Assembly: GCA_003562475.1 (NCBI GenBank)
Contig: PWUU01000007.1
Coordinates: 1-64,000, forward strand
Length of the DNA stretch: 64,000 nt
Direction of reading: 5' to 3'
From: Dehalococcoidia bacterium
Lineage (GTDB): Bacteria; Chloroflexota; Dehalococcoidia; GIF9; AB-539-J10
This document shows, one piece after another, positions 1 through 64,000 of the stretch. The translations under genes were made by a program, and so were the position numbers. The notes below the pieces were generated by a model. It was given only the letters and a program-made list of their open reading frames with translations, did not search any database and was not told the DNA's origin. How positions within the stretch are numbered: position 1 is the first letter of the stretch; every line of letters begins with the position of its first letter.

Positions 1-603
1 CTTGACCGTCCGGCGGCGCTGCCGCTGCCGCAGAGGCCGTACGAGTACGCGGAGTGGCGCAAGGCAGGGGTGAACCTCGACTACCACATCGAAGTGGATG
101 GCCACTACTACAGCGTCCCGTTTGCGCTGCTGCGAGAGAGGGTGGACGCGCGGGTGACGGCGACCACGGTTGAGGCGTTTCGCAGGGGCGAACGGGTCGC
201 CGCCCATGCCCGGTCGCACGTCCGTGGCACCCACAGCACCGTCAGGGAACACATGCCCCCAGAGCACCGCCGCTACGCCGAATGGAGTCCGTCGCGCTTC
301 ATCCACTGGGCGGGCAAGACGGGGGCGGCTACCGCCGAGGTGGTGGAGCGAATACTGGCCTCGCGCACCTATCCGGAACAGTCCTATCGAGCCTGCCTCG
401 GCATCATGCGCCTGAGCCGGCAGTATGAGCCGTCGCGGGTGGAGGCCGCGGCGAGGAGGGCCCTCAACTTCAACGCCTGCTCCTATCGATCGATGCGCTC
501 CATCCTGGCCTCGGGGCTCGATGGGCACCCGTTGGCCGTAGAGGAGAGCACGATGCCTTTGCCGCTGCACGAGAATGTCAGAGGACGTGACTGCTACAAC
601 TAA
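1..603 (+). CDS. istA: IS21-family transposase IstA, C-terminal part
   Basis: This is the 3' part of an IS21 transposase gene; the reading frame is open to base 1, so the N-terminal HTH and most of the DDE core are missing from the window. The visible 200 residues match the C-terminal region that follows the catalytic core in IstA proteins, including the YHIEVDGHYYSVPF segment seen in many Mu-type C-terminal domains of this family. The stop is followed after 13 bases by istB, with AAGGAGG between them, so the two are co-transcribed. IstA would cut and join DNA during transposition. Confidence 0.85.
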   Translation, partial: LDRPAALPLPQRPYEYAEWRKAGVNLDYHIEVDGHYYSVPFALLRERVDARVTATTVEAFRRGERVAAHARSHVRGTHSTVREHMPPEHRRYAEWSPSRFIHWAGKTGAATAEVVERILASRTYPEQSYRACLGIMRLSRQYEPSRVEAAARRALNFNACSYRSMRSILASGLDGHPLAVEESTMPLPLHENVRGRDCYN

Positions 604-616
604 GGAGGAATGACCG

Positions 617-1420
617 ATGCTGACCGAACAGACCATCGCCATCCTGCATTCACTCAAGCTCTTCGGCATGGCCAAAGGGCTGGGCGAGCGCCTCGCCATG
701 CCGAGCCACGGCGAGATGTCCCACGCCGACTTCGTCGGGCTCCTGGTCCAGGACGAGAAGGCCTACCGGGATAATCAGCGCCTGGCGCGCCTGCTCAAGA
801 ACGCCAAACTGCGCCAGCAGGCAGCACTTGAGGACATCGACTTTGCCCATGCCAGGGGACTCTCGAAACAGGTGGTGCTGGAACTGGGCACCACGCAGTG
901 GATAGCCAGCCACCGCAACGTCCTGCTCTCCGGCCCCGCGGGCATCGGCAAGTCGTACATCGCCTGTGCGCTGGGCAACGCGGCCGCCCGCGCCGGCTAC
1001 ACCACGCTCTACACCCGGGCCCCCAGGCTCTTCGAGAGCCTGCAGCAGGCCCGCGGCGACGGCTCGCACCTCAGGCTGCTCGACAAGCTCTGCCGCGTGC
1101 AACTGCTCATCATCGACGACTTCCTGCTCACGCCCCTCTCGGAGTGGGAGCGCAGGGATGTCCTCGAGATCGTCGAAGGTCGCTATGATGCCGGCGCCAC
1201 CGTCGTCGCCAGTCAGTGTCCCATCAGGGACTGGTACCCGGCCATCGGCGACCCGACCCTGGCGGACGCCATCTGCGACCGGCTGCTGCACAACGCCTGC
1301 CGGATCGAACTGAGAGGCGATTCCATGCGCCGAAGGGACGGCGGAGCCGCCAAGGCAGACAACCCGCATTCGGAGACACGTGACGCAGAGACCATTGCAC
1401 CAACAGGAGGGATACGCTAA
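617..1420 (+). CDS. istB: IS21-family helper ATPase IstB
   Basis: A 267-residue AAA+ ATPase that assists the IstA transposase, probably by remodelling target DNA. Walker A is GPAGIGKSYIA near residue 103 and a Walker B type LLIIDDF lies near residue 162. Length fits IstB (about 250-270). The ATG follows AAGGAGG after the istA stop. Both genes look intact here, so the element could be active if its left end and the istA start are also intact. DnaC-like ATPases share this fold, but the position behind istA settles the call. Confidence 0.92.
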   Translation: MLTEQTIAILHSLKLFGMAKGLGERLAMPSHGEMSHADFVGLLVQDEKAYRDNQRLARLLKNAKLRQQAALEDIDFAHARGLSKQVVLELGTTQWIASHRNVLLSGPAGIGKSYIACALGNAAARAGYTTLYTRAPRLFESLQQARGDGSHLRLLDKLCRVQLLIIDDFLLTPLSEWERRDVLEIVEGRYDAGATVVASQCPIRDWYPAIGDPTLADAICDRLLHNACRIELRGDSMRRRDGGAAKADNPHSETRDAETIAPTGGIR

Positions 1421-1429
1421 AGTCATGAC

Positions 1430-1753
1430 TCAGGCCCGGCGTCGCTCCGCTCCGATCAGCCGGCCACTTTGCTCCGGACGCGTGGCCACTTTGGCCCGTG
1501 CCCGCGGCCTAATTTCGCCGAAATCCGCAGCCAGCTTCGTGCCTTTCTCTGTCAGCACGATTCCCTCAGTGCTGGATGCTGCTACCAGATCGTCCCGGCG
1601 CATACGTCTCAGCGTGGCGGTCACAGTCGGCGGCGACACCTGGAGTCGTTCAGCCAGCCGCGCGCCGATGACAATTCTGCCCTCGCTACGCATGTTCAAG
1701 ATGGCTTCCAGGTACTCTTCAACAGTTCCTGTGGTACTTCGCTTATCTGCCAC
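1430..1753 (-). pseudogene. DtxR/MntR-type metal regulator, cut by the IS21 insertion
   Basis: The first 75 or so residues look like the N-terminal winged helix of DtxR/MntR regulators: TVEEYLEAILNM, then AERLQVSPPTVTATLRRM as recognition helix region, then VLTEKGTKLAA. After that, where the family continues with an RRH motif and the metal-binding dimerisation domain, the frame runs into the IS21 terminal repeats and stops after 107 residues. The start is GTG with AGGTGA just upstream. No dimerisation domain or metal ligands remain, so the product cannot be a normal metal sensor. The rest of the gene should lie beyond the left end of the IS, outside the window. Confidence 0.72.
1462..1493 (+). 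repeat. Two direct repeats in the IS21 right end
   Basis: GGCCACTTTG occurs at 1462-1471 and again at 1484-1493, a 22-base period. IS21 elements carry repeated transposase-binding motifs at their ends, and these are the likely sites. Confidence 0.6.
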
Positions 1754-1895
1754 TCTTCACCTGGCGTGATCCTTAGCCGCCACTTCCTTCCTCTATTAGT
1801 AATGGTTAAGTATAGCCAGGCCGAAGGTCGGGGTCAAATGCAGTCGCGCCGAGGTGAAGTCGCAGGGGTCTTCATGCGTTCCCAAGGAGATGGTG

Positions 1896-2200
1896 ATGGG
1901 ACTGTTCGAGCTTAAGAAGATCGAAGACATCACGGACATCGAAGAGTTGTTTGTGGCGCTTGCCAAGCGCAGGCACCGGAACCGCATACCACCGGAAATC
2001 CTCTCCGACGTGTCTTTGATGATGCAGATGGTGTTGTCCGGAAGGTGCTGCGTATTTCGGACCAAAACGGCCAGCGTCACGGAGCGAATTGGCCACCCTG
2101 TGCAGGGACTACAAGCTCTACCAGGCAACTGACCAGGACGTCGTGCCTGATGCAGGTTACCAGTCTTGTGATCGCCCCCAATGGTCCGATCCGGTTCTAA
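1896..2200 (+). pseudogene. Frameshifted small gene of unknown function
   Basis: A good ribosome site (AAGGAGA) precedes ATG 1896, and the first 47 residues look coding (MGLFELKKIEDITDIEELF, then KIPP-like RNRIPPEILSD). The frame then decays into cysteine- and arginine-rich sequence. Removing one T near 2036-2038 restores a protein-like continuation (PEGAAYFGPKRPASRSELAT, then CRDYKLYQATDQD). I read this as a single-base frameshift in a real gene. The family is not recognised. The original 3' end is unclear because the corrected frame runs into the convergent gene. Confidence 0.4.
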
Positions 2201-2206
2201 CCACCG

Positions 2207-3382
2207 CTACCAGTACATCTTCTCGAGGCCCGCTATCTCGCGCAGCATGTTGATGAAGTACTGGTACATTGTGAGGGGCACATCCGGAGGCACGAGATGG
2301 TCGAGCGCAGGGAAATAGCCACCCGACTCAAGCAGAAACGGCACCCTGGCCATCACCTCCTCGCGCAGCGCATCCGGCGTCTTAAGAAAGGCCCGCTTGT
2401 CGACATTGCCCGAGAGTATGATGTTCTTGCCATACTGCTTCCTGAGCGCCACAGCGTCGTTGCCCGCCGCGCACTCAAGCGGCCAGAAACCGTTGATTCC
2501 GGACTCGAGCCACAGTGGAATGAGCTGGTTCAGGTTGCCATCGCTGTCCACAAATATGGAATTCACGCCTGCGGAACGCAGCAGTTCCGTAACTCTCCTG
2601 TACCGGGGCACCATGAACTGCCTGACCATCTTCGGAGAGATGAGCGGCCCGGTCTTGAAACACATGTCCTCCCAGAACATGGCACAGTCGATCCTTATAT
2701 CGGCTATCACCCGTTTCACGACCTCGGCTTGAAGATAGGCCATATGCTCCATCATATCCTCGAAGAGAACAGGGTCGTCATAGACGAGGTAGAGCAGTTT
2801 TTCCACTCCCACCCATTCCCGCACGTAGCCGAACAAGCCGCCGACATTGAGCATGATCGGCTCGTCCTTGGCATTGATGCGCTGCACGTAGGCGGCCCAG
2901 TCGGTCGGCCACCGTTCCGGACTCGCCGGATCGAGTCGTTTCCTGTACTCTTCCCAACTGGGCCTGTCCTTGACGGGAAAGTCGAGGTACATAGGCATCT
3001 TTTCAGGATGCTTCTTCGAGGCGCGGACCTTCTGACCGCCCGCGTTGACGATAACCACGTGCTCGGCATCCTCATCCAGGACCTCGGTCTCGTACTCAGG
3101 CACGATTGGCGGGATGCCATACACGTACGGAACGCCGTGCACGTCGATGGTCTTATCCATGAAGAAGCCGAGGTTGATCTCCCGGAGCACCCTCACGTGG
3201 TCGAGACGGAAGTACTCACCGCGAAAGCGTGACTGCCTGATCTCAGGAGGAGCGCCCTGTGCGACCCACTCGTCGAGCGTCTCCGTCCAGAAGTCGTGAA
3301 AGTACGGAGTGATGAGCATCAGATCTCCGGGTCGTTCGAACTCGCAGATGCCCCGGAACCGTTCTCTACCACTTGTTGCCAT
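2207..3382 (-). CDS. Uroporphyrinogen decarboxylase (UroD)-like methyltransferase-family protein
   Basis: A 391-residue protein with the URO-D superfamily barrel pattern: ERFRGICEFERPGDL at the N-terminus, a central FWEDMCFKTGPLISP segment, then IFVDSDGNLNQLIPLWLESG and ILSGNVDK towards the end. In anaerobes, this branch (MtaA/CmuA-like) moves methyl groups to or from corrinoid proteins rather than making haem. The true HemE signature is not obvious and no corrinoid protein gene is nearby, so the substrate is unknown. ATG 3382 has GAGGGG upstream. It stands alone between a broken gene and an IS remnant. Confidence 0.8.
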   Translation of the reverse strand: MATSGRERFRGICEFERPGDLMLITPYFHDFWTETLDEWVAQGAPPEIRQSRFRGEYFRLDHVRVLREINLGFFMDKTIDVHGVPYVYGIPPIVPEYETEVLDEDAEHVVIVNAGGQKVRASKKHPEKMPMYLDFPVKDRPSWEEYRKRLDPASPERWPTDWAAYVQRINAKDEPIMLNVGGLFGYVREWVGVEKLLYLVYDDPVLFEDMMEHMAYLQAEVVKRVIADIRIDCAMFWEDMCFKTGPLISPKMVRQFMVPRYRRVTELLRSAGVNSIFVDSDGNLNQLIPLWLESGINGFWPLECAAGNDAVALRKQYGKNIILSGNVDKRAFLKTPDALREEVMARVPFLLESGGYFPALDHLVPPDVPLTMYQYFINMLREIAGLEKMYW

Positions 3383-3416
3383 AGCTGCTCACCCCTCTTA
3401 CCGGTTGTACTGTGCC

Positions 3417-3422
3417 ATTATA
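3417..3422 (-). promoter_or_regulatory. Possible -10 box for the UroD-like gene
   Basis: On the minus strand TATAAT lies 35 bases upstream of the UroD-like start. No good -35 hexamer sits at the usual spacing, so the call rests on the perfect -10 and its position. Confidence 0.35.
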
Positions 3423-3579
3423 GACGACCGGACCGATTATGGTTGCACTTCACCAGATTCACCTTCGCGTTTGCAGTTTCCGTCAGGCGGACTGTGGTTT
3501 GAGGGGCACCTCGTCCTTAGGATTGGACAGGGGCAAGCTCAGGGTTGATTCCTGCTATCTTCCTATACCTCATTCGCTG

Positions 3580-3911
3580 CTTTGGGAGTCACAGTTGAAA
3601 GGCTCCCCCCTTACGAGTGGCGCGATACTCGATAAGTCACCCACGTGGGGTGCTCCGGTGGCGGCAGCGTCCTCAGGACGACCTGAATTGTACATTGCTA
3701 CCGGTACGCGGTAGCCAAGGCTCTGGTGCGGACAGTGATCACCACAGCAGTGGGAGGCTTCGGCCAGCGCCTCCATCGCTACACTCGCCTTCAATGCGGG
3801 GCTGTGCCTCCTGCGGTTCCGCTGCGTGTCCTGTTCCTTTCTTCGCCTATTCTCGCGCAGAACTCCACTTGACTGCCCTATCCAAGTCCCTTGGGCCACC
3901 TCAAACAGACA
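3580..3911 (-). mobile_element. Internally deleted IS3-family element remnant (copy A)
   Basis: One minus-strand frame reads an OrfA-type N-terminus (NRRRHSPALKASVAMEALAE) and then, within about ten residues, the C-terminal integrase motif of OrfB (CPHQSLGYRVPVAMYNS). The whole middle of the element, including the DDE core, is missing. The upstream end, TGTCTGTTTGAGGTG on the minus strand (3897-3911), is matched by a second fragment at 12317. It cannot encode a working transposase. The other end, near 3580-3600, is uncertain. Confidence 0.7.
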
Positions 3912-3916
3912 GGAAC

Positions 3917-3945
3917 TTGGCAAGGAGGCTACTCCATGCTAGTAT
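3917..3945 (+). promoter_or_regulatory. Promoter of the CsoR-type gene
   Basis: TTGGCA (3917-3922), 17 bases, then TAGTAT (3940-3945) with an upstream TG (TGCTAGTAT), an extended -10 form. It lies about 60 bases before the csoR-like start and only 6 bases beyond the end of the IS3 remnant. A perfect palindrome TAGACGTCTA follows at 3955-3964 and could serve as an operator, but this is untested. Confidence 0.55.
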
Positions 3946-4007
3946 AGTGTACTCTAGACGTCTATCTTGCCGTACAGCTATCGTCTAATGGGGAGGACTT
4001 GAACAGA

Positions 4008-4301
4008 ATGCCTACAGTAGCTAGACAGTATCGTTACACTGAGAATAGGCTCTCTCTGTTGGCGAGGATGAAGAAGATTGAGGGTCAAGCTAAAGGTGTC
4101 CAACGAATGATTGAAGACGGCCGCTACTGTATTGACATCGTCCAGCAGCTAACCGCTCTCTCTGCGGCTGTTGATGAGGTCTCATTGCTGATACTCCAAG
4201 AACACATTAGTGGCTGTATTACTGACGCCATTCGTGAACAACATGGTGAAGAGCACATCAAGGAACTGATGTTAGCAATACGAAAGTCTATGAAGCGCTG
4301 A
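4008..4301 (+). CDS. csoR: CsoR/FrmR-family metal-sensing repressor
   Basis: A small all-helical repressor. With the ATG at 4008 it has 97 residues. The Cu(I) triad of CsoR is present: Cys41 in GRYCIDIVQQL, then His66 and Cys70 in QEHISGCITDAI. The N-terminal region KKIEGQAKGVQRMIE is also typical. A TTG nine bases earlier is in frame but only two bases after GGAGG, so ATG 4008 is preferred. Cu(I) binding would release the operator and turn on export genes. A CopA ATPase gene lies 3.5 kb away on the other strand, so copper is the likely ligand, though RcnR/FrmR relatives sense other signals. Confidence 0.88.
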   Translation: MPTVARQYRYTENRLSLLARMKKIEGQAKGVQRMIEDGRYCIDIVQQLTALSAAVDEVSLLILQEHISGCITDAIREQHGEEHIKELMLAIRKSMKR

Positions 4302-4449
4302 TACCAGTATGGGTGCCCGGCGCCACGGTATTGGAGGATTCTGATTCACACTGGTACTGATTTCCGGGGGGAAGGTCACTCATGTGTGTGCCCAGGATGG
4401 CAAGAGCGCCAGTTCTCACTAACCCTTAAGTATAGGAGGATGAAGACAG

Positions 4450-5247
4450 GTGAATGGCATTGTCATCAATATTGACCCGGTGGCCTTCCACCTCGGACCT
4501 CTTCAGATGCATTGGTACGGCCTGATGATAGCAGTGGCGATCATCGTAGGAGTACTGATAACGGTGCGCGTCGCTGAGAAGAAGGCGATCGCCGCTGACC
4601 ATATCTACAATTTGGTTCTGTGCGCAGTTCTGGGCGGCATAGTGGGTGCCAGGCTGTTTCACGTAGTCGACTATTGGGAATTCTACATGGCTGATCCGAC
4701 GCAAATACTGAGAGGTACCGGTCTGGCCCTATATGGGGCATTAGCAGGCGGAATTGCGGCCTCTGGGGTCTATGCGAGGATAAGACATCTCCCACCAGGG
4801 CGCGTTGCTGATAGCCTGGCGCCAGGCTTGCTTGTAGCGCTAATGATAGGCAGGATTGGCTGTATTATTAACGGCGATTCCCACGGTGTAGTTACTGACC
4901 TGCCCTGGGCTTTCATCTACACTCATCCCGGTGCTATGCTTCCGCGGGAGCTTCTGGGACAGCCCACTCATCCCTACCCGGCGTATGAGATCATCTGGAA
5001 TGCCATGGCCTTGCTGGTCATCTGGCGGCTTGACCGCCGGTTCAAGAAGGAGTGGATGGTGTTCCTGAGTTTTCTGTCGCTATATTCAGCGGGGCGTTTC
5101 ATTCTTATGTTCGTGCGTGACCAAAGGGTCTGGCTCTGGGGATTACAGCAGGCTCAGATAATTGCTCTGCTTGTTCTTGTGGTCTCCCTGGGGCTTATCA
5201 TCTATTCAGTTAGCAAGCGACCATCGGACGGCTATAGAGACCCGTAG
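4450..5247 (+). CDS. lgt: Prolipoprotein diacylglyceryl transferase
   Basis: Lgt moves diacylglycerol from phosphatidylglycerol to the lipobox cysteine of prelipoproteins in the cytoplasmic membrane. The 265-residue protein has about seven membrane segments, an early HWYGLM motif, the GRIGCIINGDSHG signature around residues 138-150 (family GRxGNFxNxE, with Asp where Glu is usual), and HPYPAYE. It starts at GTG 4450 with AGGAGG nine bases upstream. It is a housekeeping gene sitting inside the accessory region. The signature variant is worth noting but the call is firm. Confidence 0.93.
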   Translation: MNGIVINIDPVAFHLGPLQMHWYGLMIAVAIIVGVLITVRVAEKKAIAADHIYNLVLCAVLGGIVGARLFHVVDYWEFYMADPTQILRGTGLALYGALAGGIAASGVYARIRHLPPGRVADSLAPGLLVALMIGRIGCIINGDSHGVVTDLPWAFIYTHPGAMLPRELLGQPTHPYPAYEIIWNAMALLVIWRLDRRFKKEWMVFLSFLSLYSAGRFILMFVRDQRVWLWGLQQAQIIALLVLVVSLGLIIYSVSKRPSDGYRDP

Positions 5248-5265
5248 CACCTGGTCTCAACGACG

Positions 5266-5981
5266 ATGGGCGTGAATCTGGACGATTTGCTTCAGATCTA
5301 GAGAAGATACGCGGCGGCCGAGAACCGATTGCCTCGCGTCATCGAGGCCACCGAGGCCTGGGTGCGCCCATTCGTTACATACCTCGACCATGAGTTCGAC
5401 CCGGGCGCGGTGAGGCCTGACGATCTGCGCCACTACATCCTGCACCTTCAAGCAAGGCACAGGTGGCAATCGCACCCTACCATCTCCCCGGGAAAGGGTG
5501 GCCTGTCGCCGTTTACCATCGCCACCCACGTGCGCACGATTAAGGCCTTCTGGGCATGGCTTGCGCGCGAGGAATTCATCACCGACAGACGGATCAACGT
5601 TGTACCAACCCCCAAGACTCCCGTGCGCGACGTGAGACCGCTGTCCGCTGGTGCGTGCCATGCGCTTATTGATGTGGTACCCGAGAAGGGATTCACCGGA
5701 ATGCGAGATAGGGCTCTCCTGTTCGCTCTGTTGGGTTTGGTGCATGCATCACAGAGCTCATATCCCTCAGATGCTCGGATGTCGACTCTGAGACCGGACA
5801 ACTTCGCGTACTCGGCAAGCGTAACAAAGAGCGACGACTCTTCATGAGCAATGCTGTGTTCAAGGCAATGCACAAGTACTGGCACAGGGAAAGAAGCGGA
5901 CGACCTGGCCAATACTTCTTCGTGACAAGAGACGGCAGTCCGTTGACACGGTGGCACGTCGATGCCCAGAGCGAGCAATGA
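5266..5981 (+). pseudogene. Tyrosine recombinase (XerC/integrase type), degraded
   Basis: Three faults break this gene. An ATG at 5266 opens MGVNLDDLLQI and then meets TAG at 5299. The frame continues with a SAM-like core-binding domain (WVRPFVTYLDHEFDPG, then FTIATHVRTIKAFWAWL) to GMRDRALLFALLG near 5735. There the frame shifts; the continuation TELISLRCSDVDSETGQLRV and GKRNKERRLFMSNA is in another frame and ends at 5981. The catalytic HxLRH and Tyr region is absent. It cannot recombine DNA. Confidence 0.8.
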
Positions 5982-6426
5982 TCTGGCGTACGCAGGCTGT
6001 GTGTGGCGCGCTTCCATACCGGAGCAGTCGTAGGCCTGCTTGCCTTGTATTGCGGGGGACAGTACCTTAGCCTGCTGCGTATGTCGTTGTCAACCGAGAC
6101 GTGGACTTCCGTGCAGCGCTTCTCCGTTTGCAGCGGCCTCTTACTCTCCTTGTGCTTGGTCACATGTCCCTCACATATTGCACCTCATAGAACAGTAGTT
6201 ATGTGCGTACGCCCACCAGAACCATCGCCCACATTCGAATGCAGCAGCGATCCGTCTTCACGGGCGGGAAGCATTGTGACCTTCGGTTCCGTTCTGTGTA
6301 GCCTGCCGTTCTCACGGCGTATGCGAGAACAGGCCCCACCCAGGGTCCCCGTCCAGACGTCCGGGGCCACCTCAGTGGTGCTGCCCGCAGGGATACGCCG
6401 ACCAATCGTCGATGGCGATGATGCAC
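5982..6426. other. 445 bases without a recognised gene
   Basis: Open frames on both strands here are short, overlap each other and show no protein family that I recognise. No RNA gene, repeat or strong promoter was seen. It may be decayed accessory DNA continuing from the broken integrase. Confidence 0.5.
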
Positions 6427-6558
6427 TTACTCACGACCTGATCGGACGTTGCCGTCCTGCTTTCGCCGAGCGCTGCGGCGACGCATGTTCAATCCGACCA
6501 GGGTAAAGACGATCAGCAGGACAACTCCGCTGATAATCGCCACTGTTTGGGCATCCAT
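6427..6558 (-). CDS. 43-residue single-pass membrane peptide coupled to the ICMT-like gene
   Basis: This short frame starts MDAQTVAIISGVVLLIVFTL and ends in a basic tail (RRRSARRKQDGN), so it has one N-terminal membrane helix of about 18 residues with a positive cytoplasmic tail. GGAGG lies five bases before its ATG, nine bases downstream of the ICMT-like stop codon, so it is likely translated from the same message. The function is unknown. The hydrophobic run, charge pattern, ribosome site and operon position all support a real gene. Confidence 0.55.
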   Translation of the reverse strand: MDAQTVAIISGVVLLIVFTLVGLNMRRRSARRKQDGNVRSGRE

Positions 6559-6567
6559 CCATTCCTC

Positions 6568-7179
6568 CTATTGCTGCGGCCTGTTTCGCCTCGGAACAAA
6601 CATGGGCACACTCCTCTGGTACTCGCGGTATGTGTCGCCGAACTTCTCGACCATCTGACGCTCTTCCTTGCGGGCAAGCAAAGTGTATGCGAGCACAATG
6701 ATGGGGAACGCCGCTACCGAGATGATGGTGGGCCAGTGCACGATACCTTCGCCGAAGACTATGAGAAACAGTCCCGTGTACTGTGGGTGGCGCATGCGGG
6801 AGTACACACCCTCGGTCACCAATCTGCCTTCCTTTCGTGCCTGATGAATTCTTCGCCATCCATGCGCTACGAGAGTTGCGCCGACAAAGACGATTGTGTA
6901 GCCGAGTACCATGGCGACAATGTGAGCTGCCTGCGTGCCAAAGATCTGTGCCCAGAGGTTTCCTCCCTCTCCCCATACGAGATCGAGTCCAAAGAATCTG
7001 GCCAGGAAGTAGATGGTCAGAGGAAACCCGTACATCTCCGCATAGAATGCGATGATGAAGGCCTGGAGCGCACCGGCTCGCGACCACTCCTTCCAGCTCT
7101 GCGGGGCGACATAACGGTAGAACAGCCATGAAACCAGTACTACGAAAATGACGGCCAGTCCCCATGTCCCAAAATGCAT
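6568..7179 (-). CDS. Isoprenylcysteine carboxyl methyltransferase (ICMT/PEMT)-family membrane protein
   Basis: A 203-residue membrane methyltransferase with about four to five helices. The family C-terminal signature is clear: GVYSRMRHPQYTGLFLI, then ARKEERQMVEKFGDTYREY. This SAM-binding fold methylates prenylcysteines in eukaryotes; bacterial members act on lipids or unknown small molecules, so the substrate cannot be named. The stop is followed by a ribosome site and a 43-residue membrane peptide gene. It lies between the csoR and copA loci; a link to copper is possible only by position. Confidence 0.82.
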   Translation of the reverse strand: MHFGTWGLAVIFVVLVSWLFYRYVAPQSWKEWSRAGALQAFIIAFYAEMYGFPLTIYFLARFFGLDLVWGEGGNLWAQIFGTQAAHIVAMVLGYTIVFVGATLVAHGWRRIHQARKEGRLVTEGVYSRMRHPQYTGLFLIVFGEGIVHWPTIISVAAFPIIVLAYTLLARKEERQMVEKFGDTYREYQRSVPMFVPRRNRPQQ

Positions 7180-7770
7180 CCGGTCACCTCTCGTTCAGTA
7201 ATTGAAATCCCATCCTCAACCCACGACTGACTATGTCTTTCAGTATTCGTGTGTCTATCCCTCCACTCTCACCCTCTGTCCCTGTGACGGCTTGCCGGTA
7301 TCCCGCTTGCACCGGTCCGCGGCCAGCGGCGCGATGAAGCCAGTGACTGTCGAGAACGAACACAATGGTCCACTATGCGGAAGAAGGAACCGCCGACTCC
7401 CCAATTCGTTTCCTCCCTGCATAATGATGATCCCTCAACAATCAGAGTGGTCATTTGTCATCCGACTGGCCATTTGACGTACTCTTCTCTCTACCCCGGC
7501 GTGCCGGCAGACTCAGATTCGTGCTGGTACGTAGTTCGAGAGCGACGTCAACCATCCTACAGGTGTCACCCGTACGCCGGATCCCTGGGATTCCAGAACC
7601 ATCCTATCAAGATGGTAGTGCGTCAAGAGAATGCCGTCCACTGCTCACTTCCTCTCTACCCACAATTAGCAATCCTTTGCTGTGCGCGTTCTATTCCCTG
7701 GCGGGCCAGTCAGAACTTCGCCTTCTTTGGCGGCACAGTTCGGGTACCCACGTCGACACGCGTGCTCTCA
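7180..7770. other. 591 bases without a recognised gene
   Basis: The stretch between the copA stop and the ICMT-like start has only short overlapping frames with no recognisable motif. It should hold the copA terminator and the promoter of the methyltransferase gene, but no clear hairpin with a T-run or good promoter was seen by eye. Confidence 0.5.
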
Positions 7771-10218
7771 TCAGATTCTGGCCTTCCTAAGCCGCATGGC
7801 GTTCATCGTTACGGTAAAGGAGCTCAACGCCATAGCGAGGGCGCCGATCATCGGGTGCAGGAGTCCAAGGCCCGCAATCGGCACTGCCGTACCGTTATAG
7901 AACCATGCCCAGAAGTACCCCTGCTTGATCTTCCTGAACGTGGCCGTCGAAAGCCTGATTGCGGAAGCGATTCCAGCGATATCACCGCTTACCAGTATGA
8001 TGTCGCCGGCTTCAATAGCGATATCCGTGCCCGTGCCTATCGCAATGCCAACGTTTGACGCCATTATCGCCGGGGCATCGTTAATCCCGTCGCCAACCAT
8101 TGCAACCATTCCGTAATCCTGCTGCGCCCGCTGCACCATCTCCACCTTCTGTCCTGGCAGGACCTCAGCATACACTTCGTCTATGCCGACCTGCCTCGCG
8201 GTTGCATCGGCGGTGGTTCTGTTATCGCCGGTGAGCATTATGATCTTCAGTCCCAGCCTGTGGAGTTCCTGGATGGCCTCGGCCGCGCCCTCTTTCAGCG
8301 TGTCCGCGACTCCGATGACTCCCAGGACCTTTTCACCAGCCATAACCGTCATCGCCGTCTTTGCCTGCTCCTGCAGTTCCCTCAGCTTCGCACGCGTTCC
8401 GGGCTCCAGTTTGTCATCGCCAAGGATTTCGGGTTTGCCAACGAGAACGTCGACGCCTTCGATCGTCCCCCTCACTCCAATGCCGGTCACCGCTTCGAAG
8501 TTCCGGGGTGCAGCCAGGCTGATGCCCAGCTCCTGCGCCTTCCTCACGATTGCCTCTCCGAGCGGATGCTCCGAGCCCTTCTCCAGGCTCGCGGCGTAGT
8601 ACAGGACTCGCTCCTCATCACCCGCACCAAAGGGAACAACGTCAGTAACCTCGGGCTTTCCCTTCGTCAGGGTGCCCGTCTTATCCAGGATGATTGCCCT
8701 GACCTCCTTCATTGTCTGGATCGCCTCACCCTTCCGTATCAGGATGCCTCGTTCCGCGCCAAGGCCGCTGCCGACCATAAGCGCGGTTGGTGTGGCCAGC
8801 CCTAGAGCACAGGGGCAGGAGATCACCAGCACTGCCACCGTAGCCAGAATCGCCAGCACCAGATGAGGAAGGGCTGGATTCACCCAGGGCAGAAACACAA
8901 ACCGTTCGATGAAACCCCCGAAGAATCCCGGGAAGATCATCCAGAGCCCGAAGGTGAGCAGCGAATAGCCCATAACCGTGGGCACCATGTATCCCGTTAT
9001 CCTGTCGGCCCATTCCTGGATGGGAATCTTGCTCCCCTGGCACTCTTCCACCAGCTTGACTACCTGGGACAGGAAGCTGTCCTTTCCGACTCTTGTTGCC
9101 TTCACTTTCAGAAAACCACGCCCGTTCACCGTGGCCCCGATCACTCCGTCTCCGCGCTTCTTGCTGACAGGGACGCTCTCACCCGTCGCCATCGATTCAT
9201 CGATCGCGCTTTCTCCCTCGACGACCTCGCCGTCGGTGGGTATCTTCTCTCCCGGGCGGATGACCATGATGTCCCCGGCTACCACCTCAGAGATGGGAAC
9301 CTCGATCTCCTGGTTGTCCCTCAGTATCCTGGCGTTCTTGGCTCCCAGCGTGAGCAGCTTCTTGATCGCCTGGGAGGCACTGCCCCTGGACTTCACCTCC
9401 AGATACCTTCCGAGCAGGTGGAAGATCATGATCCAGGTCGCCATTTCCACGAAGGTTGTGTACGGGAACCAGAGCCCCGCTATGCCCGCAACGTACGGGG
9501 GCGCGGAACCGAGGAATATCAGCGAGTCCATGTTTGGCCTCAGATTGCGGAAAGCTCTGAGTGCAGAGCGCTGGGTACTCCACCCCCAGATGAAGACCAC
9601 GGGAAAGCCAAGCAGGAGCGTGAACAGCACATAGAAGGGAATGACAACCGGCGTCATGAAGTGGACCGCCATGAGGACCATTATTATCGAGCCCGGGATG
9701 AGCGAGTACCTGAAGCGATTCCGGGCTTCCTGCGTCCGGCGGATGTCTTCCTCGATGGCGTCCTCGGGGCTTTCGTCCTCGGCGGTGCCCAGGAACCGGT
9801 ATCCGGCGCCCTCTACGGCACGTCTCAGGTCATGGATAGAGACTGCGTCGCTGGCGTATTCCACCGTAGCTCGCTCGGTGGCCAGATTAACGCTCGCCGA
9901 CAGCACGCCATCCAGCCCCCTAAGAGCGTCCTCGACATGACTCACACAGGAGGCGCAGGTCATATCTCCGATGCTCAGCACTATGCGCGCTCGACGAACC
10001 TCGTAGCCGGTGCTGCCAACGGCCCTCACGAGGTCGGCGACCCCTGCCACCGACGGGTCATACTGCACGGTCGCCTTCTCGGTGGCCAGGTTCACGCTGA
10101 CCTCCGAGACTCCTGCAACCTTTCTCAACGCCTCCTCTACATGGGAGACGCAGGAGGCACAGGTCATACCTGCGACCGGAAGGGTTACCTTCGTCGTCTG
10201 CTTCGTGCGGTCAGTCAT
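7771..10218 (-). CDS. copA: Cu(I)-exporting P1B-type ATPase
   Basis: CopA pumps Cu(I) out of the cytoplasm using ATP. The 815-residue protein has two N-terminal heavy-metal-associated domains, each with MTCASC (Cys20/Cys23 and Cys88/Cys91), then membrane helices, a TGES actuator loop, the metal-channel motif [13 protein letters not shown], the phosphorylation site DKTGTLTKG, the SEHPLGEAI motif and GDGINDAPA. All key residues are present. ATG 10218 follows GAGGAGG. An IS630-family element ends 26 bases upstream of the start and separates the gene from its old upstream region, so expression may now come from the IS. The CsoR-type gene at 4008 is the natural regulator. Confidence 0.95.
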
Positions 10219-10245
10219 CTGTCATCAGCCTCCTCAAGCCAGGTA

Positions 10246-10263
10246 CTAATGGTCTCATAATAG
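10246..10263 (+). repeat. IS630 left inverted repeat
   Basis: CTAATGGTCTCATAATAG matches the other end in 16 of 18 positions. The transposase stop codon (10255-10257) lies inside it. Confidence 0.85.
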
Positions 10264-11298
10264 GCCGGTCTCACTGAATCGCAGCATATGCGGTCTCGGG
10301 CAGAGCAAAGAAGGAGCGTACGAGAGCAGGCAGTTTCTGCATCTTTCTGAGATGGAAATGACCAGTTGTTTCAGGTGATCGAGACCGGCTATGGTTTGTC
10401 TCCCAACGCTGTGATGCTTCAGGTGGTTCCAGACCTGTTCGTCAGGGTTGAGTTCCGGGGAGTATGGCGGAAGGTGGAAGAGCTGCAGCTTCCCTCCGGT
10501 GGAGGCGACGAATCTGGAGACCGCCACCGATTTGTGCACCGGATGGCCATCGACAATCAGGAACACAGGACGAGGCCAGTTGTGTATCAGCCGCTTCAAG
10601 AAAGCAATGAAGATATCACTGGTGAGCCAGCCCTCAATGAGCATGAAGCGCATGGCTCCACGGGGGGAGACGGCAGACACCATGCTGCAGCCGAAACGGG
10701 CCCCGGTAGTGGCAACCACAGGTGTCTTGCCCCGAGCCGCCCAGGTCCCGCCCGAGTGGAAGTCGGAGCGCACTCCCGCCTCATCACCGAAGAATATGTC
10801 CGCCTTCTGCTTGCGCGCCAGAGCGCGGATCCTCGGGTATTCCTCCTGGACCCATCTGTCAACGAGCCCACCATCCCTCTGAAAGGCGCGGCACATCGGC
10901 CTCTGAGGGCCGAAGCCGAGTTGCCTCAGCAGGCGACAGATCGAGGCTTTGCTGAGACGAATGTGGAACTGGCGCCACACCACTTCAGCTGCCATGGCGC
11001 TCGTCCACAAGGCAAAAGGGAACTTCATCTGCCGCGGGTCCTTCATCACCGTTTCGTCGATACACCGCATCATCTCGGCTGTCAGTCTAGGCGGGCGGCC
11101 ACCGCGCTTGCGAGCATCCAGGGCATGCCATCCTCCCTGGCGATAGCGGGCAAGCCAGCCGAACAGCGTAGACCTCTGCACTCCAAGCACCCTGGCCACC
11201 GGTGTTGCCGGTTGTCCATCCTGAACCGCCAACACCCCTCGCTTACGCAGTTCCGTGAGTTCACTATGCGTAAGCCGTCGCGCATCTGTTTCTCTCAT
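10255..11298 (-). CDS. IS630-family transposase
   Basis: A 347-residue DDE transposase in one frame. The N-terminal HTH part includes ATPVARVLGVQRSTLFGWL; the catalytic part shows Asp in FFGDEAGVRSDF, Asp in FLIVDGHPVHKS and Glu in LPPYSPELNPDEQVW, the usual DDE pattern of the family. An upstream extension of the frame to 11445 crosses the inverted repeat and is not native; ATG 11298 gives the normal length. No frameshift or stop is seen, so the enzyme is probably active. Confidence 0.93.
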   Translation of the reverse strand: MRETDARRLTHSELTELRKRGVLAVQDGQPATPVARVLGVQRSTLFGWLARYRQGGWHALDARKRGGRPPRLTAEMMRCIDETVMKDPRQMKFPFALWTSAMAAEVVWRQFHIRLSKASICRLLRQLGFGPQRPMCRAFQRDGGLVDRWVQEEYPRIRALARKQKADIFFGDEAGVRSDFHSGGTWAARGKTPVVATTGARFGCSMVSAVSPRGAMRFMLIEGWLTSDIFIAFLKRLIHNWPRPVFLIVDGHPVHKSVAVSRFVASTGGKLQLFHLPPYSPELNPDEQVWNHLKHHSVGRQTIAGLDHLKQLVISISERCRNCLLSYAPSLLCPRPHMLRFSETGLL

Positions 11299-11335
11299 GC
11301 CCCAATAGTAACCTGTTGAGGCCAACATGCCTACA

Positions 11336-11353
11336 CTACTATGAGACCATGAG
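11336..11353 (-). repeat. IS630 right inverted repeat
   Basis: On the minus strand this reads CTCATGGTCTCATAGTAG, the partner of the repeat at 10246-10263. Confidence 0.85.
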
Positions 11354-11567
11354 TATGTGAGGCAGTCTTGCGAGGGTGCGCGTCTGTCCACGCCCGTGAC
11401 ATCATCGAAGCCTGGAGGAAGGACCACAACAGCGCCGAGCCGCACATCTCTCCTGGCGGTCGGACGTCACAAGAGTACGCAGAGACAACGACCGGACTCC
11501 AATTGATACTGACGTCACATTCGGGGTATGGGCAAGGGACGGGGAAAGGTCAGTATCGTTGAACGTG

Positions 11568-12263
11568 TCAGGTCTTTCTTGCTCTTATTATCACCAGGTG
11601 TCCCCTCTTCACGAGGCCTCTTCTATCCACCACCAACTGGCTCTCCTCCAGAAGCCCATCCAACCCCCCGTCTTCCACAAAGTCTCTGAGAAGGTCTGCA
11701 TGACCGACGAGAAACTCCACAAACTTGATGAAGGACGAAAACAGGCTATCAGGAAGCGGGGTCTGAAAATCGGTGAAGACCAGTACCCCATTGCTCTTAA
11801 GTACCCTTGTCATTTCGGCAATGATCCTGTGTCTGACCGGCCTTTCTATTTCATGTAAAGCAAGAGAAATAGAGACGCAGTCGAAGACACTGCTTTGAAA
11901 GGGTAAGTTCTGGGCATCTGCTGTCTGAAACGCTACGTTAGTCAGCCCCTTTCTCAGGTGCTTCGTCTCGGCCATCTCTATCATGTCAGGGCTAATGTCT
12001 ATGCCGTAAGCGATAACGCCTTCCTGGGCGTACACAATTGACTGCTCTCCGGTTCCACAGCATATGTCCAGTGCCATATTGCCTGCTCGAAGTCCCGAGA
12101 GCTGCAGGACATGACATCTGATGTCCCGTAACCAGGGGTCTGCGAAGGCGGAGTATAGAGAAGTAAGCCACCGATTATACCGCATTGACCTTACCCCCCT
12201 GATGATACCAGCGCCAAATGGAGTCCTCCTCTGGTCCTCCAGTCTATCAGAGGATTCCGACAC
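11568..12263 (-). CDS. Class I SAM-dependent methyltransferase, UbiE-like
   Basis: A Rossmann-fold methyltransferase with motif I LDICCGTGEQSIV, the acidic end of strand 2 in YGIDISPDMIEMA, motif II-like ADAQNLPFQSSVFD and motif IV SLALHEI. It resembles the UbiE/MenG group, but no quinone genes are adjacent, so the substrate is open. The longest frame starts at GTG 12263; ATG 12185 (Met27), preceded by a G-rich AAGG site, is an equally good start and gives about 205 residues. The gene lies upstream of the old copA region on the same strand. Confidence 0.82.
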   Translation of the reverse strand: MSESSDRLEDQRRTPFGAGIIRGVRSMRYNRWLTSLYSAFADPWLRDIRCHVLQLSGLRAGNMALDICCGTGEQSIVYAQEGVIAYGIDISPDMIEMAETKHLRKGLTNVAFQTADAQNLPFQSSVFDCVSISLALHEIERPVRHRIIAEMTRVLKSNGVLVFTDFQTPLPDSLFSSFIKFVEFLVGHADLLRDFVEDGGLDGLLEESQLVVDRRGLVKRGHLVIIRARKT

Positions 12264-12316
12264 AAACCGGTACCGATTCCAGGGGAAGGCTCAAGGGGTA
12301 GTGTGGGACTTGCGAT

Positions 12317-12440
12317 TGTCGATTTGAGGTGCCCCAGGAACTTGGACACTGGTGTTGATTGGAGTTCTGCTCCCGAATACAGGGAAAAAGGAGCAGGACA
12401 CGAAACGGAACTGCAGGACAGACATTCCGGCATTGTCGGT
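12317..12440 (+). mobile_element. IS3-family end fragment (copy B)
   Basis: This stretch aligns with the minus strand of copy A near 3790-3911: both begin TGTC..TTTGAGGTG.CCCA, both share GGAGTTCTGC and CAGGACACG, and the match continues to GCATTG. It covers only the terminus and the first codons of OrfA. It forms the 5' extension of the metallo-hydrolase frame, which shows that the extension is not part of that gene. Confidence 0.6.
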
Positions 12441-12551
12441 TGCGGCGTGAGTGTCTCGCGTGTATTGTTCGACCGCATAGCGTCGGGCGGTCATGATCTC
12501 TCAGGCACACTCCCCACCGTCCGGCAGTATATCGCTTCAGATAGGAGACGG

Positions 12552-13382
12552 GTGTTGGGACAGGTCCAAGTACGATACTACGGCTACAATGGGTTCGTGG
12601 TTGAGGGGAACGAGTATAAAGTTGTCATTGACCCCGGGGGAGATCTGTACCTGCTGCGCATGCGACCGGTGATCCCGAGGACTGAGTGGAACGGTGTCAC
12701 TCACATCGTGGTGACGCATGGCGACCCTGACCATTGCTGGCATGTTGACAGGGTTGCCGAGGCGTCGGGAGCGCCCGTCATCTGCGGGACACAGCTTGTC
12801 GAGCGGCATGAGAGCCGATGGTTTCTCGCCTCGCCACGAGCACGGAAGCTTGAGTACACCACCCCCATTGAACGCGTCGTTCCCATGCAGCCAGGTGAAG
12901 CCACCCGGGTCGAGGGCATCGACATACGGGCGATACGCACCGAGCACGGACCGCTCCGACTCTCTATGCTCTTCGGCCTGATCCACAAGGAATTCACCAC
13001 GGAGGCTGATGAGCGCTTCGCCCTTGGGGCCACCGGATTCGTGCTTGATCTTGACGGCGTCCGAATTGCCACCCTGGGTGATTCCATCATGCTGCCCGAG
13101 TGGCAGACTCTCAGCCTCGACGTGCTCATAATTCCTATCGGCGGACGGAAAGCAGGGAACACCATGGATGAGGAACAGGCTGTCGCAGCGGTGGCGCTGA
13201 TTCGGCCTCGCCTGGTCATCCCGTGCCACTACAACTGTGGATTCCTCTTCAGACGAACTGCCAACCCCGCTGACACCGAACGCTTTCGTGCAGGTGTTGA
13301 AGCGCTGGGCGTCCGGTGCGCCATCATGGTCCCAGGCGACGAACTGGACTACTCGAGCAGCGATTCGGACGCACTGCCTTGA
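12552..13382 (+). CDS. Metallo-beta-lactamase-fold hydrolase
   Basis: A 276-residue UlaG/RomA-like metal hydrolase. The opening VRYYGYNGFVVEG and VVIDPGGDL are typical of the fold; the metal motif is THGDPDHCWHVD, where the usual HxHxDH has Asp in place of the second His; a later strand has LGDS and IPCHYN. The start is GTG 12552 (or TTG 12555) with GGAG upstream. The longer open frame begins in IS3-derived sequence and is rejected. Substrate unknown. Confidence 0.78.
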   Translation: MLGQVQVRYYGYNGFVVEGNEYKVVIDPGGDLYLLRMRPVIPRTEWNGVTHIVVTHGDPDHCWHVDRVAEASGAPVICGTQLVERHESRWFLASPRARKLEYTTPIERVVPMQPGEATRVEGIDIRAIRTEHGPLRLSMLFGLIHKEFTTEADERFALGATGFVLDLDGVRIATLGDSIMLPEWQTLSLDVLIIPIGGRKAGNTMDEEQAVAAVALIRPRLVIPCHYNCGFLFRRTANPADTERFRAGVEALGVRCAIMVPGDELDYSSSDSDALP

Positions 13383-13552
13383 CCGGTGCCTCTGCGGCAC
13401 TTCCCCCCATGGCGTGAAAGCGGCAGAGGGATGCAGGCTGGGAGCAAGCCGCAGTTCGAGCCAGGGCTGCGACTGCCGGTGGGGTCGTCGGGACAGGAGA
13501 GACGAGGATCCTCTCGCAGAGGACACCTTGAGACGTGGGCCGCGGGCATCTG

Positions 13553-14056
13553 TCACAGGTCAGCAGCGTTGGCCAAGTCCATGAGCTCATCCAAGACCTT
13601 GTGTAGCACGGGAAACTCTCGTCTGGTCATCCTTATCCTGGCAAGCGGCGTGCCAGATGTGACATCAAACACGTGCTTGTGGTAGTCGTCTAAGTCATCC
13701 TCATTGTCGTACCGAAGGATGTTGTGCTTGCCGGCTATCCGTGCGTTGTAGCTGTACGAGAGACACCTGACACGAAGCTGACCATTCTGCATGTGCTCAG
13801 TCTCAATGTATTTGCGGACTGACAGGATTACGTTACGGAGGCAGTAAACCTCGCCGGCGAAGGTAATGAACACTCGGCCGTCAACGTCGTACTGGTTGAA
13901 ACAGGGGATCGGATAGGAATGGTCAACAAATGGATGATTCTCTAGGTGTCGGATGTGGAGGTACCTATAGTTCTCGAAGCTGTTCCAGTCGTGGGGGTCC
14001 GGCCCTTGGAATATCCGTTCTGAAGGTGGGACAACACCGTGAAGGTCTGCATCCAC
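13553..14056 (-). CDS. TumE-like (DUF6516) toxin candidate
   Basis: The C-terminal half matches the DUF6516/TumE pattern: VRCLSYSYNARIAG, then NILRYDNEDD and YHKHVF. Family members are small toxins of type II toxin-antitoxin pairs. The longest frame overlaps the upstream partner gene by 115 bases, so the true start may be a later codon. The partner encodes an HTH-like protein. The two face the same way and probably form one unit inside an accessory region. Activity is inferred only. Confidence 0.62.
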   Translation of the reverse strand: MDADLHGVVPPSERIFQGPDPHDWNSFENYRYLHIRHLENHPFVDHSYPIPCFNQYDVDGRVFITFAGEVYCLRNVILSVRKYIETEHMQNGQLRVRCLSYSYNARIAGKHNILRYDNEDDLDDYHKHVFDVTSGTPLARIRMTRREFPVLHKVLDELMDLANAADL

Positions 14057-14232
14057 TTGCCTATCGCCTCAGTCTCAGTTGTTCGGCCCTCTCTAATGGC
14101 CCGACGCATCGCAATCGAGGACACCCCATAGCTGACTTCGTAGCGGGTGACTTCGGACTGGAGTCGGTCGGTTAGTTCGCAGCCGGGGCGCACCTTGATG
14201 CCATAGCGGCGTTCAGTGGCGGTCAAGTCCAT
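13942..14232 (-). CDS. TumA-like antitoxin candidate
   Basis: A 96-residue protein whose middle, VSYGVSSIAMRRAIREGR followed by a WMQTF aromatic stretch, fits the short helical antitoxins that sit next to DUF6516 toxins. ATG 14232 has GGGGGG six bases upstream. The last 38 residues overlap the toxin frame and look less natural, so a frameshift or shorter product is possible. It would bind the toxin and repress the pair. Confidence 0.5.
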   Translation of the reverse strand: MDLTATERRYGIKVRPGCELTDRLQSEVTRYEVSYGVSSIAMRRAIREGRTTETEAIGKWMQTFTVLSHLQNGYSKGRTPTTGTASRTIGTSTSDT

Positions 14233-14377
14233 GCTAATCCCCCCTTGACTTAGTCCGTACCCAACCTACTATCATTGTGCAGAAGTTGGCTTGTGATGTC
14301 AATGGGCTCGGTTGCGTGTTGCGTAAGGATATCACCAATCTCACAGTAGTCAAATCTGCCTCTGCCAAACCAGAGAC

Positions 14378-14854
14378 CTAGTCTGAAGGTGTCGCTAGAC
14401 ACTGGTCGACTGTGCGTGCTGCAGCCTCCTGCAATCCGGGGAGAACATGCGAGTACGTGTCCATCGTGACGGCGATGTTGCTGTGCCTGAGCCTCTCACT
14501 GACAACCTTCGGATGGACACCGGCGGTCAGCAGGATCGTAGCGTGGGCATGACGCAAGCCATGCAGGGTGAGGTGAGGGAGTCCGGCCTTCTTTACAACA
14601 GTCTGGAAGTCCTGGCTGAGTTCATCGGGTATGACCGGTCGTCCATCGGGACGCGTGAAGACGTATCCGCTGTCCGTCCAGGCTTCGCCCACTAGCAAGC
14701 GCTGCGCGGTCTGGTAGTCTCTGACTGATTCAAGGACCTTGACCGCTTCAGGAGACAGGGCGATTGACCGGCGCGAGCGCGTGGTCTGGGGTTGCCCAAT
14801 AATGAGCCCCTGGCCCGTAATAACAGGGGGTCTGTAACGCCAAGAGGCAGGGCC
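14378..14854 (-). pseudogene. Tyrosine integrase, C-terminal catalytic fragment
   Basis: The frame is open from 14854 and shows the end of a phage-type integrase: TRSRRSIALSPEAVKVL, YVFTRPDGRP, the catalytic LTLHGLRHAHATILL, then HSNIAVTMDTYSHV with the Tyr nucleophile. The N-terminal arm-binding and core-binding domains and the first catalytic Arg are missing; a stop lies at 14855-14857. It is a remnant of an integrating element next to the tRNA cluster. Confidence 0.75.
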
Positions 14855-14995
14855 TCAGGGGGAGTATTGACAGTGTTTGCTTCGCGTACGACAATGCTTG
14901 TGCTGCACTGGAGAACTCGTCTAAGAGTGCGACATGTCCGCGTTCGGACTGTGGCACGGTGTCCAAGAGTCGAACTAGCGGGCAAGGGTCTCAGA

Positions 14996-16045
14996 GTGGT
15001 CGACAACAAGCGAGAGATAAGTCTGGCCGAAGAGCATCTGGAGAGGGTCGTGAGCCTCTCCACCGACGTGCTGGAGCGATTGCGACACGGGGCACGTGTG
15101 AGCGAGGTGCTCTCTGACATCAGTCTGATTGCGGCGATGCAAGGAGACCAGTGGGTAGAGGAACTGGTTTCATTGCTTGCATACGGATACGAACGGCACA
15201 CGGCCATGCAAGCCAAGGGAGTAGTGCGGCGTGCTTCACGCAAGGCAATGGAAACGTGGCTGTCACTCGTGGCAGTTGCAGACGTTCGACGAGTGGACCT
15301 TGAGAAGACAGCCGAGGAAGGTTTGCAGGTCGAGGACATAAAGCGAACCCAAGTGCTCACCGAAAGCGTGAGCATTTCGGAGCAGTGTGAGTTGGAGGAT
15401 GCGGGAAGTCCGCCACACCAAGCTGACAATCATGAACCCTCGAATTGGGCCCACTACAATGCGCTATTCCGGAGCGAACGGCAGGGAGTCCTGTATCGTG
15501 TTAGGTCGTACCTCAGTAACTACGTACAGCAGGTATGGCAGGAATCGACACGCGAGCAGCAGCGGATTCGCTTGCTCGGAATCGACTACCGCGTGGCGAT
15601 CACTAACCTCGATTCACTTCCTGGCGAACTAGGCGCTCAGTTGCTGGCTGCAGGTGACAATCTGAGGAGCTCGAATCCTCACAGCTGGCAGCTCTGCCTT
15701 CTGGGTTGTCGCAACGTGGTACTGGCCCTGGGGCGTGAACTGGGACCGTCGGACCCAGGGCAGTATACACTGCTGTGTGGCAGATCCATCGAGGTTGGGC
15801 CCACCCACGAGAAGAACGGGCTTCGGGCCTACCTTGACAAGAAGGCGCGCGAGACAGCTTCGATGAAGAGTATTGCCAGGATGGCAACAGAGGCGGACAA
15901 GCTGACCACACGGGTCTACGACGGAGGCTCCGCTGGAAAGAGCGGAGCCGGTGAGTATGACAAGGCAAAGAAAGTGCTGCTCGAAACCTACGCCCTGGTG
16001 CGGATTCTACGCAGCCTCGGAGCGTTCCCAGGCACTAGCCCTTAG
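14996..16045 (+). CDS. AbiTii-like candidate abortive-infection protein
   Basis: The protein (349 residues from GTG 14996, AAGGG seven bases upstream) has two parts that resemble AbiTii-type phage-defence proteins. The N-terminal helical part has SEVLSDISLIAAMQGDQWVE followed by LLAYGYE, like the xxWvxxELxGY pattern of the AbiTii domain. The C-terminal part has NLRSSNPHSWQLCLLGCRNV, like the helical domain that often follows it. A longer frame from 14792 overlaps the antisense integrase fragment and is less likely. Family assignment is by pattern memory and needs a profile search. The gene stands between the integrase fragment and the tRNA cluster, a common place for defence genes. Confidence 0.55.
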   Translation: MVDNKREISLAEEHLERVVSLSTDVLERLRHGARVSEVLSDISLIAAMQGDQWVEELVSLLAYGYERHTAMQAKGVVRRASRKAMETWLSLVAVADVRRVDLEKTAEEGLQVEDIKRTQVLTESVSISEQCELEDAGSPPHQADNHEPSNWAHYNALFRSERQGVLYRVRSYLSNYVQQVWQESTREQQRIRLLGIDYRVAITNLDSLPGELGAQLLAAGDNLRSSNPHSWQLCLLGCRNVVLALGRELGPSDPGQYTLLCGRSIEVGPTHEKNGLRAYLDKKARETASMKSIARMATEADKLTTRVYDGGSAGKSGAGEYDKAKKVLLETYALVRILRSLGAFPGTSP

Positions 16046-16184
16046 GTTCGAGCTTGGCAGTCTTGCTTGAGGAGCGCAGTTCGACGATAACGAGCAGCCG
16101 TGACCATTCTGTGACCATGTGGCGCGAAGACTCAGCAGATATGAAGGCAGACCAAACCTAGTCGTACGAACAAGCCACGTTCGG

Positions 16185-16267
16185 TGCCGAGGGGGGGATT
16201 CGAACCCACACTCCCTTGCGGGAAGCGGATTTTAAGTCCGCCGCGTCTGCCATTTCGCCACCTCGGC
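16185..16267 (-). tRNA. tRNA-Leu(TAA)
   Basis: Acceptor GCCGAGG pairs with CCTCGGC, A73 follows, anticodon loop CTTAAAA gives TAA, and the long variable arm TCCCGCAAGGGA marks a class II tRNA. Its 3' end points towards the integrase fragment. Confidence 0.95.
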
Positions 16268-16320
16268 ACAGGTCGGCTGGACGACCTCAAGGTCTGCGAG
16301 CTAACGTGGAAAACAATACA

Positions 16321-16393
16321 AGGCGGCGAGCGGATTCGAACCGCTGAATAGGGGTTTTGCAGACCCCCGCCTTAACCACTTGGCTACACCGCC
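16321..16393 (-). tRNA. tRNA-Cys(GCA)
   Basis: Acceptor GGCGGTG pairs with CGCCGCC, discriminator T73 as in tRNA-Cys, and the anticodon loop CTGCAAA gives GCA. Confidence 0.95.
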
Positions 16394-16416
16394 ATGTAGA
16401 GAGAGAAGAGAATTGG

Positions 16417-16488
16417 AGCGGAAGACGAGATTCGAACTCGCGACTTCCTCCTTGGCAAGGAGGCGTTCTACCACTGAACTACTTCCGC
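16417..16488 (-). tRNA. tRNA-Gly(GCC)
   Basis: Acceptor GCGGAAG pairs with CTTCCGC, T73, anticodon loop TTGCCAA gives GCC. Confidence 0.95.
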
Positions 16489-16537
16489 ACAGTCTTCATT
16501 GTACTGTCTCACGCACAGCTGTTCAAGGCAAGGGAAA

Positions 16538-16621
16538 TGCCGAGGGGGAGACTTGAACTCCCACGGGCTCACGCCCACCACCCCCTCAAGATGGCGTGTC
16601 TACCATTTCCACCACCTCGGC
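16538..16621 (-). tRNA. tRNA-Leu(GAG)
   Basis: Acceptor GCCGAGG pairs with CCTCGGC, anticodon stem CCATC/GGTGG with loop TTGAGGG gives GAG, and there is a long variable arm. Confidence 0.93.
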
Positions 16622-16625
16622 ATGG

Positions 16626-16699
16626 CAGGGGCGGCAGGATTCGAACCCACGACTCGCGGTTTTGGAGACCGCTGCTCTACCGGACTGAGCTACGCCCCT
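16626..16699 (-). tRNA. tRNA-Trp(CCA)
   Basis: Acceptor AGGGGCG pairs with CGCCCCT, discriminator G73 as in bacterial tRNA-Trp, anticodon loop CTCCAAA gives CCA. Confidence 0.95.
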
Positions 16700-16721
16700 A
16701 TGCACACTATTATCGTTCAAG

Positions 16722-16795
16722 TACCCCTGGGGCGACTCGAACGCCCGACACGCGGTTTAGGAAACCGCTGCTCTGTCCTGCTGAGCTACAGGGGC
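16722..16795 (-). tRNA. tRNA-Arg(CCT)
   Basis: Acceptor GCCCCTG pairs with CAGGGGT through a G1-U72 pair, anticodon loop TTCCTAA gives CCT. Confidence 0.92.
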
Positions 16796-16798
16796 TGG

Positions 16799-16871
16799 TG
16801 GAGATAGGGGGACTCGAACCCCCAACCTCCGCGATGCGAACGCGGCGCTCTCCCAGCTGAGCTATATCCCC
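16799..16871 (-). tRNA. tRNA-Ala(CGC)
   Basis: Acceptor GGGGATA pairs with TATCTCC and contains the G3-U70 pair that identifies alanine tRNAs; anticodon loop TTCGCAT gives CGC. Confidence 0.95.
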
Positions 16872-16974
16872 AGCGTCGGCATTGTAGCAGGCTCTTGGAC
16901 GTACGGCAAGGCGTGCGATTTCTCGAGTATGGGGACTCTTCAAGACAATTGGTCAGCAGTCACTCACCAGACTT

Positions 16975-17589
16975 CTACGGGCCCCACTGCTCATACAGGA
17001 TGATCTCGCGTCTGCAGCGTGGGCACACCAAACTGATACTGTCTCCCCTGTCAAGAGGTCGCTCGGGATCGCGCGCCACAGGCGCCGCCAGACCAAGATC
17101 CTTGCTCAACAGCAACGCAAGGCCCATGGTTCCAAATGCCTTCGCGCCGAGCTTCCGTGCGACCCAACGCAGATGGTCGACTGTCGCGATTACCTCGCCA
17201 CACTCCTGGCAGATCAGCAGCTCCTTCTCCACATTGGAAACCGCAAGGCTGAGATCGTACGTACCTGTCTCATACTCATTGGTAAGTATGATCCCCTCCT
17301 CAGTGGTACAGTATCGATGACACTGGCCACAGAACACGCAGCGCCCATGATGTACGGTCATAGTTCGGACCCCATTCCCATCCTCAAGGACATCACAAAT
17401 GTCGATCGCCCGCGAAGGACAGACACGCGCGCACGCCCCACAACCGATGCACTCCTCATCCACAAACTTCGGTCTGCCGCGAAACGCCTCGGGGGCAATG
17501 ACGGGCTCGTAGGGATACCGCACCGTGTACGGTTTGCTGAAAAGAGACCGTATAGCCTCTCCGAGTTCACGAACCTTGGGTGTCCTCAT
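16975..17589 (-). CDS. Hydrogenase 4Fe-4S subunit, NuoI/HyfH-like, with C-terminal zinc-ribbon-like tail
   Basis: The last gene of the hydrogenase operon. It carries two [4Fe-4S] motifs, CIGCGACARVCPSRAI (from about residue 47) and CVFCGQCHRYCTTEEG (from about residue 84), as in NuoI and group 4 hydrogenase subunits that pass electrons to the small subunit. The C-terminal 90 residues are extra and hold two more Cys pairs, CQEC and CPRC, which may bind zinc or iron. It begins just before the NuoN-like gene ends, with a 3-base gap, and lies 100 bases before the tRNA cluster. Confidence 0.85.
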   Translation of the reverse strand: MRTPKVRELGEAIRSLFSKPYTVRYPYEPVIAPEAFRGRPKFVDEECIGCGACARVCPSRAIDICDVLEDGNGVRTMTVHHGRCVFCGQCHRYCTTEEGIILTNEYETGTYDLSLAVSNVEKELLICQECGEVIATVDHLRWVARKLGAKAFGTMGLALLLSKDLGLAAPVARDPERPLDRGDSISLVCPRCRREIILYEQWGP

Positions 17590-17592
17590 AAT

Positions 17593-19044
17593 CTAAGCTC
17601 CGATCAGAATGGCATTCGCTGCAGGCTCCAGCAGGTGTTGAATCACCCATGGAAACGCCAATCCAAGTGCCACACAGAACACCGCGAGCACCACCAACGG
17701 CGCAACCATGCTCACCGGCCCCTCTCGCACATTCTGAATAGTGTCCGGCAGCGCGCCGAAGAATACGCCAAGCTGATACTTGAGGAAATAGCCAATAGTA
17801 ATCACCGCGCCGATAGCGGCAACGACAGCAAAGCCAGTGTAGCCCGCATACACAGCAGCGACAATGATGAGCAGCTTGCTCCAGAAACCGCTGAACGGCG
17901 GACAACCGGTCACCGAAAAGAACCCTATGGCTGACGTGACGCTGGTGAACGGCATCCTGCTGTTCAGACCACCAAGAGCACCTATGTCCCTCGTTCCGGT
18001 CTGTCGTTCCACCGAGCCTGCGCCAAGGAAGAACAGCTCTTTGAACGCTGCGTGGTTCACGAGGTGGAAGAGTGCTCCAATCAGCGCAAGTGGCGTGCCC
18101 ACTGCGAGGCCCAGCAGCACATAGCCCATCTGGCTGATCGTACAGTATGCCAGCAAGCGTTTCATGTCGCTCTGTACAAGCGCAAGCAACGCACCCGCCA
18201 CAATCGATAGCGAGGCAATCAAGAGAATAATCGTGGCAAATACGCCGCCCGGAACAAATACGAGGTAGAGCAAGCGCATCAGCCCGTAGAGTCCAACAAC
18301 CTTGATGAAGATTCCGGACAACAGCGCAGATACAGGTGCAGGCGCCGTTGAGTGTGCGTCCGGTAACCATGCGTGGTACGGCACAAATGCTGCCTTGAGC
18401 GCAAACCCGGAGAGCAACAGAACTCCGGGCAGGCCCATCCCGGCGACTGAAGCCACATTCGCAGCAGCCATCTCGGCGAAAGACAGCGTGCCAACAAGTG
18501 CATAGGTAACACCGATGCCCGCGAGCAGCAGCAGCGTGCCCACAGTGCCGAGAATCTGATACTTGAAGGATGCCTCGAGGTACTCTCTACCCAGACCGTA
18601 CGCCACCAACGCATAGCACGCCAGCGCGGCAACTTCGATACCCACGTACATGTTGACGATGTCAGCGCCCAACACCACCATGTTCATGCCCGCAACCATC
18701 AAGGCAAACAGCACATAGTATCGAGGCCTGGCGGTATACGAACGCATGTAGGGTACGGAATACACGCACGCAAGGACACCACCCACCGCTATCACCAACA
18801 GCAACAGCACGCTGAGTGCATCGGCGGCGAGATGGATACCCAGAGGAGTGGGCCCACCCATGTTCCACGAGATGGAGGACCCGCCGAGCACAGGGCCGGC
18901 GACACTAACCGTAAGAACGAGCATCACGATCATCCCTGCATTGCAGAGTACATCGGAGGTTCGTTCCGAACCCCGGGAACTCACCGCAACGGCGAGTGCT
19001 GTCAGCAGGGGCACAACTACAAGCGCAGGAAGAACAGCACTCAT
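17593..19044 (-). CDS. Antiporter-like membrane subunit, NuoN/MrpD type
   Basis: A 483-residue membrane protein with about fourteen helices, one of two Mrp-type ion-pumping subunits in this operon. The proton_antipo_M core is visible: YVGIEVAALACYALVAYG with the conserved Glu, HAWLPDAHSTAPAPVSALLS in TM7-8, DMKRLLAYCTISQMGYVLLG with the conserved Lys, and GCPPFSGFWSK. It would move H+ or Na+ in step with electron transfer. Its ATG overlaps the stop of the NuoK-like gene (ATGA). Confidence 0.9.
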   Translation of the reverse strand: MSAVLPALVVVPLLTALAVAVSSRGSERTSDVLCNAGMIVMLVLTVSVAGPVLGGSSISWNMGGPTPLGIHLAADALSVLLLLVIAVGGVLACVYSVPYMRSYTARPRYYVLFALMVAGMNMVVLGADIVNMYVGIEVAALACYALVAYGLGREYLEASFKYQILGTVGTLLLLAGIGVTYALVGTLSFAEMAAANVASVAGMGLPGVLLLSGFALKAAFVPYHAWLPDAHSTAPAPVSALLSGIFIKVVGLYGLMRLLYLVFVPGGVFATIILLIASLSIVAGALLALVQSDMKRLLAYCTISQMGYVLLGLAVGTPLALIGALFHLVNHAAFKELFFLGAGSVERQTGTRDIGALGGLNSRMPFTSVTSAIGFFSVTGCPPFSGFWSKLLIIVAAVYAGYTGFAVVAAIGAVITIGYFLKYQLGVFFGALPDTIQNVREGPVSMVAPLVVLAVFCVALGLAFPWVIQHLLEPAANAILIGA

Positions 19045-19340
19045 CCCTTTAATCTCCTCATTTCACGGATATCAAGTGAACCGTACTTCTCGTGCAAGCG
19101 CACGGCAGTAACAATCAGCAGTACCACGACGGACGAACCACCAACCACCGCAATCAGACCCACCGACTGGGAGATGGCCACAACGGACGTGCCATCGCTG
19201 CCTGCGGCAACAACAAGACCAGCCACTCCCAGGACCATCAGGATCACTCCGAGCGCCATTTTCAGCACATTGACCTTCACAAGGATGCCGTAAAGGCCTA
19301 TCACGATGAGCAGTAGAGAGAGGTAAACCAGAGAGCTCAC
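19041..19340 (-). CDS. NuoK/MrpC-like membrane subunit
   Basis: A 99-residue protein with three membrane helices, the size and shape of NuoK, MrpC and the HyfE N-terminal part. Known relatives sit between antiporter-like subunits and help form the ion path. Starts ATG 19340 overlapping the upstream stop and overlaps the downstream start (ATGA both ends), so its translation is coupled to both neighbours. Confidence 0.8.
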   Translation of the reverse strand: MSSLVYLSLLLIVIGLYGILVKVNVLKMALGVILMVLGVAGLVVAAGSDGTSVVAISQSVGLIAVVGGSSVVVLLIVTAVRLHEKYGSLDIREMRRLKG

Positions 19341-19801
19341 TCATCCCTCCTTCCCGTCTTACGGAGCATCGCCCACACAGCAGCAGCGGCAGTAAGAATC
19401 ACAATGACCTCCCGTAGAAGCCCCATATGGCCGCTCACATATGTCTCTTCAACTCCCAGCGGAGTTAGTCCAATCAACACGGGCGCCACGAGGAAGGCAA
19501 CGATGGCGAACGCCACCAGTGCCCCGATCGCAAGTCCACCGGCACGGCCGGACAGCACCGAGGGAAGAGAGTCATATTCGCCGGTTCGGCGGAACCCCCA
19601 CTTGAATGCCATCATGAGCACGGCACCAGCCACAAATACACCAACGCCCACCTCGGCCGCACCTATGACGAGCATCCCAATCGCGAAAAACCCTAGAGCT
19701 GCGCCCAGGGCAATTATCGACGCTCTGGCCTGTCGCAACTCAAGCGCTGCAAGTCCCGCAACTGCCGTTAGTACTAATGGAATCAATGCTGGGCTGTCCA
19801 T
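19337..19801 (-). CDS. NuoJ/MbhD-like membrane subunit
   Basis: A 154-residue protein with about five helices, rich in Ala, Gly and Val, in the place where group 4 hydrogenase and Mrp operons encode NuoJ or MbhD/MbhE/MrpB-like proteins. The first part (ALELRQARASIIALG) resembles the DUF4040/MbhD motif. The second part may be a fused MrpB-like segment. It is 12 bases downstream of the NuoL-like gene. The exact family is uncertain. Confidence 0.65.
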   Translation of the reverse strand: MDSPALIPLVLTAVAGLAALELRQARASIIALGAALGFFAIGMLVIGAAEVGVGVFVAGAVLMMAFKWGFRRTGEYDSLPSVLSGRAGGLAIGALVAFAIVAFLVAPVLIGLTPLGVEETYVSGHMGLLREVIVILTAAAAVWAMLRKTGRRDE

Positions 19802-19813
19802 ACTGTTTACGTC

Positions 19814-21712
19814 CTACAAGGCGAGCAAGGCGATGATCAACACCACGACCACTGCCAGAACCACCCAAGCCACGTAAGTCGAGAGCCTCCCCGTGTGGAG
19901 CGAACTGAGTGCTCTTCCGACAGGAGGCGCCAGTGTTGCCAGCCTCTGGATATCGAATCGGCCCTTCTCCCCCCAGTTATATAGGGTCATCAGGCCCGGA
20001 TACTGCCGAATGCTGTCGTAGAACTGCGTGCCCAGCACTCGTGTATCAACAGTACCCCTCATACGGCCATATGGAGTGCTAAGGGACTCACCAGATCCTT
20101 CTCCAGAAGTCTCGCCACCAAGATATGCCGTTACCTTCCTAATACTTCGAGGCCTGGACAAGAGATAGATGGCGTATCCAATGAGCAGCGCAAGTACAAG
20201 AAGGAGCGAACCTGCCGTAGGACTCCAGAGGCCAGCAAGGGAGATGGCTTCCGGGAACCCGGGGAACTGCATGCCCACAGCAGGTCCAATGAAGTGAACG
20301 AGCGGTATCTGCGCGGCAACGCCGAACAGGACGCATAGAGTTGCAAGCACGGCAGGCCCAAACCTCATAGAGGCGCCAACTTCACTCACACGCGACAATC
20401 CACGCGGAGTTTCACCCAGGAACACTGCGTGGGCGAATTTCACAAACGAAGCCACAGACAATGCACTGCCAAACATCGCCGCAAGGAGGAACACCCAGTA
20501 GCGTCCAATCCCAGCCTCCACGATCCCCTGGTAGACCATCCACTTGGACACGAATCCATTCAAAGGAGGTATGCCGGATATGGCCAATGCAGCTATGGCA
20601 AAGGTCACGAACGTAAAGGGCATCACACGAGCGAGACCTCCCAACTTTGCTGAATCGGTGGTCCCTGTGCGCTTCTCCACAGCGCCTGTCGTCAGAAACA
20701 GACAACTCTTATAGATCGCATTATTGAGCATGTGGAACAAACCACCAGCGATACCAATGGGAGTGCCAGTGCCGATGCCGAGGATCATGTAGCCGACCTG
20801 TGACACCGCATGAAACGAGAGCAGCTTACGCAAATCGTGCTGAATCATGGCCATCACCACACCCGCCACAAGCGTAACCACGCCGATTATCATCAAGAGG
20901 ATGTTGAGCGAAAGCGGCACAGCGAACACGTCCAGCACCATTCGCGCGAGGAGATAGATGCCCAGGAGCTTGTCAATCGATGCGGGCAGCAACGCCATAG
21001 CCGAAGATGGCGCCACCTCGGCCATATCGGGAATCCAGCTATGCACAGGCATCGCACCAGCTTTGGACAAAGCTCCCACCAGCACAAGTACAAACGCAGC
21101 CACAGAGAGCGCCGAGGTAGCAGGCAACCCCACCCCACCCATCGTGAGCGTGCCGGTCTGGAGGAAGATCAGGCCAACACCCAGAATGAGCGCCAGGTCA
21201 GCGCCGCCAAGTATCAGCAAGCTCTTACTGGCTGAGCGCAGGACCCCGGCAGGGGCAGCATCTGGAGCGCCGATCGTAGTCAGCAGGAAGAGAGTCACGA
21301 GGATGAAGCCCCAGAACCCGACGAACAGGAGCCAGTTGTTCGCCAGCAAGGCACCGTTCGCAGCACCAATGCTCAACAGCAGGTAAGGATGGTACTCGCG
21401 CAAGCGCGGCCTGCCCTTCATGTAGCCCAGAGAAAACACCGTGACGAGCAGTCCGAACAGAGATACGAACATCACCATGAACCGGTTCAGTACGTCCATG
21501 CGAAGGTCCACAAGGTAGCCTTCGGTGAAACCAAGCGGCACCGCACGAAAAGAGTGCTCGGGTCCGAGGAGCACCAGGATGCTGAGTATGAAGACAGCCG
21601 ATGCCACAATCGTCCCGGCGACCTGGCGAAACCTCTCAGCCCTCGCAGGAATCGCAAAACCGATTGCGCCAGCAACCAGCGGCAGGAACACAACCCACGG
21701 AAGCATGGTCAT
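19814..21712 (-). CDS. Antiporter-like membrane subunit, NuoL/HyfB type
   Basis: The second, longer ion-pumping subunit: 632 residues, with the antiporter core (LLFVGFWGFILVTLFLLTTI; MPVHSWIPDMAEVAPSSAMA; DLRKLLSFHAVSQVGYMILG; GIPPLNGFVSKWM) and a long C-terminal part ending in a last helix (AWVVLAVVVVLIIALLAL). That is the NuoL/HyfB layout. ATG 21712 overlaps the stop of the large-subunit gene (ATGA); a longer frame from 21745 is not used. Conserved Lys and His residues in TM7-8 are visible. Confidence 0.9.
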   Translation of the reverse strand: MTMLPWVVFLPLVAGAIGFAIPARAERFRQVAGTIVASAVFILSILVLLGPEHSFRAVPLGFTEGYLVDLRMDVLNRFMVMFVSLFGLLVTVFSLGYMKGRPRLREYHPYLLLSIGAANGALLANNWLLFVGFWGFILVTLFLLTTIGAPDAAPAGVLRSASKSLLILGGADLALILGVGLIFLQTGTLTMGGVGLPATSALSVAAFVLVLVGALSKAGAMPVHSWIPDMAEVAPSSAMALLPASIDKLLGIYLLARMVLDVFAVPLSLNILLMIIGVVTLVAGVVMAMIQHDLRKLLSFHAVSQVGYMILGIGTGTPIGIAGGLFHMLNNAIYKSCLFLTTGAVEKRTGTTDSAKLGGLARVMPFTFVTFAIAALAISGIPPLNGFVSKWMVYQGIVEAGIGRYWVFLLAAMFGSALSVASFVKFAHAVFLGETPRGLSRVSEVGASMRFGPAVLATLCVLFGVAAQIPLVHFIGPAVGMQFPGFPEAISLAGLWSPTAGSLLLVLALLIGYAIYLLSRPRSIRKVTAYLGGETSGEGSGESLSTPYGRMRGTVDTRVLGTQFYDSIRQYPGLMTLYNWGEKGRFDIQRLATLAPPVGRALSSLHTGRLSTYVAWVVLAVVVVLIIALLAL

Positions 21713-22914
21713 AGGTCCAGCAGCCTCCTGGAACGGTGCGTGCAACCCGAATCAAGTTCCCTGGTGCGTGCCCACGACAACTCGAGCAGTTGCCGCTCAT
21801 CGAGTGTCCGGACCGATGCCCCCTCCTCGAGACGAACCACCCGGTTGGTGCAGCAATAGCAGGGGTCGATCGACGCAAGAATGATCATTATGTCGGCCAC
21901 CCGCTCTCCCATGAAACGTGAGCGGAATGATGGCAAATTGGCGTACGTGGGCGCCCTGACCTTCAGTCTATAAGGACAGTTGGTGCCGTCCGAGCGCACA
22001 TAATGGAAGCATTCGCCACGAGGCGCCTCTTCGACGCCAATACCCTCACCCGGGGGAACCTCCAGTATCTCCGTGAGAATCGGGCCTTCAGGCATCTGAT
22101 CGACACACTGCCGAATGATCTTGACCGACTCAAGAGTCTCCAGAAGTCTCACAACAGCCATGGACATCACGTCTCCGTCCGACTGGGTGATAACCTTCCA
22201 GTCGACGTTACCATAGGCAGCGTACGGAAAGTCACGCCGGACATCGATGTCCACACCAGCGCTCCTGGCCACCGGGCCAACAGTACACCGGCTCATCGCA
22301 TCCTCACGGCTCATCTTGCCTACACCACGCAACCTGGCGAGTATTACCGGGTCATCCATCACCGCACCGATGAACATGTTCACCTTCGGCTCCAACTCGT
22401 TCATCGCCGTGACTATTCCCTTGTACTCGGACGGCTTGATGTCCTGACGCACACCACCCGGCTTCAGCATCGCGTACGACTGCCGATTGCCCGAGATACG
22501 CTCGAACAGATCGCATACCAGTTCGCGATATCGCCACGCCCACATCCACACAGTGTGATAGCCAATGTAATGACCGGCAAGGCCAAGCCATAACAGGTGA
22601 CTGTGAATCCGCTCGAGCTCCGCAACGATGCTGCGTATGTACTTCGCCCTCTCCGGAATCTCGATCCCGACGAGATCTTCAACCGCGTTGCAGAATGCAA
22701 TGGGATGCGATGTCGAACAGATACCGCAGATGCGCTCGACCAGGAACACCACCTGGTCATACGTCTTGCTCTCGGCTATCTTCTCCACGCCGCGGTGCAT
22801 GTAGCTGGTGCGCCAATCGATATCGACGACGCGTTCGCCTTCAACCACCACTCGAAAGAGTTCAGGCTCTTCGATGAGAGGATGGTAGGGGCCGACCGGA
22901 ATTGTTGTTCTCAT
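21709..22914 (-). CDS. Group 4 [NiFe] hydrogenase large subunit (NuoD/HycE/EchE type)
   Basis: The catalytic subunit. Both pairs of nickel-binding cysteines are present: RICGICSTSHP near residue 62 and DPCYCCTNR near residue 355, the CxxC forms of true hydrogenases that NuoD lacks. YHPLIEEPELFRVVVEGERV and GPYHP at the start are typical of the NuoD/HycE family. The 401-residue size fits group 4 enzymes with a separate NuoC-like subunit. A tail of about 40 residues follows the second motif. It should reduce protons or oxidise H2. No hyp maturation genes are in the window. ATG overlaps the upstream stop (ATGA). Confidence 0.93.
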   Translation of the reverse strand: MRTTIPVGPYHPLIEEPELFRVVVEGERVVDIDWRTSYMHRGVEKIAESKTYDQVVFLVERICGICSTSHPIAFCNAVEDLVGIEIPERAKYIRSIVAELERIHSHLLWLGLAGHYIGYHTVWMWAWRYRELVCDLFERISGNRQSYAMLKPGGVRQDIKPSEYKGIVTAMNELEPKVNMFIGAVMDDPVILARLRGVGKMSREDAMSRCTVGPVARSAGVDIDVRRDFPYAAYGNVDWKVITQSDGDVMSMAVVRLLETLESVKIIRQCVDQMPEGPILTEILEVPPGEGIGVEEAPRGECFHYVRSDGTNCPYRLKVRAPTYANLPSFRSRFMGERVADIMIILASIDPCYCCTNRVVRLEEGASVRTLDERQLLELSWARTRELDSGCTHRSRRLLDL

Positions 22915-23420
22915 TTCGTCCCCTTGCGCAATATATGTTCCCGTATCTGTGCCAGTTCCTCTTCGGTACGATACGGATACTTTCCACGATGCTCTTTCCT
23001 GTAAGGATATACTCCTTCGGGCCAGTCATCTCCAAGCAGGAACCTGACTGGATTGGGATGACCGACGAACTCTACTCCAAACAGATCCATTATCTCCCGC
23101 TCAAAGTACTCGGCGCCATCGATCAGCGGCGTGATGGAGTCAACATGCGGATCGGGCATACTTACCACCGTCCTCACCGTCACGATCTTTCCCAACCGGC
23201 CGAAGGAGAAGTGATACAGCAACTCCATACCGGCCCGTGTCTCGAGGGCGGTGATGACAATCAGCCTTGCACCAAGATTGCTGAACAGAAAACCAGCGAC
23301 ATCCTTAACGATGCCCGACTTTACGCTGACATATACTCGCGCATCCGAGCGCTCTTCTATTTCGCCGATGCCTTCGGCAAATCTCACTTGGAGAGTCTTT
23401 ACGGGATCCACGTTGTTCAC
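22911..23420 (-). CDS. Hydrogenase NuoC-like (30 kDa) subunit
   Basis: A 169-residue protein with the 30-kDa family pattern ALETRAGMELLYHFSFGR, then EREIMDLFGVEFVGHPN and FLLGDDWPEGVYPYRK. In complex I and group 4 hydrogenases it binds the large and small subunits near the quinone or NiFe cavity. The start is GTG 23420 with TAGGAG before it. The stop overlaps the next start. Confidence 0.88.
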   Translation of the reverse strand: MNNVDPVKTLQVRFAEGIGEIEERSDARVYVSVKSGIVKDVAGFLFSNLGARLIVITALETRAGMELLYHFSFGRLGKIVTVRTVVSMPDPHVDSITPLIDGAEYFEREIMDLFGVEFVGHPNPVRFLLGDDWPEGVYPYRKEHRGKYPYRTEEELAQIREHILRKGTK

Positions 23421-23427
23421 CTATCTC

Positions 23428-23865
23428 CTAGATCTTGGCAAGTGCCTTGACGACGCCGTCGATCATGGCTTCAGGCTTCGGGGGACAGCCCGGCACATAA
23501 ACATCCACAGGGATAACTTTGTCCAGCGGCCCAATGACGTGATAGCTGCCCTGGAAGATTCCGGTGCTGCATCCACACGCTCCAAGCGCCACCACTACGC
23601 ACGGCTTCGCTATCTGTTCGTAAACGTGCATCACACGCGGAAGAGTTTGGACGGTGATTACCCCGGTCACCATCAGCACATCCGCATGGCGCGGAGATCC
23701 AATAAGGGTGATACCGAAGCGCTCGACGTCGTATTTTGGGGTGAGTATATCAAGCAACTCGATGTCACAGTTGTTGCATGAACCTGTGTTCAGATGGAAC
23801 GCCCAAGGAGATTTCTTGAGGCCCCACCTGGCCAGTTTGCCCAATTGCTTTCCGTCTATTTCCAT
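23428..23865 (-). CDS. Group 4 [NiFe] hydrogenase small subunit (NuoB/HycG type)
   Basis: A 145-residue subunit that holds the proximal [4Fe-4S] cluster next to the NiFe site. Ligand motifs are SCNNCDIELLD near residue 30, GACGCSTGIF and VPGCPPKPEAMIDG, the NuoB/HycG/EchC pattern. It lies 7 bases before the NuoC-like gene and 14 bases after the NuoH-like gene. Confidence 0.92.
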   Translation of the reverse strand: MEIDGKQLGKLARWGLKKSPWAFHLNTGSCNNCDIELLDILTPKYDVERFGITLIGSPRHADVLMVTGVITVQTLPRVMHVYEQIAKPCVVVALGACGCSTGIFQGSYHVIGPLDKVIPVDVYVPGCPPKPEAMIDGVVKALAKI

Positions 23866-23879
23866 TGTCTTGCGTCTCT

Positions 23880-24812
23880 TTACAACCCGAACACTGCAAG
23901 CAGCATCCCGACCAGGGAGAGGATAAGCACCGGTCCCCAGAAGAACCTCAGGGCCTGGTCGATGCGCAGGCGCGGGTTCGTATTCTTAATCAGAATGAGC
24001 ACAACGAGAATGGCAACAAACCAGAGTATCGCCCATGGAGTCCATGCAGATGTCAAGAACAGTGTAACCAGCAGAATTGGCAACACGCAGTAGAGCATGG
24101 CCTTAGTCAGCTTGAACGCTGCAAATGGGGGGCCGGAGTACTCGGTATAGGGTCCTGCGATCAGCTCGCACTCGGCTTCAGGAATATCGAATGGCCCAAC
24201 TCCCAGTTTCGCCGGCACGTAAATCAACGCCACAACGAAGGCGATCACAGTCGAGAGTCCCTGGGTGAGCATCGGGCCACCCGCCTGCTGATAGGCGACC
24301 ATTCCGCCAAGAGAAAGGATGCCGCCGTTCTTCACTACGAGGGTCAGTACCGCAATCAGGAATGACGCTTCGTAGGCGAGCATCAGCTTCATCTCGCGAC
24401 TTGCACCGATACCCGCAAACGGATTGCGTGACGCAGAACCTCCTACAATGAGAACCACTGCCGGAATGTAGAGGAGGTAGATCACCACAATCAGGTCGCC
24501 CACGAAGCCGCTCTGGGGATGGATACTGGCCATCCAGATGATAGTCGAAACCACTACCACCGCAGCGAGCCCTATGAACGGTGCGCTGAGAAAGGTAAAG
24601 CGGGGGCTTCCCTCAACGACCGTGGTCTCCTTACTCATGAGCTTCACCACATCCGCGAACGGCTGGTACCACGGAGGTCCCATGCGCCACTGCAGGCGCG
24701 CGCTCACCTTGCGATCGATCCAGGTCGCAACAAGCCCTATCAGGACCGTGAATACAAATCCGGGAAAGATCAGGACGAAGCCAATGTACGTCAGTACATC
24801 CATAAGCGACAC
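23880..24812 (-). CDS. NuoH/HyfC-like membrane subunit
   Basis: A 310-residue protein with eight or so helices that anchors the hydrogenase module to the membrane arm. Family motifs: WIDRKVSARLQWRMGPPWYQ after the first helix, GVGPFDIPEAECELIAGPYTEYSG in two parts around residues 210-235, and FLTSAWTPWA. Relatives form the link between the electron-transfer and the ion-pumping parts. GTG 24812 has GGAG before it. Confidence 0.92.
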   Translation of the reverse strand: MSLMDVLTYIGFVLIFPGFVFTVLIGLVATWIDRKVSARLQWRMGPPWYQPFADVVKLMSKETTVVEGSPRFTFLSAPFIGLAAVVVVSTIIWMASIHPQSGFVGDLIVVIYLLYIPAVVLIVGGSASRNPFAGIGASREMKLMLAYEASFLIAVLTLVVKNGGILSLGGMVAYQQAGGPMLTQGLSTVIAFVVALIYVPAKLGVGPFDIPEAECELIAGPYTEYSGPPFAAFKLTKAMLYCVLPILLVTLFLTSAWTPWAILWFVAILVVLILIKNTNPRLRIDQALRFFWGPVLILSLVGMLLAVFGL

Positions 24813-25292
24813 TTATACTCTCCTGAAGAACGGATGACGGCCCGTGATGCTTGCGCCTATCATCAGGCTCTTCTCGCCAATCTCATCGGCTTCCTCGAAG
24901 GTAAGCGCGCCCGACGGGCATGACATCACACATGCGGGCAGCATTCCCTCCGCAACTCTTGCCGCACAAAGATCACATTTGCATATGATATATGACTTAA
25001 TATCGGGCTCGATCACTCCGAACGGACACGCCACAATACATGAGCCACAGCCGCTGCAGAGCATATTCATGCGTTTGATTGCGCCCGAGTCCAGCTTCCT
25101 GATCGCATCCTGAGGACACGACGCCAGACACTGCGCCTCCTCGCAGTGACGGCAGATGAACGGCAAGCGCACATCCTCACGAAGCTCACCATAGCCGATG
25201 GTCGGTCTCTGGTCGCTGTGCGAGTAGTGGCAGGCAGCCGAACACGTGCGGCACGCGATGCAACGGTCGATGTTGACGAAGACCTTCTTCAT
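24813..25292 (-). CDS. Four-cluster ferredoxin-like electron-transfer subunit (HycB/HydN type)
   Basis: A 159-residue iron-sulfur protein with sixteen cysteines in four [4Fe-4S] sets: CIACRTCSAACHYSH, CRHCEEAQCLASCP, CSGCGSCIVACPFG, and CKCDLC with CVMSCPSGAL. HycB, FdhB and HydN proteins have this plan and link a molybdopterin enzyme to a hydrogenase. The ATG at 25292 overlaps the stop of the molybdopterin-like gene (ATGA), so it is probably its direct partner. The longer upstream frame lies inside the neighbour and is not used. Confidence 0.9.
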   Translation of the reverse strand: MKKVFVNIDRCIACRTCSAACHYSHSDQRPTIGYGELREDVRLPFICRHCEEAQCLASCPQDAIRKLDSGAIKRMNMLCSGCGSCIVACPFGVIEPDIKSYIICKCDLCAARVAEGMLPACVMSCPSGALTFEEADEIGEKSLMIGASITGRHPFFRRV

Positions 25293-27052
25293 TGCTGTTG
25301 TTTCCTGTACACCCGCACGCTCGCGGGGCCGGTAGAGAACCACCCATCACGACCGGCCTTCCAGGAGAATAGTCCCCGCGCCGCCACGTCATGGCTCGGC
25401 ACCGCCGCCACTCCCGTGCACAACCTGTCCGTGACCCGCGCACAGAGTTCCACCTCCACCTCCTGTGCAGCAACGATCACGCGTTCGCCATCGCTGATGC
25501 CACGTGTGGCAGCATCCCCAGTACTGATCTCGACAAATCCAGCCGGGAACAACTCCGCAGCCCACGTAATCCACCGGGTAATGCTACCCGCACCCGAGTG
25601 CGCCGTCGCGGGCAGCGTGATAAGTACCAGTTCCTCACCGGTGGCAGCCGGCAGTTCTTCCGTGATGGAGGCAAGACGCATAGGCCACTCAGAATCCGAA
25701 ACCTCAAATGAGACGTCGTCAACCGTGCCGCCGGCGTCGCGACTCGGCTGCGTGCGGGTTGTGGCCAACGTCGTCTCGAGCATAGATACTACATCAACGA
25801 GCGTGCGACACCCCCAGGATGGCGCCCCGATGGACTTCCACTCGAAGGTTGTACCGTCGAAGAGGGCGGCAGAACCATCAGACTCCAGCCACGATGCGCC
25901 AGCCAGTACCACGGACGAAGCGGCCTCTATCTGACCTTTGAACAGCGAAAAGGAGGCGGTGAGGTCCAGTTCCGATACCGCTTTGGAGAGCGTCTTCGAT
26001 GGGAACGCCTCCAGAATATCCGCACCGAAGCTGAGCAGGGCGCGATACTTGCCGGCCTCAAGGTCGGCGACCACGGTGGAGATGGCCTTCCACCTGTTTC
26101 TGGCAACAACCTCCTGAGCCCCACGCACATTGCCGCCCGATGGGAGCAGGATACACGACTTCTGATCCTCCGCTGTCCCGGCAAGAAGACCTGCCAAACG
26201 ACCGACCAGCGCGACGTCGGTCATGCCACGCGCGGGTGGAGCGACAACAACCGCAGCCCTGTTGGCCAAAGCGAAGGCCTGAGACATCCGGGCGATGACA
26301 TCACCGGATACGCCAGAAGCCTCAAGAAGCACTGCATCATCAGTCGAGTCCAGCCAGCCCGGCGCATTGCCCTGCAGCTTCCCGGAGTCCTTCAGCGCCT
26401 TCAGCAAACACGCGAGCACGAGCGCCTCCGTCCCGGGGCGATTCTGCACATGCTCACTCGCAAACCATGCGGTGTTGCTTCGCCGGGGGTCAACAACAAA
26501 GAGGCTGTTGCCTCTTGCCGTGTACTTGGCATCGAGGACCACTCTCGCGAGCACCGGGTGAGTGAAGAACACATCACCGAATACGATGATACAGTTGGCC
26601 TCCTCAAGGCTGGAGGCATCAGCACTTCCACCTGCCAGGACGAGAGGCCAATCCTGGGGCTCGAACATACATGACACCGACCGGGTACCCAACATGCCTG
26701 CCAGCTGCCCTATGGCCTCAAGCTCCTCGGTGCTGTGGGTAGGGTCGGTTACTAAAGCGATAGCCTCCGACCCGGCCCCCTCGATCACCTCCAGCACGGC
26801 TGAGGCCAGTCGAGCCGTCGCCGCCTCCCACGATGTCTCTCGCAGCACACCATTGTTCCGTACAAGCGGTGTAGCCACCCGCTGGTAGTGGTTCAGGAGT
26901 TCAGTACCATAGAGTCCTCTGGCACAAAGACGCGCACCGTGTGGCCCGCGGTTCGCACAGAACTCTGGACCTGCAACCGCCTCGCCTTTCGCGCGAAACG
27001 CGATGTCACAGCCCAGCGGGCACAACAGGCACTTTGACTCTCGTGTATTCAT
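25289..27052 (-). CDS. Molybdopterin-oxidoreductase-like protein (FdhA/NuoG-like)
   Basis: A 587-residue protein. The N-terminus has a [4Fe-4S] site CLLCPLGCD with a fourth Cys in LCARGLYG, then the bis-MGD-type fold: GNSLFVVDPRRSNTAWFA, RPGTEALVLACLLKAL, and a C-terminal domain with GISDGERVIVAA and VPSHDVAARGLFSW. It is shorter than formate dehydrogenases (about 700) and the usual Sec/Cys-His active-site pair is not evident; a SVSCMFEPQDWP stretch is the nearest Cys. It may be a formate-type enzyme with altered site or a NuoG-like structural subunit. ATG 27052 is preferred over TTG 27067. Confidence 0.75.
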   Translation of the reverse strand: MNTRESKCLLCPLGCDIAFRAKGEAVAGPEFCANRGPHGARLCARGLYGTELLNHYQRVATPLVRNNGVLRETSWEAATARLASAVLEVIEGAGSEAIALVTDPTHSTEELEAIGQLAGMLGTRSVSCMFEPQDWPLVLAGGSADASSLEEANCIIVFGDVFFTHPVLARVVLDAKYTARGNSLFVVDPRRSNTAWFASEHVQNRPGTEALVLACLLKALKDSGKLQGNAPGWLDSTDDAVLLEASGVSGDVIARMSQAFALANRAAVVVAPPARGMTDVALVGRLAGLLAGTAEDQKSCILLPSGGNVRGAQEVVARNRWKAISTVVADLEAGKYRALLSFGADILEAFPSKTLSKAVSELDLTASFSLFKGQIEAASSVVLAGASWLESDGSAALFDGTTFEWKSIGAPSWGCRTLVDVVSMLETTLATTRTQPSRDAGGTVDDVSFEVSDSEWPMRLASITEELPAATGEELVLITLPATAHSGAGSITRWITWAAELFPAGFVEISTGDAATRGISDGERVIVAAQEVEVELCARVTDRLCTGVAAVPSHDVAARGLFSWKAGRDGWFSTGPASVRVYRKQQQ

Positions 27053-27067
27053 TTCGAATACCTGCAA

Positions 27068-27892
27068 TCACGTCCACGCATCGGGAAAATCGCGTATCTG
27101 GTCATACGTAAACACCGGACCATCCTTGCACACATAGTACGTCCCTAGGCGGCAGTGGCCACACATACCCATTCCACAACTCATGTTCTTCTCCATCGAG
27201 AAGTACATATGCTCGGGCTTGAATCCCATCTTCTGCAGGATGGGCACCATAAACCGGAGCATGATGGGCGGCCCGCATCCCACCGCAATTGCGTTCGGAA
27301 CATCACCAATGTCCGCAGGCTTCATGATGGTCGTGACCACACCCACGTTGTGACGCCATGATTCATCAGCGATGTCCACCGTATAGACCACATCCATCCG
27401 GGGGTCCGTCTCCCACGACAGACAGCGATCCTTATACATCCTGAGTTCCGGATTACGGGCTCCATAGCGGAGCACGATGCGCTTATACTGGTCTGCTTCA
27501 TGAAGCAACGCCAGTAGAACCGCGCGCATGGGAGCCATGCCTACACCACCACCTACCACGTAGATCTCGCGTCCTTTGAAATAGTCCATCGGATACTGAT
27601 TGCCAAACGGACCGCGCACCAGGGCGGTGTCGCCTGGACGTGCGTTATGCAGCGCCGTTGTATTCTTACCTCGCGGCTGAATCTGCACGCTCACCTCAAA
27701 CGTATCTGGCTCGAAGCATGAAGACGACACGCCGAACGGCGATTCGCCGATGCCTGGCATGCCCACCATCACAAACTGTCCTGGGGCGAACACGAGGGGC
27801 TCGATCGGCTTCAGCACATACGTCTTGATAGCCGAGTTCTCATCAATGATGTCGAGGATCGTCGCCTCCGCCGGGACGTACGGGTTATTCAC
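27068..27892 (-). CDS. FAD/NAD(P)-binding oxidoreductase, sulfhydrogenase gamma (HydG)-like
   Basis: A ferredoxin-NADP-reductase-type protein, 274 residues from GTG 27892 (GGAGGA eight bases upstream). It has an FAD domain (APGQFVMVGMPGIGESPF), an NAD(P) domain (IYVVGGGVGMAPMRAVLLAL), and a C-terminal [2Fe-2S] motif (CGMGMCGHCRLGTYYVCKDG). This is the order of HydG in archaeal sulfhydrogenase and AsrB. It would bring NAD(P)H electrons into, or take them from, the complex. It overlaps the upstream gene by 8 bases. Confidence 0.88.
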   Translation of the reverse strand: MNNPYVPAEATILDIIDENSAIKTYVLKPIEPLVFAPGQFVMVGMPGIGESPFGVSSSCFEPDTFEVSVQIQPRGKNTTALHNARPGDTALVRGPFGNQYPMDYFKGREIYVVGGGVGMAPMRAVLLALLHEADQYKRIVLRYGARNPELRMYKDRCLSWETDPRMDVVYTVDIADESWRHNVGVVTTIMKPADIGDVPNAIAVGCGPPIMLRFMVPILQKMGFKPEHMYFSMEKNMSCGMGMCGHCRLGTYYVCKDGPVFTYDQIRDFPDAWT

Positions 27893-28919
27893 CTCGACTC
27901 TCCTCCAACTCATAGATAACCTGTCGCATGTCGATGTTCGCCAGACACGCTTCGATGCACCGGCCGCATCCGGTGCACGCGATCATATCGAACCTGGTCG
28001 GGTAGAAGTCGAACTTCTTCACATACTTGTTCTTGAACCGGTCGTTCCCTGTTGCCCTGGCGGTGTGCCCTCCCCCGCAGCGCGTATAGCTACGAAGGTA
28101 GCAGAAATCCCATACGCGGATGCGCTCGTTGCCGTCACCCCTCTTCTGATCAAAGAGGACAAAACAGTGGCAGGTCGGACAAATCGCCAAACAGGCAGCA
28201 TCCTCACGACACCTGCCGACATACTTATTGTATGCAGGCGATTCGAACCCCTCTTTCACAAGTTGAATTGATGATCGTTTCGTCTCAAACTTCCGATTCT
28301 GCTCCACTATCGCTTGCCGGGTCCGCTCCCGGTTCTCATCGCGTTCCGCGACCTGCTCCGCGGTTGCCGAGGTTATGGCAATTCCTTCCACCTTCAGCGC
28401 ATCCTCACCTCTTGGGCTGCCGACTTCCAGCACGAGCCCATCCGATATGCTGGCTACCGCAAGGTCGTAGTAGCCTTCAGGATAGGGTTTCATGCCAAGA
28501 AGTGTGCAGAAGCAATTAGGGGACGGATCAGAACAGTCGGCACCCACCACCAGCGCTTTCTCGCGACGCGACACCCAGAACGGATCACGCGGTTCGGATC
28601 CTGCGAACGTCCGGTCAAGACAATCCAGCGAGCGCAGGTCGCAGTTCTTCGCCCCGACAATGATGAAGCCCGGCTCTTCGTCGAGGAATCTCGTATCGCC
28701 TGGATACGTTGCGACGATCTCGCGAACGCGGAAATAGAACGTCTTCAGCGGTTCAACGGCCCTAATGCCGTCAAGCTCGGCACACGCCGACGACTCCGGC
28801 GACAGCTGCACCCAATGGCGGTGTCCTGTCCTCGATGAAGGAATGTACACCAACGTGTCGGCAGCCCAGGCACGTATCAGACGCTCAAAATCAGATGAGG
28901 GAATAAAGAGTGGTGCCAT
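27885..28919 (-). CDS. Iron-sulfur subunit, sulfhydrogenase beta (HydB)/AsrA-like
   Basis: A 344-residue electron-transfer protein, first gene of the operon. The N-terminal region opens MAPLFIPSSDFERLIRAW and contains VGAKNCDLRSLDCLDR and VGADCSDPSPNCFC typical of the family. Two C-terminal cluster sites follow: CREDAACLAICPTCHCF and CTGCGRCIEACLANID. In the first, the residue where relatives have the second Cys (CxxC) is Asp. ATG 28919 is chosen over a TTG at 28970 because it starts at the conserved N-terminus. It partners the HydG-like flavoprotein. Confidence 0.87.
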   Translation of the reverse strand: MAPLFIPSSDFERLIRAWAADTLVYIPSSRTGHRHWVQLSPESSACAELDGIRAVEPLKTFYFRVREIVATYPGDTRFLDEEPGFIIVGAKNCDLRSLDCLDRTFAGSEPRDPFWVSRREKALVVGADCSDPSPNCFCTLLGMKPYPEGYYDLAVASISDGLVLEVGSPRGEDALKVEGIAITSATAEQVAERDENRERTRQAIVEQNRKFETKRSSIQLVKEGFESPAYNKYVGRCREDAACLAICPTCHCFVLFDQKRGDGNERIRVWDFCYLRSYTRCGGGHTARATGNDRFKNKYVKKFDFYPTRFDMIACTGCGRCIEACLANIDMRQVIYELEESRGE

Positions 28920-29031
28920 AAGTACCTGTCGATCCAGGCAGGCGCTTTCGACAAATGCAACGGCAGACAACGGATCGCCCAGAACTCACAAACACATCGA
29001 CCGGCGCAGGAAACGCTGCCATGAATGGGCC

Positions 29032-29061
29032 ATTATAGTTGGGCGTTCAAACAGATGTCAA
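29032..29061 (-). promoter_or_regulatory. Near-consensus promoter of the hydrogenase operon
   Basis: On the minus strand TTGACA (29056-29061), 18 bases, then TATAAT (29032-29037). Both hexamers are perfect. It lies about 110 bases before the HydB-like start, so the leader is long enough for control. Confidence 0.8.
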
Positions 29062-29136
29062 CATAAGCCTGAACAGGAATGGTTCCTAGTAATCGATTCT
29101 CTGTATACATTCCCCAGGACCACTGCCCGACCGGTG

Positions 29137-29553
29137 CTATGTCGAGCGGAAATCGACCTGAACTTCCGGATTCTCGGATTTCAATATGGCCTCTACTTCC
29201 TGCTGGACAACCTGGTCTGTGATAGGCTCAACCACCGAAACCGGCTGCCCGGATTCCGTACGGGATGACTTCCAATCTGTCACATAGCCAAGTACAGTCG
29301 CGTAGCGGAATACACGATTGCCACAACACACCGTGTCGACCACAGCATCCGTATGTAAGTAGAGCACTTCCCGGTCACGATGACGAATGGTGCGTTCTTG
29401 CCACTGCACACTTACCCCATAACCGGTATGGGCATCAGTACTCTCCGATAGATGCACATATCGCGCCATGTTCCCATCCTCGGGACTCCGCACCCGGCAA
29501 TCCTGCACGACACGACACCCGACCCACTGTGCGGGTTGAGGAGATGTTCTCAC
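29137..29553 (-). CDS. Conserved-looking protein of unknown function, 138 residues
   Basis: I do not recognise the family. The protein is soluble, with a beta-rich centre (YGVSVQWQERTIRHRDREVL, then DTVCCGNRVFRYATVLGYVT) holding one Cys-Cys pair, and a helical end (TDQVVQQEVEAIL). Its GTG start overlaps the stop of the cNMP-binding gene (GTGA), so the two are translated together. A shorter start at an internal Met (MARYVHLSE) is also possible. It ends 76 bases upstream of the hydrogenase promoter. Confidence 0.6.
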   Translation of the reverse strand: MRTSPQPAQWVGCRVVQDCRVRSPEDGNMARYVHLSESTDAHTGYGVSVQWQERTIRHRDREVLYLHTDAVVDTVCCGNRVFRYATVLGYVTDWKSSRTESGQPVSVVEPITDQVVQQEVEAILKSENPEVQVDFRST

Positions 29554-30008
29554 TTGCTATGCAGTAACATGAACATCTGTTGACGTGTGGCAGCCAACTG
29601 GTCCGCTGCGATGCGTACCACCTTTTCCATCACCCGTGCACAGATGTCGGGATGGGTTTCACAAAGCTTCCGCATTACCGCGCCGTCAAGAACCACCAGG
29701 TGTGTGTCAACCGTCGCTTTCGCAGTGGTCATATATCGGTAAGGCGGCACGAGCGCTTCCCATCCAAAGACTTCGTTTCGACGCAGCGAGGCGACCTGTA
29801 GATGCGTATCAGGAACGGCTTCGATGTCGAGATTGACCCGACCGGAGTCCACGACGTACATCTGCGTGCTCTCAGCATTCTCGGTAAAGATGACCTGGCC
29901 GGAGGGGTATTCCTGGACTCGAATCACGCTCTCCCGAACCATCTCCAGCTCTGCATCACTTATTCCTTGAAAGACTTCAACCTCTTTAAGACGCTCAATA
30001 GTCACCAT
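29550..30008 (-). CDS. Lone cyclic-nucleotide-binding-domain protein
   Basis: A 152-residue protein that is only a cNMP-binding beta-roll: VEVFQGISDAELEMV, YPSGQVIFTENAES, YVVDSGRVNLDIE and a C-terminal helix ending at residue 152. The HTH domain of Crp/Fnr proteins is absent. It may bind a nucleotide or another small ligand and act on a partner protein rather than DNA. It sits second in a three-gene set just upstream of the hydrogenase operon. ATG at 30008 has GGAGG upstream. Confidence 0.83.
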   Translation of the reverse strand: MVTIERLKEVEVFQGISDAELEMVRESVIRVQEYPSGQVIFTENAESTQMYVVDSGRVNLDIEAVPDTHLQVASLRRNEVFGWEALVPPYRYMTTAKATVDTHLVVLDGAVMRKLCETHPDICARVMEKVVRIAADQLAATRQQMFMLLHSK

Positions 30009-30041
30009 AGGGCCCTCCTCCTGAATGCAAATGTCTACGAG

Positions 30042-30308
30042 CTACTCAGGTCTATCGCTCCTCGGGCAAAGTCTCAATGGATCGATGAGGATAGCACATT
30101 CGCACCTCCCCATCTTCTGTATATCGGTCAAGGCTTCATCACACGGGCAGACCATACGCGATTCTACGCAGGGACAGTGTCCCAGTGCTGTGAACCGCTC
30201 AACATGCGCCTTCACATGTTCGTGGCTCGCAAGGAGCAGCCGATGTGCCTTTGCAAATCGGTCAAGCTCACGTGCGATTTCAATCCCATCTCTCTCAATT
30301 CTCACCAT
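30042..30308 (-). CDS. Ferredoxin-thioredoxin reductase catalytic-subunit-like protein
   Basis: About 88 residues from ATG 30308. The pattern GHCPCVESRMVCPCDEAL followed by GRCECAIL matches the CPC...CPC...CxC arrangement of ferredoxin-thioredoxin reductase beta chains, which hold a [4Fe-4S] cluster next to a redox disulfide. DGIEIARELDRFAKA in the helix before it also fits. Longer frames to 30407 are possible. It would pass ferredoxin electrons to a thiol target, so it may tie redox state to the hydrogenase. First gene of the trio. Confidence 0.7.
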   Translation of the reverse strand: MVRIERDGIEIARELDRFAKAHRLLLASHEHVKAHVERFTALGHCPCVESRMVCPCDEALTDIQKMGRCECAILIDPLRLCPRSDRPE

Positions 30309-30458
30309 GGCCCGCAGCCTTACCAGGCAGAACGAGCGCCGAAGTTGCACGGTCATGCGCAGGTTCTGAACACCACTATAGTACCAGCGTCGACCACAGA
30401 GACGCATTCGCTATCCGGGCGCCATTCCGACAGCTCCCACCTCCGCAAACACGGGACC

Positions 30459-30487
30459 TTCAACCCATAGTCTATACCTGCTATACT
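30459..30487 (+). promoter_or_regulatory. Possible promoter of secG
   Basis: TATACT at 30482-30487 is preceded at 17 bases by TTCAAC (30459-30464), a weak -35. It lies about 120 bases before secG. Confidence 0.4.
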
Positions 30488-30606
30488 ACACCAGCGACAG
30501 GAATACTGTGGCTGACGAAAGGCGTCTGCTTGAGGTATCACCGTCGAACGGTTGAACCGTAGTGCCCGTGTGAGCGCGGCACCGGATTCTACATGGAGGA
30601 GCGAGC

Positions 30607-30825
30607 GTGCCCATTTATCTAGCTGTTGCCCAGATGCTGATTGCAGTTGCCCTCGTTGCCGTCGTTCTTCTGCAGGTAAAGGGAGGCGGGCTCGGCGGCA
30701 TATTCGGTCAGCCCGACGGGGTGTACCGCACACGACGAGGCATCGAGAAGACGCTCTTCCGCCTCACCATCGTGCTTGCGATTGTCTTCGTCTCCCTGGC
30801 AATGATTACCGTGGCAACTTCGTAG
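30607..30825 (+). CDS. secG: Protein translocase subunit SecG
   Basis: A 72-residue subunit of the SecYEG channel with two helices (LAVAQMLIAVALVAVVLLQ and LTIVLAIVFVSLAMITV) joined by the conserved loop KGGGLGGIFG. It starts at GTG 30607 with GGAGGAG upstream. The SAM-hydrolase gene follows after 7 bases. Confidence 0.9.
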   Translation: MPIYLAVAQMLIAVALVAVVLLQVKGGGLGGIFGQPDGVYRTRRGIEKTLFRLTIVLAIVFVSLAMITVATS

Positions 30826-30832
30826 CCGTATC

Positions 30833-31669
30833 ATGGCTCCGCCAATCACCCTGCTGACCGACTTCGGAACCGAGGACGCCTATGTGGCGGTGATGAAGGG
30901 GGTGATCCTCACACGGGACCCCAAGGCGATAGTGATCGACATCACCCATGCCATAGAGCCGCAGAACATTCGCCACGGAGCGTTCATTCTCGGCAGCGCC
31001 TACCATTACTTCCCCAAGAACTCCATCCATGTGGCCGTAGTGGATCCCGGAGTGGGAAGCGAACGACGTGGCATCATCCTGAAGGCACCAGGTGCCCTGT
31101 TCGTCGCGCCCGATAACGGTATCCTCACGTATGTCATCGACCAACTTGCCCTCAACGACGAGCTGCTGCCCGACACCGGCATAGATGCAACGATGATTCG
31201 CCTGAAGCGCGGCATCGAAGCCGTGTCGATTACCGATCCCCGTTTCTGGCGAACTCCTGTAAGTCCCACATTTCACGGACGCGACATATTTGCACCTGTA
31301 GCAGCAGGGCTCTCGCTCGGCGTCTCTCCGTATGAGTTTGGCGAGAAGACTGACGTGCTAACAGTCCTGCCGATATCAAGGCCACAGCTGCTCGGCCCGC
31401 ATGAACTACTGGGGCACGTGATGCACATCGATCATTTCGGCAACCTGGTAACAGACATACGCAGTTCCGACCTGCCGCCGGGGTTCACGGAAGTATATGT
31501 GGGCGGTTTTCGGATCGATGGCATCTCTCGCCACTACATGCAGGAACACGGGCTGCTCGCCCTCATTGGCAGCAGTGGTTACCTGGAGATTGCCCTGTGT
31601 CGCGGCAGTGCCGCCTCGCATCTGGGTGCCACGGTTGGCGATGAGGTCACCGTGGCCGCAGTATCGTGA
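30833..31669 (+). CDS. SAM hydroxide adenosyltransferase (DUF62 family)
   Basis: A 278-residue protein of the DUF62/SAM-hydrolase family, which splits S-adenosylmethionine with water into adenosine and methionine. Motifs: LLTDFGTEDAYVAVMKG at the N-terminus, VVDPGVGSERRGI and APDNGILT, and a C-terminal barrel with HIDHFGNLVTDI. All conserved family residues seen are in place. It forms a two-gene unit with secG, which is probably accidental. Confidence 0.9.
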   Translation: MAPPITLLTDFGTEDAYVAVMKGVILTRDPKAIVIDITHAIEPQNIRHGAFILGSAYHYFPKNSIHVAVVDPGVGSERRGIILKAPGALFVAPDNGILTYVIDQLALNDELLPDTGIDATMIRLKRGIEAVSITDPRFWRTPVSPTFHGRDIFAPVAAGLSLGVSPYEFGEKTDVLTVLPISRPQLLGPHELLGHVMHIDHFGNLVTDIRSSDLPPGFTEVYVGGFRIDGISRHYMQEHGLLALIGSSGYLEIALCRGSAASHLGATVGDEVTVAAVS

Positions 31670-31674
31670 CTCCA

Positions 31675-32499
31675 TCAGGCACCCAGCCACTCAAAGACCC
31701 CAATCATCCTCAACCCAACGTAAATCATCAGTACTACGAACAGCAGTCTCAGCTTTCGTGCGTCGATCGCGTGCGCGGTGCGAGCTCCGACCTGGGCCAT
31801 AGGGATACTCAGCACGATAAGCGCGAGGAAGACCACGATGTTGACATACCCGATACTGTAGGGCAATCTCCCGGGGACTCCGAGCCCGTGCACAATATAG
31901 CCGACTATCCCACCAGGGGCCGTGAAAATAATGGCCGCGCTTGAGGTAGCCACAGCTCGCAGCATGGGGAAGCGGAAGAGCAATACCAGTGCCGGGACCA
32001 TGAGTGCTCCTCCACCCAGACCGGTGAGTCCACTGATGACTCCCATGGCAAGCCCTAGCGCAACGAGAGGAGCCGTACGCGGCGAGGGTGACCAGTCGGC
32101 AACAACGCCTTCCGTTTGTATTCCCACAAGCATTCTCACAGACACCAGAATAACGAAGATGCCAAAGCCCGTCTTCAGTGTGTCGCCGGGAAGATGAGCC
32201 GCAAGAGTCGAGCCGACAAGTGCTCCGACGGCGCCGCAGCCACCAAGGATCAGGGCCACAGGCCAGACAACGGCGCGATTCTGGTGATGACGCCACGTGC
32301 CGCTGAGTACAGTAGGGACTATGACAAGGAGGCTGGTGCCGAAAGCCGTTCGTAAGGCAATGTCCTCAGGCACACCGGAGCCGGACATAGCCCAGTACAT
32401 CACCGGAACCATGATGAAGCCTCCCCCCACACCTAGCAATGCCGCGGCAAATCCCACAATAGCTCCGGCAGCAACCAGGATGGGCAGCAGGTCAAGCAC
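31675..32499 (-). CDS. TauE/SafE-family sulfite/anion exporter
   Basis: A 274-residue membrane protein with eight or so helices and the internal repeat of this family: GFAAALLGVGGGFIMVPVM and GVISGLTGLGGGALMVPAL. It exports sulfite, sulfonates or related anions; the actual substrate is unknown. The start is GTG 32499 with GAGGAG upstream, because the 29 residues of the longer frame are not family-like. It is convergent with the SAM hydrolase gene. Confidence 0.88.
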   Translation of the reverse strand: MLDLLPILVAAGAIVGFAAALLGVGGGFIMVPVMYWAMSGSGVPEDIALRTAFGTSLLVIVPTVLSGTWRHHQNRAVVWPVALILGGCGAVGALVGSTLAAHLPGDTLKTGFGIFVILVSVRMLVGIQTEGVVADWSPSPRTAPLVALGLAMGVISGLTGLGGGALMVPALVLLFRFPMLRAVATSSAAIIFTAPGGIVGYIVHGLGVPGRLPYSIGYVNIVVFLALIVLSIPMAQVGARTAHAIDARKLRLLFVVLMIYVGLRMIGVFEWLGA

Positions 32500-32652
32500 G
32501 TGAGCTTCTCCTCTCAGTGCCCCCACACATCGCGGTGAGAAGGTGTGCACACTTCCTGAACGGAACGCGCCTCGCGCAGTGCGCACTTCGAACAGCCGGC
32601 AGCGACAGGCACTCGCCGCAGCAATGAGTGGGGCAGGTGAACCGGCACAAAC

Positions 32653-32880
32653 CTAGATTCCACACGATGCGCAGTTCCCGGAGCTGCATGTTGAGCAACT
32701 GCTACCGCCACCCACGAGGCTGGAATCATCAGACCCCGCACAGAAGAATGAGGAGAACACTCGTCGCGGATCGCGCACTCCACAGGACGGGCACTCAAGT
32801 GTCGCACCATCGTCTCCCATTGACTGACGTACTTCAAAGCGTCTGCCGCACTTTTCGCACTCGTACTCGTACAACGGCAT
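32653..32880 (-). CDS. FmdB-family zinc-ribbon protein
   Basis: A 75-residue protein that begins MPLYEYECEKCGRRFEVRQS, then CPSCG, the FmdB zinc ribbon, with a Ser/Gly/Cys-rich tail (CSTCSSGNCASCG) common in this family. Regulation of formamidase in methylotrophs gave the name, but the role here is unknown. ATG 32880 has GGAGG upstream. Confidence 0.88.
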   Translation of the reverse strand: MPLYEYECEKCGRRFEVRQSMGDDGATLECPSCGVRDPRRVFSSFFCAGSDDSSLVGGGSSCSTCSSGNCASCGI

Positions 32881-33007
32881 ATTTGTACCTCCACCAGGAC
32901 CGGCGAATGCACACGGCGGGGACACCGCCGGCATCACGAGAATTGTAGCACCAGGTACAGAATTCTCGACACGAAGAGAGCCGGAGGAGCCGATGTGACA
33001 GCCAGTG

Positions 33008-33505
33008 CTATCGGTCGTGCGCCGGCTCAAGGAGCGCTACCGCAACAGCTGCAACGCCCTCTCCTCGACCGACAAACCCCATGTGTTCATTGGTCTTGGC
33101 CTTAACGGACACCCTCATCTCTTCCAGCCGCATGGCAGCTCCGAGCGTTGCACGCATCTGAGGTATATAAGGTGCCAGCACGGGTCTCTCCGTAACAACG
33201 GTGACATCCACGTTGGTAATAGCCAGGTGCCTGTGGCCGACCATATCCACTACTGCCTGCAGCAGGCTCAGGCTCGACACACCACGATAACGCTCATCTC
33301 CGGGAGGAAAAAGCGTCCCAATATCTCCCAAACATGCCGCGCCAGATATTGCATCTATCACCGCATGTGTTGCGACATCAGCATCGCTCCAGCCGTCCAG
33401 GCCCTGCTCGAAAGGCACATCAACACCGCATAACACAAGCCTGCGGCCGTCGACAAAGCGATGGCTGTCATATCCACAGCCAACCCTCACGGGTGTGCCT
33501 CCCAT
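33008..33505 (-). CDS. ispF: 2-C-methyl-D-erythritol 2,4-cyclodiphosphate synthase
   Basis: A 165-residue enzyme of the MEP isoprenoid pathway that cyclises CDP-ME-2-phosphate. Zinc and substrate motifs are present: GCGYDSHRF at the start, DGWSDADVATHAVIDA, DIGTLFPPGD and KAKTNEHMGFVGRGEG. It overlaps ispD by 19 bases on the same strand, so the two consecutive or near-consecutive pathway steps are made together. Confidence 0.95.
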   Translation of the reverse strand: MGGTPVRVGCGYDSHRFVDGRRLVLCGVDVPFEQGLDGWSDADVATHAVIDAISGAACLGDIGTLFPPGDERYRGVSSLSLLQAVVDMVGHRHLAITNVDVTVVTERPVLAPYIPQMRATLGAAMRLEEMRVSVKAKTNEHMGFVGRGEGVAAVAVALLEPAHDR

Positions 33506-34164
33506 CGGCTCGCGATACTCTCAGCCACGACAAGGTCATCCCGGGTGGTAATCTTGAGATTCTCGTAAGATCCTTCGTAGAGCCTCACGTCGTATCCCAG
33601 CCTCTCGGCCAGCATCGCGTCGTCGGTCACCGTCTCCTCAGCACAAGAGTATGCGTGCCGCAGGATATCCGAACGAAACACCTGTGGCGTTTGTGCTGCG
33701 CGCAGTCGGTCGCGATCAAGCGTACACACCACGCCTTCTTCGGACATGAGCTTCACCGTGTCTTTGACGGCGACAGATGCGACAGCCACTCCCGTTTCCC
33801 GGGCGGCGGAGAGTCCTCTTCGAATGAGCGTCTCCGTCAGGAAGGGCCGCACCCCGTCATGAACGATGATCCAGCCTGCATTCGACAATGTCTCCAGGGC
33901 ACTGAGGACCGAGTCCTGACGCCGCGTTCCACCCGGTACCAGGCGAGACTTGCACCAATTCCTCTCGTGTAACAACTGCTCTACTGCAGCCATTTGCTCC
34001 GGAGGTACAGCTATCGCAATCTCGGTTACAGCGCCACTCGCCTCAAGGGCCTCCACGCACCACGCCAGGAGCGGCTTCCTGCCCAGAGGAGCGAACAGCT
34101 TATCGATCCCCTCCATACGCGTACCTTGGCCTGCAGCCGGTACAATGGCCCCGACCCTCTCCAT
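33487..34164 (-). CDS. ispD: 2-C-methyl-D-erythritol 4-phosphate cytidylyltransferase
   Basis: A 225-residue nucleotidyltransferase that makes CDP-ME in the MEP pathway. It has the N-terminal AIVPAAGQGTRMEG loop, the VHDGVRPFL motif and VAVKDTVKLM. ATG 34164, three bases after the radA stop, is preferred over a TTG inside radA. It overlaps ispF downstream. The clpC-radA-ispD-ispF row is found in other bacteria too. Confidence 0.94.
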   Translation of the reverse strand: MERVGAIVPAAGQGTRMEGIDKLFAPLGRKPLLAWCVEALEASGAVTEIAIAVPPEQMAAVEQLLHERNWCKSRLVPGGTRRQDSVLSALETLSNAGWIIVHDGVRPFLTETLIRRGLSAARETGVAVASVAVKDTVKLMSEEGVVCTLDRDRLRAAQTPQVFRSDILRHAYSCAEETVTDDAMLAERLGYDVRLYEGSYENLKITTRDDLVVAESIASRWEAHP

Positions 34165-34166
34165 CG

Positions 34167-35576
34167 CTACGTCCGCCCCCGACAATCTGTGTCTCCGCTG
34201 TCAAGACCGAGTGCGATGGCCTGAGTGAGCGACGAGGCGCGCAGCAGTTTGATGCCCGAACCAGCGACAGCGCCAACCTTCGCCTCGGAGGGGCCGATAC
34301 AACTGTTGAAACCCAGCCTCTCTGCTTCCCCAAGCCTCCGCGCCGGCTGCGAGACACCTCTTACCTCACCTCCAAGTCCCAGCTCTCCAAACACGACCAG
34401 GCTTCGCAAGAGTGGGCAATCCCTGAGGCTGGACGCAATCGCAAGCGCGACGCCCAGGTCAGCCGCAGGTTCTGCAATACGAAGGCCACCCGTGACGTTC
34501 ACTATGACATCCTGGTCCGAAAGCTTCATTCGTGCCCGCTTTGTCAACACAGCTGTTATCAGGAGCAGTCGATTGAGATCGAAGCCGGTTGCGACACGAC
34601 GGGGCGGTCCGAACCCCGCTGGCGTGGTGAGTGCCTGTATCTCAACAAGGAGAGGACGGCTGCCTTCAAGAATCGGTACGATAACGGAGCCGACAACCTG
34701 ATCTCGTTCTGCGCCAATGAACACGAGGGACGGGTTCTCCACCGGCACGAGTCCGGTTGCGATCATCTCAAACACGCCCAGTTCGTCGGTCGACCCGAAG
34801 CGATTCTTTACAGCGCGCACCAGACGATATGCGCTATGCCTCTCACCTTCCATGTACAGGACCACGTCGACGATATGTTCCAGCGTCCCGGGTCCGGCGA
34901 TGGCACCCTCCTTGGTGACATGACCCGCGATAAGCACCGAGACGCCACGCTGCTTGGCAAAACGCATGAGCGCAATCGTACACTCGCGAACCTGGCTAAG
35001 GCTGCCCGGCGCACCCGCAACGCCTTCGAGCCACATGGTTTGTATCGAATCGACAATGACGAGTGAGGGGGCAGCCGTATTCAAGTGTTCGAGTACGGCC
35101 TCCAGGCTCGTCTCAGCTAGAAGCAGAATGCGTTCGCCTGAAACCCCAAGACGAACCGCGCGCAGCCGCACCTGTTGCGACGACTCCTCACCTGAGACAT
35201 AGACGACGGCTCCTCCATCCTTTGCCAGATGTGAGCACACCTGGAGAAGAAGCGTGGACTTGCCAATTCCAGGCTCACCTCCCAGGAGGACCAGTGAACC
35301 GGGCACGAGCCCGCCTCCAAGCACACGGTCGAACTCGGAGATGCCAAGGCTCACTCGCGGTGCAGAATCCAGTGAGACAGAGGAGAGCTCTTGAGGGGTT
35401 GTCCCGGATACACCCGCCAAGGAGACAGGGCTACGTCGTTCGGCTGCGACGGACTCGAAGCTGTTCCAGCTTTCACACGAGGGACAACGCCCAAGCCACT
35501 TGGGGCTTTCGCGGCCACAATGCTGGCATACGAATACCTGCTTCAGCTTAAATCTACTGCGGTTCTCAGGCGTCAC
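34167..35576 (-). CDS. radA: DNA repair protein RadA (Sms)
   Basis: A 469-residue RecA-like ATPase for branch migration in recombination. It has the N-terminal zinc finger CQHCGRESPKWLGRCPSC, Walker A LGGEPGIGKSTLLLQ, the family motif KNRFGSTDELGVFEM, and a C-terminal Lon-like domain (GGLRIAEPAADLGVALAIAS). The GTG start is at 35576. It ends at the ispD start. Confidence 0.95.
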   Translation of the reverse strand: MTPENRSRFKLKQVFVCQHCGRESPKWLGRCPSCESWNSFESVAAERRSPVSLAGVSGTTPQELSSVSLDSAPRVSLGISEFDRVLGGGLVPGSLVLLGGEPGIGKSTLLLQVCSHLAKDGGAVVYVSGEESSQQVRLRAVRLGVSGERILLLAETSLEAVLEHLNTAAPSLVIVDSIQTMWLEGVAGAPGSLSQVRECTIALMRFAKQRGVSVLIAGHVTKEGAIAGPGTLEHIVDVVLYMEGERHSAYRLVRAVKNRFGSTDELGVFEMIATGLVPVENPSLVFIGAERDQVVGSVIVPILEGSRPLLVEIQALTTPAGFGPPRRVATGFDLNRLLLITAVLTKRARMKLSDQDVIVNVTGGLRIAEPAADLGVALAIASSLRDCPLLRSLVVFGELGLGGEVRGVSQPARRLGEAERLGFNSCIGPSEAKVGAVAGSGIKLLRASSLTQAIALGLDSGDTDCRGRT

Positions 35577-35643
35577 GCGCTATCTCATCGCAAGAAGCTG
35601 CCGTCACAAGGCACAAGGGGCCAGGGCGTCTGGCGCGACACCG

Positions 35644-38124
35644 TTACGACACCGATTCACCCGAGGGAACGAGTTCTCGAATTTCTCCCTGGGCGAGCAT
35701 CACGAGCCGCTCTTCCCTCACATCGATTTCCACTGTATCCCCAGACCGGAACTCACCGCGCAGGATGGCCTCCGAGAGCTGATCCTCCAGCATATTCTGG
35801 ATAACCCTGCGGAGCGGCCGCGCACCGAATACCGGATCGTATCCCTTGGCGCCCAGGAGATCCTTTGCTGCTTCGGAAACCACGAGCGTGATCCCCTTGT
35901 CGGTGAGCGACTTGGCAACCTGCCCCAGCATAAGATCGACAATCTGTCGAAGCTCCTCTCTACTGAGAGCATGGAATACAACAGACGCATCGAGACGATT
36001 GAGGAACTCAGGCCGGAACCGATTTTTCAATTCGGTCATGACCTTCTCCTTCATCTTGTCGTATTCCACCTGCTGCCTCTGAGAATCGTCCGTCTGCGTC
36101 GGAAATCCAATGGACATGTCTTTGCGGATAAGCTCCGCGCCCACATTGCTCGTCATGATGATGATGGCGTTTCTGAAGTCAACACGTCTGCCCTTGGCAT
36201 CCGTGAGGTGACCGTCATCGAATATTTGGAGCAGGATATTGAATACGTCGTAGTGCGCCTTCTCAATCTCGTCAAGAAGGATACAGCTGTAGGACTTGCG
36301 CCGTACCGACTCGGTCAGCTGCCCACCGTCGTCATAACCAACGTACCCGGGTGGCGCTCCTACGAGGCGCGCCACCGTATGGCGCTCCATGAACTCGGAC
36401 ATATCGAGCCGAATCAACGCGTCCTCGCTGCCAAACATGAACTCCGACAGCGCCCGCGCGAGTTCCGTCTTCCCCACGCCCGTTGGCCCGAGGAACATAA
36501 ATACCCCAATAGGCCGCCTCGGATCCTTGAGTCCCGCACGAGCACGACGCACCGCCTTTGCGATGGTCGTAACCGCCTCATCCTGTCCGATAATGCGGCC
36601 GTGCAGCGCTTCCTCCATCTGGAGGAGGCGAGTACTCTCGTCGGAACTCAGGCGCACAACCGGGATCCCGGTCCACATGCTGACAACCTCGGCCACATCA
36701 TCTTCACCAACTTCAGGCTTCTCGGTTTCGCGCTTGGACTGCCATTCCCGCTCCATCAGAGCTACCTTGTCCACAAGTTGAAGCTCACGCTCGCGCAACT
36801 CGCTGGAGTACTCATACTGCTGAGCCGCAATGGCCGCCTCTTTCTCTCTGCGAACAGTTTCAAGCGCTTTGCGCGCATCGGTCAGCCCTATCGGAGCGCT
36901 GCCGCGACGTATGCGAACACGCGAACTTGCCTCGTCGACGACGTCGATGGCTTTGTCGGGCAGGAACCGGTCGGGAATGTATCGCGCCGCGAGCGACGCA
37001 GAGCTCCGAAGCGCGTCATCCGTGATCGTAAGCTGGTGGAACTCCTCGTACCGGGATCTCACACCCAGCAGGATATTGTGTGTCTCTTCTACGCTGGGCT
37101 CCGCCACAAGCACCGTCTGAAACCTGCGCTCCAGTGCAGGATCCTTTTCGACGTATTTGCGGTAGTCAGTCAGCGTCGTGGCACCAATGCACTGAATCTG
37201 TCCACGAGATAGGGCCGGCTTCAACATGTTGGATGCATCGACAGCGCCCTCAGCAGCGCCGGCGCCCACGATGGTATGCATCTCATCGATAAACAGCACA
37301 CAGTTGCCCGCCGCTTTCTCCTCCTCGATCACCTTCTTCATCCGCTCTTCGAACTCACCGCGGTACTTCGTGCCGGCGACAAGCGCGCCGATGTCCAGGG
37401 CAACTATTCGCTTGCCCTGCAACACCTCGGGCACCTCACCATCGACGATACGCTGCGCGAGCCCTTCGACGATCGCCGTCTTCCCCACACCAGGCTCGCC
37501 GATCAATGCCGGGTTGTTCTTCGTGCGCCTGCTGAGAATCTGGATGACGCGCTCGATCTCCTGCGTCCGTCCTATGATGGGGTCAAGCTTTCCTGCTCTG
37601 GCCAGAGCCGTCAGGTCAGTTCCCAACTGGTCAAGGGTGGGAGTCTTGGTTGCAGCACGATTGGTACGGGCATGCATGGACTCGTGCCGCATCACCTGCG
37701 CGACTTCCTCGCGCGCCCGTTCGAGGCTAATGCCGAAGTTTTCAAGTACGTTGCAGGCGACGCCTTCCTTGCCGCCAAGCAATCCGAGCAGAAGGTGTTC
37801 GCTGCCGATGTAACTCGAGTTGAGTCGCCTCGCCTCATCAACAGCCACCTCGATTGCACGCTTGGCACGTGGCGCGAGGCTGATGTCGCCTGCCATGCGT
37901 CGCTCACCCTTGCCGACAACAAACTCGACTGCTGCCCTCACCTTGGCCAGAGGGACTCCGAGATTGGTGAGCACCTTAGCGGCCACCCCGGCTTCCTCGT
38001 CAACGATGCCAAGAAGGATGTGCTCGGTGTCGATATAGCCATGGCCAAGGCGTTTTGCCTCCTCCTGAGCTTTTGTCAGGACTTTGCGAGCACCTTCGGA
38101 GAACCGTTCAAAACCGCTACTCAT
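35644..38124 (-). CDS. clpC: ATP-dependent unfoldase ClpC
   Basis: An 826-residue Hsp100 protein: two N-terminal Clp repeats, AAA1 with Walker [18 protein letters not shown], a short middle domain of about 50 residues, AAA2 with [16 protein letters not shown], and an IGF tripeptide in DMSIGFPTQ. The short middle domain and IGF loop mark it as a ClpC that feeds ClpP, not a ClpB. Its promoter is at 38155-38183. Substrate is presumed misfolded or tagged protein in the cytoplasm. It begins the clpC-radA-ispD-ispF row. Confidence 0.94.
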
Positions 38125-38154
38125 ACGAGCGACCGCCCTTCGTACTCACGTCGA

Positions 38155-38183
38155 AGTATAGTTGATGCCCCTACGGCAGTCAA
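38155..38183 (-). promoter_or_regulatory. Promoter of clpC
   Basis: On the minus strand TTGACT (38178-38183), 17 bases, then TATACT (38155-38160). It lies 31 bases upstream of the clpC start. No clear CtsR or CIRCE operator was seen. Confidence 0.75.
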
Positions 38184-38196
38184 ACACTCAAGAGCA

Positions 38197-38225
38197 TTGA
38201 TGAACGTAGAATGACATTGTACAAT
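38197..38225 (+). promoter_or_regulatory. Promoter of rsmD
   Basis: TTGATG (38197-38202), 17 bases, TACAAT (38220-38225). It diverges from the clpC promoter with 13 bases between them. It predicts a leader of only about 15-18 bases before rsmD. Confidence 0.6.
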
Positions 38226-38248
38226 CGTTCGCGGCAGTATGGACGACA

Positions 38249-38800
38249 ATGCGAATCGAGGGTGGGAGTGCACGGGGCATAGAACTGAAGGCCCCACCCG
38301 GCCGAAGGGTGAGGCCAACTACTCGTGTAACGCGACAGGCGCTCTTCTCAATGCTTGAGCACGCAGGCTGTGAGTACGAGGTTGTACTGGACCTCTTCGC
38401 TGGGAGTGGCGCTCTCGGCATCGAGGCGCTCAGCAGAGGAGCGTCCCATGCCGACTTCGTCGACAACAGTCACGAGTGCTGCAGTGTCATCCGACTGAAT
38501 CTGCAGCGGACAGGGTTCACGGACCGTGCCGGCGTGTACTGTATACCCGTACGCAAAGCTCTGGAAGTCCTCAGCCAGAAATACGACCTGGTCTTCCTGG
38601 ATCCCCCGTACGATGATGCGTCCACCGGTGACACCTTGTCGGCACTTTCATCCAGCACACTTCTCGGCCCAAGCACGCTGCTGGTGGTAAGCCACGGAGC
38701 CCGTCACCCTCTTGTCGACACCTATGGCACGTTTGTCACATGGAAGAGACGCCGGTATGGCGATTCCCATATCTCCATATACAGGAGAGAGGAGCAGTAA
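38249..38800 (+). CDS. rsmD: 16S rRNA (guanine966-N2)-methyltransferase
   Basis: A 183-residue Rossmann methyltransferase that modifies G966 of 16S rRNA. It has MRIEGGSARGIELKAPPG at the start, VRPTTRVTRQALFSML, motif I LDLFAGSGALGIEALSRG, and the catalytic VFLDPPYDD. No good ribosome site precedes the ATG. CoaD follows after one base, as in many bacteria. Confidence 0.93.
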   Translation: MRIEGGSARGIELKAPPGRRVRPTTRVTRQALFSMLEHAGCEYEVVLDLFAGSGALGIEALSRGASHADFVDNSHECCSVIRLNLQRTGFTDRAGVYCIPVRKALEVLSQKYDLVFLDPPYDDASTGDTLSALSSSTLLGPSTLLVVSHGARHPLVDTYGTFVTWKRRRYGDSHISIYRREEQ

Positions 38801-38801
38801 C

Positions 38802-39296
38802 ATGACCATTGCCGTGTACCCCGGTTCATTTGACCCCATCACAAACGGTCACATTGACATCGTCAAGCGTGCTTGCGCACTTTTCGATTCCCTCATTGTG
38901 GCCATCTATGACAGACCGGAGAAGAACCTCCTGTTCAGCGTCGATGAGCGTATCGCGCTCGCACAGACCGCCTCAGAGGACATCCCTAACGTGTCCGTGC
39001 GGGCATTCTCCGGCCTGGTAGTCGATTTCATTCACCATATGAAGGCAGACGTGATGATTCGGGGGCTCCGGGCCACTTCCGACTTCGAGCGAGAGTTCGA
39101 AATGGCGCTGATGAACCACAAGCTGGCCCCTGATATCGAGCTGGTGTGTCTTATGACGAGCGCCAAGTATCAATTCATCAGCTCCAGCGTCATCAAAGAG
39201 GTTGCCAGACTCGGTGGATGCCTTGACGGCATGGTTCCCGACCACGTGGCTGAAGCACTCACGAGGAAGTACGCAGAAACATATACGAGAGGTTGA
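38802..39296 (+). CDS. coaD: Phosphopantetheine adenylyltransferase
   Basis: A 164-residue enzyme for the next-to-last step of coenzyme A synthesis. It has AVYPGSFDPITNGHIDIV with the TxGH site, the IRGLRATSDFEREFEMAL stretch, and QFISSSVIKEVARLGG with the C-terminal ISSxxxKE motif. ATG 38802 is one base after the rsmD stop, with GGAG upstream. Confidence 0.95.
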   Translation: MTIAVYPGSFDPITNGHIDIVKRACALFDSLIVAIYDRPEKNLLFSVDERIALAQTASEDIPNVSVRAFSGLVVDFIHHMKADVMIRGLRATSDFEREFEMALMNHKLAPDIELVCLMTSAKYQFISSSVIKEVARLGGCLDGMVPDHVAEALTRKYAETYTRG

Positions 39297-39359
39297 AAAA
39301 CGCACAGGCGGCCAGTACAATGACCGCAATACGCGTACCTGAGGAGGTAGTGCATCACC

Positions 39360-39632
39360 ATGGCTTACAAGATCACCGAAGACTGTATCAGTTGCGGCGC
39401 GTGCGAACCTGAATGCAAGAATGCTGCAATCAGCGAGGGAGATGCCACATACGTAATTGACCCTGATAAGTGTACCGAGTGCGTTGGCTGGTTCGAGGCC
39501 GCTCGATGCGAGGAGGTCTGTCCCGTAGGTGCTGCCGTGCCTGATCCCGACAATACTGAAACCAAAGAGCAGTTGCTGGAGAAGTTCAAGAAGCTGAATC
39601 CAGGCGAGACGCCGGTCGAAGGCACTTACTAG
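39360..39632 (+). CDS. Two-cluster 4Fe-4S ferredoxin
   Basis: A 90-residue ferredoxin with [16 protein letters not shown] and, later, [21 protein letters not shown], where an insert lies between the second and third ligands as in the Alvin type (Allochromatium-like) ferredoxins. GAGG before the ATG. It follows the rsmD-coaD pair and is likely a general low-potential electron carrier. Confidence 0.93.
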
Positions 39633-39633
39633 A

Positions 39634-40425
39634 CTACAGCTTGTGCGAGCGAGCATAAGCGGCAGCTATCGCGTCTGCTACCAGAGCTCTGAGGCTGCCC
39701 TTCTCCAATACGTGGAGGGCAGCCGCTGTTGTGCCCCCGGGGGACGTAACCATATTGCGCAACTCCGCCGGGTGGCTTCCGGATTGCGACAGGTACTCCG
39801 CTGATCCCCGCAAGGTGTGCTGTGCAAGCCTTTCCGCCATTGCCCTCGGCATTCCAATGGCTACCGCCCCGTCAACTAGCGCCTCCGCAAACAGAAACAC
39901 ATAGGCTGGACCACTGCCACTAAGTGCCGTGGCCATATCCACATACTTCTCGTTGGGGACATACAGCTCCTCGCCCAGTGCCGAGAGGATCGTTCGCACC
40001 CAATCCAGATGGACCGACTCAAGATTAGAGGTGCCGGTCCACACCGTCATCCCCATGCCTATCTGAGCAGGAGTGTTCGGCATTGCCCGCACCACCACGC
40101 GATGGGAGAAGCGCTCGACGAGTCGCTCAAGCTTCACCCCGGCCAGGATGGAGAGGAGCACCTGGCCATCCTGAAGCTTTCCAATCTGTGTGGCAACTGC
40201 TTCGAGGTCCTGCGGCTTGACCGCGAGGATCACGACATCTGCTCCGCCAATACAGAAGGATGGGTCTTCATAAACCGCGACTTCGTACTGCGTGCGAAAC
40301 AACTCGCGACGCGCGGGTGATGGATCAACCACGCTGACCTGCTCACACGACACAACTCCACCCTCCACGAGACGTTTGATGACCGCCTCCGCCATCGTGC
40401 CACCGCCAACGAATGTGAGCCTCAT
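39634..40425 (-). CDS. proC: Pyrroline-5-carboxylate reductase
   Basis: A 263-residue NADPH-dependent enzyme for the last step of proline synthesis. It has a Rossmann start FVGGGTMAEAVIKRL, VVRAMPNTPAQIGMGMTV, and the signature ALSGSGPAYVFLFAEALVDGA with GMPRAMAERLA and TSPGGTTAAALHVLEKG. It converges on the ferredoxin gene with one base between them. LeuS is upstream on the same strand, 12 bases away. Confidence 0.95.
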   Translation of the reverse strand: MRLTFVGGGTMAEAVIKRLVEGGVVSCEQVSVVDPSPARRELFRTQYEVAVYEDPSFCIGGADVVILAVKPQDLEAVATQIGKLQDGQVLLSILAGVKLERLVERFSHRVVVRAMPNTPAQIGMGMTVWTGTSNLESVHLDWVRTILSALGEELYVPNEKYVDMATALSGSGPAYVFLFAEALVDGAVAIGMPRAMAERLAQHTLRGSAEYLSQSGSHPAELRNMVTSPGGTTAAALHVLEKGSLRALVADAIAAAYARSHKL

Positions 40426-40437
40426 GCCATTCTCTCG

Positions 40438-42882
40438 CTACGCCACAACGATGCTAACAATACGACCAGGTACGTAGATCACCTTCTGCACCACTCCCCC
40501 ATTGATATGTGCCTTGACCCTCTCCCTCGCGAGTGCCAGAGTTCTGACCTCGTCTTCCGAGATATCGGCCGGCACCACAAGCTTGTCACGAAGCTTGCCA
40601 TTGACCTGAACCGCGACGGTTACCTCCTCTTGTTTCGCCAGTGCTTCATCAAAGGACGGCCATCTCTGGTTATGCACGCTATAGTCATACCCGTGGCACT
40701 CCCACAGCTCTTCCGCGATATGGGGTGCGCTTGGCGCCATCAGGAGGAGAATGGTTCTGATCGCTTCACGCCACGTCTCCTCGGACACGTTTCCAGCCTC
40801 CTGGACCGGACTCAGCACATTGGTGAACTCCATGAGACGGGCAAGCATCGTGTTGAAGCGGAATTCTTCAATATCGGCGGTGACAGCCTTGATCGTCTTG
40901 TGAGTCATATGCCGAACGTGGTGTTCAGCGGCTTCCTCGACGACTATCTCACGATAATCGTAAGTCGCCAGGGACCAGACGCGATTCAACCACCGGCTCA
41001 GGCCAACGATACCACTGTCGCTCCACTCACCGCCCAGGTTCCAGGGTCCAACGAACATCAAGTATGTCCGCACGGCGTCCGCTCCCAGCTTGGAGACGTA
41101 CTCATCGGGGGCGACTACATTGCCTTTGGACTTGCTCATCTTGCCACCACGATAAATGATGGTGCCCTGGTTGTAGAGCCTCGTGAACGGCTCGTTGAAG
41201 TCCAGCAGGCCAAGGTCCCGCAATGCCTTCACAAAGAACCGCGAGTAGAGCAGGTGCAATACTGCGTGCTCAGCGCCGCCGGTGTATAGATCCACGGGCA
41301 TCCAGTACTTGAGTTTGTCTCTGTCGTAAGGCCCATAGTCGACCCCCGGGCTGGTGAAGCGCAGGAAATACCAGTTGGAACACATAAACGTGTCCATAGT
41401 ATCCGTCTCACGCTTGGCCGGACCACCACATGCCGGGCAGCGGACGTTAACGAACGAATCGCAGTACTTCAGCGGCGATTCCCCGGTAGGCTTAAACTCT
41501 GCATCAGGCGGCAGAAGTACCGGCAAGTCCCCTTCCGGCACCGGCACAGTACCGCATTTCTCGCAGTACACGATTGGAATAGGCGCTCCCCAGTAGCGCT
41601 GCCGTGAGATGATCCAGTCGCGCAGGCGGTATGCCACAGTCGCCTTACCCCAGCCTTCACGTTCCAGCTTCTGGCATATGGCCCTGAAGCCTTCAGCCAC
41701 GGGAAGCCCATTGAACTCACCCGAATTCACGAGAGAGCCATCACCGGTGTACGCCTGCTCAAGGGGTTGCCCATCCCAGTCAGGGGGAGCAATAACCGTT
41801 CTTATGGGCAAGTCAAACCTTGATGCAAACTCGAAGTCGCGTTCATCATGGGCGGGCACGCCCATCACCGCACCGGTACCATAAGTCAATAGCACGTAGT
41901 CCGTTATCCAGATCGGTACCCGTTCATTATTGAAGCGGTTGATTACATAGCTGCCAAGAAACACCCCTGTCTTCTCTCGGCCCAGTGCGGTACGCTCATA
42001 GTCAGCCTGGCGTCGACACCACTCAACATAGGTATCGACCTCGGCCCTCCGCTCGGGAGCCGTGAGTTTCTTCACCAGAGGATGCTCGGGCGAGAGCAAG
42101 AAATAGGTGACTCCAAATACGGTATCCGGCCGCGTGGTGAAGACTCGAATCTCTTTTTCCTCAACCGCAGGGTGATCCAGACCGAAAGAAAGCTCAGCAC
42201 CTTCACTGCGGCCGATCCAATTCGACTGGATTGTCCTGATGCGCTCGGGCCACTCCACTTCGCTGAAATCAAGCAGCTCATCTGCATACCTGGTGATACG
42301 GAAGAACCATTGCTCCATGTCACGCTTGGTGACCACAGCGCCACATCTCTCGCACTCATCTTCGCCGATCACCTGCTCATTAGCCAGCACCGTCTGACAC
42401 TGAGGACACCAGTTGACCGGTGCGGTGCCACGGTACGCGAGGCCCGCCTCATAAAGTTTCAGGAAGAACCACTGCGTCCATCGGTAGTAGTCCGGCTGGC
42501 AGCTCACCAATTCACGCGTCCAATCATAGATGCATCCCATCGTGCGCAACTGGGTACGCATCCGGTCGATGTTGCCCATCGTCCACGTATAAGGATGAAT
42601 CCCGTGCTTGATGGCGGCATTCTCCGCAGGGAGCCCGAAGGCATCAAAACCCATTGGATGAAGCACGTTGTATCCCTGCATTCGCTTGAACCGCGCGCGA
42701 ACATCGGACGGAGCCATCGCGTACCAGTGACCAATGTGCAGGTCTCCGGAGGGGTAAGGAAACATTGTCAGGGCATAATACTTGGTCGCGAGCGGGTCCT
42801 CGGTTACCTCGTAGAGGCGGTCTTGCCCCCATCTCTCCTGCCACTTCTTCTCAATAGCCCGTGGATCGTACCTGGTGACCAT
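40438..42882 (-). CDS. leuS: Leucyl-tRNA synthetase
   Basis: An 814-residue class I synthetase. HIGH-type motif FPYPSGDLHIGHWYAM is near residue 40, the zinc-like CPQC/CERC segment near 160, the editing domain follows (TYGTGAVMGVPAHDERD), and KMSKSKGNVV lies near 575. Full length for a bacterial LeuS. ATG 42882 lies about 180 bases from clpB on the other strand, with a shared upstream region. Confidence 0.96.
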   Translation of the reverse strand: MVTRYDPRAIEKKWQERWGQDRLYEVTEDPLATKYYALTMFPYPSGDLHIGHWYAMAPSDVRARFKRMQGYNVLHPMGFDAFGLPAENAAIKHGIHPYTWTMGNIDRMRTQLRTMGCIYDWTRELVSCQPDYYRWTQWFFLKLYEAGLAYRGTAPVNWCPQCQTVLANEQVIGEDECERCGAVVTKRDMEQWFFRITRYADELLDFSEVEWPERIRTIQSNWIGRSEGAELSFGLDHPAVEEKEIRVFTTRPDTVFGVTYFLLSPEHPLVKKLTAPERRAEVDTYVEWCRRQADYERTALGREKTGVFLGSYVINRFNNERVPIWITDYVLLTYGTGAVMGVPAHDERDFEFASRFDLPIRTVIAPPDWDGQPLEQAYTGDGSLVNSGEFNGLPVAEGFRAICQKLEREGWGKATVAYRLRDWIISRQRYWGAPIPIVYCEKCGTVPVPEGDLPVLLPPDAEFKPTGESPLKYCDSFVNVRCPACGGPAKRETDTMDTFMCSNWYFLRFTSPGVDYGPYDRDKLKYWMPVDLYTGGAEHAVLHLLYSRFFVKALRDLGLLDFNEPFTRLYNQGTIIYRGGKMSKSKGNVVAPDEYVSKLGADAVRTYLMFVGPWNLGGEWSDSGIVGLSRWLNRVWSLATYDYREIVVEEAAEHHVRHMTHKTIKAVTADIEEFRFNTMLARLMEFTNVLSPVQEAGNVSEETWREAIRTILLLMAPSAPHIAEELWECHGYDYSVHNQRWPSFDEALAKQEEVTVAVQVNGKLRDKLVVPADISEDEVRTLALARERVKAHINGGVVQKVIYVPGRIVSIVVA

Positions 42883-42992
42883 GGCTCACGATTTTAGCCG
42901 AACCTGCAGTAAATGGAAAGCCTGACAGCTTATTCGATATTATGTTAACCACTGGACCTCGAAATGCATCCCCCTGGAACCCGGCCAGGTGC

Positions 42993-43021
42993 TGCGCATA
43001 GCCAGAGGGGAGTGCTAGAAT
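42993..43021 (+). promoter_or_regulatory. Possible extended -10 promoter of clpB
   Basis: TGCTAGAAT (-10 TAGAAT at 43016-43021 with TG upstream); the -35 position at 17 bases is TGCGCA, a poor match. No CIRCE or other heat-shock operator was seen. Confidence 0.35.
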
Positions 43022-43066
43022 GAGTCGGCATCATGAACGTTCAGGAGTGCACACAGGAGGGCGTCT

Positions 43067-45703
43067 ATGAACGTTAATCGTCTTACGGAGAAAGCACGTG
43101 AGGCGCTTATCGAGGCCCAGAATGAAGCGGAGCAACGGCATCACACACAGATCGAGCCGGAACACCTGCTGTTGGCGCTCGTTCAGCAAAAGGGAGGAGT
43201 CGTTCCCCAGATACTGCGGAAGCTGGGGGTGGCGCCGCGCACAGTCGCCGTGGAGGTCGAGAGTTCACTTGAGAAGCTCGCCCGGGCGCACGGCCCCGCC
43301 CAGGCATACCTCTCACAGATGCTGAACGCTGTCGTTGATGGAGCCGAGAAAGAAGCTGCTGCGTTCAAGGACGACTATACGAGTACGGAGCATCTTCTGC
43401 TGGGCATGACGGACAGCAGAGCCGCTCCCGGCGCCTCCGCACTGCTGAAACGCCACGGAATCACAAGAGACAGCATCTATCAGACACTTACCGCAATACG
43501 AGGAGGCCAGCGAATAACCGACGAGACACCCGAGGATAAGTACGAGGCGCTTGAGAAATACGGACGGGATCTGACCGACATGGCACGCAGGGGAAAGCTC
43601 GACCCGGTCATAGGTAGAGATGAGGAGATTCGACGCGTCATCCAGGTGTTGTCCCGGCGCACCAAGAATAACCCGGTACTGATTGGCGATCCGGGGGTCG
43701 GGAAGACGGCGATTGTTGAGGGACTGGCACAGCGTATCGTGCGCGGCGACATTCCCGAGGGACTGCGCAACAGGCGCCTGGTGGCACTGGATATGGGTTC
43801 TCTGGTAGCAGGGGCGAAGTACCGCGGCGAGTTCGAGGAGCGCCTCAAGGCCGTATTGAAGGAAGTGCAACAATCCGAAGGTAACACCATCCTGTTCATC
43901 GATGAGCTCCACACCGTCGTGGGAGCAGGCGCCGCAGAAGGAGCGATGGACGCGTCAAACATGCTCAAACCCATGCTGGCCCGCGGAGAACTCCACTGCA
44001 TCGGCGCCACCACTGTCAATGAGTACCGCAAGCATATTGAGAAGGACGCAGCACTCGAGAGGCGGTTCCAGCCATTGCTCGTCGGCGAACCAACGGTGGA
44101 AGACACCATTTCCATACTGCGTGGCCTGAGGGAACGGTATGAACTTCATCACGGAGTGAGGATTAAGGACTCGGCGCTGGTTGCGGCAGCAGTATTGTCC
44201 AACCGCTACATCACTGACCGTTTCCTTCCCGACAAGGCAATTGACCTCGTGGACGAGGCCGCATCCAAGTTGAGGACGGAGATCGACAGCGTTCCCGTCG
44301 AGCTCGACGAAGCGCAGCGACGCCTCATCCAACTGGAGGTGGAGAGGGAGGCGCTCAAGAAAGAAGAGGACCAGGCATCCCGGGAACGACTCAAGAGCAT
44401 GGAGAAGGAGCTCGCTGACGTACGCGAAGAGGCCACTCAACTCCGTGCCCGGTGGCAACGCCAGAAGGAAGAGATACAGGCGTTGCAGCAACTCAAGGAA
44501 CAATTGGAGCAGGCGCGCATCGACATTGAACGGGCCGAACGCATTGGTGATCTCGAGCGCGCAGCCCAGCTCAAGTACGGGACCATTGTCGAAATCGAGA
44601 GCCAACTGAAGCGGAAGGAAGACCAGATCGCCGCCGACAAGGCAGAGCAGTTGCTCAAGGAGGAGGTTGACGAGCAAGATATTGCGGAGGTCGTCGCCCG
44701 CTGGACGCGTATACCTGTGAGCAGGCTGGTCGAGGGTGAAATAGAGAAGCTGCTTCGCATGGAGGATCGCCTCGGTCAGAGAGTCGTTGGACAGGAAGAG
44801 GCGATAGGAGCTCTGGCGAATGCCGTGCGACGTGCAAGGGCTGGCCTCCAGGATCCGAACAGGCCACTGGGAAGCTTCATCTTCCTTGGGCCTACAGGCG
44901 TGGGCAAAACGGAGCTTGCACGCGCCCTCGCAGAGTTCCTTTTCGACGATGAACGTTCGATGATACGCCTGGATATGTCAGAATACATGGAGAAACACAC
45001 GGTATCTCGCCTCATCGGTGCCCCGCCGGGCTACGTGGGATTTGAAGAAGGAGGACAGCTGACCGAGGCGGTAAGGCGACACCCCTACTCCGTGGTGCTG
45101 CTTGACGAGGTAGAGAAGGCGCATCCTGATGTCTTCAACGTTCTCCTGCAGATACTCGATGACGGGCGTCTCACCGATGGTCACGGGCGCACCGTCGACT
45201 TCAAGAACACGGTTCTCATCATGACCAGCAATCTCGGCAGCCAATGGTTCATCGGCGTGCTGCCTGGTCAGGAAGAGGAGAGCCGGGAGCACGTGCTGGA
45301 GGCACTTCGGTCGAGCTTCCGACCGGAGTTTCTCAACCGGATCGACGATATCATCATCTTCCGGAAGCTTGGCGAAGGGCAGATACGACAGATCGTGGAC
45401 CTGCAGTTCAATGCGCTCAAACGGCGCCTCGCGGACCGTCGAATAGACGTCGTTCTCAGCGACAGTGCACGAGACACGCTTGTCCGGGAAGGGTTCGACC
45501 CGGCATACGGCGCACGCCCGTTGAGACGGACAATCCAGCGTCTCGTGCTGGACCCGCTGGCAGTCAAGGTACTCGAGGGAACCTTCCGTGACGGTGATAC
45601 TATAGCTGTCGATTCACAGGATGGCCAGCTCGTATTTGGAGCCAACAAGGGGAATGCGCAAGATACGCCTGCATCGGCACATTCCACCACCGGCAACGAG
45701 TGA
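43067..45703 (+). CDS. clpB: Protein disaggregase ClpB
   Basis: An 878-residue Hsp100 disaggregase that works with DnaK/DnaJ. Two Clp repeats, AAA1 ([16 protein letters not shown]), a long coiled-coil middle domain of about 120 residues (E/K/R-rich from about 415 to 545), then AAA2 ([19 protein letters not shown]). The region that carries the IGF loop in ClpC is short here ([15 protein letters not shown]) and lacks IGF, as expected for ClpB. ATG 43067 has AGGAGG upstream. The dnaJ gene lies 12 kb downstream, but no dnaK is in the window. Confidence 0.95.
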
Positions 45704-45734
45704 TATCGTAGATATGTGCGGCGAAGAAACGGAC

Positions 45735-47756
45735 ATGACCCAAACCCGGGCCGAGTTGGACAACCTGTGTATTAGTACCATCCGGACACTCTCCATAGAT
45801 GCCGTGCAGGCTGCGCAGTCAGGCCATCCGGGAACACCACTGGGAGCTGCAGCCATCGCCTATGTCCTCTGGGACCGGTTTCTGAAGCACAATCCGCGCA
45901 ATCCCGCATGGCCGGACCGCGACCGGTTCGTCCTGTCTGCCGGCCATGCCTCGATGCTTCTGTACTCCATGCTCTACCTCACAGGCTACGACGTGGGCCT
46001 GGAAGACATCCGGCGCTTCCGCCAGTGGGGCAGCAGGGCAGCCGGCCACCCTGAGTACAGGCTCACGCCAGGGGTAGAGACGACTACCGGGCCCCTCGGA
46101 CAGGGTTTCGCCAATGCGGTCGGCATGGCCATGGCTGAACGGTGGCTGGCAGCCCGCTACAACCGGCCAGGCCACGAGATCATCGACCATCACACCTACT
46201 GCCTCGCCTCGGATGGAGACTTCCAGGAAGGAATCACCGGTGAGGCGGCCTCGCTGGCAGGCACGCTCAGACTCGGACGGCTCATAGTGCTCTACGACGC
46301 GAACAAGATCTCTATCGAAGGAAGCACCGAAATCACTTTCACCGAGGACGTGGCCGGCCGGTTCGCCTCACTGGGCTGGCACGTAGTCGGACCAATAGAC
46401 GGGCTCTCGGCCCCGGATGTCGAAGCTGCCCTCTCGGAAGCCAAAGAGGAGAATTCCCATCCAAGCCTCATCATCTGCCGCACCATCATCGGCTACGGCA
46501 GTCCCAACAAGGCGAACAGTGCCGCCGCTCATGGCGAACCCCTTGGTGAAGAGGAGACTCGTCTCACCAAGCAACAACTGGGCTGGCCGTACGAAGAACC
46601 CTTTACGGTTCCCCCGCAGGCGCTTCAGGCACTGCGCACAGCGGTCAGGCGCGGCAACTTGTGGCAACAGGACTGGGACAGGAGGTACGCGGCGTACGGT
46701 GCTCAGTTCCCCGCGGAAGCAGCTCAGCTCGAGATGGATCTCTCAGGCAAACTGGCGGATGGATGGGAATCCCTTCTGGACAGTGTGCCGATTGATGAGA
46801 AACCAACCGCCACTCGCGTTACCGCAGGCAAGGCTCTCAACGCGCTTGCCGCGGGTATTCCCGCACTGATCGGCGGCAGCGCAGACCTTGCCCCCTCCAC
46901 CAAGACCATCATTATCAGCTCGAAGGACTTTGCCGCTCCGGATTACGCCGGACGCAATATTCGGTTCGGTGTCAGAGAACACTCGATGGCTGCAATCTGT
47001 AACGGCCTGGCCCTGCACGGCGGGACGATTCCATACGCATCGACGTTCCTCGTATTCTACGACTACATGCGCTACGGGGTACGCATGGCTGCGCTGATGC
47101 ATCTTCCCGTCGTGTTCATCTTCAGTCACGACTCCATAGCGATCGGGGAGGATGGCCCCACCCACCAGCCTGTCGAACACATCCTTGGTCTACGCTCGGT
47201 CCCCGGTATCACGGTCATTCGCCCGGCTGATGCCGCGGAGGCTATTGAGGCGTGGCGTTTCGCCGTCGCCAATCGTCAGGGGCCAACGGCGCTGCTACTC
47301 ACCCGTCAGGCCGTGCCGTCACTGGACAGGAGTCATGGCGCCCCTGCCAGTGAGCTGGTACGAGGCGCGTACGTCCTCTGGGAACCGGACCAGACACCCG
47401 ATATTCTTCTCATCGCCACCGGCTCAGAAGTCGCTATCGCCCTGGAAGCGGCACAGCGACTGGGCAAGAGTGGCGTCGGCGTACGCGTCGTCTCGATGCC
47501 GTCATGGGAGCTGTTTGAGAGTCAGCCGGGAGCATACCGGGACCACGTGCTGCCACCTCACCTTGATTTGAGGATATCAGTAGAGGCAGGCACGACGCTC
47601 GGATGGGAACGATACGTTGGACCGAAGGGAAATGCGATCGGAATCGATACCTTCGGCAAGTCTGCCCCTGGAGACGAACTCTATCGCAAATTCGGGTTCA
47701 CGGCGGAGAGGATCGTTGAAGAGGCCTCCTCGCTGATGAAGGGAGAAAGTGAATGA
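45735..47756 (+). CDS. tkt: Transketolase
   Basis: A 673-residue thiamine-diphosphate enzyme of the pentose phosphate pathway. Motifs: [40 protein letters not shown], the TPP site [14 protein letters not shown], and the pyrimidine domain [17 protein letters not shown]. Starts at ATG 45735 (an earlier ATG at 45714 is possible). It is 31 bases after clpB, and its stop overlaps the rpiB start (ATGA). Confidence 0.95.
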
Positions 47757-48286
47757 GACTAAACGTAGCTATCGGCGCAGACCACGGCGGGTTCGAGATG
47801 AAGCAAGAACTCATCAGACGACTCTCCGGCAGCCTGGACATCGTAGACAAAGGAGCCCACGAATTCGACGCGAATGATGACTACCCGGACTATGTGGTGC
47901 AGGTGGCACGTGCCGTCGCGGAAGGCGAGGTCGACAGGGGCATCATCATCTGCGGCAGCGGGGTGGGCGCATGCGTAGCTGCAAACAAGTTGCCGGGTGT
48001 GCGCGCCAGCGTCTGTCACGACACCTATTCAGCACACCAGGGAGTCGAGCACGACGACCTCAACGTGTTGTGCCTCGGAGCGAGGGTTATTGGAGTGGAG
48101 GTGGCAACCGAGCTGGCAGTTGCCTTCCTCATGGCCCGTTTCTCCGGGGAGGAGCGGCATATCCGGCGACTGGAGAAGGTGCTGGCTCTGGAGAGAGAGT
48201 CACTGCGGCGCCAGGAGGATGCCGTCAGCGATTCCGAACTGGAGCCAGAGGAGCCGATCGAGGAGACAGACAATGACACGGACTAA
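47753..48286 (+). CDS. rpiB: Ribose-5-phosphate isomerase B with acidic tail
   Basis: A 177-residue LacAB/RpiB-family isomerase. It has [13 protein letters not shown] at the N-terminus, [15 protein letters not shown] with the catalytic Cys, and [11 protein letters not shown]. RpiB is usually about 150 residues; here an extra 30-residue acidic C-terminus ([19 protein letters not shown]) follows. It overlaps tkt (ATGA) and the next gene (14 bases), so the three are translated together. Confidence 0.92.
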
Positions 48287-49913
48287 TCCGAACCACGGCC
48301 TCCTGCCAGGCGACGTTGCTCCAGCCGTGGATGAGTGCTTGTACGAGCTCGACACGCAACGATTCAGCGAGCGGATCCTCAGCCACGATGCCACGCTCTG
48401 GCCAGGAGACCAGAACGAGATACGGCACCGTCTCGGTTGGCTTCACGTTCACGAGACAATGATGCCACATTGCGGCGACCTGACCTCGTTCGCGGAGCAG
48501 GTGAGAAGCCAGGGGTTCCGCGACGTGGTCCTGCTCGGAATGGGAGGGAGCAGCCTCGGCGCAGAGGTCTTGAACCGGGTCATTGGCCCGGCGTCAGGAT
48601 CTCCTGCGCTTCACGTTCTCGATTCCACCATCCCCAGCACGATAAGAGCCCTCACCACACGCATCGACGTGGGAAATACACTGTTCATAGTGGCATCGAA
48701 GTCCGGAGACACCCTGGAGCCCAATCTACTCTACGAGCATTTCTGGCATGAGGCGAGCATTCGAGGTCGACACGATGCAGGAGCACAATTTGTGGCAATC
48801 ACCGACCGGGGTTCACCCCTCGATGCTCTCGGACACGAGCGTGGATTCCACCGCGTGTTCTTGAACCCGAGCGACGTGGGAGGCCGCTACTCGGTCCTTT
48901 CTCTATTTGGACTGGTACCAGGTGCGCTATTGGGCCTCGACCACATCGTGCTGCTCAACAACGCGCTTGACATGAAAAACCGTTGCTCACCAGGGCAACC
49001 CGCCAGCCAGAATCCCGGCGCCTCACTCGGCGCGTATATCGCAGGCTGCGCGCATGTCGGCCGAAACAAACTCACTGTTCTCACGTCCCCGCGGCTGCAG
49101 AGCTTTGGATTATGGGCAGAGCAGCTTATAGCAGAGAGCACCGGCAAGAACGGCAGGGGCATCGTGCCTGTCGCGCAGGAGCCCTTGCTTCCACCCACCA
49201 CTTACTCGAGTGACAGAGCTTTTGTCTACATTCGCCTGAGGGGCGACCGCTGTGACGAGACAGACAAGCACACAGCCGAACTGCTGGAATCAGGACATCC
49301 TTGCGTAGTATTTGACCTCGACGACGCCTGCGCACTTGGCAAGGAGTTCTTCCGCTGGGAGTACGCAACCGCCACAACAGGGGCATTGCTGGGCGTCAAT
49401 CCGTTTGACCAGCCCAACGTCAAGAGCGCCAAGGATGCCAGCAGCGCAATGCTGCAGCATTACGTCGCTCATCGGGAGTTTCCGCTGATCAACGGACTGC
49501 CTCCAATGAGAGATCTGCTGCATACCGCAAAGCCTCCTGCCTACGTGGCAATCATGGCCTATCTCCGACAAACACCGGAACTGGATAACCTGTTCCAGGC
49601 CTTCAGGCAAAGAGTCAGCGAGCACTGTGGGGGTATGGCAACAGCCCTGGGATATGGTCCACGGTTCCTCCATTCGACAGGCCAGCTTCACAAGGGTGGT
49701 CCCGACCAGTGCATCCTGCTCCAGTTGGTGAGTGCATACCACGAGGATCTTCCTGTTCCGGGAAAAGCGTTCTCGTTCGGTGTCGTGGCTGAGGCACAGG
49801 CGCTTGGAGATTTGCACGCTCTCCGGAGCCTCAACCGCCGCGTGACAAGGATCGTGCTCGAACGTGATGATGCGGCAGCGCTTTCGCAATTACTCGAGAA
49901 CGCGCTCACGTAG
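48273..49913 (+). CDS. pgi: Glucose-6-phosphate isomerase-like protein
   Basis: A 546-residue SIS-domain sugar isomerase: LLGMGGSSLGAEVLNRVIG, FIVASKSGDTLEPNLLYEHF, and a C-terminal TGQLHKGGPDQCILLQL. The layout resembles the Pgi half of the fused transaldolase/glucose-6-phosphate isomerase proteins, not classical E. coli Pgi. ATG 48273 is used; the longer upstream frame lies inside rpiB. With tkt and rpiB upstream and rpe facing it, this is a sugar-phosphate unit. No separate transaldolase is seen. Confidence 0.85.
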   Translation: MTRTNPNHGLLPGDVAPAVDECLYELDTQRFSERILSHDATLWPGDQNEIRHRLGWLHVHETMMPHCGDLTSFAEQVRSQGFRDVVLLGMGGSSLGAEVLNRVIGPASGSPALHVLDSTIPSTIRALTTRIDVGNTLFIVASKSGDTLEPNLLYEHFWHEASIRGRHDAGAQFVAITDRGSPLDALGHERGFHRVFLNPSDVGGRYSVLSLFGLVPGALLGLDHIVLLNNALDMKNRCSPGQPASQNPGASLGAYIAGCAHVGRNKLTVLTSPRLQSFGLWAEQLIAESTGKNGRGIVPVAQEPLLPPTTYSSDRAFVYIRLRGDRCDETDKHTAELLESGHPCVVFDLDDACALGKEFFRWEYATATTGALLGVNPFDQPNVKSAKDASSAMLQHYVAHREFPLINGLPPMRDLLHTAKPPAYVAIMAYLRQTPELDNLFQAFRQRVSEHCGGMATALGYGPRFLHSTGQLHKGGPDQCILLQLVSAYHEDLPVPGKAFSFGVVAEAQALGDLHALRSLNRRVTRIVLERDDAAALSQLLENALT

Positions 49914-49981
49914 AGCGCGGGGATTACGCACGCCGACTAAGGGGCTGGCCGGTGCAGAGCCACCCCGGTGCGCCACCCCCT

Positions 49982-50629
49982 CTAGCCCTCCTGCGCGAGT
50001 CTGGTGAGCCGCAGATAGCTTGCGGCCGCATCACCACTGTTGAATATGGCACTCCCCACACACACCGTGTCAACGTCATGCCGCACGACTTCCATCAGAT
50101 TTGATTCCTTGATACCCCCGTCGACACCGATCTCCACCTGTGGACAAGCAGCTCGAACCCGGCTCACCTTTAACATGACCTCGGGCACGAATGGTTCGCC
50201 ATAGTAGCCAGGATAGACGGCCATCAGCAGCACGACGTCCACCTCCGGCAGGAATGGAGCAACGTCCGCAACAGCGGTGCACGGGTTGATCGCCACACCG
50301 ATACCGATGCCGAGCGAACGTGCCTCGGAGACAATGCGGCCCGCGTCGTCCTGCGATTCGATGTGGAAAATAGCCCGTGTCGCGCCCGCCTCTTTGAACG
50401 CCTCAAGCTGCCGCAGGGGATTCGCCACCATCAGGTGTGCCTCCCATTTGAACCGCATGTCCAGCCCCTGCAGATCAGCAGCCCCGATGCTGCGGGTCGG
50501 CACAAACAGACCGTCCATAATGTCGATCTGCACGAAGGGCGCAAACTCATTTGCCAGTTCAACCATACGCGCAGCCTCAGCCGGGCTTTCGCTAAGGATT
50601 GCCGGGACGACTCGCACACGTCGGTTCAT
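49982..50629 (-). CDS. rpe: Ribulose-phosphate 3-epimerase
   Basis: A 215-residue TIM-barrel epimerase. Motifs: VVPAILSESPAEAARMVE at the start, FVQIDIMDGLFVPTRSIG, WEAHLMVANPLRQ, MAVYPGYYGEPFVPEVM and GVDGGIKESN. A Met at 50629 matches the usual N-terminus; the frame extends upstream without family sequence. It is convergent with the tkt-rpiB-pgi operon and completes the set. Confidence 0.9.
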   Translation of the reverse strand: MNRRVRVVPAILSESPAEAARMVELANEFAPFVQIDIMDGLFVPTRSIGAADLQGLDMRFKWEAHLMVANPLRQLEAFKEAGATRAIFHIESQDDAGRIVSEARSLGIGIGVAINPCTAVADVAPFLPEVDVVLLMAVYPGYYGEPFVPEVMLKVSRVRAACPQVEIGVDGGIKESNLMEVVRHDVDTVCVGSAIFNSGDAAASYLRLTRLAQEG

Positions 50630-50707
50630 GGTCGCTTCACCCTCAACCTGGAAGCAGCGATGCCGGCGAACAACGTACTCGCGGGACACGCAATGACAAA
50701 ACAATGG

Positions 50708-50780
50708 TGGAGCTGATGGGATTCGAACCCACTACCTTTTGACTGCCAGTCAAACGCTCTCCCGATTGAGCTACAGCCCC
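50708..50780 (-). tRNA. tRNA-Ala(GGC)
   Basis: Acceptor GGGGCTG pairs with CAGCTCC and includes G3-U70; A73; anticodon stem TTTGA/TCAAA with loop CTGGCAG gives GGC. Confidence 0.95.
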
Positions 50781-50823
50781 ACGAACCCAGGAAATATACC
50801 CTATTGTATCCGGCCGCAACAAG

Positions 50824-51387
50824 TCACACTTCCAGCCCCATCCACTGAAGCACGCTACGTATACCGAAATACCCCAGGTAAGCAAGGAGCAGGTTCTTGA
50901 GTGTTCTTCCAAGCAGGGTGCAGATGAAGAACTTGGTGACTCGAACTCGAAGTACCCCCATCCAGACGGCAAAAGGATAGTAGATCGGGTTGATGAGGGC
51001 CGCCATTAGAAACATGGCCTTCGAGCCGTGACGTTCCATGAAGCCGGAGAGCCTTCCCTGCAACGGATCGGTGACGAGAAACCCACGCCCACCATACCCG
51101 GTCAGGTAGGCACCGACAGCACCCGTAGCTTCGCCAAGCCCGGCCACCAGGCCCACAATTGTGGGATGGAGCACTCCCCCGAGGGTGAATGTGATGATGG
51201 CACCCATTCCCGGCAATACCAACGTGCCACTGGCAACCACGTTTATCAAGAAGCAGCCGAGGTATCCCCAGTGCCGCAATCCGTCGACAAACTCACGATG
51301 CTGGATGATGAGGAAGCCAAGAATAATCGTCAAACAGATAGAGAGCACGGCCAGCCGGAGATCTCGCCTCGAGTTCTGCCTCTCCAC
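50824..51387 (-). CDS. VTT-domain (DedA/TVP38-like) membrane protein
   Basis: A 187-residue protein with about five helices and the SNARE-associated Golgi/VTT pattern: GTLVLPGMGAIITFTLGG, GLVAGLGEATGAVGAYLTGY, and GLLRVRV-like VWMGVLRVRVTKFFIC. Such proteins have been linked to lipid scrambling or flipping and cell-envelope upkeep; the substrate is unknown. It lies downstream of the ClpC-like gene on the same strand. Confidence 0.82.
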   Translation of the reverse strand: MERQNSRRDLRLAVLSICLTIILGFLIIQHREFVDGLRHWGYLGCFLINVVASGTLVLPGMGAIITFTLGGVLHPTIVGLVAGLGEATGAVGAYLTGYGGRGFLVTDPLQGRLSGFMERHGSKAMFLMAALINPIYYPFAVWMGVLRVRVTKFFICTLLGRTLKNLLLAYLGYFGIRSVLQWMGLEV

Positions 51388-51440
51388 AACTGGGGATTAT
51401 ACTCCACGGCACTACGCAACAAACGACTGGAACCCTCGAG

Positions 51441-53900
51441 TTACGCGTAGGATACACGCCCCTCAGGGGTGAGTGTCAGAAGGTCATCCGCAACTCTGAC
51501 GTGCACATGGTCGCCATCTTTGATTTCACCCTTGAGGATCTTGGATGAGAGGGGGTTCTCCAGGTGTCTTTCGATAGCCCGGCGCAGCGGTCGGGCCCCG
51601 AACACCGGATCGTAACCCACGCGAATGAGCCACTGCCGGGCATCGTCGTCCACTTCGAGCGTCACGGACCTCTCGGCAAGCCGCTTCTCCGTCTCTTTCA
51701 GCATCAGCATCACGATGCTGCCAAGATGCTCCTCACTAAGAGGCCGGAATATGATGACGTCATCCAGCCTGTTGAGTAGTTCAGGTCGAAAAGTCCGCTT
51801 CAGTTCCGACTCGATAGTCTTGCGGATGTCGGCCTCTCCGACCTCTTCGCCACGGGCGAAGCCAATGGCCTGCTTCTGGAAATCGGCAGTGCCAAGATTG
51901 CTGGTCAATATGACGATCACGTTCTTGAAGTCAACGGTGCGGCCGTGTCCATCGGTCAGCCTGCCATCCTCCAGCAACTGGAGCAGGATGTTGAAGACAT
52001 CGGGATGCGCCTTCTCAATCTCGTCGAACAAGACCACGCGGTACGGCCGACGGCGCACCGCCTCGGTAAGCTGCCCTCCCTCATCATAGCCGACGTAACC
52101 CGGAGGCGCCCCGATGAGCCGTGATACCGTGTGCTTCTCCATGTACTCCGACATGTCGAGTCGCACCATCGCATCCTCGTTGTCGAACATGAACCAGGCG
52201 AGCGCACGGGCGAGTTCCGTCTTGCCGACACCTGTAGGACCGAGGAAGATGAAGCTGCCGATGGGCCGGCGGGGGTTCTTCAGTCCGGCACGGCTGCGCC
52301 GAATCGCTTCAGAGATGGCAGACACAGCTTCTTCCTGGTCCACCACCCGCTCATGCAGCCTTTCCTCCATATGCACCAGCCTCTCCGCTTCCGATTCCAT
52401 CATTCTGAACACGGGAATGCCGGTCCATTGCGAGATCAACGCAGCTATGTCCTCTTCCCGGATCACTCCGTCCAGTTGCCTCTCTGACTGCCACCGGTGT
52501 CTCGCGTCATTGTACTCAGCTTCCAGCCTCGCCAGTTCCGCCTTGGCTGCGGCAGCTTGTTCATAATTCTGGCGCTGCGCAGCCGCATCCTGTTCATCGC
52601 GAAGCTGGCGAATCTGCTGTTCCATCTCCTGGACATGCCGGGGGGCACTCTCCATATCCAGGCGCATCTTGCTGGCAGCTTCATCAATAAGATCGATTGC
52701 CTTGTCAGGGAGGAACCTGTCGGAGATGTAGCGAGATGACAGATGCGCAGCTGCCTCCAGAGCCGAATCATCAAGCTTGACCGTCTTGTGGTGGGCCTCG
52801 TAGCGCGGCCGCAAAGCCTTCAGGATCTCGAGCGTCGTCGCCTCATCGGGTTCTCCAATGAAGACAGGCTGAAAACGACGCTCGAGCGCCCTGTCTTTCT
52901 CAATGATACGACGATACTCATCGAGCGTCGTGGCTCCGACACACTGGAGCTCGCCACGGGAAAGGGCAGGTTTCAGCATGTTTCCCGCATCGATGGCCCC
53001 TTCGGAACCCCCGGCTCCCACCACCGTGTGAAGCTCGTCAATGAACAGGATGATCTCACCACTCGCCTGCCGCACCTCATCGAGAACCGCTTTGAACCTC
53101 TCCTCGAACTCGCCGCGGAACTTGCTCCCCGCAACGAGTGCCGCCATATCCAGGGCAACGACCCGTTTGTCGCGTAGAGAGCCAGGGATATCGTCAGCAA
53201 CGATGCGCTGGGCGAGTCCTTCTGCGATCGCGGTCTTTCCTACACCGGCATCCCCTATGAGCACCGGGTTATTCTTGGTTCGACGCCCCAGAATCTGAAT
53301 CGTGCGCCTGATTTCCTGATCCCGTCCAATGACCGGATCCAGGCGTCCATGCCGGGCCATCTCCGTCAGGTCATGACCGTACTTCTCCAGGGACCGATAC
53401 TTGCTTTCCGCATGCTGGTCGGTCACACGATGGCCACCGCGAATACGTTGAAGTGCGCGATAGACGTTCTCCGCAGTTATACGGAACCCGCCGAGGATTC
53501 TTGACGATTCGCCCGTTGTCTCCGCGGCAACGGCGATAAGGAGATGCTCTGTGCTGATGAACTCATCGCGAAAGCGCTCGGCCTCCTGTTTCGCACCCTC
53601 GAGCATGCGCTGGATACGTGGAGTGGCATATACCTGGGCCCCCTGGTACGCCACCTTTGGAAACCTCTCCAGCGCACCACGCAAGGCAACCCGCACCTCC
53701 CCTATGTCGACACCCAACTCGCGTAAGATTCGTTCAGTGAGACCCGCCTCCTGCTCCACCAGGGCGAGCGCCACATGCTCAACATCCCACTGGTTATGTT
53801 GAAACTCGCGCAGGTAGGCTTGCGATGCAGCAAGCACCTGTTGTGCCTGTTCCGTGAACTTGTCCGGCGTGATTGGACCGATGCTCCCCTCTGTTGCCAT
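51441..53900 (-). CDS. Second ClpC-type Hsp100 unfoldase, downstream of an HspR-like regulator
   Basis: An 819-residue Hsp100 protein with Clp repeats, AAA1 ([17 protein letters not shown]), a short middle domain of about 65 residues, AAA2 ([19 protein letters not shown]), and [10 protein letters not shown] in the position of the ClpP-binding IGF loop. It therefore resembles ClpC more than ClpB, although ClpB is what is usually found next to HspR. ATG 53900 follows the hspR-like stop by 3 bases. Products may act in a heat-inducible ClpP route. Confidence 0.88.
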
Positions 53901-53903
53901 CCA

Positions 53904-54395
53904 CTACACCCTTTCTTCCGCGCCATTCGGGCTCACGGCGAAACGTCTTCTGCGCTCGAGGCGACCAAGACGATCGGATACTGTCTCCAATTCCCGCTGC
54001 AATACCTCGATTCTCTGCATGAGTGCAAGCGCAAACTGCACGCCGGCTGAGTTCAGGCCAAGGTCGTTCATGAGCGTCTTCACACAGCACAGATAGTCGA
54101 CGTCCTCCTGGGAATACAGCCGCGTGTTACCACCGGAGCGGCCCGGTCGCACAAACCCCAGCCGCTCGTAATGTCGCAACCTGTGTGCCTCTATGCCGAC
54201 CATACGTGACGCGACACTGATCACATAGCGTGGCTCAGAGTGTCCAGAACCACGAGAATCCGAGTTCAGGAGACGGCACAATGCTTCGCACGCGCGCTGC
54301 ATCTCCTCCGATGCTCCGAAATCCTGCTGCATCACGTCCTCGTATTCGTCTCTTGTATATGCCACGTCACGCCTCCTCGGAAGTTCGGGCTGCAT
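53904..54395 (-). CDS. hspR: HspR-like MerR-family heat-shock repressor
   Basis: A 163-residue protein from ATG 54395 (GGAG six bases upstream). After about 60 extra N-terminal residues it has the HspR pattern YVISVASRMVGIEAHRLRHY, ERLGFVRPGRSGGNTRLYS, DVDYLCCVKTL and LNSAGVQFALAL, a MerR-type helix-turn-helix. The family represses dnaK/clpB operons until heat releases it, often in partnership with DnaK. Here it would control the adjacent ClpC-type gene and perhaps itself. No classical HAIR operator was found upstream. Confidence 0.82.
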   Translation of the reverse strand: MQPELPRRRDVAYTRDEYEDVMQQDFGASEEMQRACEALCRLLNSDSRGSGHSEPRYVISVASRMVGIEAHRLRHYERLGFVRPGRSGGNTRLYSQEDVDYLCCVKTLMNDLGLNSAGVQFALALMQRIEVLQRELETVSDRLGRLERRRRFAVSPNGAEERV

Positions 54396-54438
54396 TGTAG
54401 CTCCTGGGTACATTTTCAGTCAAAGAATAGCAGAAAAT

Positions 54439-54454
54439 CTTACATATCCTTACA
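54439..54454 (-). promoter_or_regulatory. Direct repeat upstream of the hspR-like gene, possible operator
   Basis: On the minus strand TGTAAG, four bases, TGTAAG, about 45 bases before the start. This is not the HAIR palindrome and its role is a guess. Confidence 0.25.
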
Positions 54455-54536
54455 AGTCGTTTGTACGCGACACGAATCGTATCCAACACGTACGCAACCG
54501 AATGGCGCAGACCGTATCCATGGCGGGGAAAAGGGC

Positions 54537-55118
54537 TCAGCGTGGTACCGCGCCTGCGTAGTCGCTGAGCAGGCTCACGAGGTGTTTCAGTATGCGCGCT
54601 GTGGCTCCCCAGATGACGTGACCGTCGTAGTCACACACAGGCCCGGAGTAGTAGTACTCACCTATGACTCGTTCCTGGTGCTGGAATTTGTCCGGGTTCA
54701 TCAACACCCTTAGCGGCACAAAGAAGATGTCTTTCGTCTCCAGCTCATCGGCAATGAACGCGTACGGATAGGGCGCAACGGCCACAAAAGGCGTTATTAC
54801 GTAGCCAGTGCTTTGAACGATATTGTCGTCTATCTCTCCGATGACCTCCACATCCTCGGGCTTCAGGCCCGTCTCTTCCCATGCTTCCCTCAATGCCGTG
54901 TCGCGGAGAGATCCATCCTCCGGATGCACCGTGCCACCGGGGAAACACACCTGCCCCTTGTGTAAACCTACGTCCTGTGTCCGTTCTGTAAGCAACACCT
55001 GCAACTCTCCATCTCTGCACACCAGCGGTACGAGAACAGCCGACGGTACGAGGTATCTACCGGTGATTCTGTGTTTCTGATGGCCGTGAATAGCAGCACG
55101 AACCTGATCAATGGTCAC
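54537..55118 (-). CDS. Nudix hydrolase, CoA pyrophosphatase (NudL) type
   Basis: A 193-residue Nudix protein. The nudix box spans GTVHPEDGSLRDTALREAWE and continues with ETGLKPED; just before it, LHKGQVCFPGG is the extension seen in CoA pyrophosphatases (LxxHxGQVxFPGG). It would cleave CoA and its esters to 3',5'-ADP and phosphopantetheine. The start is GTG 55118. Confidence 0.88.
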   Translation of the reverse strand: MTIDQVRAAIHGHQKHRITGRYLVPSAVLVPLVCRDGELQVLLTERTQDVGLHKGQVCFPGGTVHPEDGSLRDTALREAWEETGLKPEDVEVIGEIDDNIVQSTGYVITPFVAVAPYPYAFIADELETKDIFFVPLRVLMNPDKFQHQERVIGEYYYSGPVCDYDGHVIWGATARILKHLVSLLSDYAGAVPR

Positions 55119-55187
55119 GACAGGATTATAGCATTAGAGCGCGCACACGCCGGAACGACGGTGTCGCAACGCAAACCTTCGCAGAGT

Positions 55188-55217
55188 TTGTCAGGCAATG
55201 CACGACACGTCTACAAT
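55188..55217 (+). promoter_or_regulatory. Promoter of dnaJ
   Basis: TTGTCA (55188-55193), 18 bases, TACAAT (55212-55217), each with one mismatch to consensus. It lies 21 bases before ATG 55239. Confidence 0.55.
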
Positions 55218-55238
55218 GATAGGTTGGGAGCAGTTCCG

Positions 55239-56300
55239 ATGCAGGTAAGACGCGACTACTACGAGGTGCTTGGCCTCAGGCACAATGCGACTTCCGAGGA
55301 CATTCGGAAGGCGTTCAGGCGGCTGGCATTCCAGTACCACCCGGACCGCAACCGTGATGCCGATGCAGCCCAACGCTTCAAGGAGATCAACGAGGCGTAT
55401 CAGTGCCTGTGCGATCCGGACAGGCGACGCAGCTACGACCTGTTCGGCCGGCGCGGAGGAACTGCGCCCGGCGCCGGATTCGAGGATTTCGGCTTTGGTG
55501 GGCTCGGAGAGATATTCGAGACGTTCTTCGGCAGCGCGTTCGGCGACTCTTCGCGACGTGCTCCTGCCCATGGCGAATCGTTCCATCTGAAGACAACTCT
55601 CTCTTTTGAGGAAGCCGCTCGGGGCTGCATCCGCGAGTTCACAGTCCGACGCACTGAGGTTTGCGCCAGTTGCCACGGGACCGGCTGCGCGCCGGGAACA
55701 AGTCCCCTCGAGTGTCCCGACTGCGGCGGCAGGGGCCGCGTGAGGCGCGTTGAGCAAAGCATTTTTGGCCGCTTCAGCCACGTGGTGCGTTGCACCCGGT
55801 GTAACGGCACGGGAAACGTGATCGCCTCTCTCTGCCCATTCTGTAGGGGCAAAGGCGAGACAACAGCAACCCGGACTCTGCGCGTCGACATGCCGGCCGG
55901 CATCGAAGCCGGCAGCAGGATTACCTTGCGTAGCCAGGGCAGTATCGGCTCGAACGGGGGCAGCCCCGGCGATGTCATAGTCACAGTTGATGTCGAGCCG
56001 CACCTCCTTTTCACGCGCGAAGGGCTGCATATCCACCACGAAGTGCCCGTTAACTTCGCACAGGCAGCACTTGGCGCACAGATGGAGGTGCCGGTGTTGG
56101 GCGGGACCGCCAGGATACGCCTCCCGGCCAACACGCAAAGCGGAGATGTAGTGCGCCTTAAGGGCAAGGGGATTCAGCAAGCTGGCGGGAGGAAGCGTGG
56201 CGACCACCTGGTGCACGTAAAGGTCGTTACCCCGAAGAAGCTTAACCGGGAGCAGCGCAGGTTATTTGAAGAGCTGGCCAAGACTCTGCCATCCGAGTAG
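55239..56300 (+). CDS. dnaJ: Chaperone DnaJ
   Basis: A 353-residue Hsp40 co-chaperone: J domain with DYYEVLGLRHNATSEDIRKA and the HPD motif in YHPDRNRD, a G/F-rich linker (GFEDFGFGGLGEIFETFFG), four zinc-binding CxxC motifs (CASCHGTG, CPDCGGRG, CTRCNGTG, CPFCRGKG), and the C-terminal beta domain. The full type I layout is present. It starts at ATG 55239 with GGGAG upstream; the longer frame into the nudix region is not used. No dnaK or grpE is in the window. Confidence 0.95.
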   Translation: MQVRRDYYEVLGLRHNATSEDIRKAFRRLAFQYHPDRNRDADAAQRFKEINEAYQCLCDPDRRRSYDLFGRRGGTAPGAGFEDFGFGGLGEIFETFFGSAFGDSSRRAPAHGESFHLKTTLSFEEAARGCIREFTVRRTEVCASCHGTGCAPGTSPLECPDCGGRGRVRRVEQSIFGRFSHVVRCTRCNGTGNVIASLCPFCRGKGETTATRTLRVDMPAGIEAGSRITLRSQGSIGSNGGSPGDVIVTVDVEPHLLFTREGLHIHHEVPVNFAQAALGAQMEVPVLGGTARIRLPANTQSGDVVRLKGKGIQQAGGRKRGDHLVHVKVVTPKKLNREQRRLFEELAKTLPSE

Positions 56301-56332
56301 TGTTGTACACGTGAGCGTCTGCACAGGCTACG

Positions 56333-57295
56333 TTATCTCGCCCGCTGTACTTGGCCCGTGAATCTGGCCACCGTCTTGCCCACCGGATATCCCTCGAACA
56401 GCGCGCGATAGATAGACATCATGATCGGCGCCTCAATACGTAGTTCGCCCGCGAGGCGGTATACCGCCTGTGCTGTATGGACGCCCTCAGCCACCTGGTG
56501 CATGGATTCCAGCACGTCCTGAAGCCGACGCCCACGGGCAACCTCACAGCCCACGAAGTGATTACGGCTGAGGTCGCTGACGCACGTCGCCACAACATCG
56601 CCAATACCGGCGAGTCCGTAGAACGTAGATTCCCGTGCACCCATAGCCACACCAAAGGCGATCACCTCGCTCCAGGCGAACGCAATGAATGCCGCTTTGG
56701 CATTGTCTCCCAGACCCAGGCCATCCATCATGCCGGCGCCGAGGGCCACCACGTTCTTCAATGCCCCCGCAAGCTCAACGCCGATCACATCATCGCTGCT
56801 GACCGTAATGAATCTATGGGAACCGAAGAGCGACTGAACCTCATGCGCAATTCGAGCATCGGCACACGCCACCACTGCTGCTGCGGGCAGACCACTGGCA
56901 ATCTCGCCGGCCAGATTCGGTCCGGATAGCGCACATACTCCACGGAAGGAGTTGGCCTCAATGACATCCACAATTACTTCTGTCATGCGCTTGCCGGTAC
57001 TGACTTCAAGCCCCTTTGACACGCTTACATGGCACAGATCAGGCGACAGCAATTCGCGAAGCGACTCCACGTTACGTCGCATTGTCTGCGAGGGAACAGC
57101 CCACACCACACATTGCGCCTCGTCAAGGGCTTCGCCAGGCAGGTGAGTAGGATGGTACTCGATGTTCCTGGCACACAACTCGCGGGTTTCCTCGACGGTC
57201 CGTGTCAGCAGGTCGACCCGGAACACATTTCTGGACAGCAATGCAGCGAGCGTATTGCCCCAGCCGGTGTTACCAACAACTGCGACCTTGTTCAT
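56333..57295 (-). CDS. gpsA: Glycerol-3-phosphate dehydrogenase [NAD(P)+]
   Basis: A 320-residue enzyme that reduces dihydroxyacetone phosphate to glycerol 3-phosphate for phospholipids. It has the Rossmann start VAVVGNTGWGNTLAALLSR (GxGxWG-type loop), VSKGLEVSTG, ALSGPNLAGEIASGLP and the GALKNVVALGAGMMDGLGLG segment with the catalytic Lys. With plsY upstream, it supplies the substrate for the first acylation. Confidence 0.95.
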   Translation of the reverse strand: MNKVAVVGNTGWGNTLAALLSRNVFRVDLLTRTVEETRELCARNIEYHPTHLPGEALDEAQCVVWAVPSQTMRRNVESLRELLSPDLCHVSVSKGLEVSTGKRMTEVIVDVIEANSFRGVCALSGPNLAGEIASGLPAAAVVACADARIAHEVQSLFGSHRFITVSSDDVIGVELAGALKNVVALGAGMMDGLGLGDNAKAAFIAFAWSEVIAFGVAMGARESTFYGLAGIGDVVATCVSDLSRNHFVGCEVARGRRLQDVLESMHQVAEGVHTAQAVYRLAGELRIEAPIMMSIYRALFEGYPVGKTVARFTGQVQRAR

Positions 57296-57330
57296 GGCTA
57301 CCCGTACAACGGTGAACCCCGGCCATCACC

Positions 57331-57969
57331 TTAGAACAGCTTCCGTTCAGTGCCCTTCATAAGACGGCTTATGTTGTCTCGGTGCTCAAATACAATGAGC
57401 CCCACCACCACCATAGAGTATGCCACGTGGGGAAAAGGCGCGCGTCCCAGAAAGTACAGCGCTACCATTACGGCGCACGTCACCAGGCCGCCGACGATTG
57501 AGCCGAGAGACATGAAACGGCTCAACAGCGCCACAACGGCCACCGTTCCTATGCCAAACAGTGCCACCGGCAGGTAAAGGAAACACATCGTCCCGAAGAA
57601 GGATGACACGCCTCTACCACCACGGAAGCCGGTGAACACGGGGTGGTTGTGGCCAATGACAGCAGCGATGCCGGCGAAACTCTGAGTAACTGGAACATCC
57701 ACGGCCAGTGGACCAATTGTCATCGAAGAGAGCGGCCATAGCAGCGTGGCAATAGCGACCGCGATGAAGGCCTTGGCCCCATCCAGGAAAAGCGTCAGAA
57801 AACCCCACCCACGCCCCGCGGACCTCATGACGTTGGTGGCACCCGTCTTGCCGCTCCCCGTAGCGCGAAGGTCATGCCCGGTCTTGAGCCACGCAACTAC
57901 GAGACCAACAGGTACCGAGCCGAGAACATACGAGAGGAACAGGATGCCAGCCAGCAGCAACGCACTCAT
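57331..57969 (-). CDS. plsY: Acyl-phosphate:glycerol-3-phosphate acyltransferase
   Basis: A 212-residue membrane enzyme with five or so helices. PlsY motifs: LSYVLGSVPVGLVVAWLK, GSGKTGATNVMRSAGRGWG, VIGHNHPVFTGFRGGRGVSS (the three conserved loops). It transfers an acyl group from acyl-phosphate to glycerol 3-phosphate. It is 35 bases before gpsA and its start overlaps the der stop (ATGA). Confidence 0.95.
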   Translation of the reverse strand: MSALLLAGILFLSYVLGSVPVGLVVAWLKTGHDLRATGSGKTGATNVMRSAGRGWGFLTLFLDGAKAFIAVAIATLLWPLSSMTIGPLAVDVPVTQSFAGIAAVIGHNHPVFTGFRGGRGVSSFFGTMCFLYLPVALFGIGTVAVVALLSRFMSLGSIVGGLVTCAVMVALYFLGRAPFPHVAYSMVVVGLIVFEHRDNISRLMKGTERKLF

Positions 57970-59312
57970 GAGGTCTCCTCCTCCTTGCGGTGTCGGTACC
58001 GGCGCCCTGCGGGGACAAATTCAAGATGGAGTGGGACTCCGTTGTACTTGAACTCGCGCCTGAGCTCCCGTTCCAGGTATCGCTCGTACGTTGACGGCAC
58101 GAGCGCCGGGTCATTCACGTGAAGCACAAACCTCCACGGGTCTGTGGCATCCTGATGTGCCCAGACCACGTTGAGGCGCCGCGTGCCCACCCTGGGCGGC
58201 GAATGGCGCTCGATGGCTGCCTGTATGACAGCATCAACTGTCGAACGCGCCAATCGTTGCCCCCTGGCTTTCCACACCTCGAACGCACGCTGCAGCACCG
58301 TCTTCACGTTCCGGCGTTCTTTCGCCGACACGTGCAGCACGGGAACAAAGGAGAGAAACTCCAGCCTGCGCCTCATCCAGTCCTTGTGCGCATCCCGGTA
58401 CTCGGCAGGGACCAGGTCCCACTTGTTCACAACCAGGATCAGTCCCCTGCCGGATTCGCGCACATACCTCGAAATGGTAACGTCCTGGGCCGTCGCCGGC
58501 TCCGTCGCATCCAGCACCAGCAGCGCAACGTCGCAGCGATCGATTGCCTGCATCGCGCGTAGGACGGAGAAATAGTCGACCCCGTAATCGATACGCGACC
58601 GCTTGCGTATGCCTGCCGTATCCACGAGAACAAAGCGCCTGCCCTGCCACGAAAGCTCGGCATCAAGTGAATCCCTCGTTGTGCCGGGTGCCTCATCAAC
58701 GATGGCTCGATCATCATTAAGGATGGCGTTAAGCAACGTGGACTTGCCCGCATTGGGCCTGCCCACGATTGCCACCCGAATGACATCTTCGGCATAAGGC
58801 TCCGGGGGCTCCGAAGGCGGCAGCATACCCACCACGGCGTTCATGAACTCATCAATGCCGCGGTTGTGCAGCGCGCTCACGGGTATCACTGGCTCGATGC
58901 CAAGCTGATGAAACTCCCCCGCCTGGCTCTCATGACGTTCGTGGTCAACTTTGTTGACCACGAGGATACTAGCCTTGGCGGCGCTGCGCACGAGGCCGGC
59001 AGCCTCTACATCGCTTGCAATGAGCCCGTCACTCACAGCAACGACCAGAACCAGGACGTCTGCCCGGGCTATTGCAATCTCTGCCTGTTGCTTTACCTTC
59101 ACATCCATGGCCGATCCGGCATCCAGGCCCCAGCCACCAGTATCCACAATGACAAGATCACGATCACCCCACGACACCGGAACGATCAGCCGGTCCCGCG
59201 TGACGTGGGGCTGGTCGTCGACCACCGCATAGCGGCTGCCGACGATACGGTTAAGAAGTGTCGACTTGCCAACGTTGGTCCTGCCAACGAGAGCCACCAC
59301 AGGCCTGGACAT
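57966..59312 (-). CDS. der: Ribosome-assembly GTPase Der (EngA)
   Basis: A 448-residue protein with two GTPase domains in tandem: G1 VGRTNVGKSTLLN with VVNKVDHE, and G1 VGRPNAGKSTLLN with NKWDLVPAE, then the C-terminal KH-like domain (GVPLHLEFVPAGR). It matures the 50S subunit. The first of three coupled genes der-plsY-gpsA, a common bacterial order. Confidence 0.96.
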   Translation of the reverse strand: MSRPVVALVGRTNVGKSTLLNRIVGSRYAVVDDQPHVTRDRLIVPVSWGDRDLVIVDTGGWGLDAGSAMDVKVKQQAEIAIARADVLVLVVAVSDGLIASDVEAAGLVRSAAKASILVVNKVDHERHESQAGEFHQLGIEPVIPVSALHNRGIDEFMNAVVGMLPPSEPPEPYAEDVIRVAIVGRPNAGKSTLLNAILNDDRAIVDEAPGTTRDSLDAELSWQGRRFVLVDTAGIRKRSRIDYGVDYFSVLRAMQAIDRCDVALLVLDATEPATAQDVTISRYVRESGRGLILVVNKWDLVPAEYRDAHKDWMRRRLEFLSFVPVLHVSAKERRNVKTVLQRAFEVWKARGQRLARSTVDAVIQAAIERHSPPRVGTRRLNVVWAHQDATDPWRFVLHVNDPALVPSTYERYLERELRREFKYNGVPLHLEFVPAGRRYRHRKEEETS

Positions 59313-59323
59313 CGATACCCCCT

Positions 59324-60241
59324 CTAGTCGGCGGGAATGAGTATCTGCGAGAGAATAGCTTTCTGCATATGGAGCCGGTTCTCCGCTTGATCGAACACAA
59401 TCGACGACTCTCCGTTCAGCACCTCGGAGGTTACTTCTTCACCGTGGTGCGCAGGCATACAATGCATGAAAAGTGCGTTCGGCGCGGCATGAGCCATCAG
59501 TGTGCCGTTCACCTGAAAGCGTTCGAATGCTTTGCGCCGGACCGTTGTTTCGTGCTCCTGTCCCATGCTGGTCCAGGTATCCGTATAGACAACATCAGCG
59601 CCATTCACCGCCGCCACCGGATCTTCCGTGACCACAACGCTCGATCCCGCAGACGCAGCGAGTCGTCGCGCGCTCGTCACCGTGACGTCGTCCAATCGGT
59701 ACTCTTCCGGCGAAGCGATGACAATATCGATGCCCATCATGCCCGCGAGCAGCGAAAGGCTCCGGGCCACGTTGTTGCCATCACCCACATACGCGAGCCG
59801 TACCCCGGCAAGACGCCCTTTGTGTTCGCGAATGGTGAGGAAGTCCGCGAGCGCCTGGCACGGATGCTCCAGGTCAGACAACGCGTTAATGACAGACACC
59901 GTCGCCGTCTCGGCCAGTAGCGCGACTGTCTCGTGGCTGAAGACACGGGCGACGATGCAGTCGACATACCGACTGAGCACCCGCGCAACATCGGGAACGG
60001 ATTCCCGCTGACCCAGACCCACCTCTTGAGGCGACAGATAGAGACAATGACCTCCCAGCTGAGACACCGCAAGATCAAAGCTAACCCGCGTCCTGAGCGA
60101 GGGCTTCTCGAACAGCAAGGCGACCGACCTCCACGGCAAGAGACAGCGCATACCACCCTGTTTCATGACCAGGGCTTGTTCGATCAGCTGCCCGGCCTCG
60201 TCGGGACTCAGATCCACCACAGAGAGGAGATCCCTCTTCAC
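59324..60241 (-). CDS. argF: Ornithine carbamoyltransferase
   Basis: A 305-residue enzyme that makes citrulline in arginine synthesis. It has the carbamoyl phosphate site KPSLRTRVSFDLAVSQLG, HPCQALADFLTIREH, YVGDGNNVARSL, and the ornithine motif MHCMPAHHGEEV with Met where HCLP is usual. The start is GTG 60241, 23 bases from polA on the other strand. No other arg gene is nearby. Confidence 0.93.
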   Translation of the reverse strand: MKRDLLSVVDLSPDEAGQLIEQALVMKQGGMRCLLPWRSVALLFEKPSLRTRVSFDLAVSQLGGHCLYLSPQEVGLGQRESVPDVARVLSRYVDCIVARVFSHETVALLAETATVSVINALSDLEHPCQALADFLTIREHKGRLAGVRLAYVGDGNNVARSLSLLAGMMGIDIVIASPEEYRLDDVTVTSARRLAASAGSSVVVTEDPVAAVNGADVVYTDTWTSMGQEHETTVRRKAFERFQVNGTLMAHAAPNALFMHCMPAHHGEEVTSEVLNGESSIVFDQAENRLHMQKAILSQILIPAD

Positions 60242-60264
60242 GAAGGCTTAGTATACCATGCGGT

Positions 60265-63033
60265 GTGAAGCGTATAATGGGGGCAATGCGTTCTCCTGGG
60301 CGACAATTGCTCCTGCTCATCGATGGCAACGCCCTCGTTCACCGTGCCTTCCACGCCCTGCCGCCATTGACGACCTCCAGAACCGGAGAAATGGTAAACG
60401 CCGTCTACGGGTTCGCAAATACGCTGTTCAGGGTGGTCAATACGCTGAAGCCCAGCCACTGGGCAATCGCCTTCGACTATCCCGCTCCAACATTCAGGCA
60501 TGCAGCCTACGCGCAGTATAAGTCGCAGCGCCCTCCGACTCCCGAGGAGTTGAAGAGTCAGATAGCCCGTGTGCACGAGCTTGCTGATGCACTCGGTATT
60601 CCGGCGTTCGAGGTGGAGCGCTATGAAGCCGATGACGTGCTCGGGACTCTCGCACTTCAGGCTCGTGAGCTAGGCATCGATGCCGCGATTCTCACAGGCG
60701 ACCGCGACCTGCTACAGATTGTGCAACCTGGCATTACAGCGCTCTTGCCAGGACGTAACTTCAGCGAGGCGGTTACCTACGATGAAGCTGCTGTGGAGGC
60801 ACGCTTCGGTGTGACACCACGACAACTTACTGCGTTCAAGGCGCTGGTCGGCGACTCCTCTGACAATATACCGGGGGTCCCCGGCGTCGGAGACAAGACG
60901 GCAGCGAAGCTACTCACACAGTACGTGAGCCTCGATGGCCTGTACGAGCGCATTTCGGAGGTGACGCCCCCAAGGGTGCAGGCCTCACTCGCGGGGACGC
61001 AGGAGCAGGCGAGAACGAGCGAACAGCTTGCGCGCATCGTCACCGACGTACCCCTGCACCTCTCGCTCGAGGAGTGCGCGATTGGTAGCTACGATCGCGA
61101 TCGTGTGCTCTCGCTGCTCAAGGATCTCGAGTTCCACAGCCTGGTAGGCCGCCTGCCTGTGACCCTGGCGTCCGGGACAACAGACCGGGAGCCGCAGGCC
61201 ACCACTACCTCGCACGACTATGTCACCGTACTTGCGCCAGACGACTCGCAAGCCCTGCGGGACGAACTGCAGCACGTGCAGGAAGCCGTTCTCTGCGCGG
61301 CGCCGCCGGGCGTCGGACGAAACGGCATGCGGAATATGAGACGACCGGAGCGACATGAGGGGGTCCTCCGCGGGATCGGTGTATCGACAGCCGCCGGCCG
61401 CCTCGTCTATCTGCCCGCAGGTGAAGCAGCCCCGGGCTCACCCGGCAAGCCCGCGCCGGAGCATTCGCTTAACGCACTGATCCCATTCTTGGAACGAGAC
61501 GACTGCATGAAGGTGTGTGACGACGTCAAGTCGATGCTGCGCTGTTTCCTCTCTCTCGGCATTGCAGACAGGGGGCTGTGGTTCGATATCCCGCTGGCGG
61601 CACACCTGGCCGGGGAGAAGGCTATCGCACTGGAAGCACTCGCATCGAACCGCCTGAACATGACGCTCGGCCCGGCGCCATCCGAATCCGACCTGGGAGA
61701 GCTCGGCCCCTCCCATGAAAAACTCGCCGAATGGCTTGCCTCGCGCGCTACGGCCTGCTGGTCGCTACGGCGCCAGCTTGAGGAGGAGATGGAGCAGCGA
61801 CAGGTCATCGATCTGTTCCGCAACGTCGAAATGCCCCTGGTCGCCGTGCTCGCCGAGATGGAGCACAACGGAATCCTGGTCGACACGCAGAAGCTGCGCT
61901 CTATGTCGCACACTCTGGGCGATCAACTCGCGGCGCTCGAGGTGGACATCTACAACGCAGTGGGACACCGTTTCAACATCAACTCGCCCCGGCAGCTGGG
62001 TAACGTGCTCTTCAGCGAGCTGGGGCTGCCCGGGGGACGCAAGACAAGCAGCGGGTACTCCACTGAGGCCTCGCTGCTCGAGTCACTTCGCGGAGCCCAT
62101 CCGGTGATCGACCTGGTCCTCAAGTACCGACAACTATCCAAGCTGAAGTCCACCTATGTCGACCCTCTTCCCGGACTGGTGAACCCCAGGACCAACAGGC
62201 TGCACACCGTGTTCAGCCAGACAGGCACTGCCACAGGCCGCCTTTCGTCGAGCGAGCCCAACCTCCAGAACCTGCCCATCCGCACAGAGCTGGGCAGAAC
62301 CATTCGCGCCGCCGTTGTGGCGCCGAAAGGATGGGTCCTGCTCAGCGCCGACTACTCGCAGATAGATCTCAGGTCGCTCGCTCACCTTTCGCAGGATGAG
62401 GCGCTGAGAGCGGCCTTCCTCAACGATGAGGACATCCACACGGCAACCGCGAGCAGGGTGTTCGGCATCGCAGCGGACGAAGTAACCTCCGAGAAACGGC
62501 GCGCGGCGAAAGTCGTCAACTTCGGCGTCATCTACGGAATGAGTGACTACGGTCTTGAGCAGGCGACCGAGTTCTCGAGGGCTGAGGCAGGGAGGTTCAT
62601 TAGAGCCTACTTCGAGCAGCATCCCGGTGTGCACCGGTGGCTGGAACAGACCAAGGCACAGGCTCACGAACACCTGTACGTAACCACGCTGCTCGGGCGC
62701 AGGCGCTACGTTCCCGAGATCCGCTCGACGAACCGGCAGGTACGCGAGGCTGCCGAGAGAATGGCCATCAACGCACCGGTGCAGGGCACCTCAGCAGACA
62801 TCATCAAGGTGGCGATGATAAGGATTCGTGAAGCCGTCCGTGAGAAGCAGCTTGCGAGCAAGATGCTCCTGCAGATACACGATGAACTCCTGTTTGAGGC
62901 GCCTGAGACAGAAGTGTCGCAACTGAGCGAGGTCGTAGGCTCGCTGATGCGAAGCGCCGTGGAGCTTACGGTGCCGCTCAAGGTCGACCTCAAGTCAGGC
63001 CCTAACTGGGCCGACATGAAACCTCTCACCTGA
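60265..63033 (+). CDS. polA: DNA polymerase I without intact proofreading site
   Basis: A 922-residue family A polymerase. The N-terminal 5' nuclease is intact (LLLIDGNALVHRAFHALPPL, LTGDRDLLQIVQ, GVPGVGDKTAAKLL). The middle 3'-5' exonuclease-like domain lacks the DxE metal motif; at that place the sequence reads EAVLCAAPPGVGRN. The polymerase domain is intact: DYSQIDLRSLAHLS, KRRAAKVVNFGVIYGM, QIHDELLFE. It should fill gaps and remove primers but not proofread, as in Taq polymerase. GTG 60265, ATG 60277 and ATG 60286 are possible starts; the last is three bases before the first conserved helix. Confidence 0.95.
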   Translation: MKRIMGAMRSPGRQLLLLIDGNALVHRAFHALPPLTTSRTGEMVNAVYGFANTLFRVVNTLKPSHWAIAFDYPAPTFRHAAYAQYKSQRPPTPEELKSQIARVHELADALGIPAFEVERYEADDVLGTLALQARELGIDAAILTGDRDLLQIVQPGITALLPGRNFSEAVTYDEAAVEARFGVTPRQLTAFKALVGDSSDNIPGVPGVGDKTAAKLLTQYVSLDGLYERISEVTPPRVQASLAGTQEQARTSEQLARIVTDVPLHLSLEECAIGSYDRDRVLSLLKDLEFHSLVGRLPVTLASGTTDREPQATTTSHDYVTVLAPDDSQALRDELQHVQEAVLCAAPPGVGRNGMRNMRRPERHEGVLRGIGVSTAAGRLVYLPAGEAAPGSPGKPAPEHSLNALIPFLERDDCMKVCDDVKSMLRCFLSLGIADRGLWFDIPLAAHLAGEKAIALEALASNRLNMTLGPAPSESDLGELGPSHEKLAEWLASRATACWSLRRQLEEEMEQRQVIDLFRNVEMPLVAVLAEMEHNGILVDTQKLRSMSHTLGDQLAALEVDIYNAVGHRFNINSPRQLGNVLFSELGLPGGRKTSSGYSTEASLLESLRGAHPVIDLVLKYRQLSKLKSTYVDPLPGLVNPRTNRLHTVFSQTGTATGRLSSSEPNLQNLPIRTELGRTIRAAVVAPKGWVLLSADYSQIDLRSLAHLSQDEALRAAFLNDEDIHTATASRVFGIAADEVTSEKRRAAKVVNFGVIYGMSDYGLEQATEFSRAEAGRFIRAYFEQHPGVHRWLEQTKAQAHEHLYVTTLLGRRRYVPEIRSTNRQVREAAERMAINAPVQGTSADIIKVAMIRIREAVREKQLASKMLLQIHDELLFEAPETEVSQLSEVVGSLMRSAVELTVPLKVDLKSGPNWADMKPLT

Positions 63034-63047
63034 GGGACCGGACCTTC

Positions 63048-64000
<953 letters not shown>

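Follow-up and report, generated by a model that had tools for sequence, protein, structure and literature searches.

The open reading frame at positions 14,996 to 16,045 of the 64,000-nucleotide stretch of DNA analysed here (the window) raises the question of whether a solitary gene, lodged between the remains of an integrase and a cluster of tRNAs, encodes a phage-defence protein and, if so, of which kind. The original prediction had presented it as an AbiTii-like candidate defence gene that stands alone, in which two domains could be read, a possible AbiTii-type one at the N-terminus and a helical one at the C-terminus. As set out below, its product is a diverged, degenerate-looking addition to an already known protein family, likely of defence origin judging from its relatives.

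The gene and its slot

The frame is a real gene. It starts with GTG at 14996 and remains open throughout its 349 codons up to a stop codon at 16043-16045 (protein residues are numbered from V = 1 at 14999); at the composition of the gene, a run of this length has a chance probability of about 8e-6, and the GC content per codon position (0.66/0.44/0.65) matches that of the metabolic genes nearby. Although the stretch of 204 nt before the GTG (14792-14995) is also open, its codon-position GC is unlike that of neighbouring genes and a start at 14996 is thus sensible. L061, the nearest homologue, begins at a corresponding place, and candidate expression signals precede the GTG (Table 1).

The slot in which the gene lies measures 1361 bp (14822-16182) and is largely taken up by it; no other gene is found inside, and no adjacent AbiTi partner is present there, the neighbours being an integrase fragment and an array of seven tRNAs (16183-16871), all on the minus strand. 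Every element of the predicted placement was hence recovered: the open frame, the PF00589 fragment and the seven tRNAs. The integrase fragment corresponds, with 82% identity, to residues 229-374 of an integrase from a congener that is 377 residues long; the first 228 residues are missing and were not found elsewhere in the genome, where the remaining matches belong to different integrases.

Table 1. Features of the query gene and of its immediate surroundings (window coordinates).
Feature	Position	Strand	Basis or remark
Putative stand-alone AbiTii-HEPN-like gene	14996..16045	+	GTG start, 349 codons + stop; full-length homologue L061/L082, 31% identity
Weakly AbiTii-like N-terminal helical region, residues 1-96	14999..15286	+	hhalign 29.7%, E 5.6e-4, 76 columns
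Predicted long helix, residues 160-193	15476..15577	+	Corresponds to L003 long helix 124-194
Likely C-terminal HEPN-fold domain, residues 206-345	15614..16033	+	hhalign 99.4%, E 7.3e-22; VIA Z 9.4-9.8 to 2hsb, 3o10, 3mfn
Ribosome-binding-site candidate AAGGG	14984..14988	+	Sequence; spacing to GTG 7 nt
Sigma-70-like promoter candidate TTGACA-17-GACAAT	14867..14895	+	Upstream of gene; consensus match only
Fragment of a tyrosine integrase (C-terminal 146 residues, truncated near 14821)	14384..14821	-	Pfam PF00589, 54 bits
tRNA-Leu(TAA)	16183..16267	-	3' half (16185-16232) = duplicated att-like core
Remaining tRNA array: Cys, Gly, Leu(GAG), Trp, Arg, Ala	16321..16871	-	

An integration hotspot at tRNA-Leu(TAA)

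Judged from sequence comparison within the genus, the 3' end of tRNA-Leu(TAA) is an integration hotspot and the query gene is one of its variable cargoes. No second att copy was found in the window at up to 3 mismatches. The same genome carries two orphan tRNA-Leu(TAA) 3' halves on contig C29, one of them beside a chromosomal flank known from congeners. In congener G443, the 3' half recurs at a distance of 2.3 kb from the tRNA (94% identity over 48 bp), and the interval between the two harbors a TumE-like pair and an integrase remnant together with a cargo gene other than that of the window; in congener G442, copies 7 kb apart enclose an intact integrase and other cargo. It is this duplication of the 3' half around variable cargo that identifies the site as an accretion hotspot. 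The query gene was found in one of the seven genomes of the genus, and it does not lie on a foreign contig, since tRNA, TumE-like and integrase sequences of the window contig recur in the congeners.

Several further observations concern these islands. Repeats of the tRNA-Leu(TAA) 3' half occur at 16185-16232 in the window, at 6249-6296 in L067, at 4360-4412 in L068 and at 5325-5382 and 18953-19008 in L079, and the orphan copies on contig C29 flank transport and metabolic genes. Besides the integrase, no Pfam or PADLOC family was matched by the cargo genes of the congener islands: in G443, the slot between integrase remnant and tRNA-Leu that corresponds to that of the query gene holds an unmatched 254-aa protein (L067 7615-8379, minus strand), and in the G442 island (L068 4719-11134) the intact integrase is accompanied by four unmatched proteins of 194, 353, 366 and 523 aa that possibly represent new cargo functions. 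The window also contains a two-gene unit (13553-14056 and 13942-14232, both on the minus strand), one product of which resembles a TumE toxin (22 bits, just below the cut-off of 23.4) and the other of which, an overlapping 96-aa protein, belongs to no Pfam family; the unit is conserved in G443 (L067 6599-7278) with 76% DNA identity. Finally, translations reveal an IS21-like gene pair at the contig edge (70-1420) and an IS630-like transposase to the left of the integrase fragment (10255-11445).

Family membership through relatives

The AbiTii profile search that had been proposed as a check gave no match for the query itself. Its protein retrieved no relevant match and no defence family from Pfam, PADLOC or NCBIfam, and the AbiTii models (Pfam PF18864 and PADLOC AbiTii) matched neither the query at E <= 1 nor anything in the whole genome at E <= 0.1. 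Likewise, there were no tblastn matches of the query in plasmids and phages, no matches in viral contigs searched with the query or with the query/L061 pair, and nothing relevant in a sequence search of the PDB; a scan with an 11-sequence alignment offered no usable conserved stretch.

A phylum-wide genome search yielded weak relatives, of which L002 and L003 proved real. Two other candidates were dropped as chance matches, L005 reading like an NAD synthetase/amidohydrolase and L007 like an off-frame translation. Further relatives were drawn from plasmids, from the class, from viral contigs and, in the case of L021, from a genome within the same taxonomic family. The plasmid-borne ones include the Acinetobacter lwoffii protein WP_004733168.1 and a Streptomyces protein, both regarded as intact. 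L003 scores 36 bits with the Pfam AbiTii model, above the gathering score, and 8 of the 14 relatives scanned match AbiTii, clearly in L003, L013, L014, L015, L021 and L085 and more weakly in L002 and L060; Pfam scores of 35-48 bits were obtained among the relatives, as were PADLOC matches. When an HMM was built from 11 relatives with the query left out, the query scored 48.6 bits, against at most 6.5 bits among 2000 shuffled versions; on its own, the C-terminal part yields 47.6 bits, and the first 150 residues yield 2.6 bits. L061, found a second time as L082, is the closest homologue; it stems from Chloroflexi bacterium RBG_16_68_14 (MGOB01000046.1) and is collinear over its full length, with 31% identity and a phmmer score of 109 bits; it is the only relative found in 84,980 species genomes, which were scanned non-exhaustively by means of two short peptide patterns. 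Within the class, 12 of 343 genomes gave profile hits, and within the phylum 6 of 400 did so.

These comparisons support an AbiTii-type ancestry of the query, reached through its relatives rather than through direct profile matches. The AbiTii-like identity originally proposed stands in that sense, but it finds no direct profile match, and both the AbiTii glutamate and the HEPN histidine are missing from the query. The relatives fit the published description of c2405 HEPN proteins (PMC3710099), a status assigned to them here from their architecture.

Predicted structure

Aligned with the family (L061 included), the two halves of the protein behave differently (Table 1): the match of the C-terminal half argues strongly for its membership in the family of AbiTii-matching relatives, whereas that of the N-terminal half is weak and points only weakly to an AbiTii-like region. 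With regard to the two domains read originally, the C-terminal one is supported, by both profiles and fold comparison, and the N-terminal one weakly so.

The structure of the query was modelled with AlphaFold2 on an 11-sequence alignment. The model presents confident helices within residues 5-60 and a confident domain at 206-344 (pLDDT mostly 83-94 over residues 206-345), residues 64-157 being unreliable; the N-terminal helices span residues 2-29, 34-48 and 51-62. The model of L003 is better than that of the query (pLDDT 84.6) and shows a similar helix order, with short N-terminal helices followed by one long helix and a HEPN bundle; its top VIA rows are the sacsin HEPN domain (Z 9.9), TT1696 (Z 8.5) and a toxin-antitoxin chain (Z 8.4). 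For the C-terminal domain of the query, the best VIA matches (Z 9.4-9.8) are 3mfn and two annotated HEPN domains, AF_0298 (2hsb, Z 9.6) and sacsin (3o10, Z 9.4), which thus make up two of the three top rows; two further HEPN-type chains appear at Z ~7, and unrelated helical proteins start at Z 7.8. Since Foldseek searches against PDB and BFVD gave nothing significant, the HEPN assignment rests on VIA-align, for which values of Z below ~13 may reflect a common arrangement in helical bundles and values of 9-10 fall below the safe level of the tool. For this reason, we regard a HEPN fold of the C-terminal domain as likely, not as proven.

Conserved residues and the proposed mode of action

Comparison of the query with 23 relatives reveals both retention and loss at conserved positions. 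The arginine of 'CR' (R238) and the asparagine of 'NRL' (N273) are invariant among the relatives and retained by the query. At the position of the AbiTii glutamate, 19 of the 23, L061 included, have this residue, whereas the query has Leu60 (15176-15178). The histidine of the HEPN site, present in 20 of the 23, is absent from L061, L060, L021 and the query, which has G-K-S at residues 313-315, and the arginine of NRL has been lost only in the query (Gly) and in L061 (Lys). According to Anantharaman and co-workers (PMC3710099), the AbiTii domain has a conserved glutamate and c2405 proteins, which carry an AbiTii N-terminus and sometimes a C-terminal HHH, keep the HEPN histidine and lack the arginine. 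The query itself shows neither residue of the R-X4-6-H ribonuclease motif at the corresponding site. With the histidine lost from the query and the family described as lacking the arginine, RNase action appears unlikely and the protein is probably non-enzymatic.

Our preferred reading, held with moderate confidence, is that the query represents a stand-alone, strongly diverged AbiTii-HEPN (c2405-type) single-gene abortive-infection protein, carried as cargo at the tRNA-Leu(TAA) hotspot. An AbiTii-like helical domain at the N-terminus would be joined through the long helix to the C-terminal HEPN-fold bundle, long helix and bundle could form a dimer, and the AbiTii part might engage a phage or cell target. 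Infection would then be blocked through binding and not through RNA cleavage, given that the query lacks the HEPN histidine and that most of the family lacks the HEPN arginine.

The joint absence of the AbiTii glutamate and the HEPN histidine means, on the other hand, that the query may be a copy that has worn out or been repurposed. The main rival explanation is that of a former AbiTii-HEPN defence gene that has lost its function while its frame is still unbroken, which we deem rather unlikely. It draws on the loss of both these residues and of the NRL arginine, on the truncation of the adjacent integrase, on the lack of a distal att copy in the window and on the finding of the gene in one of the seven genomes of the genus. 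Yet no stop interrupts the frame, its codon-position composition is normal, a start signal and a candidate promoter accompany it, and L061, which also lacks the histidine and the NRL arginine, is, like the query, full length at 31% identity; persistence of both at full length despite shared losses argues for long-term constraint on this form. A bolder proposal, which we advance only tentatively and consider doubtful, is that the query and L061 make up a separate AbiTii-HEPN subfamily, so far found only in Chloroflexota, in which the HEPN histidine is replaced by lysine (G-K-S) and a pseudo-HEPN protein would act in single-gene defence without RNA cleavage.

Genomic contexts of the relatives

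Relatives occur in 27 records of plasmids and on viral contigs, of which there are 8. L089 belongs to a phage structural module, where it is flanked by portal and terminase genes, L094 adjoins an integrase, L095 lies ~1 kb from an AbiH gene, and L058 and L024 stand beside recombinases or a Tn3 transposase. In L089 (7962-10285), the AbiTii-HEPN relative and a Schlafen/AlbA_2 gene lie together against the direction of transcription. The neighbourhood survey suggested at the outset has thus returned plasmid, provirus, recombinase and AbiH contexts, along with copies that stand alone among metabolic genes. No neighbour recurs among the relatives examined, which supports a single-gene mode of action and agrees with the original view of the gene as standing alone. 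An integration hotspot, plasmid- and provirus-borne relatives and a relative near an AbiH gene fit a defence cargo.

The original prediction had also held that a lack of profile hits, together with homologues mainly in core contexts, would speak against it. The first was indeed observed in the libraries; as to the second, homologues often reside on mobile elements, though several Chloroflexota copies occur amid housekeeping genes. The solitary position of the latter among core metabolic genes lends some weight to a non-defence protein, in which a HEPN fold would have been turned to housekeeping or regulation and would have nothing to do with phage, as do the extra N-terminal residues of L021, with a weak GntR-like match. 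We judge this explanation improbable in view of the patchy occurrence of profile hits at the class and phylum levels, the absence of the gene from congeners, and the plasmid, provirus and recombinase contexts of its relatives. The L021 extension itself, about 100 residues before the AbiTii domain (171-480, plus strand), is perhaps a DNA-binding fusion. Least probable by far is an active HEPN ribonuclease toxin that cuts RNA to kill the infected cell: the C-terminal domain is HEPN-like in its predicted fold and L013, L014, L016 and L096 carry an R-X5-H motif at the right place, but both R and H are missing there from the query, and absence of the R is part of the published description of the c2405 family (PMC3710099).

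Should the query work in defence, it would follow that an AbiTii-HEPN protein can do without both a partner and a HEPN ribonuclease site, and that members of this sort are overlooked by profile-based defence finders; should it not, it would be a worn copy of a known kind. The tRNA-Leu(TAA) 3' end, as an island hotspot of a Chloroflexota genus, is in addition a place to seek other unnamed cargo genes.

Comparison with known systems

A distant relation is possible between the N-terminal domain of the query and AbiT (AbiTi/AbiTii) of Lactococcus lactis, which differs in being a two-gene operon whose AbiTii has no HEPN domain (PMC3985639, PMC3710099), whereas the query has no partner. Published tests on AbiT toxicity offer mixed support: AbiTi and AbiTii of L. 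lactis did not inhibit the growth of E. coli, whereas AbiTi of C. catus did (PMC3985639). In predicted fold, residues 206-345 resemble 2hsb, 3o10 and 5yep (SO_3166; VIA Z 7.0), with identities of 8% or less, and 5yep belongs to a HEPN toxin-antitoxin pair whose second gene has no counterpart at the query locus. L061/L082 is, like the query, a stand-alone protein without the HEPN histidine; unlike the query, it keeps the AbiTii glutamate (SEMYG) and an arginine before the lost histidine, and no tRNA or integrase gene was seen on its 6.9-kb contig. The c2405 HEPN proteins with an N-terminal AbiTii domain (PMC3710099) retain the HEPN histidine and the AbiTii glutamate, both lost from the query, which also escapes the AbiTii profiles, but they share with it, as far as predicted for the query, the domain order and the C-terminal HEPN-fold domain, and also the single-gene arrangement and the invariant R238 and N273.

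What the first reader, a model, noticed from the sequence alone, without database searches (positions are those of the whole stretch)
16975..28919. Thirteen-gene operon joining a group 4 [NiFe] hydrogenase to a sulfhydrogenase-like NAD(P)H module and a molybdopterin-type subunit
The set has all NiFe ligands, two antiporter-like pumps, a four-cluster ferredoxin, a HydB/HydG-like pair and an FdhA/NuoG-like protein, nearly all with overlapping stop-start codons. The combination suggests one complex that trades electrons among NAD(P)H, ferredoxin or formate and H2 while pumping ions. I do not know this exact gene set as a described enzyme.
Basis: partly seen in the sequence, partly recalled or inferred. 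Interest (0 to 1): 0.72.

Follow-up and report, generated by a model that had tools for sequence, protein, structure and literature searches.

The report
Membrane hydrogenase with NAD(P)H input module
This is a thirteen-gene operon from an uncultured sediment bacterium for a membrane-bound nickel-iron hydrogenase that carries an NAD(P)H-binding module and a burnt-out formate dehydrogenase; a similar gene combination was noted in print in 2019 in another phylum, and its function is still only a prediction.

Summary
In detail: 13 uninterrupted genes fill 99.98% of 28919-16975 (minus strand), at most 15 bp apart. The host is a Dehalococcoidia MAG. The large subunit keeps both CxxC pairs and falls in a clade (100/100) with Omnitrophota, Bipolaricaulota and Zixiibacteriota, apart from Mbh and HycE/HyfG. 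HydG lies upstream in 20 of 20 clade loci whose contig reaches it. Most likely this is one complex: a reversible H2:NAD(P)+ oxidoreductase coupled to ion pumping.

Corrections: (1) a formate role is unlikely: the FdhA-like protein lacks the Cys/Sec-His site in 7 of 7 rows covering it and is absent in 14 of 14 Omnitrophota/Bipolaricaulota loci that could show it; (2) of two pump subunits, g9 has Gly in place of the TM5 Glu; (3) the Dehalococcoidia form lacks MnhB and MrpE/F/G, which relatives have; (4) PMC6349859 (2019) already lists a group 4 hydrogenase with Mrp, an unclassifiable molybdopterin protein, CooF, AsrA and AsrB in Saganbacteria. Verdict: new variant of a known, uncharacterised kind. 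Electron donor, direction and ion are untested.

The parts
29032..29061 (-). promoter match TTGACA-18-TATAAT (12 of 12), 112 bp before g1
   Evidence: consensus match only
27885..28919 (-). g1, HydB/ShyB/AsrA-like iron-sulfur subunit (344 aa)
   Evidence: Fer4_22 9e-24; ShyB 6.7e-45, HydB 2.6e-38, AsrA 5e-30, all below the curated cut-offs; SHI beta 9nez_B 6e-36; one cluster reads CxxDxxCxxxC in this genus
27068..27913 (-). g2, HydG/AsrB-like FAD/NAD(P)H/[2Fe-2S] subunit (281 aa)
   Evidence: NAD_binding_1, FAD_binding_6, DHODB_Fe-S_bind; SHI gamma 9nez_C 5.6e-47 over residues 10-277; AsrB 2e-58 below cut-off
25289..27052 (-). g3, FdhA-like molybdopterin-fold protein without the catalytic Cys/Sec-His; keeps CxxCxxxCx27C (587 aa from ATG)
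   Evidence: Molybdopterin and Molydop_binding; Fdh-alpha 146 bits against cut-off 666; active-site alignment; dN/dS 0.15 and 0.17 in two comparisons
24813..25292 (-). g4, HycB/CooF-like protein with four [4Fe-4S] motifs (159 aa from ATG)
   Evidence: Fer4_11 etc.; Cys positions
23880..24812 (-). g5, NuoH/HycD-like membrane anchor
   Evidence: NADHdh 8e-64
23428..23865 (-). g6, hydrogenase small subunit (NuoB-like)
   Evidence: Oxidored_q6 4.6e-30
22911..23420 (-). g7, NuoC-like 30 kDa subunit
   Evidence: Complex1_30kDa 5e-24
21709..22914 (-). g8, [NiFe] large subunit with CGIC, DPCYCC and a C-terminal tail
   Evidence: Complex1_49kDa 3.6e-69, NiFeSe_Hases 1.4e-17; MbhL 6cfw_L 2e-83, HycE 7z0s_E 5e-80; tree
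19814..21712 (-). g9, NuoL/HyfB/MrpA-like subunit, TM5 Glu replaced by Gly (632 aa from ATG)
   Evidence: Proton_antipo_M 2e-47; alignment
19337..19801 (-). g10, small membrane protein in the MbhD/MbhE (MrpB) position
   Evidence: no Pfam match above cut-off; position and relatives
19041..19340 (-). g11, NuoK/MrpC-like
   Evidence: Oxidored_q2 8.5e-13
17593..19044 (-). g12, NuoM/MrpD-like antiporter subunit with TM5 Glu and TM7 Lys kept
   Evidence: Proton_antipo_M 1e-67; alignment
16975..17589 (-). g13, HycF/NuoI-like protein: two [4Fe-4S] motifs and a CxxC...CxxC C-terminus
   Evidence: Fer4_7 2.9e-9; Cys positions
29550..30008 (-). g0, stand-alone cNMP-binding-domain protein associated with the operon; part in the complex unproven
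   Evidence: PF00027 1.5e-13; same place upstream in L044, L045, L043; a two-domain form between g1 and g2 in L094

Best explanation
[quoted passage not shown] Proposed path: NAD(P)H <-> FAD and [2Fe-2S] in g2 <-> [4Fe-4S] clusters of g1 <-> (in Dehalococcoidia the single cluster of g3) <-> four clusters of g4 <-> two of g13 <-> proximal cluster of g6 <-> Ni-Fe site of g8. The reaction drives, or is driven by, ion movement through g5, g10-g12 and perhaps g9. It would be a reversible ion-coupled H2:NAD(P)+ oxidoreductase: H2 release from NAD(P)H when H2 is scarce, or H2-driven NAD(P)+ reduction at the expense of the ion gradient. g3 is a formate dehydrogenase that lost catalysis and now serves as wire or scaffold, much as the FdhA-like part of NuoG does in complex I (recalled). 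Shown by sequence: gene set, Ni-Fe ligands, clade, conserved order, loss of the g3 active site, absence of MnhB/MrpEFG, Gly for the TM5 Glu of g9. Inferred: single complex, electron path, NAD(P)H as partner, ion coupling, protons rather than Na+ in this variant.
For: Minus-strand operon with at most 15 bp between genes and one strong promoter match. The large subunit and 20 homologs form one side of a branch at 100/100. HydG is present in 20 of 20 loci whose contig reaches its place (window, L139 and 18 loci, L048 only in part; contigs of L046, L047 and L050 stop short), and HydB/HydG were found in 1 of the 59 other loci (L071), whose contigs vary in length. HydG matches the solved sulfhydrogenase-1 gamma subunit over residues 10-277 of 281, with FAD, NAD and [2Fe-2S] domains. 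NAD(H) link: a Rex-type repressor (PF06971 plus CoA_binding) is encoded just before g1 in Omnitrophota L056 and, by similarity, L057, and a Rex-receiver fusion precedes the similar Oligoflexia set. Ni-Fe function: both CxxC pairs and a C-terminal tail in 20 of 20 clade loci with a complete C-terminus; HypD and HypE-type (AIRS-domain) genes near g1 in 7 of 10 Omnitrophota loci; HycI-type peptidases in the host genome. g3: no Cys/Sec-His in 7 of 7 rows, while a true FDH of the same genome has HCARLCHAP.
Against: No biochemical, proteomic or transcript data. NADH and NADPH cannot be told apart from sequence here. The free energy from NAD(P)H to H2 is small (recalled standard potentials about -320 and -414 mV), so pumping in that direction needs low H2. 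HydDB labels the loosely defined group 4g as putatively ferredoxin-coupled, and g4/g13 could also take electrons from ferredoxin. g9 lacks the TM5 Glu. One cluster of g1 has Cys replaced by Asp in this genus. Rex was found in only 2 of the 10 Omnitrophota loci, and a recalled Rex-site pattern matched near g1 in 1 of 14 loci scanned, 1.6 kb upstream in L058.
Confidence: 0.62

Rival explanations
1. Ferredoxin is the main donor (Mbh-like) and the HydB/HydG arm is a second outlet or inlet: reduced ferredoxin enters at g4 or g13 and electrons are shared between H2 and NAD(P)+, or ferredoxin and NAD(P)H are used together (confurcation).
For: g4 and g13 carry six [4Fe-4S] motifs; HydDB lists 4g as putatively ferredoxin-coupled; PMC6349859 proposed an Mbh-like role for the Saganbacteria set; more energy is available from ferredoxin (recalled).
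Against: The same g4-type subunit is an internal relay in formate hydrogenlyase (recalled); HydG-type flavins are not known to bifurcate (recalled); no ferredoxin-docking evidence was looked for.
Confidence: 0.22
2. The 13 genes are one transcript but make two enzymes: a hydrogenase (g4-g13) and a soluble HydB/HydG(/FdhA-like) NAD(P)H:acceptor oxidoreductase.
For: HydB/HydG-type pairs serve other enzymes, such as sulfhydrogenase and Asr (names); the pair is absent from 58 of 59 non-clade loci as far as their contigs go.
Against: Co-occurrence and adjacency throughout this clade in three phyla; HydG lies directly beside g4, the expected docking ferredoxin, when g3 is absent.
Confidence: 0.08
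3. Formate hydrogenlyase: g3 oxidises formate.
For: Fdh-alpha is the best family of g3; position beside a HycB-like protein.
Against: Catalytic Cys/Sec-His missing in 7 of 7 rows; 146 bits against a 666 cut-off; g3 absent in 14 of 14 Omnitrophota/Bipolaricaulota loci that could show it.
Confidence: 0.03
4. Sulfur or sulfite reduction by the HydB/HydG (AsrA/AsrB) pair, with H2 as donor.
For: AsrA/AsrB homology and the sulfhydrogenase name.
Against: No AsrC-type siroheme subunit among the 13 genes (the rest of the genome was not searched for one); scores below the Asr cut-offs.
Confidence: 0.05

Closest known systems
Enigmatic group 4 hydrogenase of Saganbacteria RX5A (PMC6349859, passages read)
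   Same: Hydrogenase subunits, Mrp-like subunits, unclassifiable molybdopterin protein, CooF, AsrA and AsrB in one region; nearest relatives given as Zixibacteria and Omnitrophica, which are among the nearest relatives here.
   Different: Gene order, supplement and alignments of that paper were not seen, so identity of the two sets is inferred; active-site loss, Mrp reduction and the g9 change are not mentioned in the passages read; other phylum.
Mrp-linked group 4g hydrogenase of Omnitrophota (PMC8542988, 12 of 22 passages seen)
   Same: Same phylum as ten of the loci here, Mrp-linked; perhaps overlapping sets (not tested).
   Different: That text treats it as an Mbh-type enzyme; the passages seen mention no HydB/HydG module on it.
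Mbh (group 4d), P. furiosus 6cfw
   Same: NuoB/C/D/H/I-like core and Mrp-like membrane subunits (recalled for Mbh; large subunit compared).
   Different: Separate clade; no HydB/HydG; the host's own Mbh-like paralog on C124 has MrpE/F/G and MnhB, missing here.
Formate hydrogenlyase (group 4a), E. coli Hyc/Hyf
   Same: HycB-, HycD-, HycE-, HycF- and HycG-type subunits (annotation); FdhA-type protein beside the HycB-like one (recalled for E. coli).
   Different: g3 has no formate site; HydB/HydG present; other clade.
Sulfhydrogenase 1 HydB/HydG (9nez) and anaerobic sulfite reductase AsrA/AsrB
   Same: Same two protein families.
   Different: Scores below the equivalog cut-offs; encoded with a membrane group 4 hydrogenase instead of a group 3b enzyme or AsrC.
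Respiratory complex I
   Same: NAD(P)H module, FdhA-derived protein, NuoB/C/D/H/I-like core, antiporter-like arm.
   Different: Ni-Fe ligands kept; HydB/HydG in place of NuoE/NuoF; g3 scores closer to FdhA (146 bits) than to NuoG (63-68 bits).

Membership tests
Group 4 [NiFe] hydrogenase | NuoD-like large subunit with both CxxC pairs | tested here: met
   CGIC and DPCYCC; families
Group 4 [NiFe] hydrogenase | Ni-Fe site actually built, H2 activity | not testable with these tools
   indirect only: C-terminal tail, hyp genes in relatives, HycI peptidases
HydDB group 4g | assignment by the HydDB classifier | not testable with these tools
   HydDB is not on hand; PMC8542988 uses 4g for Mrp-linked Omnitrophota enzymes
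Mbh (group 4d) | large subunit in the MbhL clade | tested here: not met
   MbhL groups with the C124-type paralogs at 100/98, apart from this clade at 100/100; MbhL is a long branch there
Mbh (group 4d) | complete Mrp module with MnhB and MrpE/F/G (definition recalled) | tested here: not met
   MrpE/F/G in 0 of 5 Dehalococcoidia contigs that span g12-g13 and in 9 of 9 Omnitrophota/Bipolaricaulota
Formate hydrogenlyase / formate dehydrogenase | Cys or Sec followed by His in the FdhA active site | tested here: not met
   0 of 7 rows that cover it; L047 does not reach it
Formate hydrogenlyase / formate dehydrogenase | curated Fdh-alpha score | tested here: not met
   146 bits against 666
Sulfhydrogenase HydB/HydG | homology to beta and gamma subunits | tested here: met
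   9nez_B 6e-36, 9nez_C 5.6e-47
Sulfhydrogenase HydB/HydG | NCBIfam equivalog cut-offs | tested here: not met
   HydB 132 against 750, HydG 165 against 650
Anaerobic sulfite reductase | AsrC catalytic subunit in the set | tested here: not met
   none among the 13 genes
Complex I-type proton pump subunit (g9) | TM5 Glu of antiporter-like subunits (position recalled) | tested here: not met
   Gly in 16 of 16 Dehalococcoidia and Omnitrophota rows, Glu in 3 of 3 Bipolaricaulota rows
Complex I-type proton pump subunit (g12) | TM5 Glu and TM7 Lys (positions recalled) | tested here: met
   15 of 15 true g12 rows; four further rows of that alignment were g9 hits and are not counted

The most novel reading that the evidence does not exclude
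A separately assembled counterpart of complex I that still makes or uses H2: a Ni-Fe core, one canonical antiporter-type pump, a HydB/HydG module in the place of NuoE/NuoF, and an FdhA that lost catalysis independently of NuoG and became a wire. It would be an NAD(P)H-coupled, ion-pumping [NiFe] hydrogenase (I recall no characterised one), with a Dehalococcoidia version that lacks the Mrp sodium-exchange subunits and so may have changed from Na+ to H+.
Probability: 0.35. Interest if true: 0.72.

Novelty: new variant of a known kind. Interest (0 to 1): 0.46.

Why it matters
If the NAD(P)H link is real, these uncultured sediment bacteria can trade NAD(P)H and H2 directly against an ion gradient, which changes energy budgets assigned to such hydrogenases when they are annotated as ferredoxin-fed Mbh. 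The set also offers a further case, beside NuoG, of a formate dehydrogenase turned into an electron wire or scaffold, and a natural comparison (with and without g3, with and without MrpE/F/G) for asking what those subunits do.

Tried and rejected
Formate hydrogenlyase: rejected after the active-site alignment. Sulfite reductase: rejected for lack of AsrC among the 13 genes. Plain Mbh membership: rejected by tree and Mrp content. AlphaFold of g3 from a 7-row alignment gave mean pLDDT 57; the Foldseek matches to FDH, Nap and NuoG (50 listed of 1596, TMq 0.35-0.48, rmsd 9.9-24.1) agree with the family scans but were not used as evidence; the second folding job was not used. A scan with a recalled Rex-site pattern over 14 loci gave one distant match. 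A viral-contig scan with g3 found no relative. NADH against NADPH preference was not settled. Synonymous divergence is near saturation in many genes, so dN/dS (two comparisons) is only used to say that g3 is under weaker but real constraint. The placement of the clade beside HycE-type enzymes has weak support (87/50) and is not claimed; in that tree the chosen outgroup was not one side of a branch and long branches meet.

Literature: nine paper queries were answered. PMC6349859, PMC5037454, PMC8542988, PMC7382037 and PMC11227167 were seen as passages; every other paper was seen only as a search listing and not opened, so another description may exist among them. Of what I saw, PMC6349859 alone gives this component list. 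Preprints and most subscription journals are not in the library.
Full report
OBSERVATION. Thirteen genes run on the minus strand from 28919 to 16975 with no internal stops; they cover 99.98% of the interval and no gap exceeds 15 bp; 6 of 12 junctions overlap. Using starts shared with orthologs or suggested by their lengths, g3 begins at 27052, g4 at 25292 and g9 at 21712. A 12-of-12 sigma70 match lies at 29061-29032, 112 bp before g1 (consensus only, and the number of promoter-like sites in the stretch equals the shuffled mean).

WHERE IT COMES FROM. The window lies on contig 9 of a 2.46 Mb, 133-contig assembly, completeness 95, contamination 8.7. The contamination figure means that single contigs could be foreign, but the operon is complete on one contig in two same-genus genomes (G002, G005), in two pieces in a third (G003), cut by contig ends in four more of the genus or family (G006, G029, G031, G034), and all 13 genes (g1 in part) lie on one contig of a genome from another family of the class (G111, L139).

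DISTRIBUTION. Among 61 genomes searched as own and relatives, 8 (own included) hold an ortholog at 73% identity or more, some on broken contigs. Among 294 genomes drawn from the class, 3 (own included) match at E up to 1e-170. One scan of named genome contigs returned 80 of 89 confirmed loci; 21 of the 80 are close homologs (best segment 56% or more): 6 Dehalococcoidia, 10 Omnitrophota, 4 Bipolaricaulota, 1 Zixiibacteriota. Nine confirmed loci were not shown and the scan used two short patterns, so other phyla may be missed; no row is titled Saganbacteria or Margulisbacteria.

TREE. With 64 large-subunit rows (31 of 95 left out by hand; careful mode) the window and 20 of these loci form one side of a branch at 100/100, in 100% of 200 bootstrap trees. 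MbhL groups with the Dehalococcoidia C124-type paralogs at 100/98. HycE and HyfG group with two Desulfurococcales-type rows and the Oligoflexia locus L071. The order of these clades is weakly supported, and the outgroup was not clean.

GENE ORDER. HydB-HydG-(g3)-g4-NuoH-small-30 kDa-large-NuoL-like-...-NuoK-MrpD-...-g13 is conserved in Chloroflexota, Omnitrophota and Bipolaricaulota; the 3.2 kb Zixiibacteriota contig shows only NuoH to NuoL-like. HydG is present in 20 of 20 loci whose contig reaches it (window, L139, and L044, L045, L048 in part, L049, L051-L061, L094, L122, L123); L046, L047 and L050 end earlier. g3 is present in 8 of 8 Dehalococcoidia loci that reach its place (window, L044-L048, L094, L139; L046 and L047 in part) and in 0 of 14 Omnitrophota/Bipolaricaulota loci that show both HydG and g4, where those two ORFs lie within 100 bp or overlap. 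PMC6349859 reports a molybdopterin protein also in Saganbacteria, so g3 may not be peculiar to Dehalococcoidia, and gain or loss cannot be told apart. Among the 59 other loci, one (L071, Oligoflexia) has a shorter FdhA-like protein, HydB and HydG beside a HycE-type hydrogenase: a second joining of the same modules or an old shared one.

WHAT CHANGED IN THIS VARIANT. (a) g3: the Fe-S motif CxxCxxxCx27C is kept in the window, but the place of the catalytic Cys/Sec and His reads EPQDWPL, SPNDREL and the like in 7 of 7 rows that cover it, while a true FDH on contig 41 of the same genome reads HCARLCHAP. It is the least conserved cytosolic subunit (64% where the large subunit has 95%; 55% where it has 85%), yet dN/dS is 0.15 and 0.17, so it is still under constraint. 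(b) Mrp module: MnhB is present in 11 of 11 and MrpE, F and G in 9 of 9 Omnitrophota/Bipolaricaulota loci that span the places, and MrpE/F/G in 0 of 5 Dehalococcoidia loci that span g12-g13 (window, L044, L045, L047, L139), where the two genes lie within 3 bp or overlap. The Mrp names rest on Pfam matches in L053 and L058 and on similarity elsewhere. The host's own Mbh-like paralog on C124 has these subunits. That MrpE/F/G serve Na+ exchange is recalled, so a change to protons is an inference. (c) g9: the TM5 Glu is Gly in 16 of 16 Dehalococcoidia and Omnitrophota rows and Glu in 3 of 3 Bipolaricaulota rows and in the two E. coli Hyc and Hyf rows; g12 keeps Glu and Lys in 15 of 15 rows (the naming of these positions is recalled). 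(d) g1: in three rows of the window's genus (window, L044, L045) one cluster motif reads CxxDxxCxxxC; the 15 other clade rows aligned and L071 read CxxCxxCxxxC.

FUNCTION. The large subunit has all four Cys ligands and a C-terminal tail after the second CxxC in 20 of 20 complete clade loci, the sort that a peptidase removes after nickel insertion (recalled); HycI-type peptidases are in the genome, and HypD and HypE-type genes lie near g1 in 7 of 10 Omnitrophota loci. So an active hydrogenase is likely. HydG carries FAD, NAD and [2Fe-2S] domains and matches solved sulfhydrogenase-1 gamma nearly end to end. Rex-type regulators lie just upstream in 2 of 10 Omnitrophota loci and, fused to a receiver domain, in L071, which fits NAD(H) control, although only one distant Rex-like site was found in 14 loci. 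The most economical reading is a reversible H2:NAD(P)+ complex coupled to an ion gradient. Ferredoxin as main or additional donor remains possible.

KNOWN OR NEW. PMC6349859 (passages) describes for Saganbacteria RX5A a group 4 hydrogenase with Mrp-like subunits, a molybdopterin protein that could not be classified, CooF, AsrA and AsrB, nearest to Zixibacteria and Omnitrophica, and guesses an Mbh-like role. PMC8542988 (12 of 22 passages) calls Mrp-linked Omnitrophota enzymes group 4g; HydDB leaves 4g uncharacterised (PMC5037454, passages). Nine answered paper searches brought up no other paper that I could see to hold this component list, and no biochemical test of it, but most listed papers were not opened.

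Noticed in passing
window 63048-63944 and L126 549-2931: NfnL/NfnS-like pair (NADH-dependent ferredoxin:NADP+ oxidoreductase type, named from recall) at the window's end, continuing on contig 9: a possible link between NADH, NADPH and ferredoxin pools in the same organism.
   Followed up: partly
L025 (contig C124) and L026 (contig C27): Two further group 4-type large subunits with Ni-Fe cysteines in the same genome; C124 is Mbh-like with MrpE/F/G/B and MnhB.
   Followed up: partly
L001/L128/L130 (contig C41): Large [NiFe] hydrogenase subunit (PF00374, 508 bits) with a HycI-type peptidase and, about 4 kb on, a formate dehydrogenase above the curated cut-off (872 bits).
   Followed up: no
L131 (contig C42): FDH-like protein just under the Fdh-alpha cut-off (638 against 666 bits) whose active-site segment reads GSRLYNS, without Cys or His.
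   Followed up: no
L071 2985-7218: Oligoflexia locus: Rex-receiver fusion, 406 aa FdhA-like protein, HydB and HydG directly before a HycE-type group 4 hydrogenase.
   Followed up: partly
window 29550-30008; L094 3857-4732: cNMP-binding-domain protein without another Pfam domain, tied to the operon in Dehalococcoidia; in L094 a two-domain form lies between g1 and g2.
   Followed up: partly
window 27885-28919 (g1): Asp in place of one cluster Cys (CxxDxxCxxxC) in the window, L044 and L045 only; might give a cluster that loses an iron or has a shifted potential.
   Followed up: partly
window 16183-16871: Cluster of seven tRNA genes on the same strand, starting 103 bp after g13.
   Followed up: no
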